Part shown: positions 1 to 64,000 of the stretch, piece after piece | Layout: every line of letters starts with the position of its first letter | How positions within the stretch are numbered: position 1 is the stretch's first letter | NCBI GenBank assembly: GCA_023853785.1 | Contig: JAJIRX010000144.1 | Coordinates: forward strand, 1-64,000 | Length of the DNA stretch: 64,000 nt | DNA from: Psilocybe azurescens | Lineage: Eukaryota > Basidiomycota > Agaricomycetes > Agaricales > Agrocybaceae | Direction of reading: 5' to 3' | Notes under the pieces: model-generated | What the model was told of the DNA's origin: nothing | Database searches by the model: none | Seen by the model: the letters and a program-made list of their open reading frames with translations, nothing else | Made by a program: the position numbers and the translations under genes

Positions 1-297
1 AGGTTGCGATGAGAAGGAGGAAGGCAAGTGAATGGGTCGCTTAATCGGCTATGTGATGAGATTGTAGAAACGAGTGCGATGGACCGTCCACTCCAGAACT
101 TGAACTCGTCGCAAGTCCAATAAGCAACAATGATACATTCGTCATAGTTTTGTCAAGAACACTTGAAGGCGGCACAGCGTAGCACTTGTTGGCGGCGGCT
201 GAATGGACCTCGACTATCCAGAGTGGGAGCTGTTCTCCGGATATCCAGGGCCCTTGGGATACGCCTTGAAGTTGCCAGACATATTCGCAGTTGATCG

Positions 298-1360
298 TTA
301 GGCAGAGAACATCTTCTGCCTATCCGGGCCCTCATCTTCCTTTCGCTTGTTGCCATTGACACACCTTCGTCTATCCTTCTTGGGAGCAGGCTCCTGCATC
401 GACTGAGGAGACGACTGAGCAGAAAACTGGGGTGGAGGAGGCGGCGGAGGCTGAGGAGTGTGTTGTTGAGGGTCTGCGGTGGTTGCGACTGGTGAGCATG
501 ACCTTCTTCCCTGCTATCTTTGGTCCGTCGCCGACGATCCTTAGCCTCTGCAAGCATGGGCGTCGCATGCGGGCTCTCCGACGTCCTTGAACTGCCTACA
601 ACGATATGCGAAGGAACATTATTTCGTGCACGCATACCTTCTGGCGATACCGGATAGCTCCTGTTCTCATTTCTGTCCATGTCGTATCGCTATTGCCCCG
701 AGCATCATGACGGGGTCATATCGACGACTGGGTGGTTCGTGATGCGAAGGAGGTTGCTGCTGTGGCTGCTGAGGCGGCGAAGAGGGTCGGAAACCAGGAT
801 GAGCAGAAGGAGGCTTGTTATCCCAATACCGTGGTGCATGACTTCCGCGAGGAGAAGGCTCCGACGGACTATGCGCACGAGGAGCGAGGCTGGTAGAACG
901 ATGTCGGAGGAGCCCCATGCTGCATGTACTCGCCGCTGTGCCTCGGACGGCGATCGTGTTCCCATTCACGGTGATCGGTAGGTGGTCGACGATCCCAGCC
1001 AGGTTCAGGCTCAGGGTGACTTGGCTCCCGACGATGGTAAACATGAGGAGATCGTTGAGGAGGTACAGCACTTGGTTGAGCAGGTCCGATAGGCTGTCGC
1101 ACATGAGGAGGATAGCTCTGGAAGTTGGGAGGGGAGAGAGAGGACGACCGCTTTGCGGGTCGGGGAGATGGAACCAGAACGAGGCCTTGTGCCGGCCAGC
1201 GTTATTGTAATACGGATCGGGATGCTATAGATGTCCGCCATTTCTGGGATCATCAGAGTGTTGAGGTGGAAGAGGATGCTGCAGGCGAAGGCTCTAGTGG
1301 CCGGGAGAATACGGTGCACTTCCTCCAGCACGTTCTCATTTTCGGCGTGCATGGGCACCT
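298..1360 (-). pseudogene. Decayed proline/arginine/glutamine-rich protein gene
   Basis: On the minus strand, readable protein-like stretches follow each other in changing frames. A Pro/His-rich segment lies around 1190-1100, then an Arg/Pro/Glu-rich segment (1100-910), then a Ser/Pro/Gln-rich segment (900-700), and last a run of eight prolines followed by a Lys/Arg-rich tail ending in TAA at 298-300. The frame changes at least three times and a stop lies inside the first part. Such composition suits a disordered fungal nuclear regulator, but I do not recognise the family. It is either a pseudogene fragment or a gene broken by small sequencing indels, which are also seen in the chitin synthase of this window. 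No start codon could be assigned. Confidence 0.4.
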
Positions 1361-1511
1361 GCAGCCATACACACGTCGCAGAATCGGCGAAAACAGCGGT
1401 AAAAGCAGTCTGACGATCTAAACATACCAGTAAGACATTCCTCCATCGCGTCAAGAAAAAAGAAAAAGTCGACGTGACAGTATCAAATAATAGGCGATCA
1501 GACATATATGG

Positions 1512-1662
1512 ACCGCCCTCTCATCCAAGGCCCGCCGCCCCTCTCATCCAAGGCCCGCCGCCTCTCATCCAAGGCCCGCCGCCCTCTCATCCAAGGCCCG
1601 CCGCCCTCTCAACCAAGCCCCCCGCCCTCTCAACCAAGCCCCCGCCCTTTCAACCAAGCCGG
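1512..1662. repeat. ~20-bp GC-rich minisatellite
   Basis: About seven tandem units built on CCGCCCTCTCATCCAAGGC. The last three units have drifted to CCGCCCTCTCAACCAAGCC. Unit length varies by one or two bases. The array is open in two plus-strand frames, which gives spurious Pro-rich peptides. Confidence 0.85.
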
Positions 1663-1806
1663 AAGGCTTCCTCACCGACGTGGACGTTCGAAACAGGAGT
1701 CAAACTAGAGTCGCCATCAACAATAGGTTAGGACAGTGGTAATTGAGTATACATACGTTTGTACTCGGTATCTCTGAGGGTCGAGGCGCGCGCGCGAGTC
1801 GTGGCA

Positions 1807-2495
1807 TTTGGGCTGGAATAGAACGTACGCGATTCATGGTATCTTGACGGCGTTTCTGGCTGAGCAATTCGTTAGTAAACTCATTTTCTGTGTGTTAGAA
1901 ACACCGTCTGTGCAACGCCAACCCATAGTATCAGTACTTCGCAAAGTAGCACGGATACCCAGCTGTACATCTCTACAGTGTACGGCGATTTTTTGGGTTT
2001 TATTTCATGTTATATCACTCAATCTCAATTTATTTCATTCGAATGGGATTACGGCTTCCTATATACTAACTACTGACACAAAGAAAATGACTTACGAGGC
2101 TTGGTGGATGATGAGGGAGAGCGAATTAACGATGAGTGATGGTTCAGAAGAGAGTGGAAAGGCGTGAGAAAATGGAAACCAATGGACTAAGTCGCGCCGA
2201 ATCGAGGATCCTCGGGTAAGTAATAGCCGATTACCCGAGGATCCTCGATTCGGCGCGACTGCCCCTCCCATTATTATTTTCGCACGCCTTTCCTCCCTCT
2301 TCTGAACGACCACCATCGCTCTGCCGCCTTCTCTCGGCCGCCACTTCCATGCAATAGTAACTAAAGTAATTTTATGAGTTGTTATAAGTAATAAGTCAGA
2401 AATAAGGAAATTTCGTCAATAAAAACGTAAGTAAAGAATAACAACTTGGAGTTAGTTTACTACTAGAGAAATATAGAACTTTGGCTATGACGGGT
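1807..2495. mobile_element. Fold-back repeat, copy A
   Basis: This ~690-bp sequence recurs in reverse complement at 7473-8161 with high identity from end to end. It contains a hairpin at 2190-2260 nested in a larger imperfect palindrome (about 2130-2320). One end begins near TTTGGGCTGGAATAG and the other ends near GGCTATGACGGGTC. I found no target-site duplication. It is either one end of a ~6.35-kb composite element (1807-8161) with very long terminal inverted repeats, or one of two independent insertions. No transposase is recognised in it; its longest reading frame (119 codons) looks non-coding. Confidence 0.75.
2190..2260. repeat. 30-bp-arm hairpin in copy A
   Basis: The left arm at 2190-2219 (starting AGTCGCGCCG, ending CTCGGGTAA) is the exact reverse complement of 2231-2260, with an 11-base loop. 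The arm contains GAGGATCCTC, itself a palindrome. Flanking sequence is also inverted but imperfect: a block around GGTTCAGAAGAG is mirrored at about 2290-2310. Confidence 0.95.
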
Positions 2496-3877
2496 CAGTT
2501 TCGCTCCTTACTAGGCGCGCCATTGGGTCGAATAATCCTGAGCTTACATTAACTAGCCAGACCAACCTTGCACAGGCCTGGGATCACAAGCGGACTATAC
2601 GCCGGGCGCTGGCATATGTCTTATGGTGACGCTAGATAATAGAATGGTGCCGCGAGAGGTGGCTACGCCCATACACGCGGGCGTTCAAAGGTATAACCTA
2701 TATCTATCTAACACACTTTTCAAAGTGATGATTAGCCTTCTCTAGCCCGTGTCATACCAGTCTGAAGGACCACAAAACTATAGGCCAAGAATCTGTTCAG
2801 TGAACGGCCGATGATCGTCACAAGAAATTCTGGGCTTAATCTACTAATCACCGCCGAATACAGATAACTATAGACTAGACTACGATGCTACTCTTTTCTT
2901 ATGCATTCTCAGTGTTCACAGGGTCTGGTTTAATAACAAATAGTGCCACTATATTAGTATTTCGCGAATTCATATTGGACAGTACCATTCAGTAGAGACA
3001 GCGCGGAGCGAGTGGAATGATATAATGTTAGTTTGAAACTAGGTCCAGAATTAAGACGGGGATCGTTATCCTAGCAGTATAAACATTCTCCATAATCTCC
3101 CAATGCTCGCCAATCACTACAACATTCCCGACTTCGTCCCAGGTCCACGGCACAGTTGCAGCTGAATCATAATGTCAGAAGTTGCTGATTGTTCGCTAAA
3201 TGACATACCGGTATACACGTTCCCAACGTGAGGGCGCCGCCTTCAACCCGGTTGAATATATATCCCCTGCGATGAAGATGGTCCTGTCGAGACGAACTGC
3301 GCAAACAAAAGGTAAGAAGATTCCGATATGTCGAATAACATTGCACGTCCAGCCCACTTGCACATGCTCGGAGGGATGCCGCGCAGGAGTCATTTTAAGA
3401 GCTCTACTAAACTTAAACACCCGAACAAAGAATTCAGGGAACGAACAGCTTACCTTTCGACATCGAGAACGCAATCACAACGAGGGCGATAGAGTTTTGG
3501 ATCATAGTTGAGGTAAAGATGAGGTTTTGTCGGGAAAAGGTGAGATCTAAGCAGCGAGAAATGGTGGTGAAGTCGTAGTCTTTGAGAGACTCGGATTATT
3601 CGCGTCTTCTCGTAGTTATGTGTGTGTTTTGCGTGCAACGAAATAAGCACCCATCGATAGGCATCACAAACGCAAGTCCCTGTTGGTAAATTTGGGCTGT
3701 TGAGAATAGTTACAATAACAAAAAAATCACATTGAGAGATATACTGCAAGTTAAGATATACTTGTTACTAAGAAATACGGTGAGTAGTAGCTTCAAGATA
3801 CTAATGTCATGTAAAGTACAGTGAGTGGGGACGTTATATACAAATGTGCAGGATAATCGTTGAAAGACGAGCACAGC
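2496..3877. other. Stretch with only weak coding signals
   Basis: No gene is recognised with confidence. Two minus-strand stretches read like protein: about 3474-3200 (ending near a possible donor) and about 3170-3060, containing PWTWDEVGNVVVIGEHWE. They could be exons of one unrecognised gene separated by a ~55-base intron, but the splice phase could not be made to fit. The rest (2496-3050 and 3500-3877) shows nothing I can name. Confidence 0.3.
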
Positions 3878-5522
3878 TCAAGCGGCCTCCGTGCGCTCAA
3901 GGGCCGTACGTTGTTCTTTGAGTGCTTTGCACGATGCTAATATGTTTGATTGACGATGGCGGTGGGTGGTTGGGAAGATTTGCCTATTATCGTCATTGCT
4001 TAAACTAATATTCCTTGTGAGAAGTGGGAACACTCACTTTGTCCACCAGGCGAGTAAATCTTGGGCACGTTTCTTTGCAGCTGGCCCAGGGAGAACCTCA
4101 AAGAAATCGATAATATAGTGATACAACCCCTGGTAGTCAAATCCACCATAATTCGGAGTCCATGAGGGCGCAGTTTGCAAGTTGAAGTGGAGCTGGCAGT
4201 CACGGATAAGCATTGAGCAACATACGATACATGGACGCATACCTGTACAGCAGCATATGCGATAGATCGGGAGTAACCTTGGTCAGATGAAGCTTTGACG
4301 CTACATTGCGGCGCACAGAGTTGCTGTTGGAAGAAGTCCTCTGTGACTTGGTTGGAGGCATGTTCTCAGCGTTGTTTTCCTCATCCAAAATATCTTTGAC
4401 TGAGCTGGGCGATGTGAATATGACTTTATAGACCTGTTAAAACGCTGAGTAGAAAATACGGACTGAAAAGCAAGAGAAAATAAACCTACTTTGACGAGGA
4501 GAGTACTCTTCAAGTACCCAGATTCTAAGTTTTCCACGTCTGGGTTGTACTTTGCATAGAAACACCTCGAGTGGTAGCTGGAAAGCCAGTCAAACTTTTC
4601 ATCAAATGCACGTAGCTTAGTACGAGTACTGTGAATGGAGATGAGGTCACATCATTGGGCTGAGTGGTTGACTACTCACACAAGATTGTTCCAATCAAAC
4701 TCTGCAGGACATAAGAGTCGTCCTGTGGTGTCGTGCTCGATTCCCTATTCTTGCGGCACTGGGCATCCAACAGAGGAGAGGGACAAGGGTTGGCTTTGTT
4801 CAACCAATCTGCGACATATCCACGAATCCGACTCAAGTCGTCACTACGGGCACCATTGGCACCATGCTGAAGCTAATGGTGATTCAGTAAGTGAATACGC
4901 CAATGTCCAAGACAATGCTACCCACCATCGCATAAAACGTGCTGAGCTCTTCAGGTTGTGCTTCGTCAATTTTCTTCTGGAAGTTGGGGATGAGGTGGCA
5001 GAGTTCTCGGACGGCTGTGTGGCTGCGTTCCCAGCTGGGCGCCATTCATACGTCAACCAAGCAAAAAAATTAAAAGAAAAAAAGTGAAGAACATACTCGC
5101 GCTTCAAATTCTCAACTTCATCTTCGTCGAGCTCATTAAGTTCTTTATTCAGATCTATGTCTTCAGGGTCGGCATCGTAAGCGCTATGCTTATCTGATTC
5201 GGACACCAAGTCTCTGAGCTCTCCGCAGACAAAGATCAATTTGCGTATACCGCGTCCAAGGCTGGTGGTGCTTGCGTTCCTGACGAGTGCCGTATTGTTG
5301 AGCCGGTAAGTAGATTTAAAGCTCAGTTAAATTTACTTACTCAGCCTTTCTTTTAGATGGATTGTTGGTATTTACACTTTCTTGGAGCGCTGAGGGAATT
5401 GTCGTCTCCAAATAGCGGCGCTAGTATCAGTGTTATCAGAATCAGGCGCACGAAGTATCACCGGTAGGAGATGATGGGCGAGACTCGGTGGAAGGACCAG
5501 TATGTACAGGGGAAACAGGCAT
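3878..5522 (-). pseudogene. DUF6698-like multi-exon gene, frame-broken
   Basis: Starting at ATG 5522-5520, minus-strand exons can be followed to TGA 3880-3878. Landmarks in order are a Ser/Pro-rich N-terminus; a basic segment (PSKRKAE) at an intron, 5340-5280; an acidic segment NKELNELDEDEVENLKR; a second intron, 5096-5035; HLIPNFQKKIDEAQPEEL; GARSDDLSRIRGYVADWL; LCPAEFDWNNL; IFTSPSSV; and a C-terminal block ending DLLAWWT. Order and motifs resemble the DUF6698 proteins abundant in Agaricomycetes, whose function is unknown. That match is from memory. At least three single-base frame changes are needed (near 5460, 5390 and 4715), so the gene is either decaying or carries assembly errors. It lies between the inverted repeats A and B. 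Confidence 0.5.
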
Positions 5523-5578
5523 GACCGTTAGAAGTAGGGGAATTAAACAACAAAGGGTATGATATTGCTCACTTTATA

Positions 5579-6184
5579 TATGATATACCCTAACGTTCAA
5601 TGTAAATTTGGTTTTGCCTTCAGCGCCAATGTCGGCAGTGTATACTAGTCGGCTTCGACGTCACTGATACAACAACGGCGGCCCCACTCGTATATGCACC
5701 TTGCAACGGTGGCGGGCCAAGGGTCAAGAGGAGGATTTTTATCAATGACGCTACGCAGCTCTAACCAGAATTGGAGGTTCCTTGTCGCGTCTGGTTAGAT
5801 CTGTTTGCTACTAGGCCTGTCAGTTATAGATTTTGGGAGACTAGTTAGTGCGTACTTACGGATCGTAAAGTCTTGCCCATACTTCCTGCCTCTCCTGGTC
5901 TTCGAGGTTTTGTTTTGAGCTTTCAGGAATAGCTCTAACGCTCAGGTCCTCATAGATTTTATAACATTCTACAATGTCGGAAATCTCTAAAGTGCCTTAA
6001 TAGGCTGATAAGGGATCAAGTGACAAAATATCCTATGGTTACTACTTCGTCATACGTCTCCATGTAGCTGTATAATTACCATTTTGGACCAACAACAACC
6101 ACCACATCCCGTGTCATTGAAAGGGTCCTGCTGCTCTCCCTGGCATCGCACAACAGACTAGAAGAGATTTTCGTCATACTCCAT
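5579..6184 (-). CDS. Possible hypothetical gene, at least three exons
   Basis: Protein-like stretches on the minus strand include SLLCDARESSRTLSMTRD near 6150-6095, EISDIVECYKIYEDLSVR near 5980-5930 followed by a good donor (GTAAGTACGC) at about 5865, and NPPLDPWPATVARCIYEWG near 5740-5690. A candidate ATG is at 6184-6182. Exon junctions and the stop could not be fixed, and one frame change seems required. The family is not recognised. It could be the 5' part of a larger unit with the DUF6698-like gene downstream, but a gap with no coding signal separates them. Confidence 0.3.
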
Positions 6185-6243
6185 TGCTGTGGAGACCTCC
6201 GCCGAACCTATAAAGAGTCAAGGTGGTGAGCGAACAACCCAAA

Positions 6244-7020
6244 ATGAGTCGCTCTAACACTCGCCGTATTCCCATTCACAGCTCCACTGCGACCAACCCG
6301 CCCAAACTCAAAGTGCTTCCGGCGCACAATATTCCCTCACCGAATATTCGGGCTCGGACTTTCCACCTTGTAGAGTGGGGAATGACCCGCCCATTTTTGG
6401 CTCTCCTATTACACGGCTGTGTCGCGTCCAGACCCCCTCCTCAGGCAGCTGCAACTGCCATATCGAACGAGAGACCTTCTCAATCACGGCGTCGTCGACA
6501 AGCAAATGCAGGACTTGGACAGTCTAATATCCTCAATACGGTTGTTGCAATCGGACCGGCACCAGATACCAAGGTGGTTCTGCATATCCCTCACGCGTAG
6601 TCATACTGATGATGGGTGCAAATACCAGGGTGATCGTTCTCCTCAGAGAGAACCCTCGTTAAAGCGCCGAGAATCTACAGCCCAAGGCCCTGAGAATGAA
6701 CCCCGGCCGAAGAAATGGCGCGTTACTCTCCGCGACAATGACAATATAAGATGGTTGCAAGAAGAGGTCACTGTTATTAAGGGCAGTCTTGCGGAAGTGG
6801 CTCAGGGGGTCCGAGGGAGGGTAGACAAAGCCATACTAGTACGTTGGCCAGGGTGGAACTCGATATCGGTGATATCAAAGGGAGCATTGACGAGATGACT
6901 TCCGACATCGATGGTATTAAGGATAGTCTGGAGGATATGGCCTATGAGGCGAGGGAGGAAAGGAAAGAGATTAATGATCTGTTAGAAGAACTTCTCTTTG
7001 AAATCCGACAAAGGGAGTGA
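6244..7020 (+). pseudogene. Coiled-coil protein gene, frame-broken
   Basis: A start at 6244 (MSRSNTRRIPIHSS) opens a basic Pro/Ser-rich N-terminus. After frame changes near 6350 and 6500 the reading continues through a basic patch (ENEPRPKKWRVTLRDN) into a long heptad-like region. That region contains LQEEVTVIKGSLAEVAQGV, then from about 6850 IDEMTSDIDGIKDSLEDM, ending EELLFEIRQRE at TGA 7018-7020. The pattern suggests a DNA-binding or scaffold-like protein with a C-terminal coiled coil. I do not recognise the family. At least two single-base indels separate the frames, so it is a pseudogene or affected by assembly errors. Confidence 0.4.
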
Positions 7021-7472
7021 ATTTGTACATACCAGTCCATGTAAAATAAATTCTTTTCTTAATCCACACCCAGTTGCAGCCTCAATTCTCCTTCGACACG
7101 CCAATGCAATTCCATAATCGAAGTAGCCAATAGATTGGCGCGGTATATATCAACAGCACACCGACACCCGCCCAAACGCCTGCAGAACCAACGAAGGAGG
7201 CTTAGATACGGAGGTAGCGGAGACAGCCTGTGAGCTCAAAAGTAAGCAGCTCGTCCTCCTTACTACCCAACGCGCACGTACTCTGATATATTCCACCATC
7301 CCTTCCCATCCTTCAATCCTTAATATTCCTCATTTTGTCTGGATCCGATTTGTATCTGAAGCTTATCAGTTATAGGTTTAGAAACTTGTTGCTACGCACT
7401 TGGGCAAGATCCACCTATACTTTCTTCCCCTCTCGACCTCTGAGTATTGTTTCCAAGAATGGCGCTAACGGT
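7021..7472. other. Intergenic, with a possible membrane-protein tail
   Basis: On the minus strand around 7200-7085 a hydrophobic stretch (AGVWAGVGVLLIYTAPIYW, then LLRLWNCIGVSKEN and a stop) resembles the C-terminal transmembrane end of a protein, but no upstream exon was found. Otherwise I see no feature. Confidence 0.25.
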
Positions 7473-8161
7473 TAGACCGTCGTAGCCAAAGTTCTATATT
7501 TCTCTAGTAGTAAACTAACTCCAAGTTGTTATTCTTTACTTACGTTTTTATTGACGAAATTTCCTTATTTCTGACTTATTACTTATAACAACTCATAAAA
7601 TTACTTTAGTTACTATTGCATGGAAGTGGCGAGTGAAGAGGGCGGCAGACGATGGTGGTCGTTCAGAAGAGGGAGGAAAGGCGTGCGAAAATAATAATCG
7701 GAGGACGAAGTCGCGCCGAATTGAGGATCCTCGGGTAATCGGCTATTACTTACCCGAGGATCCTCGATTCAGCGCGACTTTGTCCAATGGTTTCCATTTC
7801 TCACGCCTTTCCACTCTCTTCTGAACCATCACCATGGTTAATTGCGCTCTCCCTCATCATCCACCAAGCCTCGTAAGTCATTTTCTTTGTGTCAGTAGTT
7901 AGTATATAGGAAGCCGTAATCCCATTCGAATGAAATAAATTGAGATTGAGTGATATAACATGAAATAAAACCCAAAAAATCGCCGTACACTGTAGAGATG
8001 TACAGCTGGGTATCCGTGCTACTTTGCGAAGTACTGATACTATGGGTTGGCGTTGCACAGACGGTGTTTCTAACACACAGAAAATGAGTTTACTAATGAA
8101 TTGCTCAGCCAGAAACGCCGTCAAGATACCATGAATCGCGTACGTTCTATTCCAGTCCAAA
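7473..8161. mobile_element. Fold-back repeat, copy B (inverted)
   Basis: Reverse complement of copy A (1807-2495), with scattered substitutions. It carries the same hairpin at 7709-7779 with two mismatches between the arms. Its outer end (8161) lies only ~27 bp before the first recognisable coding sequence of the Spt5-like gene, so it may have replaced or displaced the 5' end of that gene. No target-site duplication was recognised. Confidence 0.75.
7709..7779. repeat. 30-bp-arm hairpin in copy B
   Basis: Arms 7709-7738 and 7750-7779 pair over 30 bases with two mismatches, around an 11-base loop that is the complement of the copy A loop. The central GAGGATCCTC palindrome is kept in both arms. 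Confidence 0.9.
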
Positions 8162-8188
8162 CAACCTCGCTGATCCATTTGATTCCAG

Positions 8189-8300
8189 GAGATCCCTATC
8201 TCAGTTCGACGTTTACTTGACCTGGAGGCAGCGGTGGATGACGAGGGATTTGAGAAGCGACGATGAGAAAGAGGAATCATTAGGTTCGTCCATGTATTGC

Positions 8301-8331
<31 letters not shown>

Positions 8332-10757
8332 TTTTACGTCCTTTACTACGCGTTAATGCACATCCTCTTTTCTTCAGATAATTTCATTGACGACGAAGAA
8401 CCATCGGCTGGTCAGTCTAGCTCCTCGGTCCCCCATGGAGGAATTCCCTTCAAAATAACGACGGCGCCTTCGAGGAAGTTTTGAGCCAAATATACGACAG
8501 GTTGTCGCATCAGCCGAAAGGGCTTGCCAGCACTACAAATCATGACTTGATTAGTGGCTTGCCCTGTGCTCAAGACTTCCCACTTTAGCGCGTTAAGTGT
8601 CGCGTAAGTTTCCTGTTATCGTTTATTACCGAAGATATAAAATTCATTGGTCATAGATAGGGGTCGAGGAGTACGCGATCTTGTTTTTATTGGAGAATGC
8701 CACCTCGATACATGAAATACGTTCGGCGTTTACACCTGGGACTTTACGGGGCTGGGTATATCTGGAATGCACCATGAATCGAGACCTCGTCTCCTTACTC
8801 GAAATTACCCAGGAATCATTCAAAAGCGAGAAGGTATTCGATGGCAAAACATTCCATTCGAGGACTGGGTCGATCACGTTGGAGATGAAGCCCGATGACA
8901 CTGTCAGTGAAGAAGGCAGATGGGTCACGAGTACAGGAGGGCGTACAGAGGAGACGTTGGTGTTGTCGTCGCGGTAAAAGCCTGGGGAGTCGACATTCTC
9001 TTAGTTCCACGCCTAAAGCTGCCCACTCCGCCCCCTTCACCAAAAGGCCCTGAATTTTTGTTGACGAGAAAGCGAGCTTCAAACCCCCTTCCCTCCCTAA
9101 ACAGCAATTATTCGATCCTAAATCCTACCAGGATATCTATGGCGTCAATCCCAAGCGACAACGAGACGGTATTTACACTGCTGCTGGACTCACTTTCGAA
9201 CATGGCCTGCGTCCGCAAGGAATTCGACTGTCATTCTATTTCATCTGCCACAAACATTCCTCTCGATCTTTTATTTCTATTTCTAGGCACCAAGCACCCC
9301 GTTTTCCTTAACACTCAAATTCCTCGCCCACAAGAATGGGATTTTGAAACAGGCGACGAGATCGTTGTCCGCTCCACTGAAAAACGGGGTGTCGTAGTGG
9401 TTGCAGAAGTAGACTATGTCCGAAGTTAAGCTGTCCGACCTTGAAAACTTTACTATCACGGCGTTACCTGGCAAGATATATATAAATATTTTGGTCTCGG
9501 AGACTTTGTTATGATTACGGGTGGCCCTTCTACGTGGAAAAACTGGATGGGTTGTCAACGTGGAAGAAGAATTCGCCTCCATCATTGTCAAAACCATTGA
9601 GGGAGAAATTCTCGCTGCTGATCCCAGCGAAGCTCTTAATGTGCGTCGCAATGAAATATCATCTATCTCTACTAACTTGATTACAGCGTCTAGAACATCA
9701 CGTTAATTTGTTGAAAAGATCAGCGAACCATTCATACATGCCTCGCACCCGCCGAGCTTGGAGGACCGCCCTCTCAAGGCAGATAGATCGCCATGGCTCG
9801 ATCTAGGAGTTACCATAACTCATGGTCCTTGGAAGGGGTACTGCGGCACTGTCAAGAACGTCCTTCTTGGTCAACCGACACTTAGTGGGCAGAGAATAGA
9901 GGTTCAACTTTCGCATATTGCTAGTCGCGGCCTTTCGCCCGAGAGCTGTTCGATTACGGCGACATTATCGAAACTAGGTGAGCATACATTCTAATTCAGA
10001 TGGTACTTTGTTTAAATATGAATTCAAGCACACAACTCAAACTGGTCGACTTTGACAAACCGACCAACCGGGCCTTTTGCAAAACAAGCGCTACGAAGCC
10101 CAATCAATATGGCAGGCTTGAGGTTCTAGTGGCGCAACCCCATTACCTGATACGACCTCATCAACGCCCGCCTGGGACCCTTCTTCCCGCACCCCTATCG
10201 TTTCAATCTCGTCCAGCGCCTGCCTGGGACCCGTCATCACCTAGCCTCGAATTTTCTCAAGCTTCAATTCCTCCACTTGCTAACACCAGCCAGCAAACGC
10301 ATCCGCACCCCTTTTTGATAAGCGTCTTCTTAATATTTCTCTTCAAGTGATTGTCAATGGGGAACTCACCAAAATCAACAGCTCACTGCTGGTCTTGTCA
10401 AGGTTGACGGAAAACTGAGTATCCGATATGAGGACCACCACCAGTCGAGATTCCTCGAGCCTGAATGGGTCTCCTTTAAAAACCCTTCACCTACACGTGA
10501 TAATGGGCTACTTGTTGTGATCAAAGGCGAGCATTGCGGTAAATTTGTTCGACGAATTCACCACAAAAAGTACCCCGACACAATTACTGTGCTTCTAGCT
10601 GTTGTGAGGAAGGAAGGAGTAGCAGAGGTACTTACGCTTGGAGCGTGTAGAGCTACATCCCGACTTTCTTTGTCTCAAGGGTGAAGAACCGAAAGAGAGG
10701 AAGGTTGGTAATGCACTAATGGAATCTCTACGTGAAGAGGCAAGGAAAAAACGGTGA
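8189..10757 (+). pseudogene. Spt5-like KOW-repeat protein gene, frame-broken
   Basis: An N-terminal block reading VRRLLDLEAAVDDEGFEK is followed by an intron (8284-8377), then NFIDDEEPS and an NGN-like region around 8670-8850 (containing GTLRGWVYLE). KOW-type segments come next: YRGDVGVVVAVKAWGVDILL near 8945, GDEIVVRSTEKRGVVVV near 9350, GKTGWVVNVEEEFASIIV near 9535, ITHGPWKGYCGTVKNVLL near 9810, and VVIKGEHCGKFVRRI near 10515. A Pro-rich linker with AWDPSSP lies near 10210. The end is TGA 10755-10757. The order matches Spt5-related proteins, whose canonical role is transcription elongation, here of the divergent multi-copy type seen in Agaricomycetes. There are frame changes near 8257, 8450, 8925 and 9430, and TAG stands where Trp is expected near 8588. 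No start codon was found, because repeat B abuts the 5' end. Confidence 0.6.
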
Positions 10758-11562
10758 AATGAAACAATATGTTTTTAATAAATAATTTCGTATCTTGACA
10801 TCGAGGACATAATGTATATATCAGTCACCTAGTAATATATTGTATATAGACCGACTGCCTGTACAGTAGTGTAAATAATGTATATGGCGGGCCTAATTCT
10901 ACTGTTTTTGCTGCTTCGCCCCTGGGCCATCCCAGCAAGTTCATGACAGCGTCTCCTAGAGGGCACGGATTTGACACGCCTCTAGTCAATTAAAAGGTAA
11001 GTTCGTTTTCCCTATAAAGTTCTCCTATTAACTGTACCACTAGGGCACAAAGTGTGCAATTCCAGCTCGTTCTTGTTTCAGACCTCGAGGGCGATCCCAA
11101 GTTCACGTGTCTATTCACCCTCCACCGGCCTCCATTCTACTTGCTCGTTCGTCCCTTTCAAAGATATTAGGCTTTTTTAATGTCGACGGCGTTAGAATAT
11201 CGGCTGTGCGTGTATTTCTATACTCTATTTTGATGTTCTACGCTATTCCATCCTTTAGATGTGAGGCTCTCTGAGCCGATGTAGTCTCTGCCCTTCCTGG
11301 CCTTTAATAGAGCGCTTCGCGTTTTTCACATCTTCTATGTCCGTCGTGTTCTCGACTTTCAGCCCTTTCTTGACCGACGCGCTCATCTTTGAGCCATCAT
11401 CCGACGCCGACATTTCGTCAAGTTTAAATATTGTTGCCGTGTGTGCCGCTGATGGAGTCACAGTGGCTGGCGTCTGCTGTGGAAGCGCATCTCTATTTCC
11501 TGTGTTCCTCCTAATCTCTTTCAACTCACTTCGTCCTTCTAGTACCGTTGCCAACCCAACCT
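10758..11562. other. Intergenic, no gene recognised
   Basis: Starts with the likely 3' UTR of the Spt5-like gene. AT-rich short repeats of ATATTGTATATAGAC type lie at 10810-10890. No reading frame here has convincing protein features on either strand. Confidence 0.4.
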
Positions 11563-11886
11563 ATGCCACCAAAACTGCTGCCACCATCCACCATTTCGGC
11601 TCAAGTAACCAACAAGTGGAGCCCGAGTGCAGTCGCTTCTCAACCGCTTTGACAGGCCCCAATATCACATCATTTTGTTTTGTTTAGTGCATGTGAAGGT
11701 GGAAGCGGCCCCACAAGCATGAAGATATATAAACACGACCTTCCTACTAACACCCCAACTAACTCTAGTCGCAAACAACGACACCACTACCCACTCACCC
11801 AATTGTTCCAACTTAACACCTTGCCCATACCTCAAGAACGTCCGGCTGATCATTACTCTGACGCTTTCCCAGGTGAATTGCTCTAG
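11563..11886 (+). pseudogene. Hypothetical ORF remnant
   Basis: ATG at 11563 opens MPPKLLPPSTISAQVTNKW and stops at about 11652. A second frame then continues SACEGGSGP and a Ser/Thr/Asn-rich, basic stretch, ending FPGELL at TAG 11884-11886. The N-terminus has the look of transposase-associated proteins in Agaricomycetes, but nothing diagnostic is visible. I do not assign a function. Confidence 0.25.
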
Positions 11887-13199
11887 GTAACTGCTCGGCT
11901 CATTCTTACCCACTGCTTTACTGATTGTATTTCGGAGATCAATAGAAGGCCCTCGCCAGACAGACTTCATAATAGGTAGGTTTTATCCATATAATTTGTT
12001 ATTGTATTCTGCTAATCCTAGGTGTCTCTGAAAGTGACCACCTAAACTCTGGCCAGGGCGCCAATTTGTCAGTCCTTTTTCCTCGTTTTTATCTATTTTA
12101 ATTTTATTTCTGTTGATAATTTAAAATGGCAGCCCAATTCTTTATTTTTGCTTGAGTCTTCAGACCGAGCATTTATACACAAGTGTAACATTCACAGGTA
12201 TGGCCATATTGAGAAATTTATGTTTATGTTTATTTATTTATTTTTGAAGCTTATGAGTAAGTTCTTCATATTTCTTATCTAGCTTTTACGTGTTACCTTA
12301 TTCAAGTATTGGGTCGTTGACATTATCAATCAGTGGGGTGGGAAGAGATTCCGCAATGGGAGGGGTTACTGTTGGTTTTAGTACCTGTAGTTAATGTAGT
12401 CGTATATTTATCTGCTTGAAAATATACCCATTTGGCTTTCTTTTTGGAGTGAAACCCTGAATACCATGGTTAATATTCAGAACGGGTTCTGGTCTCAAAT
12501 TGTAGCTGGTCAGGCTGACGACAACAGTGTTCTGGCATTGGAATCTGTCAACTATATTGTATCCAGCTCACAGAAGGGTGCTTAGTTTGCAATCCATTGC
12601 GAGTCTCTGAGGATCTAAATTCTTGTAGACAATTGGTGACAGTAAGCTCTGGCATTGGAATTTCTTGGTCATATTATATCTAGCTCACGAACAGTTGCCT
12701 GGCTTGCAATGTATCACAAGTATCCTAGAATTAGATACCTTGTTGATATTGATAATAATATCACAGCTGCCCTATCGTCATGCATAGGGACAGTATCAAT
12801 TCCATAATAAACTGTATCACTACGATAAACTCACAATATCACTTTTCAAATATTTTTGGACCTAGCAATATCTTGCTATAAATTACATTGTGAATCAGCA
12901 TACATTATGATGACAATTATAACGCAGATAACCATCTACTAATAACCCATATTATTATGACAAATTCATAATATCAATTTTCAAATATTTTTGGACCTAG
13001 CAATGTCTTTCTATAAATTGCATTGTGAGTCAGCCTATACTATGGTGACCGGATTATGGCACAGATGATCGTCTATAAGGGATTTCGGAGTTCATAATGT
13101 CTGATGTGATTCTTTCTGTTTTCCTGATGCAACTTACATGTGCTTTTTCAATTCGGTTTCAATTTTTCACAGTTGCAATTAACGAGTCTCTACATCATG
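11887..13199. other. AT-rich non-coding stretch
   Basis: No coding signal. It holds two families of imperfect direct repeats: a ~115-bp pair beginning TCTGGCATTGGAAT at about 12531 and 12648, and a ~135-bp pair listed separately. It looks like eroded repeat DNA preceding the tandem gene array. Confidence 0.5.
12821..13079. repeat. Two ~135-bp imperfect direct repeats
   Basis: Both units carry TTTTCAAATATTTTTGGACC, starting at 12843 and 12978, followed by TAGCAATRTCTTKCTATAAA. They diverge by roughly 15-20 percent by eye, and coding content is absent. Confidence 0.85.
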
Positions 13200-14942
13200 A
13201 TTCTGGAAGAGGACGAGATCGACTAGGATATCGCCATTGGCGATGATGTGATACCTATCAGTGCGAATTATACCTACTTGTCCCAAAAGGAATCCTCGAA
13301 TCTATATTGAGAACAGATTCATGTTCCTCTCGTCATGCCGAATATCAAAGTCTCTACGCAGAAAAAATGATTCAATGCGCCAAATGTGACATCGAGGAGG
13401 TATATAGGACCTAGGGTATGCACGTTAAAAGATATATCCTTCGCAGCATGGCCACCACGGTCCGACCGATGATCCCATTATAGCCATCTCCCATGATTTT
13501 CAAGTTATGGCCGGTGCTTTAGATCTATGCAAGCATAGTATTTGAGAGATGGATGCTTCTCTCATCACCACTGATCTCTAGCGGTACGCTCTGGCCACAG
13601 GTGAAAGTTCTAGACCAAAACGCCCGGTGGTCCGTGTGCGGATATTCTTCGGCTAACTCTGCCTTAAGCTTTTGAGCGCTAGAGCACTATTTTAGTTCAA
13701 GTAGCCGGAAAATGTGAAGATTCCTGTCACTTTCCATGCCATATTCTAAGAGAAGAGAAAGTATGTTCAATATTACATATTCTAAGAGAAAAAAGGTAGT
13801 CGATGCCAACCAGAAGTCGCACAAGTACTGTGCAAGACTGGGGATTTCCACGATCGCCTCCGGTACTTGAAGAGGAGAGAAGATAACACTTGAATTAGCT
13901 TCCCGTGTCTCTCGCAGGACACCCACAGTATTTTGGTACTCACGGGCTGTCACGCTGTCTATCGGATGTTCTCTGACACTCAATCGGCTTGCACCGGCGT
14001 TCCCTCTCTATCCCGGCTGATTGAGTGCCACTTCGCAGACGGGTATTGTTTATCCACGAACGCATGGTGTGTACGCATCCAATATATATAATCGTGCTCA
14101 TATGGCTCAAATCAGAAGACGCTGAAATTATGCATCTTTTCCACAAAGATCTAATGTCATATATAGCCAAACACATTCTGATTTTCAGGTTCTTCATCAT
14201 TATGATATTTGATTTGTGCGTTATCTTATTTAGAGTATTAGAATACTGTTCTTATCGTATATTTTCTTTCTACAAAGTAAGAAGTTCTGCAAGCGGGTAC
14301 ATACTACGTTTATAGCTTGTGGTGTTGAAGAAATTGGTACACTTAGTACGCACAGTACTGAGTGAGGACTCCGCACACTAAAAACGCTCGGGACTTGTAA
14401 TGACGATCTATTGATTGAAAGTTTCCTCTGGACCCCGAACAATGTGAAGTGGGTCTTCAAGGCGGGCATACGCGGTTATAAGTCGGGTTAACATCCTCTG
14501 TAGGAACGAATGAGATCTAGATCCTGGTTTATCTTTTGCTGTTTCTGCTTCTCGCTATGTGTGGGCTCTTATACATCACGTTTGGAATTTCTTGCTCAGA
14601 GATTTCAAGGCCTACTGCTAGTAGTATGGCTGGCAACAAAAAGTATGCATCTTCAGGATTTTGAATTTAAACATTGAATGAATTTGATACAGTAGTATTC
14701 AAACCAAAGAGAGACCTCAATCAACTCCGCAATACTCGGGGTCGACTTGGTTAATTATATTACAGCTCCGGTTACTTTCATAGCCTGTTTTGCTAATAGT
14801 TCTACTCGCATCAGACTTGAACTCATTTCTAGAGCTGCTTGGTACTGTGTAACGAGTTAATGCCAACGATCCAAAATACCACCGGAGATATCGCAATTTT
14901 GCATGAGCCATTCGGTAGTATGCCGTTAGGGCGCTGTTGGTC

Positions 14943-14985
14943 TTCAACGAATATATCGAATATTCGTTGAACGAAAGGTATATAA
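14943..14985 (+). promoter_or_regulatory. Promoter palindrome and TATA box, gene 1
   Basis: TTCAACGAATA (14943-14953) and its exact reverse complement TATTCGTTGAA (14961-14971) are separated by 7 bases that include part of the inner palindrome CGAATATTCG. A TATATAA box follows at 14979-14985, 126 bases before the ATG. This is the arrangement expected of a dimeric activator or repressor site next to a core promoter. Confidence 0.7.
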
Positions 14986-15110
14986 GCAGTGTGGTTTCGT
15001 TGAGTTCTCTTCAAGCTATCCATTCGATATCTACCAACATACAGGTGATTCAGAAGTTTCTCACGTTGTTGTTATACACTGCTCAATCCAAATTTATTAG
15101 AAAATCTATC

Positions 15111-15541
15111 ATGCAGTTGTCTTTCACCACCGTCTTCGCCACTATCATCGCCTTTGCCGGGGTCACCAGCGCTGCTCCAAGCGGTGAAATTACCAACAGC
15201 ACATTGACACCTCTTGCTGCACCATTTGGAATCAACTATGGCCAGACCCAGAATAACGACGTCGCCTGGGTCGACGGACAGTCCAAATGTAACTTCGTCA
15301 TCGTTGGACCCGTAAGTGGCAGGCCGCACTATCAAACGAGGGTTTTAACTAATTTGTTGGGCATTAGAACGGCCCGAACCCGTGTGGCCGACCGTTCAAT
15401 ATCAACGGACAGAGTGGATTCACATTCGAAGGATGTGGTGGTGCACTTTCGATCAACCAGAACGGGCAGTTCTTTGCCAGTTGCGGTAACTTGAAGGAGG
15501 GAGATGTATGCGGTGTGCACAGTGAATTCCACTGCATTTGA
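15111..15541 (+). CDS. Small secreted six-cysteine protein, copy 1
   Basis: Exon 1 is 15111-15311 and exon 2 is 15368-15541. The 56-base intron 15312-15367 starts GTAAGT and ends ATTAG, in phase 0. The product has 124 residues. It starts with a typical signal peptide (MQLSFTTVFATIIAFAGV, likely cleaved after TSA at about residue 21), then has a Thr/Asn-rich stretch with one N-S-T sequon (residue 29) and a compact domain with six cysteines at 60, 73, 90, 106, 115 and 123, enough for three disulphides. Glycine and asparagine are frequent and no charge cluster or membrane segment follows the signal. It is probably exported to the wall or medium. I do not recognise the family. The start is chosen because the signal peptide begins there and a TATA box lies upstream. 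Confidence 0.85.
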
Positions 15542-18097
15542 GTGCTTTCAAATACAATCCTACATCAACAATAACCATACTCGTAAAATATATACAAACC
15601 AAAGACACAACTGTCTTGATTCATGTGTCGCGTAGTATAATGTGGCAACAATGGTCATGACAATAAACGTTTATCAAGTATCACGACATGGTTGGTCAGC
15701 TGAAGTTTGACGTTCGCGTACCATGTCGGGCAAAATTCTGCTCGCAGTGGGCAGACTTTCAGCCAGTGGCGAAACGATAAGCCCCTATTTTGCAAAGATC
15801 CTCGTGACGTCGTCGTCATTTGGGCTCTCCGAGGAGTCCGAGCCTCTGCGTCCCAACGCACCCCCGCTCGGGAGTAAACCTAGATGTCCATCGAAATGAA
15901 GCTTTTTGCTATTTATACATACTGCGATGTATGGTTTGAAACGATATCGGCTTCTCTCAATTTGTGCACGAATTAGTATGTATTACTGTTGTCGTATTAT
16001 CTTCGATAATGTGCTTACCATTGGATCTTTCAGATGATCAAGTATTTCTTACTAGGACACGATCGGAGAAGGGGGGAAATACGATATGCGTAGTCATAGC
16101 AATCGCCCGGAGAAGCAAAGAGGATAACTTTGTCATTGGTTTTTGTACAATGAATCTTAAATTTATCGATTAAAGATGCAAATTGAATAAGACTATGAAA
16201 AGGGTCAAGAACAGAATAGATTAGCGTTTCAAGAACTTTGACGACGATAATCATAATCGATTTTCGGAGAGTATGTTCAAGATGAGGCCCCCGCAACAGT
16301 CGACATCTTTTCGTTTTCTTCTTTCCAGCCATCGCATTGTATCAGCCATTAAGTTTGAGTCCAGACAAGGATGAGATCGACTGCGATACCTTGTGATACC
16401 TATCAGGGCGCTTGGTACTTACTTGGCCCAAAAGGAATCCTCGAATCCATATCGAGAATAGATTCATGTGCCTCTCTTCGTGGCGAATATGGAATTGGCT
16501 TTGCGGAAAGGATGCTACAATTTCCGAAAATGTCATCGAGCAGGTAGATAGGACATAAGGGTATGCACGTTAAGAGATATATCCTTCTCAGCATGGCCAC
16601 CACGGTCCGACCGATGATCCCATTACAGCGGTCTCCATGATTTTCAAGTTATGGCCGGTGCCTTAGATGTATACCAGGATATTATTTAAGAGATAGATGA
16701 TTCTCTCATCACCACTGATCTCTAGCGGTACGCTCTGGCCACAGGTGAACGTTCTAGGCCAAAACGCCCGGTGATCCGTGTGCGGATATTCTGCGGCTAA
16801 CTCTACCTTAAGCTTTTGAGCGCTAGATCACTATTTTAGTTCAAGTAGCCGGAAAATGTGAAGATTCCTGTCACCTTCCATGCGGTATTCTAAGAGAAGA
16901 GAAATTATGTCCAATATCACATATTCTAAGAGAAAGAAAAATAGTCGATGCCAACCAGAAGTCGCACAAGTACTATGCAAGACTTGGGTTTTCCACGATC
17001 ACCTCCGGTACTTGAAGAGAACTGAAGATAACACTCGAATTAGCTTCCCGTGACTCTCGCAGCACACCCACAGTATTGTGGCCTTCACGGGCTGTCACGC
17101 TGTCTATCGGATGTTCTCTGACATTCAATCGGCTTGCACCGGCGTTCCCTGTCTGTCCCAGCTGCCTGAGTGCCGCTTCGCAGACGGGTATTGTTTATCC
17201 ATGAACGCATGGTGTCCTCCAATAATATATAATCGCGCTCATATGGCCCAAATCAGAAGACGCTGAAACTATGCATCTTTTCTATGCCTTCCTGCAAAGA
17301 TCTAATGTCATATATATATAGCCCAACGCTTTCTGATTTTCAGTGTCTTTATCACTATGAGATTTGATTTGTGCCTTATCCAGTGTTGGAAGATTTATAG
17401 TACCGTTCTTATCGTACATTTTCTTTCTACAAAGTAAGACGTTCTGCAAAGGTGTACATACTACGCTCATAGCTTGTGGTGTTGAAGAAATCGGTACATG
17501 TAGTACGCACAGTACTGAGTGAGGACTCTGCACACTAAAAACCGGTCGGGACTTGTAATGACGCTCTATTCATGGAAAGTTTCTCCTGGAGCCCGAACAA
17601 TGCGAAGTAGGTCTTCGTGCCAGGCATACGCGGTTATAAGTCAGGTTAACATCCTCCGGAGGAATGAATGAGATCTAGAGGATTGTTTATCTTTTGCTGT
17701 GTCTGCTTCTGGCTACGTGTGGGCACTCATGCACCACGTTTGGAACTTTTGCTCAGAGATCATAAGGTCTACTGCTAGTACTGTGACTGGCAACAAAAGT
17801 ATACATCTTCAGGATTTTGAATTTGAAGATTGAATGAATTTGATGCAGTAGTATTCAAACCAAAGAGAGACCTCAATCAACTCCGCATTACTCGGGGTGG
17901 ACTTGGTTAATTATATTACAGATCCGGCTACTTTATAGCCTGTTTTGCGAATAGTTGTACTGGCATCAAATATGAACTCGTTTGTAGAGCTGCTTGGTAG
18001 TGTGTAACGAATGAATGCCGACGCTCCCAAATACCACCGGAGATATCGCAATTTTGCATGAGCCATTCAGTAGTATGCCGTTAGGGCGCTGTTGGTC

Positions 18098-18140
18098 TTC
18101 AACGAATATATCGAATATTCGTTGAACGAAAGGTATATAA
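18098..18140 (+). promoter_or_regulatory. Promoter palindrome and TATA box, gene 2
   Basis: Identical to the gene 1 element: arms 18098-18108 and 18116-18126 (11-bp perfect inverted repeat, 7-base spacer), TATATAA at 18134-18140, ATG 126 bases further on. Confidence 0.7.
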
Positions 18141-18266
18141 GCAGCGTGGTTTTCGCTGAGTTCTCTTCAAGCTATCCATTCGATATCTACCAACATACAG
18201 GTACATCAGGGTCTTCTCACCTTGTCGTTATACACTGCTCATTCAGAATTTATTAGAATTTCTATC

Positions 18267-18697
18267 ATGCAGTTGTCTGTCACCACCGTCTTCGCCACCA
18301 TCATCGCCTTTGCCGGGGTCACCAGCGCTGCTCCAAGCGGTGAAATTACCAACAGCACATTGACACCTCTTGCTGCACCATTTGGAATCAACTATGGCCA
18401 GACCCAGAATAACGACGTCGCCTGGGTCGACGGACAGTCCAAATGTAACTTCGTCATCGTTGGACCCGTAAGTGGCAGGCCGCACTATCAAACGAGGGTT
18501 TTAACTAATTTGTTGGGCATTAGAACGGCCCGAACCCGTGTGGCCGACCGTTCAATATCAACGGACAGAGTGGATTCACATTCGAAGGATGTGGTGGTGC
18601 ACTTTCGATCAACCAGAACGGGCAGTTCTTTGCCAGTTGCGGTAACTTGAAGGAGGGAGATGTATGCGGTGTGCACAGTGAATTCCACTGCATTTGA
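18267..18697 (+). CDS. Small secreted six-cysteine protein, copy 2
   Basis: Exons 18267-18467 and 18524-18697, intron 18468-18523. The product has 124 residues and differs from copy 1 at residue 5 (V for F) in the signal peptide. The mature region, the intron and more than 100 bases of 3' flank look the same as in copy 1. All six cysteines are kept. The near identity over exons, intron and 3' flank, against larger differences further upstream, points to recent duplication or gene conversion between copies 1 and 2. Confidence 0.85.
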
Positions 18698-21145
18698 GTG
18701 CTTTCAAATACAATCCTACATCAACAATAACCATACTCGTAAAATATATACAAACCAAAGACACAACTGTCTTGATTCATGTGTCGCGTAGTATAATGTG
18801 GCAACAATGGTCATGACAATAAACGTTTATCCAAGATCCCGACACGGTTCTTCAACTGAAGTTTGAGGATCGCGTACGAGGTCGGGCAAAATTTCGTCGC
18901 AGTTGGCAGACTTTCTGAGACACTTGACTGACATGGGAGATGGCAGACTTTCAGGCAGTGGCGAAACGGTGAGCCCCTATTTTGTAAAGAACCTCATAAC
19001 GTTGTCGTCATATGTGCTCTCCGAAGAGTCCGTGCCGGGAGTAAACCAAAATAAGCATCGAAATGAAGCTTTCTGGTATTTAAAAGTACTTCATGGTATG
19101 GTCCTAAAAGATATCGGCTTCATTTTAGTAGGTTGTGCGGGTCGTATGGTTCCGGCGCAAGACAAATTCTTAGTTGGTTATGGTGATCTGGGACACCTCT
19201 GTGGCATGCAGGCATGTTAAAACTGGGTACTCTGTAGCATCGTTCACATGCAACCTCAATTTGGGCACTAATTAGTATGTATTACTGTCGTCGTATCGTC
19301 TTTGATGATGTGCTTACCATTCGAGCTTTCAGATGATCATGTGAAGATCTTTTTGTTTTCTTCTTTCCAGCCATCGCATTGTATTAATCATCAACCTTGA
19401 GCCCAGACAAGGATGAGATCGACTGGGATACCTTATGATACCTATCAGGGGCTTGGTACTTACTGGGCCCAAAAAGGAATGTTGGAATACATAACGAGCA
19501 TCATGTACCTCTCTTCATGACGAATGTGAAATTCGCTTTGCATAAATGATGGTTCAATTCTCCGAAAATGACATTGAGGAGATAGATAGGACATAAGGGT
19601 ATGCACGTTAAAAGGTATATCCTTGTCAGCATGGCCGCCACAGCCCGAACGAGGATCCCATTACGGCCATCTCCAAGATTTGCAAGTAATGGCCGGTGCC
19701 TTAGATATATACCAGGATATTATTTAAAACGTAGAAGCTTCTATCATCACCACTTATATCTAGCGGTACGCTCTGGCCACACGTAAACGTTCCAGACCAA
19801 AACGCCCGGTGATCCGTGTGCGGATATTCTTCGGCTAACTCTGCCTCAAACCTTTGAGCGCTTGAGCACTATTTTAGTTCAAGTAGCCGGAAAATGTGAA
19901 GATTCCTGTCACTTTCCATGCCCTATTCTAAGAGAAGAGAAAGTATATTCAATATTACATATTCTAAGAGAAAGAAAAGTAGTCGATGCCAACCAGAAGT
20001 AGCACAAGTACTTTGCAAGACTTTGGTATTCCGCGATCGCCTCCGGTACTTGAAGAGAAGGGAAGATAACACTCGAATTAGCTTCCCGTGTCTCTCGCAG
20101 CACACCCACAGTATTCTGCCCTTCACGAGCTGTCACGCTGTCGATCGGATGTTCTCTGACACTCAATCGGCTTGCACCGGCGTTCGCTGTGTGTCCCAGC
20201 TGACGGAGTGCCGCTTCGCAGACGGGTATTTTTATCCATGAACGCATGGTGTGTACGCATCCAATGAAATATAATCGCGCTCATATGGCTCAAATGAGAC
20301 GACGCTGAAACTATGTATTTTTTCTATGCCTTCCTGCAAAGATCTAATGTCATATATAGACAAACACATTCTGATTTTCAGTATGCTGATCATTATGAGA
20401 TTTGATTTGTGCCTTATCTTATTTAGAGTATTAGAGTACCGTTCTTACCGTCCATTTCCTTTCTCCAAGGTAAGACGTTCTGCAAGGAAGTATATACTAC
20501 GCTTATAGCTTGTGGTGTTGAAGAAATCGGTATATGTAGTGCGCACAGTACTGAGTGATGACTCTGCACACTAAAAAGCTCTTGGGACTTGTAATGACGA
20601 TCTATTCATTAAAAGGTTCCTCTGGAGCCCGAACAATGCGAAATGGGTCTTCAAGCCGGGCATATGCGGTCATAGTCGGGTTAACATGCTCCGGAAGAAC
20701 GGATGACATCTAGATCCTGGTTTATCTTTTGCTGTGTCTGCTTCTTGCTACGTGTGGGCTCTCATGCATCACGTTTGGCATTGCTTGCTCAGAGATCCTA
20801 AGGCCTACTGCTAGTAGTGTGCTAGTAGTGTGACTGGCAACAAAAAGTATACATCTTCAGGATTTTGAATTTAAAGATTGAATGAATTTGATGCAGTAGT
20901 ATTCAAATAAAAGTGAGACCTCAATCAATTCCGCATTACTCGGGGTCGACTTGGTTAATTATATTGCAGCTCCGGTTACTTTCATAGCCTGTTTTGTGAA
21001 TAGTTATACTGGCATCAGACTTGAACTCGCTTCTGAGCAGCTTGGTAGTGTGTAACTAATCAATGTCAACGCTCCCAAATACCACCGGAGATATCGCAAT
21101 TTTGCATGAACCATGCGGTAGTATGCCGTTAAGGCGCTTTTGGTC

Positions 21146-21188
21146 TTCAACGAAAGTATCGAATATTCGTTGAACGAAAGGTATATAA
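21146..21188 (+). promoter_or_regulatory. Promoter palindrome and TATA box, gene 3
   Basis: Arms shortened to 9 bp: TTCAACGAA (21146-21154) and TTCGTTGAA (21166-21174). The outer arm changed from ATA to AG while the inner CGAATATTCG is intact. TATATAA lies at 21182-21188. Confidence 0.65.
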
Positions 21189-21314
21189 GCAGTGTTATTT
21201 TTGCTGAGTCCTCTTCAAGCTATCCATTCGATATCTACCAACACACAGGTAAATGCGAGGCTTTTCACCTTATCGTTATACACTGCTCAATCCGAATTTA
21301 TTAGAAAGTCTATC

Positions 21315-21745
21315 ATGCAGTTGTCTTTCACCACCGTCTTCGCCACCATCATCGCCATTGCAGGGGTGACCAGCGCTGCTCCTAGCGGCGAAATTACCAA
21401 CAGCACATTGACTCCTCTTGCTGCACCGTTTGGAATCAACTATGGCCAGACCCAGAATAACGACGTCGCCTGGGTCGACGGTCAGTCCAAATGTAACTTT
21501 GTCGTCATTGGACCCGTAAGTTGCAGTCCCCAGTATCAAACGATGGTTTTAACTGATTTGTTGATCGTTAGAACGGCCCGAACCCGTGTGGGCGACCGTT
21601 CAGTATCAACGGAGAGAGTGGATTCACATTCGAAGGATGTGGTGGATCGCTTTGGATCGACCTGAACGGGCAGTTCTTTGCCAGTTGCGGTAACTTGAAG
21701 GAGGCAGATGTGTGTGGTGTCCACAGTGAATTCCACTGTATTTGA
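21315..21745 (+). CDS. Small secreted six-cysteine protein, copy 3
   Basis: Exons 21315-21515 and 21572-21745, intron 21516-21571 (56 bases, GTAAGT..GTTAG). The product has 124 residues and the same signal peptide type (IIAIAGV). The second exon is of a different subtype from copies 1 and 2: Ser for Asn near residue 78, Glu for Gln near 82, a SLWIDL segment where copies 1 and 2 read ALSINQ, and Ala for Gly after KE. All six cysteines, their spacing and the C-terminal FHCI are unchanged, as expected for a disulphide-rich scaffold with variable surface loops. Confidence 0.85.
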
Positions 21746-22263
21746 TGGCTTTCAGATCCAATCCGCCAGCAACAATAACCATACTCGTAATATATATATA
21801 CATCAGAGACATGGCTGTCTTGATTCATGTGTCGCGTAGTATAATGTGGCGACAATGGTCATGACAATAAACGCTTTTCAAGTAGCACGATTCGGTTCGT
21901 CTGGTGAAGTTTGAGGTTCGCGTACCAGGTTGGGCAAAATTCTGCTATTTATAATCACTGCAATATATGGTTTGAAACGATATCGGATTCGTTTTAGTAG
22001 GTTGTGTGGTTCGCATAGTTCCGGCGCAAGACAAGTTCTTAGTTGAGTATGCTGTAGTATGTAGCTCCTACAGGTAAGTATCTGGTACACCTGTGGTATG
22101 CAGGCATGTTAACACTGGGTACTCTGTGGCATCGTTCAGATGCAACCTCAATTTGTGCACTAATTAGTATGTATTACTCTCGTCGTATTATCTTGAGTCC
22201 AGAAAAGGATGAGCTCGACTGGGATACCTTGTGATACCTATCAGGGCGCTTGTTACTTACTTG

Positions 22264-22386
22264 GTGTAAGCATGGCGGCTCACCACTTCTTATACGGTCC
22301 GAGCAACTAGATGCCAAAGTATATTTATAGCGCGATTTTGGTGTAACGGTTACGGCTTGTCGGACTGGCATGACTAGCTTACGCTC
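22264..22386. mobile_element. Short insertion (MITE-like) in unit 3
   Basis: A ~123-bp segment starts GTGTAAGC and ends GCTTACGCTC. It is absent from the corresponding place in units 1 and 2, where the sequence runs straight from TACTTACTTGG into CCCAAAAGG. The ends form a short imperfect inverted repeat. The interior holds GTAACGGTTAC. No ORF. Confidence 0.6.
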
Positions 22387-24042
22387 GGCCCAAAAAGGAA
22401 TCTTCGAATCCATATCGAGAATAGTTTCATGTGCCTCTCTTCATGACGAATATGGAATCGCCATGATGCTTCAATTATCCGAAAATGTGATCGAGGAGGT
22501 AGATAGGACCAAAGGGTATGCACGTTAAAAGATATATCCTTCTCAGCATGGCCGCCACAGCCCGAACGAGGATCCCATTACAGCGGTCTCCATGATTTTC
22601 AAGTAATGGCCGGTGCCTTAGATGTATATGCCGGCATATTATTTGAGAGATAGATACTTCTCTCATTACCACTGATCTCTAGCGGTACGCTTTGGCCACA
22701 CGTAAACGTTCCAGACCAAAACGCCCGGTGGTCCGTGTGCGGATATTCTTCGGCTAACTCTGCCTTAAGCTTTTGAGCGCTAGAGCACTATTTTAGTCCA
22801 AGTAGCCGGAAAATGTGAAGATTTCTGTCACTTTCCATGCCCTATTCTAAGAGAAGAGAAAGTATGTTCAATATTACATTATCTAAGAGAAATGAAAGCA
22901 GACGGTGCCAACCAGAAGTAGCACAAGTACTATGCAAGACTTGCGTTTTCCGCGATCGCCTACGGTACTTGAAGAGAACTGAAGATCTCGAATTATCTTC
23001 CCGTGTCTCTCGCAGCACACTCACAGTATTCTGGTATTCACGGGCTGTCACGCTGTCGATCGGATGTTCTCTGACACTCAATCGGCTTGCACCGGCGTTC
23101 CCTCTCTATCCCAGATGACTGTGCGGCATCGCAGACGGATATTTTTATCCATGAATGCATGGTGTGTACGGATCCAATAATATATAATCGCTCTGATATG
23201 ACTCAAATCAGAAGACGCTGAAAATATGCATCTTTTGTACAAAGATCTAATTACATATATAGCCAAACACATCCTGATTTGCCGTTTCCTCATCATTATG
23301 AGATTTGATTTGTGCCTTATTCTATGTTGGAAGATTTAGAGTACCATTCTTATCGTGCATTTACTTTCTACAAAGTAAGACGTTCTGCAAAGGGGTACAT
23401 ACTACGCTTATAGCTTGTGGTGTTGAAGAAATTGGTACATGTAGAGCGCACAATACTGAGTGAGGCCTCTGCGCACTAAAAAAAGCGCTTGGGACTTGTA
23501 ATGTCGATCTATTTATTAAAAGTTCCTTCTGGAGCCCGAACAATGCGAAGTGGGTTCTCAAGCCGGGCACACGCGGTAAATCAGGTTAACATCCTCTGGG
23601 GGAACGAATGAGATCTAGATCCTGGTTTATCATTTGCTCTGTCTGCTTCTCGCTATGTGTGGGCTTTCATGCATCACGTTTGGAATTGGTTGCTCAGAGA
23701 TCCTAAGGCCTACTGCTAGTAGTATGGCTGGCAACAAAATGTATGTATCTTCAAGATTTTTGAATTCAAAAATTGAATGAATTTTGATGCAGTAGTATTC
23801 AAACCAAACAGAGACCTGCATCAACTCCGCATTACTCGGGGTGGACTTGGTTAATTATATCACAGCTCCGGCTACTTTCATAGCCTGTGTTGTGAATAGT
23901 TATACTGGCATCAAACTTGAACTCGTTTGTAGAGCTGCTTGGTAGTGTGTAACAAATGAATGCCGACGCTCCCAAATACCACAGGAGATATCGCAATTTT
24001 GCATGAGCCATGCGGTAGTATGCCGTTAGGGCATTGTTGGTC

Positions 24043-24085
24043 TTCAACGAAAATATCGAATATTCGTTGAACGAAAGGTATATAA
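24043..24085 (+). promoter_or_regulatory. Promoter palindrome and TATA box, gene 4
   Basis: Arms TTCAACGAA (24043-24051) and TTCGTTGAA (24063-24071) enclose AATATCGAATA. TATATAA lies at 24079-24085. Confidence 0.65.
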
Positions 24086-24210
24086 GCAGTGTGGTTTCGT
24101 TGAGTTTTCTTCAAGCTATCCATTCGATATCTACCAACATACAGGTACATCAAAGGCTTCTCATCTTGTCGTTATACATTGCTCAATCCGAATTTATCAG
24201 ACATTTTATC

Positions 24211-24641
24211 ATGCAGTTGTCTTTCGCCGCCGTCTTTGCCACCATCATCGCCTTTGCCGGTGTCACCAGCGCAGCTCCTAGCGGTGAAATTACCAACAGC
24301 ACATTGACACCTCTTGCTGCACCGTTTGGAATCAACTATGGCCAGACCCAGAATAACGACGTTGCGTGGGTCGACGGTCAGTCCAAATGTAACTTCGTCG
24401 TCATTGGACCCGTAAGTTGCAGTCCGCGGTATCAAACGAGGGTTTTAACTAATTTGTTGGGCATTAGAACGGCCCGAACCCGTGTGGGCGACCGTTCAGT
24501 ATCAACGGAGAGAGTGGATTCACATTCGAAGGATGTGGTGGATCGCTTTGGATCGACCTGAACGGGCAGTTCTTTGCCAGCTGCGGTAACTTGAAGGAGG
24601 CAGATGTGTGTGGTGTGCACAGTGAATTCCACTGCATTTGA
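24211..24641 (+). CDS. Small secreted six-cysteine protein, copy 4
   Basis: Exons 24211-24411 and 24468-24641, intron 24412-24467. The product has 124 residues, a signal peptide beginning MQLSFAAVFA, and the exon-2 subtype of copies 3 and 5. The intron is a mosaic: its first half (GTTGCAGTCCGCGG) resembles copies 3 and 5, while its second half (AATTTGTTGGGCATTAG) equals copies 1 and 2. The six cysteines are kept. The reading frame looks intact. Confidence 0.85.
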
Positions 24642-25211
24642 GGGTTTTCAAATCCAATCCGACAGCAACAATAACCATATTCGTAAAATCTATATACATC
24701 AAAGAGACAACTGTCTTGATTCATGTGCCGCGTAGTATAATATGTGGTAACAATGGTCATGACAATAAACGTTTATCAAGTATCACGACATGGTTCGTCT
24801 GGTGAAGTTTGAGGTTCGCGTACCAGGTCGGGCAAAATTCTGCTATTTATAAATACTGCAATGTATGGTTTGACACGATATCGGCTTGATTTTGGTAGGT
24901 TGTGCGGGTCACATAGTTCCGGCGCAAGACAAATTCTTAGTTGAGTATGACGATCTTAGACAAGGCGCCTCATTGAACCATCTCAAGCCCGAGTATGTTG
25001 TAGTATGTAGCTCCTACAGGTAAGTATCTGGTACACCTCTGTGATATGCAGGCATGTTCACACTGCGCACTCTGTAGCATCGTTTGGATACAACCTCAAT
25101 TTGTGCACTCATCAGTATGTATTACTCTCGTCGTATTATCTTGAGTCCAGACAAGGATGAGATCGACTGGGATACCTCGTGATTCCTATCAGGGCGCTTG
25201 GTACTTACTTG

Positions 25212-25334
25212 GTGTAAGCCTGGCGGGTCACCACTTCATATACGGTCCGAGCAACTAGATGCCAAAGTATATTTATAGCGCCATTTTGTTGTAACGGTTA
25301 CGGCTTGTCGGACTGGCATGACTAGCTCACACTT
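25212..25334. mobile_element. Short insertion (MITE-like) in unit 4
   Basis: Same element as at 22264-22386, at the same place in the repeat unit. It runs from GTGTAAGCC to AGCTCACACTT. Its presence only in units 3 and 4 shows that these units share a more recent ancestor with each other than with units 1 and 2. Confidence 0.6.
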
Positions 25335-26996
25335 GGCCCAAAAGGAATCTTGGAATCCATATCGAGAATAGATTCATGTGCCTCTCTTCATGACGAATAT
25401 GGAATCGCCATGATGCTTCGATTATCCGAAAATGTGATCGTGGAGGTAGATAGGACCAAAGGGTATGCACGTTAAAAGATATATCCTTCTCAGCATGGCC
25501 GCCACAGCCCGAACGAGGATCCCATTACGGCCATCTCCATGATTTTCAAGTTGTGGCCGGTGCCTTAGATGTATACCAGCATATTATTTAAAGATAGACG
25601 TTTCTCTCATCACCACTAATCTCTAGCGGTACGCTCTGGCCACAGGTGAACGTTCTAGGCCAAAACACCCGGTGGTCCGTGTGCGGATATTGTTCGGCTA
25701 ACTCTGCCTGAAGCTTTTGAGCGCTTGAGCACTATTTTAGTCCAAGTAGCCGGAAAATTTAAAGATTCATGTCACCTTCCATGCCCTATTCTGAGAGAAG
25801 AGAAAGTATGTTCAATATTAAATATTCTAAGAGAAATGAAAGCAGTTGGTGCCAACCAGAAGTAGCACAAGTACCATGCAAGACTTGCGTTTTCCGCGAT
25901 CGCCTACGGTACTTGAAAAGAAGTGAAGATAACACTCGAATTAGCTTCCCGTGTCTCTCGCAGCACACACATAGTATTCTGGCCTTCACGGGCTGTCACG
26001 CTGTCGATCGGATGTTCTCTGACACTCAATCGGCTTGCACCGGCGTTCTCTCTATCTCAGCTGACTGAGTGCCGCTTTGCAGACGGGTATTTTTTATCCA
26101 TGAAGGCATGGTGTGTACGCATCCAATAATACATAATCGCACTCATATGGCTCAAATCAGAAGACGCTGAAACTATGCATCTTTTCTATGCCTTCCTGCA
26201 AAGATATAATGTCATATATAGACAAACACATTCTGGTTTTCAATGTCCTCATCATTATGAGATTTGATTTGTACCTTATCCCGTGTTGGAAGATTGTGAT
26301 TACTGTTCTTATCGTACATTTTCTGTCAAAAAGTAAGACGTTTTGCAAGGGGTACATACCACGCTTATAGCTTGTGGTGTTGAAGAAATCGGTACATGTA
26401 GTGCGCACAGTACTGAGTGAGGACTATGCACACTAAACACGCTCGGGACTTGTAATGACGATCTATTCATTGAAAGGTTCCTCTGGAGCCCGGACAATGC
26501 GAAGTGGGTCTTCAAGCCGGGCATATGCGGTCATAGTCGGGTTGACATCCTCCGGAGGAACAGATGAGATGTAGATCCTGGTTTATCTTTAGCTGTGTCT
26601 GCTTCTGGCTACATGCGGGCTCTCATGCATCACGTTTGGAACTATTGCTCAGAGATCCTACGGTCTCCAGCTAGTAGTGTGGCTGGCAACAAAAAGTATG
26701 TATGTTCAGGATTTTTGAATTTAAAGATTGAATGAATTTGATGCAGTAGTATTCAAACCAAAGAGAGACCTCAATCAACTCCGCATTACTCCGGGTGGGC
26801 TTGGTTAATTATATCACAGCTCCGGCTACTTTCATAGCCTGTTTTGTGAATGGTTATACTGGCAACACACTTGAACTCGTTTGTAGAGCTGCTTGGTAGT
26901 GTGTACCAAATGAATGCCGACGCTCCCAAATACCACTGGAGATATCGCAATTTTACATGAGCCATGCGGTAGTGTGCCGTTAGGGCACCGTTGGTC

Positions 26997-27039
26997 TTCA
27001 ACGAAAATATCGAATATTCGTTGAACGAAAGGTATATAA
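26997..27039 (+). promoter_or_regulatory. Promoter palindrome and TATA box, gene 5
   Basis: Arms TTCAACGAA (26997-27005) and TTCGTTGAA (27017-27025), TATATAA at 27033-27039. The promoter is intact even though the gene below has lost its start codon. Confidence 0.65.
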
Positions 27040-27164
27040 GCAGTGTGGTTTCGTTGAGTTTTCTTCAAGCTATCCATCCGATATCCACCAACATACAGGT
27101 ACATCAGAGACTTCTTATCTTGTCGTTATACATTGCTCATTCCGAATTTATTAGAAATTGTATC

Positions 27165-27595
27165 ATACAGTTGTCTTTCACCACCGTCTTCGCCACCATC
27201 GTCGCCTTTGCTGGGGTCACCAGCGCTGCTCCTAGCGGTGGAATTACCAACAGCACATTGACACCTCTTGCTGCACCGTTTGGAATCAACTATGGCCAGA
27301 CCCAGAATAACGACGTTGCGTGGGTCGACGGTCAGTCCAAATGTAACTTCGTCGTCATTGGACCCGTAAGTAGCAGTCCGCAGTATCAAACGAGGGTTTT
27401 AACTGATTTGTTGATCGTTAGAACGGCCCGAACCCGTGTGGGCGACCGTTCAGTATCAACGGAGAGAGTGGATTCACATTCGAAGGATGTGGTGGATCGC
27501 TTTGGATCGACCTGAACGGGCAGTTCTTTGCCAGTTGCGGTAACTTGAAGGAGGCAGATGTGTGTGGTGTGCACAGCGAATTCCACTGCATTTGA
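27165..27595 (+). pseudogene. Secreted six-cysteine protein, copy 5, start codon lost
   Basis: Exon-equivalent 27165-27365, intron 27366-27421 (GTAAGT..GTTAG), exon 27422-27595. The coding frame, splice sites and all six cysteines are intact, but the codon that is ATG in the four other copies is ATA (27165-27167) and no other Met occurs before the first cysteine. An in-frame ATG exists upstream at 26991, but it lies before the TATA box, and translation from it would bury the signal peptide about 60 residues inside. So copy 5 is either silenced, uses a non-AUG start, or the base is an assembly error. The mature region is nearly identical to copy 3. Confidence 0.75.
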
Positions 27596-27907
27596 GGGGC
27601 TTTCAGATCAAATCCGACAGCGACAATAACCATACTCGTAAAATATATATACATCAGAGACACAACTGTCTTGATTCGTCTGTCGCGTAGTATAATGTGG
27701 CGACAACTGTCATGACAATAAACGTTTATCAAGTATCACGACACGGTTGGTCAACTGAAGTTTGAGGTTCGTGTACCAATTCGGGCAAGATTTGGTCGCA
27801 GTGAGCAGACTTTGTAAGAAACCTGACGGACATGGGAGATGGCAGACTTTCAGCCAGTGACGAAACGGTGAGCCCATATTTTGCAACTCTCCAAAAATCC
27901 ATTATCT

Positions 27908-28425
27908 TCCTCAAAGTTCTTGAAACGCTAATATATTCTGTTCTTGATCCATTTTCATAGTCTTATTCAAATCACATTTTTAATCAATAACTTTAAGTTT
28001 CATTGTACAAAAACAAGTGACAAAGTTATCCTCTTTGCTTCTCCGGGCGATTGCTAAGACTACGCATATGGTTTTTCCTCCTCGTCTCCAGTCTCATCCT
28101 AGTAAGAAATTCTTGATCATCTGACAGCTCCAATGGTAAGCACATTATCGAAGACAATACGACGAGAGTAATACATATTAATTAGTGCACAAATTGATGT
28201 TGCATCTGAACAATGCTACAGAGTACCCAGTGTTAACATGCCTGCATACCACAGAGGTGTACCGGATAATTACCTGTAAAAGTTACAAACTACAACATAC
28301 TCAGGCTTGCGAAGGTTCAAATGGGAGCCTTGGCTGAGATCGTCATACTCAACTAAGAACTTGTCTTGCGCCGGAACCATGCGACCTCTTCGGAGAGCCC
28401 AAATGACGACGACATCACGAGGATC
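27908..28425. repeat. Inverted segment within the tandem array
   Basis: 27908-28205 is the reverse complement of the sequence around 15955-16235 in unit 1, for example CGACGAGAGTAATACATATT and AAAGTTATCCTCTTTGCTTC. 28206-28425 is the reverse complement of the 3' spacer seen at about 24880-25085 and 15790-15840. From about 28430 the normal orientation resumes (CGACATCTTTTCGTTTTCTT). One inversion inside the last unit explains this. Confidence 0.8.
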
Positions 28426-29134
28426 TTATGTTCAAAGATGGAGCCCCCCACAAAAGTCGACATCTTTTCGTTTTCTTCTTTCCTGCCATCGCACTGCATT
28501 AAACATTAATCTTGAGTCCAGACAAGGATGAGCTCGACTGGGATATCTTGTGATACCTATCAGGGCGCTTGGTACTTACTTGGCCCAAAAGGAATCTTGG
28601 AATCCATATCGAGAATAGATTCATGTGCCTCTCTTCATGACGAATATGGAATTGGCTTTGCGGAAATGCTGGTTCAATTCTCCGAAAATGTCATTTAGGA
28701 GACAGATAGGACGTAAAGGTATGCACGTCAAAAGATATGCCCTCTCAGCATGGCCACCACAGCCCGACCGAGGATCCCATTACAGCCGGCTCTGTCTTTT
28801 TCGAGTTCTGATCGGTGGCTTAGATGTATGTTAGCATAATACTTAAAAGAGAGATACTTCTCTCGTTACTACTGAGCTCTAACGGTACGCTCTGGCCACA
28901 GGTGAACGTTTGAACACACTGAACGCAAGGCACAGGTACTCAGGAACAATCAATGAGCTTACATAATAGTTGCCCATCCTTGGACAGTTCTGCGACGGCG
29001 CCACAGCCTCATTTACTGTGCTTGTCCCTGGCTTCATCGTCGTGATTCCATCCACCCAGCCAGCTACTCACATAAAAGACTGCCGCAGAAGTGAGCGCCA
29101 GTCACACACTAAGACTTAGATCCCCCATCCCACC

Positions 29135-32100
29135 ATGTCTCGATACCCAGAGGTTTGTCATTTACAGTCCTTTCTCATGGTGATGATGACGCTCATTCAT
29201 GTACAGGCAGATGAGGCGCAGCACAGGCACTACAACGACGGGTACTCGCCCTATCCAGCCACGACCACGCCCAACCCATACGACCAGTACGATGCCCAGC
29301 CCAATCCATACGACCGCCCTCAGCAGCAGCAGGGAGGCGGCTACGGCGCCGGCACCCCGCTCGCAGACCCCTTCAACCCCGTCTCGCACAACCCATACTC
29401 CTCGCCCCCACCAGGCCCCCGCCGTCGACCATGTACCCGCCGCCGCCCCCGCCGCCCGCGGACCTCGGCTACGGCGCGTACCGCGCACCCTCCATCGTGC
29501 ACCCCGCCTCGCCGCCGCACCACGCCATGTCCCCCGCGCCGTCCCTCAACCCGCTCCTCGCGCCTCCTGGGCCGTCGAGGACGCCCGGGCTGCAGCCGCA
29601 GTACAACCGCTCTGCGTACGACATGAGCAATGCGGACGACGATATGATGATGGATACCGGCGATATGCCGCTGCTGCGCCGCGACCCGTCGTCGTCGTTG
29701 TCCATACTCGGCGGCGCGCAGCAGTTCCCTGGGGGGTTTGAGGGAGGATGGGGAGGGATGTTGGCCGGGGACGATAGGTCGGAGAATAATATTCGATATG
29801 GGCGGATCCCACAGAGAGTGCCGCGGCGGTACAAGACGGTCAAGAAAGTCGAGTGAGTCTTCATCGTTGGCGTCAGATTTTGTGTGCGTTGTTTCATCTC
29901 CTCCCACCCCGCAGACTCTTCCACGGCAACTTTGTGCTCGACAACGCCGTCCCCAAAAGCTGCTCGACATGTGCGCGAACCGCACCGAGCGCGAGTTCAC
30001 CCACATGCGGTACTCCGCCGCGACATGCGACCCCAACAACTTCAAAGACTCGGGCTTCACGCTGCGGCAGGTGCACTACGACCCGCCGCGGCGCACCGAG
30101 CTCTTCATCGTCATGACGATGTACAACGAGGACGAGGAGCTCTTCTGCCGCACGATGCACGGCGTCATCAAGAACGTCGCGCACCTGTGCAAGCGCGACC
30201 GCAGCAAGACGTGGGGCAAGGACGGGTGGAAGAAGGTCGTGGTGTGCATCGTGAGCGACGGGCGCGGCAAGATCAACGCGCGCACGCTGAGCGTCATCGC
30301 GGCGATGGGCGCGTATCAGGAGGGCGTGGCGAAGACGAAGATCGGGAACCAGGACGTGACGGCGCATATTTACGAGTATACCACGCAGAGTGCGTTGCTT
30401 CTATTCTCTCGTTCCGTGCAACAACTCTCTACTGATCGATCACCCTTCCATTTCATGTCGTTCCATTCCGCCCCCACAGTCTCCCGTCACCCCCTCGCTC
30501 AAGATCGAGGGCGCCGAAAAGGGCACCGTCCCCGTGCAGGTCATCTTCTGCCTCAAGGAGAAGAACCAGAAGAAGATCAACTCGCACCGCTGGTTCTTCA
30601 ACGCCTTCGGCGCGCTCCTGCAGCCCAACGTGTGCGTGCTGCTCGACGTCGGCACGATGCCCGGCCCGACGTCGATATACCACCTGTGGAAGGCGTTCGA
30701 CATTAACTCGAACGTCGGCGGCGCGTGCGGCGAGATCGTCGCGCTGAAGGGCAAGTATGGCCGGAATCTGATCAATCCACTGGGTGCGTTTTGTGTGCTC
30801 TTTTTTTTGGGGGGGGATAACAGTGACAGTGTGCTGACCTGGATGTGATGTTTTCTTTTTGTGTTCGTTTGATTAGTTGCTGCGCAGAATTTCGAGTATA
30901 AGATGTCGAATATCCTGGATAAGCCTCTGTTAGTACTTGTTGTTTTATCCTCTTCCTTAGTTAACTCTTTGCTGATCTCTCGTCTCCCTTATTGCCACCT
31001 CACTTCTTTCCTGGACGGACTAATTTCTCTCTCGCTCTCTCCGCTCCCTCACGCATTTGTCCTGTCTCCCTCCCCCTATCCCTCACTCTCTTTCCTGTAA
31101 ATTCCCTCACCCACTCTCCTGTAATATCTCTCCTGCAACTCCTCTCCCTCCCCCCATTCTCCCACCCCCTTTCCCTTTCCCCTCATATAAAACCCGAAAC
31201 CTCCCCCACCCACAAAAAATCACAGTGAGTCCGTCTTCGGCTACATCACCGTCCTGCCCGGCGCATTCAGCGCGTACCGCTACATCGCGCTGCAGAACGA
31301 CGCCCAGGGCGAGGGCCCGCTGCAGAAGTATTTCTTGGGGGAGACTATGGTGGGTTCTTCGGTTTTTTTTTTGTTGTTTTTTTTTTTTTTGAAGGGGGAG
31401 AGGGAGGGGGGAGAGGTGGAGCTTCGTGTTGTTCTCTTCTGTGTTTTCCACTCCCTCTTTCTTTCTTGCTTTCTTCTTGATTTGCCCTGTCTTTGTTTCG
31501 CCGGGTTTTTTTCTCGCCTCGCGTGCTTAACTTTCTCCCCGGATGTCTTCACTCCGCTTTCGTTTCTCTTGATTTCCTTTTCCTTTGCCCTGTGGGTTCC
31601 TTTACGCCGGCCGCTTTCGTTTTATCTCGTCTTCGTTTTTTATCTCCTTCTTTTCTTCTTTCTTCCTTCCCTTCTTGTTTCCCTTTCACCTAACTTTTGG
31701 TTTCGCTTGTCTGTCGTTCACCCCGTGTGCCTCCCTCTTTCTTTCCGTGTTTCATTTGCCCCTGCTCTCCTTTTGTGCCTATTTGCGCCTTGCGTCTTTC
31801 GTTTCGCTCATTTTCCGTTCCGCCTGTTTTGCTCTCCTCTTTCGGACTATCCCTCTTTCTTCTTTCTTCTTCCTTCTTCTCTATTTTCTTTCCTATCTTT
31901 TACTTTATTTTTTGTTCGGTGTTGAAAGAGCGTTTACTGATTGGTGTTACCTTCATGCTCGTCTACAGCACGGAGCCGGAGCCGATATTTTCACTGCGAA
32001 CATGTATCTCGCCGAAGATCGAGTAAGTCGCCATCATCATCCTTCTTATAGCTTCAAAGCCTAGCAAAGTCGTGCACTCGCTGATGCGGCTTGTTATTAT

Positions 32101-33995
32101 CATTATGACCGATTTAGATTCTGTGCTGGGAGCTCGTCTCCAAGCGCGGCGGGTCGTGGATATTGCACTATGTTAAATCTGCCTATGCGGTTACGGATGT
32201 GCCTGATCAGGTTCGTAGTCGTTTTCGTCTTTTGCTTGCCTTCCGGTGGTACCGTAACTTGCACTGTGCTAACTATCCAACCTCACCTCCCTCGCCCTCA
32301 CCTTTCACTTATTCCACTGCACCCCACGCCCACCTTCCTTACGCCCACCAGGTCCCTGAACTCATTTCCCAGCGCCGCCGCTGGCTCAACGGCTCTTTCT
32401 TCGCCGCCGTCCACTCCACGGTCCACTTCCACTACTTGTATAGGTCGAGCCATACGTTCGTAAGGAAGGCGTGGATCCATGTGGAGATGGTGTATCAACT
32501 GTTTAACTTAATCTTTTCGTGGTTCGCTTTGGTACGTTTTTATGTCTTCTTTATGTCTGTGTTGTTGTGCTCTGTCGCTGTGTCAACTAGGCCTCTGTGC
32601 ACCCAGCCCAGTCAACTTTTCTAATGCCGATGCTGATGCTAACCCCTCCCCACAGGCAAACTACTACATCGCGTTCGCCATCCTCTCCGAGGCGATGGAA
32701 GACCCCTCCTTCAACCTCAAAGGCATCCACGTCGTCAACGTCATCCTCAACTACTTCTACCTCGGGCTGCTGCTCATGTGCTTTATCCTGTCGCTGGGGA
32801 ACAGGCCGCAGGGGAGCAAGTGGGGTATACTGCGGCCATGCTGGGCTTCTCGGTTATCACTATTTATATGACTGTGCGTGGTTGCTTTCTTTTCTCTCTC
32901 GGGGTCCTTTTTTTTTTTTTTGCGTGTCATTTTTGTAACTGACCTACCGATGCTTTTGGTTAGGTTGCGGCGTTCCTTCTTGCGTTCAAGGGCCTCGAGA
33001 ACCTCGCGCATACAAACGGGCCGCTCAAGTTCTCGGACATCTTCACGAACCCGATCTTCAGGAATATCGTGGTGTCCCTCCTGGCGACGCTCGGGCTGTA
33101 CGTTATCGCTAGCATCATATTCGTGAGTGCCTTTTTTCTTTTTTTTGGTCTCTTCGTCTTGTGTTTGTGGGCAGTTTAGACCTGGCTGACTCTACTGTTT
33201 TGTTTTTAATGTAGTTTGAGCCGTGGCATATGATCACGTCGTTCGTGCAGTATATGCTCATGGCGCCCTCGTACATCAATGTCTTGAACGTATACGCCGT
33301 ATGTCCCCTCCATATTATGTTATATTTCTCTGCATCTTTCTCATTACACTCCTCCCCCTCCATACAGTTCGCCAATGTACACGACGTCTCATGGGGAACG
33401 AAAGGCGACAACACGGTCGCCAAAGACCTCGGGACTGTCGCCACCGGCAAGAAAGCGGGCGAAGTCGAGGCGGAGGTGCCCACGGATGAGAAGGACATCA
33501 ACGCGCTCTATGAAGATGCGATCCATGTGCTGAACACCAAGCCGCCCAAGGTGGAGAGCAAAGCCGGATAAAGGCACCCAGCAGGAGGATTATTATAGGT
33601 CTTTCAGGACCAAGTGCGTCGACTTTTTCTTTTTCTTTCTCTGTGGTTTTATTATTATTGTGCGTTGAATGTTGTGCTGATTGCGAAATTTGACCGTCTA
33701 TTTGCTCAGCGTGCTGCTGGCGTGGGTACTCACGAATGGATTGCTCGGAGCTGCGATCACGTCTACGAATGCAAAGGCGTCGAATGGAGGAGCAAATAAG
33801 GCCGTGAACGGGTACATGTCGTTCTTATTGGCGTCTGTGGCTGGACTTGCGTGTACGTGTTATTTCTCCTCTCTTCTCCGTCCACTCGTTCGTTTGATTG
33901 TTTGCCATTTGTACTGACGTGTTGCGTTCTTGGTAGTCATTCGATTCGTGGGAGCGACGACGTATATGGTCGTTCGCCTATTCGCTGGAGAGTAA
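29135..33995 (+). CDS. Chitin synthase, division I (class I-III type)
   Basis: Polymerises UDP-GlcNAc into chitin at the plasma membrane. Fifteen exons: 29135-29152, 29207-29852, 29915-30389, 30480-30783, 30877-30928, 31226-31349, 31969-32022, 32118-32210, 32352-32531, 32656-32873, 32964-33122, 33215-33298, 33368-33613, 33710-33852, 33937-33995; all introns GT..AG. A disordered Tyr/Pro/Gln-rich N-terminus is followed by [28 protein letters not shown], the UDP-binding core ([21 protein letters not shown]), YLAEDR at the 31969-32022 exon end and the catalytic QRRRW at 32370-32384. Several membrane segments follow, with a C-terminal [12 protein letters not shown] and [11 protein letters not shown]. 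As given, the frame is broken at 29416-29420 (one C missing), 29957-29960 (one A missing), 30483-30485 (one C extra), 32822-32825 (one G missing) and near 33566-33571 (one base extra). With these allowed for, the exons sum to 952 codons, the usual family length. Assembly error is likelier than decay. Confidence 0.93.
31350..31968 (+). other. 619-bp pyrimidine-rich intron of chitin synthase
   Basis: Runs from GTGGGT to CTACAG. From about 31370 to 31915 the sense strand is almost purely C and T, with runs such as TTTTTTTTTGTTG. It opens long spurious Phe/Leu/Ser reading frames. Other introns of the gene are 54-141 bp, apart from the 297-bp intron at 30929-31225, whose second half is also CT-rich. 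Confidence 0.85.
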
Positions 33996-34793
33996 AGACA
34001 AGGAGCAGGGTTGGGTCCTGCTGTGCTCTGATCTCGTCGATGTCCCCTTTCTTTTCCTTTTTGTTAGTGCTTTATATCTTTATAACCCCAGTAAGGTACA
34101 TAAGTACTGGTGCCTTTACGTTTTCTTTTCTGTTCCTTTCTCTTTCCGTCTTTTCTCCTTTGATGACGCTGTTCGGCTTTATGAACCATCTCCAAATTGT
34201 GCTCGTTTTCCGACCTTGGGCACATAATGTTTGCATTCCTCTGTTTGTTTCTTTTTTGCTTTGTGTTCCCGGCTGGGTGTGGGTTGTTGGATATTTGATT
34301 AACCGCTTTCCTTTAGGCTTTTGCTGTTGTCCTCACCATCTCCATCTCGAATGAATTGTCTGTTTGAATCATGAACTGTTAAGTAGTACGTAGTAGGTTT
34401 AAATTTTATTAGATGCCTATGCAGATAACAAGTAATCTGAGGACGTTTTGTCTTGTCGAATCACTGTATCAAAGCATAACGCCTGAGCCTGAGCCTGGTA
34501 CAGACAGGCGCAGGCGGTGCAGAATATGTAGACAGCGGATGGCTACCAGCATCGCACGTGTTCATGAGCGGCGAGCGCACCCATATCATCTGGTACATGA
34601 TATGTGCGTAAGTACGTACGCATATCTGCTCATTTATTCGCCTTGTATCATTTTTACCCGACTTGTAGGCGCACCAAGGGTCGTCTACATCTAGTCTCGG
34701 CGTCCCATCATCTTTAGGCCAGTCATCCGTATTAGGATGACTCACCTGCAGAGTCTGGGATCCCATCAACCAAGGTAAGGGACCTTTGCGTTC
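33996..34793. other. 3' flank of chitin synthase
   Basis: T-rich downstream sequence, no recognisable gene up to 34500. On the minus strand 34760-34650 reads like protein (PNTDDWPKDDGTPRLDVDD) and may be the remnant of an unrecognised exon just outside the transposon block. Confidence 0.35.
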
Positions 34794-35354
34794 GGTGTTT
34801 TTGGCAATTTCTCAGAGCTGACATAAACAATTCTCATGCGTTCATGCTTCATTTATGTATCAACATTATTACTAGCATAGCCAATCATGTTATTAAAATC
34901 TTCATTATCCTCTCTTGCAATATACATCATCTGCCTGGCATCTGCTGCATTAATGAGCTCCTGATTTTCAGGACTTGTCAAAGTTGACTGCAAGATCATT
35001 TCGCTATTCAAGTTGCTGCTGTGGCGTTCTCGTTTAGTGCAGATGATTGACATGCCCCACACCATTTTGACCCGCAAGTCAAAGGTATCCGACCTGATAA
35101 GTCCATTGCTGCAATAGCATATCAGCATCAAATACAAATATCTTCTGGATAAAATGCTGGACCTGAATTTCAATATCTTGATGCTGAGAAACTTGCATAT
35201 GTTTCTGGTTATTATAAAGCAGAGTTCTGAACAAGCAAATGGATGGACTTTGGAAGGGGATACAACAATTGTGATGCAATAGGCAAGAGAGATAAATGAG
35301 TGTGAACGTACAAGAAATGTTTATGTCAGCTCTGAGAAATCACCAAAAACCACC
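34794..35354. mobile_element. ~560-bp TIR element with captured coding remnant
   Basis: The ends are inverted repeats of about 40 bp: GGTGTTTTTGGCAATTTCTC at the left, and its near reverse complement ending CACCAAAAACCACC at 35341-35354, both running into AGAGCTGACATAAACA. The interior encodes on the minus strand (35173-34856) a 106-codon frame ending DNEDFNNMIGYASNNVDT. The frame looks like a piece of a larger protein; I do not recognise it. No target-site duplication was found. Probably a non-autonomous DNA transposon. Confidence 0.65.
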
Positions 35355-35464
35355 CCACAGTTACCTAATCGCTCTGAAGATTGATCACAGGTATACCTGG
35401 CCAGCTTTACTTCATGATACACAAGCATTATGACCTGCTGCTATGTGTCATGGTCAACAGCTTG

Positions 35465-35768
35465 CTGGGGGCTGTGCCCCCAGACTCCTGCTTGTCAGTG
35501 CCCTGTGCCTCCTCATTGAAAAATAAATAGCAGCAGTCACAATCATAATGTTTTGGGAGGAATTGAGCTTCACTCATCCCTCCCTTCTTATCACCACTTT
35601 GTGCCTCATTAAAAAATTAATAATAGCAGTCATTTATATAATTTTTTTGGAGGGGAATGAGCTTTGCTCATTCCCCCCCTTCTCTACCACCACTTCATGC
35701 CTCATTAAAAATTTAATAATAGCAATCACTTATATAATGTCTTGGTGGAGATGAGCTTTGCTCATCTC
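35465..35768. repeat. Four-hairpin array near the Helitron 3' end
   Basis: Hairpins lie at 35465-35483 (8-bp stem, CTGGGGGC/GCCCCCAG), 35555-35584 (imperfect), 35652-35676 (GGGGAATGAGC, loop TTT, perfect 11-bp stem) and 35748-35768 (GAGATGAGC, loop TTT, 9-bp stem). They sit in ~95-bp tandem units that also share CATTAAAAATTTAATAATAG-like spacers. Confidence 0.85.
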
Positions 35769-36470
35769 TCTCTGGACTCCTCATTCAAACATAATTAATC
35801 TTGTACAATACAAATACTTTATATATTAAATAATAATCAGTCACTACAGTTAATAGAAAGAACTTTTGGGTACACTATATTTTTGTTATACTTAATCCAG
35901 AACTGTCATCCCAAATAGTCTTGATGTTGTGCACAGATGTTACTTGTGAAATAGCAATATACAGTTGTCCATGTGCAAAAGGTGAAGAAATAAGGTTTAG
36001 TCCAACATGTAAAACAGATTGTCCTTGTGCTTTGTTGATTGTTATAGCAAATGCCAGTCACACAGGAAATTGTTGTTGGCAAAATTCAAATAGAACTTGT
36101 GTGTCTGTCAGTATCAGCCCAATCTGTGGAATAAAAACTGTCTCCCCTGCTCTATCTCCTGTCAATAGTTGAACTTCCAAAACACAGTTTTCCATTCTTG
36201 TCACAATCCCTCTTGATCCATTGCACACTTCCTCACTTGCATTCAAATTCTGTAAAATCATGATAGGGCAACCAACTTTCAGTGTAAGCTTTGCCAAAGG
36301 AAGACCTGAACAGTTGATTGTGTTCAGATACTCCACTGGATATACCAGAATTCCTTCATCACCATGTCTCCAATTATTCAAAATGCTATCAGCATTATGA
36401 AACACCTTTTCTTCTCCAGGAAATTTGTTAAGAATAATTTTGTTCAGGTCATCCACATCATCATTTCTGC

Positions 36471-39187
36471 TAAGGTTGTGTGGTCAACAGGAACAGACCA
36501 GCTTATGTAAATGTATTATATAAGCACCAAGAACAGCAAAATGTGAGCTCTGAGAAAAAGAAAAAATTTATGTTGCAAAAAGTTGCTAGAAGTTGTAAAT
36601 GCATTATGTATTATTGTCTTGAGTGTTGTATTTTTCTTGTGCTTTTTTTTTATAGCTCTATGGCCATGTCTAGAGGTAATATGTGATGGCTGTGATAATT
36701 TATGGTTTGCCCATGCTGCTTCCAGACCACTCAAACTGTGTCCATAAGTGCTGACAAATTGTGCTGCTCAATTTGCACAACTGATAAGATTAGCTAAACA
36801 CAGCCTTGACAGATGTTCCAATGAGACTCTGACTGTTGAACTTGAAGAAGTGGCATGCTGTCAAGACAATTCTTGTTGCTTTGGTTTCTGCCCCATGGCA
36901 TCCTGCTTGGCCTTGACAGCCATTTGCTGTGCTTCAAAAGAGCTGCATTGAAGTGATTGAGTGCTGCCTCCTTAGTAAGTTCATCAAGCTCTTCCTCATC
37001 AACCTCCTCATCCTCACTATCAGATTCATCCTCCTTTGAAGAAATGTCATCCTTGTCAACAAAAAGAAACCATGATCAAGCAAGTCTTCTTCATCATTGG
37101 AATGTCTGTCTTCATTGTCGGGAACTTCTTCAATAGTAGATTTTGGTTGTTTTTGATCTCTGCTAGGTTATTAAGTCAAGCCAATTTAGCCTTTGAATGT
37201 CCTATGTGTCTGAGTGAGGTTTTGACCAGTATTCTCTGCTTTTTCATTATTCATAGTTCTCTTTGCTGGCCTGCTATAAGCCATATGACTGTATTATATA
37301 AGTGGCAAAATATCATGATCTAAAATTGAAACTTTTTCTGATATTGTCAAAGTGATTATTAGAGCATTTGGGAGGTTTTTGGTTTTATAAAAATTTTGAC
37401 AAAATCTGAAGAAAAAACCTATATTTTTCAAAATAAAAACCTGAGATCTATAGCTCCATATACAGTGACTTAAAAACTGTCCAGACGTTTTGAAATTGAA
37501 TTTAAATTGACTATAACGCCATGTAATCCTTATGGAATTACATGATTTAAAATGTACTTGAAAGCCTGGATCACAGCTTTCAGAAAATATAACATATATT
37601 TATATTTGTTTGGCTCATTTATTATTATTAAATACTTTATAAAATTAACACATCCAGACAGTTTTTTGCAGCCCATTGGAATATAGATATCTATATAAAC
37701 TAGTACTTTGTGTGACCCCACTTTGCCTTTAAAACATCTATAACTCTTCTAGATATACTATTGACCAATTTTACAGTCTTCTTTAGGTATTTTCTCCCAC
37801 TACTCCAGTATTCTGCCCTACAACTTGTGGATACTCTTTGGAGCATTTTTATATTCTACACAGCACATTTTGAGAATATGCCACAAATCTTCAATTGGAT
37901 TGAGGTCTAGGTATTATGCTGACCAGTCCAAAAGCTTTGTTTTATGGTCTTTAAGCCTTTTTGAGCCTTTTTGGATGTGTGTTTGAGATCATTATTTTGC
38001 TGAAAGATGAAATCATTCTGATTAAAGTTGTAATACTCCAGATTTTGGAAGATATAGTCATCCAAAATGCTCACATAGAGTTTTCCGTCCCTCTTTCCTT
38101 GTATCCTGCACATGTAGCCAACACCATTTGTTGTTATACACCTCCAAGTCATTATATATCCTCCTCCAATCTGATGATTTTCTATACATGCTGAGTTTAG
38201 AGAGGAGAACCAGCCTTTTCCACACCCACTGCCTTCCATCTGACCCAATTCAATTGATCTTAGTCTCATGTATGAACATAACATGTTTCCACTCTTTCTC
38301 TGTTCAGTTTCTATACTTCTGGACAAATTTCAAGTAAGCCTTCCTATGGTTCTTAGAGAGGAATCACTTTTGACTTTGACTTGTGCTACAGAATTCTCTT
38401 TTTGAGATAATTTTGAATGTTTTGGATGGAGATAGATATGTTGGTAATAATGAGAAGCTGGCAGCAGAGTTGTGTAGCAGTATCAGCCTTTCTAGTGGGG
38501 AGAAGTCAAACTAGATGGTAGTGGTCATTGGGAGTGAGCTTAAAAGGATGGCCTGCATGATTTTTTGATAGATAACTCTATCCCAAAACATATTACCCAA
38601 ATATTTGACTTCAAAACACCAATTTTTACATCAATATGCAAATAGAATCACCATTTTCCAGTATAAAAATGATATTAGAGCATAATTTAGAAGAAAGAGG
38701 ATATATAACTGTGTAGCAGAGAGTAATGGGCTATAAACTTGGGGGAATGTACAGTTTTAGACTTTGTTATATATCTCAAACATGTTTTTATTGATTTTAT
38801 ATTTTTTGCATGCTCACAATTTAAAAAAAACATATTGTGTTGATTCTAATGGTCTGCAAAGAAACTGTCTGGAAGTGTTAATTTTATAAAGTATTTAATA
38901 ATAATAAATGAGCCAGAAAAATACAAACATATTTTATATCTCCTGAAAGCTATGATCCAGGGCTTTCCAGTACATTTTAAATCATGTAATTCTATGAGGA
39001 TTACATGGCATTATAGTCAATTTAAGTTCAATTCAAAACATCTGGACAGTTTTTAAGTCACTGTATTGTCTACAATCTCTAGGCAGAAAATTACTGATTA
39101 TGTTTGCATTGTGTTTATTAATGAGCTCAATGTTAAGGCTGATTTTAGATTATATAAGCTGGTCAGTTCCTGTTGACTGCAACCTTA
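36471..39187. mobile_element. TIR element inserted in the Helitron helicase
   Basis: The left end TAAGGTTG..GTCAACAGGAAC and the right end, its reverse complement GTTCCTGTTGACTGCAACC followed by TTA, form terminal inverted repeats of about 40 bp including GACCAGCTTAT. Removing 36471-39187 and one G joins the helicase frame as QTILCRNDDVDDLNKIIL, a classical PIF1 sequence, so the limits are well supported. The interior on the minus strand holds an acidic stretch (SDSEDEEVDEEELDELTKE, then AALNHFNA) like the N-terminal part of a DDE transposase group seen in Agaricomycetes. A Tc1 element (37463-39063) sits inside. Confidence 0.75.
37463..39063 (-). mobile_element. Tc1/mariner element 1
   Basis: 1601 bp, flanked by TA on both sides (37461-37462, 39064-39065), with long inverted repeats starting CAGTGACTTAAAAACTGTCC. 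The minus-strand transposase remnant (38326-37700) reads DESKI-like near 38260, FIFQQNNDLKHTSKKAQKG near 38005 and DLNPIEDLWHILK further down: a DD34E-type enzyme. Stops and frame changes make it inactive. It is in the same orientation as element 2. Confidence 0.85.
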
Positions 39188-40910
39188 CACAGAATTGTCT
39201 GTTCAGCATAATATTTGTCATCATGCCCAGTGGTCTGGTGGATTCCAGGATATATTGTATCAATCAGAGATCCAACAGTATTGTTGGCACATTTGAAATA
39301 ATCAGGAAGTGTTGTGTTGTCAGATTCATCAGTATATTTTCCCAGGCCAATATCCAACTGCCATTGTGCAAATTTTTGTTCTTCATCATGTGTAGTGTTC
39401 AGGCACATATTCTCAGTCAACTTAAGTACTTTGATGTGTGCCCAAATTTGTGACTGCTGCATGCATGCTCCAACAATTTGTGCTTTTGATACTTTCACAA
39501 TAACAGGAAGAATTTGCTTAAAGTCTCCACCAAACACAACAGTATATCCTCCAAATAGCTTGTCACAGTTACAGATATCCTTGAATGTGTGGTCCACAGC
39601 CTCATGAATAATGGTTCTGTATAGAAGCTTCATCCCATATCATCAAAACAGTACATTGAATAAGCTCTGCCAAATCAGAAGTGCAACCAATACTGCATGT
39701 GGAGTCCTCATGAATGCTGATAGAAATTTTGAAGGTTGAATGTGATGTCTGATCACCAATAAGAAGCAGAGATGCAATGCCAGATGAAGCCACACAAAGC
39801 ACTATTTTTCCTTCACCATGCAGAAAGTAGCACAGAGTGTTGTACACATAAGTTTTTCCTGTACCTCCTGGACCATGAAAGAAAAAACATTGACCACTCC
39901 TGCTTTCAACTGCTGCCACAATAGTATCAAATGCTGAACATTGCCCATGATTGAGAGTAGAAATTTGCTGATGAGCCAGAACAGATTGATGTCTCTGTTA
40001 TAGTTTCTCTGCTCTGCAATCAATCTATTTTCTATAGCAGAAGCCCAATCTTCTTGAGGCAATGGCATTTCTGCAAACTCTGCAAGTTTTTGTTGGTAGT
40101 GCAAAGAAGTTGGTCAATGAGAAAAAGACCATAATTAAACACTTGTGCTTCAGTGGGGTCTTGTTGGATACATTGGAGATAAGGGCATGTTACAGATCAT
40201 TGCAAATCTTGTCTCTAAATTGATCCCAGAGTGCAGCAGAATTTGATGGTGTGCGGTCTTGAAGAATAGTCACAAAAGGTTGTGAAGTTGATGTCCACTT
40301 ACCATATATCCAGCCTCTTCCAGACACTGCTTCCACTTATTATCATCCTCTAAAATTCCTCAATGTATACAGGCCTCACAGAATGTTTCATATACAGTGC
40401 TATCAACTGTTCAGAGATCAACAAAAGATGTAGCACTCTTGACACAGCTCAGCAGAGTTCTGAGATAAAAGTGCTCTCCTGAACTTGGATAAGCATAATA
40501 CATGTGCCCAATTGCAAATTTTTGCTGTCTTGGAGTCCATTTGTGCTGCTTTTCCTTCCAGACAAATATGGCAGGAACATCCTGGTAAAGAGTATTTCTG
40601 GCTTTTTTGTATTGTACATTGGCCTTGAAATAAGCAGTGAGCTTGGTGTCTTTGCCTGCACTACAATCCAAAACCTCCTGAACATTTAGAGTCTGGTCAA
40701 ATTCCATATAACCATTTGTTGGTCTGGCAAATGAATCTGAAGACAAACAATAGGTGGATGCTCTTAATGCATGTGGAAGTGAAAAATACACCAAAGTCCT
40801 TCACATGCAGAAACATATTGTGCATCAATGTATAGCTTGACCTCATCTTCACATCATCCAAACTGCATAGTAGTGTGGTCATGACCCTTATAGACATATT
40901 TGTAGATGTA

Positions 40911-42517
40911 CAGTGACTCAAAAAACTATCTGGATGTTTTTGAAATTGAACTTAAACTGACTATAATAACATGTAATCTTAATGAAATTATATGATTTAA
41001 AATGTACTAGAAAGTCTTGGATCACAGCTTTCAGGAGATATAAAATATGTTTGTATTTGTTTGGTTCATATATTATTATTAAATACTTTATAAAATTAAC
41101 ACATCCAGACAGTTTCTTTGCGGCCCTTTGGAATATGGGTATCTATATAAACTAGTACTTTGTGTGACCACACTTTGCTTTCAAAACATCTAAAAATCTT
41201 CTAGACATACTATTGATTGATTTCATATAGTCTTCCTTGGGTATTTCCTCCCATTCCTCCAGTATTCTGCCCTACAACTCCTGGATACCTCTTGGAGCAT
41301 TTTTGTATTCTACAAAGCACATTTTGAGAATATGCCACAAATCTTTGATTGAATTGAGATCTAGTTATTATGCTAGTCAGTCCACAAGCTCTATTTTATG
41401 GTCTTTAAGCCTTTTATGAGCCTTTTTAGATGTGTGCTTGAGGTCATTATCTTGCTAAAAGATGAAATTATTCTGATTAAGGTTGTAATACTCCAGAGTT
41501 TGGAAGACATAGTCATCCAAAATGCTTATATAGAGTTCTCCATACATCTTGCCTTCTATCCTGCACATGTAGCCAACACCACTTGTTGTTATACGACTCC
41601 AAATCATCATATATTCTTCTCCAAATTTGATGGTTTTCTACATGCTGAGTTTGGAGAGGACAACCAACCTTTTTTCTCACCTACTGCCTTACAACTGACC
41701 CAATTCAATTGATATTGGTCTTATCTGCAACATAATATGTTTTCAGTCTTTTCTGTTCAGTTTTCATACTTCTGGACAAATTTCAAGCAAGCCTTCCTAT
41801 TGTTCTTCAGGAGGAATGGCTTTTTGATCTTAACTTGTGCTACAAGATCCTTTTTGAAGAAATTTTAAATGGTTTAGATAGAGATAGATGTGTTAGTGAT
41901 AGTGGGAAGCTGGCAGCAGTATTGTGTAGAAGTATCAGCCTTTCCAGTGGAGACAAGTCAGACTAGGTGGCAGTAGTCATGGGGAGTGAGCTTAGAAAAA
42001 TGGTCTTCATGATTTTTTCATCAATAACTCTATCCCAAAACATATCACCCAAATATTTGACTTCAAAACACCTAGTTTGACATTAGTTTTGCAAATATAA
42101 TCACCATTTTCTGGCATAAAGATGATGTTAGAGTATAATTTAAAAGAGAGAGAATACATGACTGTGTAGTAGAGAATAATTGGCTATAAACTTGGGGGAA
42201 TGTAAAATTTCAGTCTTTGTTATATACTTCCAACATGTTTTATTCATTTGATATTTTTTTACATGTTTACAATAACAAAAACCTTATTGTGTTAATTCCA
42301 ATGGGCTGCAAAGAAACTGTCCAGATGTGTTATTTTTATAAAGTATTTTATAATAATAGATGAACCAAACAAATACAAACATATGCTATATCTTCTGAAA
42401 GCTGTGATCCAGGGCTTTCCAGTACATTTTAAATCATATAATTTCATAAGGATTACATGACATTATAGTCAATTTAAGTTCAATTTCAAAAACATCCAGA
42501 CAGTTTTCGAGTCACTG
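40911..42517 (-). mobile_element. Tc1/mariner element 2
   Basis: 1607 bp with TA at 40909-40910 and 42518-42519, and inverted repeats starting CAGTGACTCAAAAAACTATC. A close relative of element 1: both share the same subterminal block (ACATCCAGACAGTTT) and a minus-strand transposase remnant around 41700-41300, here more eroded. It splits the Helitron Rep just before the KYIYKY motif. Confidence 0.85.
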
Positions 42518-42519
42518 TA

Positions 42520-44829
42520 TTTGATAGCCTTAATAGAAGCAACAGACTCAACATTAATATAGCAGTGATATTTCCAGATAATATAACAGCAATAAGCAAC
42601 AACCCAACAATTATCAACCTTTTTCCACCACCAATGTCAAACTCCTTTCCAGTGTTATGTCTTCTGAGATTTGCATAAGAGTCTTTATTGACAGTGGTCT
42701 GGTCATGAGTGAGGCTTGGGAGAACATTTTGAACATTTTCCATTCACATCACATTGAGCAGTGGTGTCACCATTGCAGGGAATATGGACTATGAATTTCT
42801 TGACCAATTCAAAGAGTTCTGGCTCTTTTTCTTCATCTGTAAATTCAGCTGAAATAATACTGTCAACATCTTCAGGTGTGCAAAGCTTGTGATCAGGATG
42901 CAAAATACAATCATGTGCATATGTGGGAGGCCTTACTTTTGAAACTCAATTGTCCACACATTTGCAACTGCTCAATCTATAATGCCATTTTTACAAATAT
43001 CATTGAGCATCTCTTTCATTTTTGCATGAAAGACTCTGACCACTAAATCAGGATGTTCAGAAGACTGTTGTCCAGAAAGAAGTGCTTTTTGATCTCTGGC
43101 CAGTTTAGATTGGCAGTAACAGTGATGAATAAATCAGCTCTATGAAAATAGCAATTAATAGTAAGAGCATCCTGGCAGTTCTAAATCATGTTTTGTGTGC
43201 TTCCAGCAAGAGAAGAGAGCAAAATAGTTCTTTGGCCAACATTAGCACCTTTAGGAGGTCATTCCTTTCCCCACACAATCCATATGGACTCCAGTGGACT
43301 CCAGTGGACTCCAGTGGACTACAGTGGACTACAGTTATTTTAGTCCATATTCACTGTATAGTATAAGATCTACTAAAGTGCAGTGGAATCCACTGGAGTC
43401 AACTGGACTCTGTTTACCTTTTACACTCAGTATATAGGCAAGTCCAGTGGAGTCCAGTGGAGTCCATATAGACTGTGTGGGGGATGGTAAAGTACTGACC
43501 TTTAGTATTAGGATCAGCTGCAACAGTATCCATAAAACCTTGACATGTATCATTTCTGAACTTCTTGATTTTGTCTAACCCATCATAATCAATTTTGCTC
43601 TAAGGCTGCCCAACAGTCTACAATAAATTCCTGAAGAAGTTTTCTACCAAAAACAAATGTTGAGATTCATTTGTTGCTTCCCTTGGATGAAGACAATAGT
43701 GAAAATATTCTGTTTGTGTGATGTATTTTCTTTTTTTTGGCTGTGGAGCTTCAATAGCATCCTGATCCTGATCCTCATTTGGAGCCATCTCAGCAGCTGG
43801 AGGATCATCATCAATTTCTTCAGCACCTCTAAAAGGAATTTTAGGATATCAGCCTAACTGCACAGTTGGAAAAAGAAGAACATAATGAAGTGAAAGATAA
43901 AGAGGATGCAGTTCACTAAATTTTTCCAGCCTTTCTCCAGCTCTTTGTCTCAGAACAACATCTCTACTATTGGGATATACTTTATCACTATCTCCAGGAA
44001 GAATCACAGCCACTTCATTGGATGTAGCTGATGACATATTATAGCATCTGCGATCAGTTTCACATTCATAGTGAAAAGCAATTGTGCATTGCTGATTCAT
44101 GAGCATTTTACATGTTATTTCAAATGCTTGCTTGTACAGCTGCACATCTGAATGGGAATGATGTAGCATATCTTGAAGAATGCTCATAGTGGTTCTATCC
44201 AGCCCAGAGTTTGCAGGATGCTGCATGCAGAAATTGGGAGCTTCAGCAGAATTAAAAATATATAGCTGAGCATATAAAGGTGTTACTCCAATCTGAGAAA
44301 GAAGAGATCCAGCTTGATGTGTTAATCTTCCTTGGACTTTGAATACATAAGGTCCAGGCCTATTGTTAATTGCATGGTCAACAGTGACTCCCAATGAGGT
44401 CATGGCTAAAGCATTGTTGTACTGCTGGATACGATTGAGGAAGTTTTTGGATTGGGGTACATTATTCCTAATCAATACATCTAATTCTTGAGGAGGATAA
44501 TCCAGCTTTGGAAGAACAATTTTCCCACTAAAGCAGCACATTCAAAATGTGGGAAAGCAATTAGATGAATGTGAAATATGCTCTGCCATCCAGTGTAAAG
44601 CACTACACTTTGGACACTTTATATCCATTTTTTCCAAATTATGGACTGGCCAATTATGGCTAAAGGGCTGTTGGGCAGCATGTAAAAGAGGTTGGTCAAT
44701 AGAAGGTTGAAATGGAAGTGGTGCAGGAAGAAGAGCAGGAGGAGGCTGAAGAGGCACAGAAAGTACAGAAGGTGGTTGAAAGGGCACAGGAAGCACTGGA
44801 GGAGGAGGCTGAAGAGATATAGAAAGCAC
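42520..44829 (-). pseudogene. Helitron Rep (HUH) half
   Basis: Pro-rich lead (44829-44680), then a zinc-finger-like CPKC..H segment near 44620, a nonsense TGA at 44542-44544 where a Gly is expected (TF*MCCFSGK), and the conserved Helitron N-terminal domain (44541-43849) with SLGVTVDHAINNRPGPYVFK and ELHPLYLSLHYVLLFP. After the MITE at 43255-43497 follow GQRTILLSSL-like and the HUH motif GLPHMHMI at 42932-42909. The catalytic tyrosines are in KYIYKYVYKG beyond the Tc1 insertion. It would nick and join the single strand during rolling-circle movement. Inactive because of stops, frame shifts and insertions. Confidence 0.8.
43255..43497. mobile_element. 243-bp hAT-like MITE
   Basis: Flanked by ACCTTTAG at 43247-43254 and 43498-43505 (8-bp duplication). 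Ends GAGGTCATTCC.. and ..GGTAAAGTACTG are imperfect inverted repeats that continue into CCACACAATCCATATGGACT. The inside has copies of TGGACTCCAG in both directions. Nearly the same sequence forms the right end of the 4.2-kb element at 47065-51229, so this is its deletion derivative. Confidence 0.85.
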
Positions 44830-44939
44830 TGGAGGAAGTATCTATTTTTATTAATATTATATTTAAAATTACAATGACTTAAAATACATACTGGAAAATG
44901 TTGGGGCCCAGCATAATGACCATGAACACATTGTGGAGG

Positions 44940-45235
44940 AGGGTGCAGGAATGGCAGCTAAAAGCTGAGCCAGATTTGCAGATAAATTATTATACTAAAT
45001 TCCATCAAACATAACAGGCTGAGGAAGATTAGGAGCCGCAGGAGCAGGAGGTGCAGAAACAGAAAGGACAGGAGCAGGAGGAGCAGGAGCAGAAATAGCA
45101 GCCAAAAGCTGAGCCATATTTTCAGGTAAATTATTATACTGAATTCCATTAAATATAACAGACTGGGGAAGAGCAGCAGAAGCAGGAACAGAAGCAGGAG
45201 CAGGAGCAGGAGCAGGAGCATGTTATAGACACTTT
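44940..45235 (-). pseudogene. Ala/Pro-rich N-terminal extension of the Helitron protein
   Basis: On the minus strand an (Ala-Pro)n stretch is followed by two copies of a ~40-residue unit containing FNGIQYNNLPENMAQLLAA and FDGIQYNNLSANLAQLLAA, separated by Pro-rich linker. The duplication is visible at DNA level as AAATTATTATACT..ATTCCATCAAACAT. The function is unknown. It lies in frame-compatible order before the Pro-rich start of the Rep region. Confidence 0.55.
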
Positions 45236-45603
45236 ATTTTCTTCACCTTTTTCTTTTCTCTTTCCTTTTCTTTTCATTTTTGTATATAAAGATCTTCTCA
45301 TCACATGATGTTGTCCATCATGTGATTTTACATATAACTCATTCTACTCTGACTCACACGTTGACTCACATCATTGGCATTGCTGTGGCTCATTCTATGC
45401 TCTGACTCACATTTGGACTCCTACTGTACTATAGTTATAGATACTCAAAACACTTATATAGCCAGTAGATACAGCTATTGTTCCTCAGCTAGTTCTTGAT
45501 AATCTAATCTCCTCTTACTTGATACTGCTTGGAACTTGCTGTTCTTGACTACTTGACTGTCTGCTTTATCCACACACATGAATATAAGCCTGAAGTTGTA
45601 ACA

Positions 45604-45635
<32 letters not shown>

Positions 45636-47518
45636 TCAACAGAATAAGCAACAAAAAGAGCAGGAACAGAAGGAATTCCAAAATGTAGTGGTTCAATATG
45701 AAGTCTATAATTATAATGTGGAGTGCAGCAGGCTTGAGGACTCTCAAGAACATACAGTAGCTCAAACTTTTGTCCCAATGTTTTGTGTTTTTGGATAAAT
45801 TGGCTTATAAATCAGTAATGGCTGGAGATAAAATTCTGAAATTTTTATTGTAGATACTAGACACTAATACCTAATACTTGACTGCTAAATCACCTGATAT
45901 GAAACAGAATTGATTAAATGATAAATCAAACAAAATGGCTTATCATTGGGACCAAAGTTTGAGCCTCTAATTTAAAACCAATAAATATGGTTTACAAGTA
46001 TAAAATGTTTTTGAATTGACTGTGGAAATGGTAAAAAATCTCATGTGACCTTTTTTGTATTGATTTGCTGTGCTGAAATCAATTTCAACCATCTTTATCT
46101 CTTACTACAACCTCATGAAGCCTATATCTGCTTCTCAGTGTTCTGTTGTGGCTTCTCTTCTTGAAGAAGGATATTCCCTTTGTCAAATAGAGTCTAAAAC
46201 TGGTCTAGGGAAGTCTACTATTGGGAGGATCAAGAAAGAATTGGGTTTGGTCAAAGAAAACAACAAACCAGGCTGACATGCCAAGCTTTCTGAAAGAAAT
46301 AAACAGCAGTTTGTTGACAAATCAGCACTGGAAAGCTTGACAATGCTGTTCAGGCCACCCATTACATTAATACCATCATATCTACTCCAGTCTCAGCCCA
46401 AACAGTCAGAAATGCACTAAAGGAAAACAATTTTCAGTCCATTGTTAAGCAGAAATGACCTCTGCTTAAACAGGCTCACAGAAACAAACATCTTAACTTT
46501 GCCCAATACCATAAAAACTGGACAGTTGAAGATTGGAAACAGGTCTTGTGGACAGATGAAACAAAGATTAACAGGATTGGATCAGATGGGAGGGTCTACA
46601 CTTGGAAACAGAAGGGAGAAGCACTTTCAGACAGGACTACTATCCCAACAGTCAAACATGAAGGAGAGAATAACCTTATGGTATGGGGTTGCATGGGTTG
46701 GAATGGAGTAGGAAAGCTGATAGAAGTGCAGGGGATCATGAATGCTGATTAATATTGTGCTATTTTGGAGGAGGGGGTAGAAGAAAGCTTTGAAAATTTG
46801 GGAGTTCCAGAAGAGGAGAGGATTTTTCAGCAGGACAATGAGCCCAAACATATCTCTAAAAGGCTGACCAGTGGTTTGAAGAAAACAACATTCAAGTTAT
46901 GGAATGGCCTGCCCAATCCCCAGATATGAACCCCATTGAACACTTGTGGGAACACTTGAAAAGACATTTAAATGAATATCCAACACCACTCAAAGGAGTA
47001 CATGAATTATGAGAGAGTGTGGCAGACAAGTAGAACAAGATCACACCAGAAACATGCCAAACACAAGGTCTTTCCTTTCCCCCACACAATCCATATGGAC
47101 TCCAGTGGACTCCAGTGGAATCCCTGTCCAGCCAAACTGGCTGACAGATTGTCCAGTCCACTGGACTGGAACTGGACTGCAGTCCACTGGAGTCCACTGG
47201 ACTGGGGCTTAAATATTCACTGAACAACAACAAATAATATATTTATTAGCACAGTCCAGTGGAGTCCAGTGGAGTCCAGTTGAATCCACTGGAGTCCACT
47301 GGATGCAATAATTAACACAATATCCAAAGTATGATCATTAGTTATTAATATTAATTACAAAAATAAAAGAGTAAAATCAATGGAAATAAACTCTATGAAA
47401 CAAGTAGTAAATGAAACAATAATTAAATATACATGGGAGCAAAGCCTCCCTATGGACACATTTTTGTATTTTGTTCAGTCTGCAGGGTGAAATTTCACAG
47501 GCACATGTGATGCGCACG

Positions 47519-49522
47519 GAGGTCTTTACCCTCACCCAGGTATTCCATGTGGAGTCCACCAACTCCGGCATGGAGTTGGAGTTTAGTGACTCTTTTTTGC
47601 AGGTGTCCCAGCCATTTAGAGGTGGAGGCTCCACATGGAGTCCAGCTGGAATCCACTCATCCTCCATGTGGGCCAATGTGGAGGATGTGGAACTCCATGT
47701 GGACTCCGTGTGGAACTTCATCTGAGTCTCACATTCTCCATATGGATTCCATGTGGATTTGACTCATAAAGCATGTATATTAGCATGAATACACTATTTT
47801 AGCGCCAATTTCAAATGGACTCCAGGTGGAGGAAGATCCCCAGATTTTATTTATATTTTATTTATATTTTATTATATTTATTATAGTGTAAAAAAATGAC
47901 ACAATCAGGAATTGAACTCAGGCATCAGAGAAAGCCGGACACCAACGCTAAACCAACTAAGCCATATAGGCTTTGTTATTCTTTAAAATTTGATAGTATA
48001 CATACCAATACCACCATTTAACTCGGCATTTCTCGGCAAGTGACAAATAACATCATGTATGTCACTTGTTGATTCTGCGTCCGTCCATTTATTATTCCCA
48101 CCACCCCACCTCTTTCTCCGACCACCACCACCCCACTGCCGCCGTCGTGTGTGTCCCCCACCTCGCTGTCGTCGGTCGGAGCCAGGCCCATGCCAACCTG
48201 ATCCGACACATTGCATCGCATTGAACCGAGGCTGACAAAACGCAATCGGACACCCGCGAACAAATGGAGGTGAGTACAGAACAAGGCAGAACAAGGCAGG
48301 TGGGGAATGAGGAAACGAGGCGAGGTGAGACGAATCGCGAACGAGGCAGAACAAGGGGAGGCGATGCGAACGAGGAACAAGGCCGCTTTACAGGTAAGTC
48401 GCAAATTCTGTATGCCCCCGCCATTAACCGTTCCCCCCCCTCTTTTTTGTATAGGCCTACGACGACGAGGGGGCACGTCACGATACGTACAACGGCAGGT
48501 GACGGCACGCAGGATGCTTACGGACAACGGCAGCGACACGTGCAAAGACCATGACAACGACAGCGGCGTGTACAATGGCCATAGCGGCGACAACGGCTGC
48601 GACAACGACGGCCACAACAACGAAGACGGGTCGCGACAACGATGATGACAGGCACGGCGGCCATGACGACAACGGCGACAACGGGTACGACAGACGCAAT
48701 GGACACAACAACATGACAGATGGACACGCCCGGACGCGTATGACGGCCATCACGGCGTGTACAAAGGCCACCACAACGTGTATGACGGCCACCACAACCT
48801 GTATAATGGACACCACAGTGTGTACGGCGGTCACGATGACAACGACAACGCATACGGCGGGGCTACGAGCAACATGGCCGTCCTCTCGCCCCCTTTTTTT
48901 CTTTTTTTTCTTTTTTTTGTCTCGTTTTCTATTTTTTTTATGTTTATGTGCTTCTATGTTTATTTGAACCAACTATGTACCCTCTCGCCTACTTTTTCTG
49001 TCTGTTTCATATGTTGTTTTTTTATTTCTTTTGTTTACATATTTTTACATATTTCTTTTCTTATGTTTCAGTGATGATGAACTTTGCTAGTAGATAATAT
49101 TGTAGATAAGTATTATGTAGTTTTTAATATATTATATATACATTCTTGCATAAATTTACTATAAGAAAATACATTCCAATTAATATCTGGCTATAGCTGG
49201 ACTTGGTGAAATTCACTAAGTCCTCTCTCTGATGGCCTAAGCTGGAATATTGTCACCCAGGTATGCAGTCCAGGTGGATTCCAATTGAACTCCACCTGGA
49301 CTCCACCTAGCCTCCACCTAGCTTCCATATGGCCTCCAGTTGGACTCATGTGGAATTGCTTGAAGTCCACCTGGAGTCCATCTGGAGTCCACCTGAACTC
49401 CACCTATCAAAGATAATTTTTGAACACTTGTATATGTTCCAGATGGACTCCATGTGGAGTCCACCACTTTGTATGGAGTTGGTGGACTCCACATGGAGTT
49501 CCTGGGTGGAGGTAAAGTACAC
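47519..49522. mobile_element. hAT-like element N2, 2.0 kb, inside N1
   Basis: Flanked by TGCGCACG at 47511-47518 and 49523-49530. Ends GAGGTCTTTACC.. and ..GGTAAAGTACAC. Subterminal GGAGTCCA-type arrays lie at 47540-47760 and 49250-49500, with a tRNA-like segment at 47898-47971, a GAC/AAC/GGC-rich tract at 48500-48870 and a T-rich tract at 48885-49070. No transposase. Confidence 0.85.
47898..47971 (-). ncRNA. tRNA-like segment with pol III boxes in N2
   Basis: On the minus strand GCCTATATGGCTTAGTTGG carries an A-box-like TGGCTTAGTTGG, and GAGTTCAATTCC about 45 bases on matches the B box (GGTTCRANTCC). A run of seven T follows at 47896-47889, a pol III terminator. A D-arm can be drawn (GCTT..AGC) but the acceptor stem does not pair, so this is tRNA-derived (SINE-like), not a working tRNA. 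Confidence 0.55.
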
Positions 49523-49659
49523 TGCGCACGTGTGCCCGGCATTGGCCGATCGGCATGACAACCATCAAATGAGCGACCCCAACCTTTCTTCTGACTACCA
49601 CCACCACCACCTTGTCAGTCAGAGCCAGGCGACAGCCAACCCGATGTGACAGAGGATGA

Positions 49660-50278
49660 CAACAACTGTGACGGCCATGCCAATGACAGCAACAACAAGG
49701 ACCTGGACGAGGGGCGACCGCAAACACAACAACAAGGACCCGGACGTAGGTGAGGACAACCCAGAGCGAGGACAAGGGGCAAGGGGCAAGGGCAAGGGCA
49801 AGGGCAAGGGCAAGGGTGGCTACCATGAGGACGAGGACAGTGGCAGCGGCGGCGATGAGGACAACAGGGATGGGGATGGGGACGGACGGAGTACGAGGAC
49901 GGCGAGGACAGATGGCGGCCATGAGGACAGGGGCGACAGCTGCAACAGCGACAGCGACAAGGGCGGCAAGGATGGACGATGGCGATGAGGACAGGGACGA
50001 CAGCTGCAACAGCGACAAGGACAGCAAGGGCGGACGATGGCCACGAGGACAGGGACCAGGACCGGGATGACAGCTGCGACAGCGGCGGAGACAGGGACAG
50101 CGGCTGCGACGGGGATGGAGACAATGAGGACGAGGATGAGGGCGGGGACAACGGCTGCGACAACGATGAGGACAGACAGGGACAACGGGGACGAGGACAA
50201 GGATGCGGACAACGGCTGCGACAACGACAAGGACACAGATGGCGGCTGTGACAGCAATGAGAATGGACAGGGATGAGG

Positions 50279-50338
<60 letters not shown>

Positions 50339-50860
50339 ACAACGACACGGATGCGGACAATGGCTGCAACAAGGACGAGGGAGACGGGGACAGTGGCTGC
50401 GACAGCGATAAGGACAGACAGGGATGATGGGGACAAGGACAAGGACAAGGACAAGGACGCAGACACGCACGTGGACACCGGCTGCGACAATGATGAAGAC
50501 ACGGACAGCGGCTGTGACAGTGACAGGTACGGATGCATACAACAATGGCAGCTACGGCGATGGCGTGGATGACAGCCGGCAGGTCGAGGACAACATGGAT
50601 GACGTGCACAAAGGTGACAACAACGAGAACGGAGATGACAGCTGCAACAGCGATGAGGGCGACGGGTATGAGGACGGCAAGGGCGGCGGCTGCGAGGCTG
50701 CGACAGCGACAAGTACCAACAGGTATGAGGACAGCGGCTGCAACAGCAACGACAAGGGCGAAGACGATGCGGACAGCAGCTGCAAAGACGACGGACAGCA
50801 GCTGCAAAGACAAAGCGGACAACGGCTGCAAAGACAACGACGAAGGGTACGACATGTACG
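49660..50860. repeat. Cryptic trinucleotide tract with (AAC)n core
   Basis: A ~1.2-kb stretch built from GAC, AAC, AGC, AAG and GGC triplets, for example GCGACAGCGACAAGGACA. A pure (AAC) run of about 20 units lies at 50279-50335. Because stops are rare it is open in five frames, up to 482 codons on the minus strand. The base pattern, not selection on a protein, explains these frames. Related tracts occur at 48500-48870 and, inverted, at 61290-61650. Confidence 0.85.
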
Positions 50861-53055
50861 ATGGTAAAGTACTGCTCCCACCCCCCCTTTTTTATTTTTA
50901 TTTTTATTCGCTTTTTCTTCCTTTTGTCTTGACCCTCACATGTAGATAGTAATGTATTAAATAGTTATTAATATACTGTATTCCACTAATCTGAATTTAT
51001 GTTAAGATTGAATTTATTTACTGTATCAAGTCCAGTGGACTCCAGTGGACTGCAGTTATTTTAGTCCATATTCACTGTATAGTATAAGATCTACTAAAGT
51101 GCAGTGGAATCCACTGGAGTCCACTGGACTCTGTTTATCTTTTTACACTCAGTATATAGGCAAGTCCAGTGGAGTCCAGTGGAGTCCATATGGACTGTGT
51201 GGGGGATGGTAAAGTACTGCCAAACACTCATAGAAAGCATGCCCAGAAGAATTGCAGCAATCCTTAAGACAAAAGGAGGTGATACCAAGTATTGAATAGT
51301 ATTATAATAGAAGCTCAAACTTTTATCCCAATGATAAGTCATTTTGTTTGATTTATCATTTAATCAATTTGGTATTAGTGTCTAGTATCTACAATAAAAA
51401 TTTCAGAATTTTATCTCCAGCCATTACTGATTTATAAACCAATTTATCCAAAAACACAAAACATTGGAACAAAAGTTTGAGCTACTGTAGGCATTGCACT
51501 CAGATTGCTGTGCAGCAATACAAACACATTGTGGGGTATTTGGAGAAATTTCAGGCCTATATATAAATATTGATTAGCTTACTCTCTAAATTAATTAATA
51601 TTAAAGGAAACATACATAATTCAGTAGTCTTATTTGTATGGTAAATCTAGGAATGATTAGCCTTTCTGGTCCAGCAGTGTTATCTGATATTGTAGAAAAA
51701 GCAAAATCAGTGGTAACAGCTGCAGTTGATAATGGAGATTCAATCCCATAAGAAAAGGAGGCAACTATAGTCCACAGACTTGCCAGCCAATCGTCCTGCA
51801 AACTGTATCCAGAAAGAGGTCCAAAAGCAACTGGCAGACACCTTGTAAAAAGGCATCCAGGGAAGTAGGACTTTACTGGGTGTCGCCCTTGGTTTTCAGT
51901 TTTCCAATAACTGGATGCACTGCTACAGCAGATAGCACAATCACCACCACCACCAAATCCAAATACAGAAAGAAGAAGAAGCAAAGATCTGCAAAAAATG
52001 AGAAAAGTCAGTCAGGATGGGTATCGAACTTATTACTCACCAAAGGAAGACAGAAAACAAACACTTCATAAAAGTTAGAACAGTCAGACTGAGATATATA
52101 GGCTTTACTCACCCAAAAAAGACAGAAAAAGTGAAGCAGATCAGAATAGTCTGGAGTCTGGATAGGTTTTAAAAATTGCACTGAGCCAAAGATGTCACTG
52201 TAGAACACTCACCAAAGCCAATAACCACCCAGAACTGCTTTAATATAGCTGGATATGGCTAATATATGCTTTGAGGGTGAGTTATTCTCAGGAATGTTGG
52301 CACAGAATAAATTACTAGACTGTGTGGGATGCAAAGCATTGTTGTTGTGTGGATATTTCATGGTTAATTCATGACACCAACTTTGTCGTTTGCCATCAGC
52401 CACTGACTGTTTATTTTAGAAGGCCCTGCTGGGTGATCCAAAAAGTTGCCAATCTAATTTGGTTGTTTGTTTAAAAAGGCTCCACAGTGCAGGCCCCAAA
52501 AGGCATATACTTTACCTCCAGCCAGGAACTCCATGTGGAGTTCACCAACTCCATACAAAAGTGGTGGGCTCCACATGGACTCCATCTGGAACATATGTAA
52601 ATGTCCAAAAATTATCTTTAATAGATGGAGTTCAGGTGGAGTTCAATTAGAATCCACCTGGAGTTCCCAACTTTAACTTCATGAAATAGAATCCAGTTGG
52701 ATTCCAACTGAAATATATTAATCTTTCAATCTTAATATAGGTTCATGTAAGTGTAATATAATATATTAACAACTATGTATTATATTTTTATCTACTTGTG
52801 AGATTCATCATTAAAAAAACAAATAAAATAAAAAATAAAAAGCATAACAAACAGACAAAAAATGAGGAGGGAAGTACATACTTGGATCAGATAAACAAAC
52901 AAATATATAAATGAAAATGAAAATGAAATGAGAAAAGAAAAAAGAAGAAAAAAGGAAAAAATATGAAAAAAGAAAGAGAAAACCTTAGAAAAAGGAGGTC
53001 TGAGAGTAGTCAGATTGGTCATAGCCCCCACCATACATGTTGTGGTTGTCATGGT

Positions 53056-53250
53056 GTTGAACAGGTTTGGTCGGCGTGGTTTCGCAGGAACAGCTGATCC
53101 TTTGTTAACTCTGCTTGTAGAAGCTAGAGAGAACAGAAGGAGCGGGAAAGTATCTACGTCGCCAGTACATTATGTAATCATGTAGATAAGAAAGAAAGGA
53201 AATATAAGTACTTAGATGTACTAAAGAGTCCTATATCAATATATTCGACA
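53056..53250 (-). repeat. Copia 3' LTR (195 bp)
   Basis: Begins in sense TGTCGAATATATTGATATAG and ends CCTGTTCAACA. Same as the other LTR apart from several substitutions and the extra duplication in the 5' copy. Confidence 0.9.
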
Positions 53251-53272
53251 CTCCCTCCTGATGTAGCGTCTC

Positions 53273-53534
53273 TTAAGTCTGGAACATCATGCAACGGGAT
53301 TGCTTGAAGGAGAGCCTCACGACTCCCATGAGGAAATGGAAGCGGTTGCACAAATCGTGCGAGAGGGGTTTTGTGAGGATATCCACTATCATCTCATCTG
53401 TTTGAATGTAAACAGGTGTGATTTTGCTGTTGTATACAGCATCGCGAAGCCAAAAGAAATGCCTATCCAGGTGTTTCAGTTTTCCCATATTCTCTGGATG
53501 TTTACTGACTGAGATTGCAGATTGGTTGTCCATG
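53273..53534 (-). pseudogene. Copia RNase H C-terminal end
   Basis: Reads MDNQSAISVSKHPENMGK, then KHLDRHFFWLRDAVYN and DILTKPLSHD, ending TGA-equivalent at 53273. This is the usual C-terminus of copia Pol (RNase H and tail). It is separated from the rest of RNase H by the insert 53539-55231; removing it with one GACA copy gives GALSMDNQSAIS in frame. Confidence 0.85.
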
Positions 53535-53538
53535 GACA

Positions 53539-55231
53539 GTTCCGATGCTGAACTACGTAGTGTGTGATTTGATATATAAATCAAAACCAAAACACAAACC
53601 AGAGAGGAATGGTCTAGACTAGATAAGATGACTCTCTCCCTGTTGAGTTAATGTGAGGGCTGGCTTGGCCACTAGGTTCTGAAGATATATGTGGTCTGAG
53701 GAGGGCAGGGACGTATGAAGGAGGAGGAATGGATGAGGGAATATAAAATGCCCTTGAGTATTTACTGGGAGAAAGCAACCCGACTTGATTGGGGTAGAAT
53801 GGTGTGAATGAGGTGTGATGACTGTGGAGGGGCCAAATGACTAGATAATTTGCAGGGATTGATACAGGGGCAGGAGTGAGAATGTAGTCTTGATCCTAGT
53901 GCGCTTCAATCGAGTCTACAGCGTCTGCAAAGCTAGAAGTAAAGCCTGATGATGGAGTAATGGCTTGAGCGGCCTGGAGTGATAGATGGTGAAGGATTGT
54001 GCGATATTCTTGAACCAAAAATCAAACAGAGCGGTGAAGTGAATGAGGAATGACTAGGGCGATGGATGAAGATGACAACAAGACCAAGATTGCTGAATAA
54101 AATATTCTGGAGCAACTGAAGCGATGGGGAGTTGAGGATCTTGATGTAGAGGAAGAATGAAGGGTCTGGAGGATGATAGGACCGAAATGAACTGGACAAA
54201 TTGCTCTGGGATGTGAGAGCGTGGGTGGTTGGATAGGCTGGTCTACCCTCTGATGAACGTCTTGAATAACTGGAGTGATTGTTGAATTTTGTGCTGAATA
54301 TTGATAGAGATTGATTGAATGCGTGCTTGGAGTGCTGGACTGAGTACTTGATAACTTGAAATCTTTGCTGTGAAGAAAGTTGGGGCTTGTAACTTCCTTG
54401 CATTCCAAGCGATACTAATACATGGTTTATATACCAGAGAACATAGAAAAATATTTAAAAGAGATCAAGCGTCCAAACTATACTAATCATTCTGTAGAAC
54501 AACACCCAGTAGTCCCATCTGTCAACTACATACAATAGATTGAAGGCTGACGGAGTTTAGGAGTGAAAAATAGAAGGATGAGTAAGTAAGTAACATAGGA
54601 TGAGTAAGAAGTATAAGCAGGATTATGAAAAGCGAAGTGAGATGAGTAAGAAAGAAGCGAAGCTGAGTAAGTACAACAAGCAAGAATGACAAAAGGAAGG
54701 AAGTATCAATCATATGAAAGTGTCAGACAATAGAAAAGGAGCCAAAATAGCGAACAAGTACCATGCTAATGAATAGAACCAGTCTATTCATGGCACAGCT
54801 CAGTCATCCATTACCAAGACTGCTGAGTGAGACAAAGATTTGCTGCATATGTGGAATCCAGTTAAGGACCAAATAGTTGTAGATGACCAAATGCTGATGA
54901 CAATGGTGATATATGATGCTGTGCAGTGCTGTGCATACTAGGATGGATAAGAATGATGTCCAGGAATAAGCTGCGTATAGCCTTGAGGTTCGAAATAGAT
55001 AGACGATTGAATCACTGATAGGGAATGTAGCTGATCAAATAGTTGAAGTGGAGATTGAAAGTTGTAATGGAGATTGAAGTGGACTGTGAATGGGCTTCAA
55101 CGTTGAATATTGAGGGATGTGCTTCAGATAAAAATGCGAAATAATAACCCTGGCTTCTGCATGCAATGGGGAGTCGAGACAGATGCTCTAAGCTTATAGA
55201 TAAATCTCATATCCAATCAAAATTGGTGTAT
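53539..55231. mobile_element. 1.69-kb insert of unknown type in copia RNase H
   Basis: Bounded by GACA at 53535-53538 and 55232-55235. Ends GTTCCGATGCTG.. and ..CAAAATTGGTGTAT show no clear inverted repeats. CCAATCAAAATTGG (55213-55226) is a small palindrome at one end. A minus-strand frame (54408-54022, starting MECKEVTSPNFLHSK) is Ser/Pro-rich and unrecognised. Possibly a solo LTR or a gene-free non-autonomous element. Confidence 0.7.
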
Positions 55232-55235
55232 GACA

Positions 55236-57130
55236 ATGCGCCTTTTTGGGTGTACCCAAATTCTTTGAGAAGTGAACGCATGCTATACAAGGTGCAACCG
55301 GCCTCACTGGCTGCTACAAATTCAGCCTCGGTTGTGGACATGGTGACAATTGATTGGAGTTTGCTAGACCAGTCCACGGCTCTGCTGCCAATGGTAATGA
55401 GATAGCCAGAGGTCGATTTACCATTGTCAACGTTGCCACCATGGTCAGCATCAGAGTAGGTACGGAATATTTGAAAATTGGGCTGTGCGGCGTCTGCTGA
55501 ATACTCGATCCTGTAGTCCAGAGTCCAACAGATGTACCGAAGGAGGTGCTTAAAAGCACGCCAGTGCTCGATTCTGGGGTTGGAGTTGAACCTGCATAGC
55601 ACACCAACAGTGTACATCAAGTAGGGGCGTGTGCATTGAGCTAAGTACAGGATGGCACCAGTACCCTGTATATAGGGATACTTGGCCATTTCAGCGCTCT
55701 CCTCGTCAGTAGCCGGGGACTGGGCCTTTGACAATTCCTTGGATGGGTCCATAGATGTTGAAATTGGCTTGCAGTCAATCATTCCAAATCGTGCAAGTAG
55801 ATCGACTGCATACGCTCGTTGGTCAATCCAAAGTCTGCAGGATTTCACGATCGTGTGTGACGTGTACACCTAGTAACCCCACAGTTGGCCCAAGGTGTCT
55901 AAGCTTGAAATGCTTTCTGAGTTCCTCGATGAGGCACAAGATGGCAGGGCAGTCAGTGGAGGCAATGGTCAAGTCATCCACATGTACTGGTATGATTATG
56001 CGTACACCGTCAGCGGATGTAGCAGTATACACATGGATCTGATATGATACGTGTGAATCCTATGGATAAGAATACTTCATTTATTTGCTTGTGCCAAAGA
56101 TAAGCGCCTTGTTTCAATCCATACATGCCCTTGTGGAGTAAGCCAACGACAGGACCATCTCCTGGTTTCTTGACAGTGACAGCAGGGAGAGTTTTGTCAG
56201 CGCCATCAGGAAGGCAAAGGTAAAGCTCCATGTCTGCGAGGCTGTTGAGAAAGGCAGCTGTAATATCCACTGATTCCAGGTGCATATCTTCAATTGCAGT
56301 GATTGCCAGGATGGTTCGTACTGCAGACCATCGTGCTGTAGGTGCAAAGGTTTTGTCGTAGTCCACTCCAGGATGCTGACTAAATCCTTGTGCTACTATC
56401 CTTGCCTTGAATCACTCGAGTGTGCCGTCAGGCATATGCTTAACTTTGAATACCCATCTAGAGCCAATAGAGCGCTGGCCAGCTGGGAGGTACACAACAG
56501 TCCATGTTCCATTGACTTTGTGATTATTCATCTCCTCTGCCATTGCTTTGTACCATTCCTCAGCATGATCGGAATTGACTGCTTCCTTGTAAGAGCGTGG
56601 GTTGGTATCATGTGCTCCCACCTTTAGAGCTGCATGGTTGTCTAGGTTGACTGCAAAGCAGCCATATCCTGCAATATCCACCCCGGTTTCGATAAAGGCT
56701 TGCCCAGCAAGCATTAGTGCTTTGTCTGAGGCAAGGTTCAGGTTGAAATCCAAGATCTGGCAGCTGTTGGCATCAACTGGACCAACTTGGACATCCCAAA
56801 GCAGATCTTCTGCCCTCGTCAACAGGCGGGGCAGCATCAGCATGAGCAGGGATGGGTGCAAGGGGAGAAATCCGCAATTTCTGCCTTGCAACAGCATCAT
56901 TGTATATGGCTGTTTGTGAAGGTGCCGGGGCACGCTGCCTAGTAGACCGCCCAGCGTTCCTGGAGCATAGGGCACCTCAGGAGGGCCTGGTGGCTGCATG
57001 GGAGGCAGTCCTGGCATAACAACAGGTGGGGGATCAGCAGCAGCTGGAATCACAGGTGGTTCAGGCAGCGCAACTCCCTCCGGAGCAGCATCTAGATGAT
57101 CAGCATCAGGAAACGGTTTGACGATATCCT
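55236..57130 (-). pseudogene. Copia reverse transcriptase and RNase H
   Basis: From 57130 down: a Pro-rich spacer, EEWYKAMAEEMNNHKVNGTW, GSRWVFKVKHMPDGTLE, then one stop, FKARIVAQGFSQHPGMDYD, TFAPTARWSAVRTILAI, the LLHKGMYGLKQGAYLWHKQI block, the polymerase motif VHVDDLTIAS (HVDD in place of YVDD) near 55970, and the RNase H part with YSDADHGGNVDNGKSTSGY near 55430 and STTEAEFVAASEA near 55320. One stop (near 56415) and at least two frame changes (near 56040 and 55865) disable it. Confidence 0.9.
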
Positions 57131-57138
57131 CATCATCA

Positions 57139-58285
57139 GAGGTCTTTACACTCCCCCACAGGTACTGATCAGAATTTTATTTGGCAGTGTCCCTGCCAAA
57201 TTAGCAGTAAAATGTCCAAATTTTTCCGACCGGATTCCAACTGGATTCCGATCGGAACCACCAGTACCGACCGGTTCCACTGTTAACAAGTCCAACCAGA
57301 ATCCAACTGGAATCCAAGTGGAATTCATCAAATTTGAAACCCAATTAGACCCAATTCCGAGTGGAATCCGAGTGGTACCAAGCGGAACTATATTATGTCA
57401 GCATACTATTTACAGCTCAGCAAGTAATAACACAAAAAGTATACATAGATCTCAACAGTTTGTGACAAATTTGGTATTGTTAGAATTGTAAAATGGAGGA
57501 GAATATGTTTATGTAATAGTTATATAAAATTAAAAAATTTCTGGTAAAGAAATACCTATTTTTCATATAAATCTGTGCTTATATAATCTAAATGTTTGGA
57601 ATAAAATTAATCTTTGTATTCCATTAATTTCTATTATTGTAACACTATTAATATATAGCTAACAGAGTGCTATTTTGTTGCAAAATGTAGTTTACAATAT
57701 CTATATATATTCAAATTTACAGTATTTTGTATATTGAACATGATGATATAATATTCAGATGATGGTGTAATTACAGATGCATTGCCCTCAATTTTCTGAT
57801 CATTTTGATATATAATATGTGGGTATAGCTTCAGAGGAAGTGCCAGAATATATTATTGGGTGTTGTAAAGAATGGTATATAATTCATAAAATGTTGATAA
57901 TACCACAAGCAATAATAGTGTAGTTGGTAATGTGTGTATAGAATTAATATATATGAAGCTGTTGGTTTAATTCCTGTTGAGTGTATTTTATAATTTCGCA
58001 TTTATTACAAATATCATGTGATCTGAATGATTACTTAAGAGCTTATGTAAGAAATATTATGTAATACTGACTAAGCAGACTATATCATGTGATTTCAATA
58101 CATTATTTATAAGCTTATGTAAGCAAATATTATATAATGCTGACTAAGCATTGTATTATACACTGATTAAGTACATTATAAGAAATTCCGACTGGTTCCC
58201 GAGTGGATTCTGATCGGATTCCGACCGGTTCTGACTGGGTCCAAGCAGTTCCAACTGGTACCCGTAGAGGCACTGTAAAGTACTG
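57139..58285. mobile_element. hAT-like element N3, 1.15 kb, inside copia
   Basis: Flanked by CATCATCA at 57131-57138 and 58286-58293. Ends GAGGTCTTTACA.. and ..CTGTAAAGTACTG. Subterminal arrays of GATTCCGACCGG-type motifs (57225-57390 and 58185-58260) replace the GGACTCCA motifs of its relatives. AT-rich centre, tRNA-like segment at 57918-57980, no transposase. Removing it joins copia Pol as EPYDDEDIVKPFPDADH, so it inserted after the retrotransposon. Confidence 0.9.
57918..57980 (+). ncRNA. Eroded tRNA-like segment in N3
   Basis: TAGTGTAGTTGGTAATGTG (A-box-like) and TTGGTTTAATTCC (B-box-like, 57962-57974) with spacing as in the N2 copy. No clean T-run terminator. Weaker than the other two copies. 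Confidence 0.35.
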
Positions 58286-58454
58286 CATCATCATATGGTT
58301 CTACTGGAGGGCGAAAGTCAGAAGGGCAGGTGGCAGTGAGTCTGCCTGGGATGTGGCAGTAGAAAGCCCTGGAAATTCAGACTTGTTGAAAATAACATCA
58401 CGAGAAATGATAATCTTCTTGGTGAGTGGATTATACACTATCCAACCCACATGA

Positions 58455-59290
58455 TTAGCTGGATAACCAATGAATACACTTTTTACAGTGTGACCCTGAG
58501 GGCTTTTGTGCTTGTCCCGACCAATGAGGACATACGTGTGGCAACCATAGACGCTGGTAGGTGATTGATTTTAGGCTTTCGGCCCTTGAATGCAGCAAAC
58601 GGTGTCGTTGATTTGTCAAGCGCTGAGGTGGGGCAGCGATTATGAATGTGAGTATACACAGCCAGCGCCGAAAGTTCCAGAAGCTCAGTGGGAGGCGAGT
58701 GTCAGTGTTCATTGCAATGATGGCCTCTGAAATTGTGCGCATAATGCGTTCAGCAATGCCGTTTGACTGTGGAGTAGCCCGCATGGTGAACTCAACGCGA
58801 ATACCTTCAGATGCACAAAACCGTATGAGTTCACTGAGGGTAAACTCGCCGCCTTCGTCGTTATGGAAGCACTTAATCTTCCGGCCTGTCTGCTTCTCCA
58901 CCAGTGCCTTGAACAGTTTGAACGTGGCAAATAGGTCGCTTTTCTTCCGCAGGGGTAATCCTTGAGAAATCTTGTATAATCATCAACAAACACCACCCAA
59001 TAATTATTACCGTAGTAACTTGATGTTGGCATTGGGCCATGCAAGTCGCTGAAAATGTGCTTGAGTGGTGCAGATGTGCGTTCGATGTTTGTGGATGGAA
59101 ATGGATGCCTGTGTTGTTTCCCATTAATACATGACTCACAGTATTTCTCTAGTGGTGTGTCAGAAGTGATAACAAGGTCTGATGATAGATTCTCATGTAT
59201 TATCTGCTCAAGCCTGTCCTTGCCAATGTGGCAAAGGCGGCGGTGTAGTAGTTCGCGGTCGATGACTCCTCGAGTGGCAATGAATGCACG
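58455..59290 (-). pseudogene. Copia integrase
   Basis: Zinc-binding HHCC region from 59270: HRRLCHIGKDRL, then CESCINGKQ. Catalytic core: FSDLHGPMPTSSYYG, VVFVDDYTRF, FHNDEGGEFTLSELI, TPQSNGIAERIMRT near 58760, consistent with the D,D-35-E triad. Several single-base frame changes separate the blocks (near 58960 and 58700). The core ends where N3 was inserted. Confidence 0.85.
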
Positions 59291-59299
59291 CTGAGGGTG

Positions 59300-59720
59300 C
59301 CTGCAACATGGTTAACATGTGCACTGGATCCAGAACTAACCACATAGCCGTCGAGGTATGCGGCCTTGCAATTGTTTACAGTAGCTGTGAGAGCAAGTGT
59401 TGAACCCCTTGTGAATGACATTTTGCGTTTAACAATCTCCACAGTAAAACCGTGGTCCAACATCAAGGTGAGAATGGAGAATAAATTGTTGGAGAGTGCA
59501 GGTACATGAAGAATGTTTGAAATTAACACCTCGCGAGTAGCCCCTCCCTCCAGTTGGAATAAAACATCTCCCTTTCCAACTGAGTAGACAGTATTGTTGT
59601 CAGCGAGGTTGATTGGGACACGCCAAGGCAACGTGGGAGGATGGGGCAAACCATGTGCGATGTGGGGTCATATGTGCAGTGGCCTCTGTATCTGCATTCC
59701 ATGCATGGTCAGTTGAGAGT
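59300..59720 (-). pseudogene. Copia protease
   Basis: Reads HAWNADTEATAHMTPH at 59703-59656, then PINLADNNTVYSVGKGDV and NILHVPALSNNLFSIL, the classical copia protease layout. The catalytic triplet D-T-G is D-T-E here (GAG for GGN), which would inactivate the aspartic protease. A frame change follows near 59655. Confidence 0.8.
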
Positions 59721-59863
59721 AGCAAGCTCGATGTAGCTGATAAACAAACGGTGGCGTTGGCGCTGACGGCTGGTCTGTTGCACCCAGGTTCAACGGCAGG
59801 CTTTGGTGCTGGAGCAGCAGCAGCAGCAGCAGCAGTTGCTTTCCCACCTCCTCCACGTCCTTC

Positions 59864-60686
59864 TCACTTCTTCTTTCCGTGTTCACTGCTGTTACCTTCC
59901 TGTTTCCCTAGTGCGCATGTTGCTGCATACTTGGGGCAGTCCACCATTGTGTGTGGTCCATCACATATGTAGCATTTGATCACGCGTGCAGCAGCAGCTG
60001 CAGCAATTTCAAGGTCGTCATGTGCGCCAGCGCGCTGAGTCTCCTCAGTCCAGAATGCCTTGAGTACAGCGGCCTTTGTGAGGTCGGTGAGGAGCAAGAC
60101 TGACAAGATAAAGGAGCTATATTCTTTCGCGTGGAAGGGCGCGGATCATTGCCATAATGGTGAGTTCTTCATCGAGGGTCTTCAGGGTGTATCCATCAGG
60201 ACAGAGCACTTGAACTTGTTGCATTGATCCCTGGATGCGTGAGGACAGGGTGGTAAGGGATTCATTCTCCTTTAGGCAAATGGATAAGAGGTCGCTGAGG
60301 GAGTTGAACTGTGAATTCGGCGTGGACTTGCTGTGGACAGCCTTGAGTTTATTCCACATTTCCTGCAGGGAAGTGCGGATGTTGTCAACGTGAATCTTAT
60401 TCTCTTCGTCGAGGGCCATATAAATCTCACCTGCGCATTTATTCTTGTGTTTGATGTATGCCAAATATTCTGTATGATCTGCTGCTGTAACTGGGATAGT
60501 AATGCCTGCAGCATTGGTAGTAGGCTGTGGCATAGGGATAGTGATTTCGGTGTTATCTGTGAATCCAATGACATTGAGTGACAGGAGTCGTCCAAACATG
60601 GACTTCTCCCAGTCCTTGTATTTGACAGGGCCACCGAGCTTCAGCATAGAAGACTGGTTGCTCGAGTTATTGTCATTGTCTCCCAT
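59864..60686 (-). pseudogene. Copia gag with zinc knuckle
   Basis: Starts MGDNDNNSSNQSSMLKLGG at 60686. UBN2-type capsid region with YLAYIKHKNKCAGEIYMAL and SLQEMWNKLKAVH. One extra base near 60125 breaks the frame, after which SVLLLTDLTKAAVLKAF leads to a zinc knuckle CYICDGPHTMVDC, spaced CX2CX3HX4C, one residue shorter than the usual CX2CX4HX4C. It would form the virus-like particle of the retrotransposon. Confidence 0.85.
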
Positions 60687-60919
60687 GGTAAGAATAGCTG
60701 AGCCTGAGAGAGATGTTGTAAGGGTTGAGGTGTCAAGATCTCTGATTGGATAACGATCTGGTCACAGGTGTCAAAGATTCTCATCGAGAAGATGTGCGTT
60801 CGAGTGTCGACACTTATGGATTAGTGGAGCGAACATCTTGCTGCGGTGCGAGCGGCTACAACACTGTGTGGAGCACTTGTTTGCGGGGCTTTGAGTCTTC
60901 TTAGTTTGAGTAGGGTACG

Positions 60920-60934
60920 CCGGGGCCCATAACC
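60920..60934 (-). other. Copia primer-binding site
   Basis: Immediately after the 5' LTR in sense: GGTTATGGGCCCCGG. GGTTATGGGCCC is complementary to GGGCCCATAACC, the anticodon stem-loop (CAU) of fungal initiator tRNA-Met, as for the copia group that primes from an internal tRNA-iMet fragment. Confidence 0.65.
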
Positions 60935-61178
60935 TGTTGAACGGGTTCGGTCGGCATGGTTTCGCAGGAACAGCTGATCCTTTGTTAACTCTGCTTGTAG
61001 AAGCTAGCTATGAATTCAACCTGATCCTTTGTTAACTCTGCTTGTAGAAGCTAGAGAGAACAGAAGGAGCAGGGAAAGTATCTACATCGCCAGTACATTA
61101 TGTAATCATGTAGATAAGAAAGAAAGAAAATATAAGTACTTAGATGTACTAAAGAGTCCTATATCAATATATTCGACA
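60935..61178 (-). repeat. Copia 5' LTR (244 bp, internal duplication)
   Basis: Same limits as the 3' LTR. It carries about 47 extra bases because CTGATCCTTTGTTAACTCTG through GAAGCTAG occurs twice, separated by CTATGAATTCAAC. Confidence 0.9.
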
Positions 61179-61892
61179 CATGGGGTGTGTTATGTTGGTC
61201 ATACACATTGTGGTTGTGGTCGTACACATCATATGGGTTATATATGGCTGTATGGCAATGATGCACATCCTCATTGTCAGCATTGTCCTTTCCTTGCCCT
61301 TGTCCTTGGTGTTGGTGTTGCCCTCACCCTTGCTATTGGTGTTGCCCTTGCCCTCAGTATTGGTGTTGTTGTTGCCCTTGGTGTTGGTGTTGCCCTTGGT
61401 GTTGCCCTTGCCTTGCACTCACCTTCACTCTTGGTGTCCTCACTGTCAGCCTTGGCCTTGCCCACATTTTTGTTATCATTGTCATGGCTGTAGTTGTGAT
61501 TGTCCTCATCCACACCCCTTGTTGTTGTGGTCATTTTCATGGTCATTGTCATGGTCATCATCATCCACATCGCTGTTGTTGTGGTCACAGTCTTCCTTGT
61601 CCTTGTCAATATTCTCATCATCAGGGTTAGGGTTGGGGTCAGTCCATTGTTGTGGTTGTGGTCCTCATCATGGCATGATCATTGCAGTCCTGGTTGTCCT
61701 CCATCACATCAGATTGGCTGTCACCTGGCTCTGACCAATAAGGTGGTAGTGGCGGTGGTGTTCAGAAGAAAGAGTGGGGCTGGAGTACCAATGTGGCAAC
61801 AACAAGTCATGCATATGACATTATTTAATACTTGCCAAGACTTGCTGAGAAAATTATATATATATGGGACCAATTTTTTAATACTTACCAAA

Positions 61893-61966
61893 GTTTTTAT
61901 TGTCCAGTTGGTTTATTGCTCATGTATGGTGTTCTTAGATGTGTGTGTTCAATTCCTGTTTGTGTG
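61893..61966 (+). ncRNA. tRNA-like segment with pol III boxes in N4
   Basis: GTCCAGTTGGTTTATTGC (A-box-like) and GTGTTCAATTCCTG (B-box-like, about 61946-61959) followed by nine T at 61967-61975. Homologous to the N2 copy, including the downstream ACAGTATAATAAAATAT. Confidence 0.5.
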
Positions 61967-63370
61967 TTTTTTTTTACAGTATAATAAAATATCAATGAAA
62001 TCCAGAGACCTTCCTCCACCTGGAGTCCATTTGAATTTGGCTCTGAAATTGTGTATTCATACTGATATACATGATTTATGACTTAAATCCACATGAAATC
62101 TATATGGAGAATGAGTGAATTCCAGCTGGACTCCAGATGGAGTCTCTACCTCTAAATGGCTGGTACACCTGCCAAAAAAGAGTCACCAAACTCCATGTGG
62201 ACTACACCAACTCTGGCATGGAGTTGGTGGACTCCACATGGAATACCTGGGTGAAGGTAAAGACTTCCTCTTACAAGCAATCGTCAAGTGGTGGAAACCT
62301 TATTAATTAGCATTGAAATAGATGTGCGTAGGGATGAATTTAATAATTATTCCATACATACTATGAGCTCCTACAGAGCCTTTATATACTGTAAGTTAAT
62401 GTATCTACACTATTCTACTTATTTCCAGAGTTATCTACAAGTTATCTAATTACTAATCCAATGACTAAGTCCGATAAATATATTACTAATTAATGGCGGA
62501 TTGCTCATTCCCAACAATTAGCAAAAGCAATCCCTGGACCCAGACCTCACAAAGGTTATTCACTAAATTAGGTGATCATCTGCTCAGAGATCAGACATCA
62601 CTGCACTATACAGGAGATTTCCCCATGGACTGAATGTATTGGCAATTGTAATCTTGTGTACAACTCAGCATATGGTAGTCTACTAGATCTGACCATAATA
62701 CTTGTGATTTGCAATGCAGCCAATGTGAGAGAGGGATCATCTAGTCAGCAATTGCCACACAATGTTAGAGAGAGGTAACTTGCCTCATGATAAGGGCATC
62801 TGCTGTTCCAGAAAGTCCTAAACCAATAGCAACTGTGCTTGGAAATCTTGGTAGGGTTTCCTAGAAATATACCCCTAAGCAATCTAGTCCCAACATGCCT
62901 TCACCATGAGCCATCTGATAAAATAAATCAGGTGATCACTACTCAAAGAGACACTGCTGCATGGACAATGATATTATCTTCAAATAAGTGCTGTAGCCCA
63001 GGCAAACTAGTACTTTCCACTATTATAATTGGTGCAGCAAAGGCTAGGCAGCACATGCCCCATTTCCTTCCTTTTCTCTTAGTCTCTTTCAATTATCACA
63101 AGCCAAAGTATCTATTTAGTCTATAAAACAGTCCTGTATCTTAGAATAGGGACCAAGTAATCTACACACCAGATTTAATATCAGAATCTACCTTGAATAA
63201 AAATTTAAGTGTTAATACTTCAAGAACTAGTGATTAGTGTGATAAAAATTGAACACTACAGTTCACCTTAAGCAATTAGGTGATATCTGTTTTTGTGAGC
63301 AATTGCTGTTGTGATATTCAATGTCAGGTCTATTAGACTTGATAAGCAGGCTTTTTATAAATCATCCATG

Positions 63371-63602
63371 GACTGCTCTGGGGATTGTTAAGTACAGTTT
63401 GGAACCCTATACAGCTAGTGATAACTCATAGTAACTAGGGACAACTGTTAGAGAAATCCAACTGGTCAGAATGTTGCCTATAGTAAGACTGCCCTAGAGA
63501 TTGTTAAGTGCAGGTTGGAACTCTATAAGACTAGTGATGGCTCATAGAACTAGGGATGACTGTCAGAAAAATCTGACTGTGCAGTACATTGCCTATAGCA
63601 AC
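63371..63602. repeat. Two 116-bp direct repeats
   Basis: Units start GACTGCTCTGGGGATTG (63371) and GACTGCCCTAGAGATTG (63487) and share TTAAGTRCAG, CTAGTGATRRCTCATAG and GTTGCCTATAG-like ends. Confidence 0.85.
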
Positions 63603-63756
63603 TAAGGACTGTGGACTAGTGTGCCCAGTTGCTTATAGGAACTAAGGATCTACTGCATTATAATACAGGTGATTGCTTATAGTGTTTGGTATTTTGAGTT
63701 TTGGGTTTTATAAGAAGAACAAAGCAATCTGTTAAGTGCTCCATGTGCATTTGCCT

Positions 63757-63928
63757 CCAAAAGCAATCCCCCTGATATTTTGAGATCACCTTCACTACAA
63801 GAGATCACCCTTGATATTATTAGTGCCCTGTGAGCACTTGCTCCCAAAAGCAATCCCCTTGATATTGGTGATCACCCTCACTGCAAGAGATCACTCTTGA
63901 TATTTCAGTGCCTTGTGTGTACTCACCT
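63757..63928. repeat. Two ~86-bp direct repeats
   Basis: Both units read AAAAGCAATCCCCYTGATAT, then ACTRCAAGAGATCACYCTTG and AGTGCCYTGTG. The GATCAC words recur five times. Confidence 0.85.
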
Positions 63929-64000
63929 GTCTAACAGGTTCTCTTGCTATTAGTGATCACTCCTGAGCAAACACCTCAGTCTTTACTTTGCCAAAAATTA

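What the first reader, a model, noticed from the sequence alone, without database searches (positions are those of the whole stretch)
13200..28913. Five-copy tandem array of a small secreted six-cysteine protein
Each ~3-kb unit contains one 124-residue protein with a signal peptide and six cysteines at fixed positions (60, 73, 90, 106, 115, 123), one 56-bp phase-0 intron and its own promoter. Loops vary between copies, cysteines do not. The pattern is typical of effector, antimicrobial or wall-protein families under dosage or diversifying selection. I do not recognise the fold, so it could be an undescribed family.
Basis: partly seen in the sequence, partly recalled or inferred. Interest (0 to 1): 0.8.

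Follow-up and report, generated by a model that had tools for sequence, protein, structure and literature searches.

The report
Repeated small secreted mushroom protein genes
A Psilocybe-like mushroom genome carries five head-to-tail copies of a gene for nearly the same small, probably exported, cysteine-rich protein, from a little family found here only in Psilocybe, Mycena and unnamed environmental samples, and natural selection keeps the protein the same rather than changing it.

Summary
The array is real: five 2.9-3.2 kb units plus a sixth fragment; each of the five carries one gene body with a 56-bp phase-0 intron, a signal-like start and six cysteines at 60, 73, 90, 106, 115, 123. Copy 5 has lost its start codon. 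Copies do not diversify: mature proteins of copies 1 and 2 are identical, as are 3 and 4; two types, nine residues apart, lie under purifying selection (copies 3-4: 8 silent, 0 replacement changes). Copies 1 and 2 share an identical 532-bp tract within units about 10% diverged: gene conversion or assembly error. Three searches gave 29 relatives, 24 named, all Psilocybe or Mycena; no Pfam family fits. AlphaFold2 gives a confident eight-strand all-beta domain with no convincing PDB match; Alt a 1 and PevD1 are weak, tied resemblances. Best reading: a dosage array of an undescribed, narrowly distributed small secreted cysteine-rich protein, evolving by birth, death and conversion. Molecular function is inferred only. 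Ordinary in kind; the family, perhaps the fold, is undescribed.

The parts
13240..16391 (+). Repeat unit 1 (phase chosen by me)
16392..19435 (+). Repeat unit 2
19436..22379 (+). Repeat unit 3
22380..25326 (+). Repeat unit 4
25327..28548 (+). Repeat unit 5; part of its spacer (27886-28427) is inverted relative to unit 1
28549..28910 (+). Partial sixth unit (upstream part only, no gene)
   Evidence: (D13)
15111..15541 (+). Copy 1 gene: exon 15111-15311, intron 15312-15367, exon 15368-15541; 124 aa, type A
18267..18697 (+). Copy 2 gene: exon 18267-18467, intron 18468-18523, exon 18524-18697; mature protein identical to copy 1
21315..21745 (+). Copy 3 gene: exon 21315-21515, intron 21516-21571, exon 21572-21745; type B
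24211..24641 (+). Copy 4 gene: exon 24211-24411, intron 24412-24467, exon 24468-24641; mature protein identical to copy 3
27165..27595 (+). Copy 5 gene body: exon 27165-27365, intron 27366-27421, exon 27422-27595; first codon ATA, no usable in-frame ATG near, probably not made as a secreted protein
14979..14986 (+). TATATAAG of copy 1; the same at -132 or -133 in the 4 other copies and in the C616 relative
15045..15100 (+). Possible 5'-UTR intron of copy 1 (56 bp, GT...TTAG); a 56-bp equivalent (GT...TTAG or TCAG) can be read in all five copies and C616; other splits are possible and there is no transcript
15144..15675 (+). 532-bp tract identical to 18300-18831 of unit 2, in units whose upstream parts differ by about 10%
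18300..18831 (+). Partner of the identical tract

Best explanation
A ~3-kb segment holding one gene and its promoter was multiplied head to tail in a Psilocybe-like agaric, most simply by unequal crossing over, and the copies have exchanged sequence since. The product is one small secreted protein: the signal peptide is removed near residue 21, a short disordered tail with one N-glycosylation sequon (residues 29-31) follows, then a compact eight-strand all-beta domain with six conserved cysteines (three disulfides inferred, pairing unknown). Selection keeps the mature protein constant, so the array supplies amount, with two protein types nine residues apart, rather than variety. The protein most likely acts outside the hypha as a stable binding barrel (ligand not known), in a role shared by Psilocybe and Mycena. 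Shown: gene structure, copies, conservation, purifying selection, predicted fold. Inferred: unequal crossing over, secretion, disulfides, dosage, binding role.
For: Copies and gene model. The unit was found only in the array and once more on C616, with nothing shared outside the unit in the 20 kb of C616 compared with the window, so it is not a widely dispersed repeat. Silent over replacement changes in the mature region: c3-c4 8/66 against 0/240, c1-c3 13/66 against 9/240, Fisher one-sided p 3.3e-6 and 7.5e-5. 103 of 103 residues from residue 22 identical between copies 3 and 4 and P. cyanescens P0001. All six Cys invariant in 16 of 16 rows of A5. Model pLDDT 91-96 in every ten-residue block beyond residue 40, eight strands. 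Broken siblings fit birth and death: copy 5 start lost; C616 frame broken in exon 2 with the conserved intron; C797 without ATG at the expected place and with an in-frame stop; C500 and C762 intact.
Against: No expression data. Dosage is not shown; copy number itself may be neutral. Copies 1 and 2 now being identical is as much the mark of one exchange as of selection. The model does not say what is bound; fold matches are weak. The 532-bp identity, and the lost start of copy 5, could be assembly or polishing errors. Signal peptide, sequon and disulfides were judged by eye, with no predictor run.
Confidence: 0.6

Rival explanations
1. It is a remote basidiomycete relative of the Alt a 1 (AA1) proteins: a secreted beta-barrel that binds small molecules or host proteins and affects other organisms. 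(Compatible with the array reading; the odds given are not exclusive.)
Confidence: 0.15
2. It is a defence protein of the mycelium or fruit body against bacteria, rival fungi, nematodes or insects, made in quantity from the array.
For: Small, secreted, disulfide-rich proteins in amplified arrays are often defensive (general knowledge, no call). Psilocybe and Mycena live on wood, litter or dung (recalled).
Against: Defence proteins often diversify; here the mature sequence is held constant. No match to a described antimicrobial or toxin family at a believable score (the only row for copy 1, PF10379 nec1, is at E 0.046, below its cut-off and over residues 7-35, mostly the signal-peptide region).
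Confidence: 0.25
3. It is a wall or surface protein, or a glycan-binding lectin, as the automatic UniRef label 'Cyanovirin-N domain-containing' on relative P0008 suggests.
Against: No Cyanovirin-N family match in P0008 or 17 other members at E up to 10 (weak matches may be filtered). The lectin rows are at chance level. The neighbour is one gene and may be chance.
Confidence: 0.2
4. The array is a by-product of rearrangement in a repeat-rich region and has no selected purpose as an array.
For: Inverted spacer segment in unit 5; one of five copies without a start codon and two broken relatives elsewhere; a dispersed inverted-repeat element and a copia-type gag in the same window.
Against: Purifying selection between copies 3 and 4, and 3 and 5, suggests that copies stayed in use after duplication.
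Confidence: 0.3

Closest known systems
Hypothetical proteins CVT25_007782 (P0001) of Psilocybe cyanescens, named 'SSCRP protein' in UniRef, and JR316_0013200 (P0002) of P. cubensis
   Same: Full-length relatives, 90% and 76% identical to copy 1, 124 aa; P0001 is identical from residue 22 on to copies 3 and 4
   Different: Whether they lie in an array there could not be seen; P0001 sits on a 5.6-kb contig
Mycena relatives (16 of 29 database proteins)
   Different: 42-55% identical to P0001 in A4, longer loops in M. filopes; array structure not seen
Alt a 1 / PevD1 (AA1, PF16541)
   Same: Small fungal all-beta protein; weak structural overlap
   Different: No sequence match, fewer predicted strands; other fungal phylum and other number of Cys (the last two recalled)
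Small secreted cysteine-rich proteins (SSCPs) of fungi in general
   Same: Size, signal-like start, conserved Cys, local amplification
   Different: A loose class by description, not a homologous family

Membership tests
Small secreted cysteine-rich proteins (descriptive class) | Short protein with a secretion signal and several conserved Cys | tested here: met
   124 aa; hydrophobic N-terminus ending SA-AP read by eye, no predictor; six Cys invariant in 16 of 16 rows of A5
Small secreted cysteine-rich proteins (descriptive class) | Actually secreted | not testable with these tools
   no secretome data
AA1 / Alt a 1 family (PF16541) | Sequence match to the curated profile | tested here: not met
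   no AltA1 hit for copy 1 or for 18 of 18 members at E up to 10; HMMER filters drop most very weak matches
AA1 / Alt a 1 family (PF16541) | Alt a 1 beta-barrel fold | tested here: inconclusive
Cyanovirin-N (label of P0008) | Sequence match to the curated profile | tested here: not met
   P0008 and 17 others: none at E up to 10, weak matches may be filtered
Cyanovirin-N (label of P0008) | Cyanovirin fold | tested here: inconclusive
   general fold searches only; no direct comparison with a cyanovirin
Hydrophobin, cerato-platanin, Hce2, KP4-like and other curated fungal secreted families (names recalled) | Sequence match to a Pfam profile | tested here: not met
   the only rows at E up to 10 were PF10379 nec1 (E 0.046, below cut-off) for copy 1 and SapA (E 0.25, 1 of 18 members)

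The most novel reading that the evidence does not exclude
The family is a fold not yet seen in solved structures: a disulfide-tied eight-strand barrel confined to a few agaric lineages, kept as a dosage array whose copies are homogenised by gene conversion over the gene while promoters and spacers drift apart, so that copies making one protein could be expressed at different stages.
Probability: 0.15. Interest if true: 0.5.

Novelty: new member of a known kind. Interest (0 to 1): 0.32.

Why it matters
It gives a compact, testable case: a small uncharacterised agaric protein family with a confident predicted structure, strong conservation of the mature protein, and a five-unit array in which gene bodies are alike while upstream regions differ by about 10%. 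If expressed strongly it would be a main secreted product of a Psilocybe-like species with unknown activity. In this case the common expectation that amplified small secreted proteins diversify does not hold.

Tried and rejected
Pfam with copy 1, ten relatives and the 18 of A4, NCBIfam with 4: nothing believable. PDB by sequence, single and profile: only MAK16 at E 1.6, 0.52 and 0.45, taken as chance. Foldseek: best rows at E 1.2 and 1.0 in the PDB with two models (50 of 147 and 50 of 149 rows shown) and 0.36 among viral models with one. In the second VIA list (50 entries shown) PevD1 is absent, and no cyanovirin is in the rows shown; neither absence excludes kinship. AltA1 family in the own genome: nothing, but the control genomes did not ring either, so this shows nothing. 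Rfam on the whole window: 0 hits at gathering scores. A second gene in the unit: not tested beyond the ORF list; spacer frames such as 19918-20241 look repeat-derived to me. Diversifying selection: rejected. Dispersed transposon carrying the gene: rejected, as the unit was found only in C140 and once in C616 (the search gives lower bounds). Papers, listings only: 'Psilocybe' + 'small secreted protein' + 'cysteine-rich' 0 papers; Mycena + small secreted proteins + expanded + gene family 1; SSCRP + basidiomycete 5; Mycena + genome expansion + effector 3; Psilocybe + secretome 17, 8 listed; Psilocybe + tandem duplication + genome 1; Alt a 1 + structure + disulfide bonds + AA1-like 0. None of those listed is on this family by title or abstract start; their full texts were not read.

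Rows dropped: of 29 proteins, A4 used 18 and A5 16. Left out of A4: P0003, P0005, P0006, P0012, P0015 and P0024-P0027 (fragments, intron read-through or odd C-termini), and P0028 and P0029, found later; A5 left out P0014 and P0018 too. Apparent Cys losses in dropped rows (e.g. P0005, P0015) are thus not in the counts; those records look truncated or mis-annotated. One search scored only the 7995 candidates sharing most words.

Full report
Observation. Direct-repeat analysis shows five units with start-to-start spacing 2896-3156 bp for the gene block and a partial sixth at 28549-28910. In each of the five units an exon of 201 bp, a 56-bp GTAAGT...TTAG intron in phase 0 and a second exon give 124 codons with six Cys at 60, 73, 90, 106, 115 and 123. 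All five have TATATAAG 132-133 bp before the start and a possible 56-bp intron in the 5' leader, as has the C616 relative. Copy 5 has ATA in place of the start; there is no in-frame ATG in the next 260 bases nor upstream before a stop.

What varies. In the mature region (codons 23-124) copies 1 and 2 have 0 differences of any kind; copies 3 and 4 have 8 silent and 0 replacement changes; copies 3 and 5 have 8 and 1; copies 1 and 3 have 13 and 9. Fisher one-sided p for excess of silent change: 3.3e-6, 2.5e-5, 7.5e-5, 7.2e-4 and 2.2e-4 for the pairs 3-4, 3-5, 1-3, 1-4 and 1-C616 (five pairs chosen, counts rounded to whole sites, pairs not independent). There are two mature types, A (copies 1, 2) and B (3, 4, 5), apart at residues 64, 65, 78, 82, 93, 95, 97, 98 and 112; copy 5 has one more change at 26. 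The signal region varies too, at residues 5, 6, 7, 13 and 15. Type B copies 3 and 4 equal P. cyanescens P0001 at 103 of 103 residues from residue 22. This is constraint, not diversification.

Conversion. Upstream non-coding sequence (unit 1: 13439-14950) differs by 9.6-11.4% in all ten pairs of units, a star-like pattern. Against that, copies 1 and 2 are identical for 532 bases (15144-15675 and 18300-18831), from codon 12 into the 3' flank, with 19 mismatched columns between 14990 and 15143 and mismatches again from 15676. Among the other 14 pairs (C616 included) the longest identical run is 176. The simplest reading is a recent gene-conversion tract; an assembly or polishing error is the alternative. 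The copy 4 intron agrees with copy 3 at sites of its 5' half and with copies 1 and 2 at sites of its 3' half, which also fits exchange. Silent divergence between types A and B (dS 0.19-0.23) exceeds the upstream divergence (about 0.10), so the two types may be older than the present units; I did not test this.

The unit in the genome. The assembly has 70.4 Mb in 937 contigs. The unit was found in the array and once on contig C616 (103895-106943), with no similarity to the window beyond the unit within the 20 kb of C616 compared. Protein search shows nine loci of the family: five here, C616, C500, C762 and C797. C500 and C762 give intact 127- and 129-residue proteins with one intron at the equivalent place; the C616 frame breaks in exon 2 with the conserved intron; C797 lacks ATG at the expected place and has an in-frame stop near the end. 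So 6 of 9 loci look intact. Close similarity to P. cyanescens proteins suggests that the host belongs near that species (inference).

The family. Three searches gave 29 proteins: 8 Psilocybe, 16 Mycena and 5 unnamed environmental. The search needs shared five-residue words, and one search scored only part of its candidates, so more distant relatives may be missed. A4 (18 of 29) has C60, C73, C90 and C106 invariant and C115 and C123 at 90% or more (P0018 is a partial record); A5 (16 of 29) has all six invariant. The most conserved stretch, by eye, is PFGIN-G...N-VAWV-GQS-CNNV. The environmental records P0024, P0026, P0027 and P0029 leave the family sequence just where the window gene's intron starts, which hints at a shared intron position. 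No Pfam family fits.

Mechanism. Shown: gene structure, near-identity of mature proteins, purifying selection, invariant Cys, confident beta model. Inferred: export, tail glycosylation (N-S-T at 29-31, read by eye), three disulfides, and use outside the hypha as a stable binding barrel. The array then gives amount and, through diverged upstream regions, perhaps separate timing. Which ligand or partner is bound cannot be said from these data. The confidences of the best explanation and its rivals are not exclusive: the rivals on role could each be true of the same array.

Novelty. Tandem arrays of small secreted Cys-rich proteins are a familiar kind of thing in fungi (general knowledge); this one has a protein family that I found undescribed in Pfam and in the paper listings searched, with no convincing structural relative. 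New member of a known kind, with a small chance of a new fold.

Noticed in passing
1807-8161: Inverted-repeat element: arms of about 690 bp (blocks 96-99% complementary) with about 5 kb between them. Nine contigs, this one included, show a +/- pair of arms, eight at about 5.6 kb and C645 at about 7.2 kb; looks like a mobile element with long terminal inverted repeats.
   Followed up: partly
29651-31925: Chitin synthase gene right after the array: Chitin_synth_1 and Chitin_synth_1N in 29651-30706, a further piece matching solved chitin synthases in 31191-31925. That frame then runs into pyrimidine-rich sequence (AT skew -0.34 and -0.25 at 30-34 kb), perhaps a long intron or an insertion.
   Followed up: partly
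27886-28427: Spacer segment of unit 5 inverted relative to unit 1 and to the C616 unit.
   Followed up: partly
55207-60761: Minus-strand frames that look like pieces of a copia-type retrotransposon (by eye); the one Pfam hit is Retrotran_gag_2 in 60117-60761. Observed only.
   Followed up: no
49407-50964: Long overlapping minus-strand frames (494 and 449 aa) of low-complexity repeats, hardly genes.
   Followed up: no
L031 (C797:30770-31097, minus): A family relative broken here, while P. cyanescens has an intact similar protein, P0008.
   Followed up: partly
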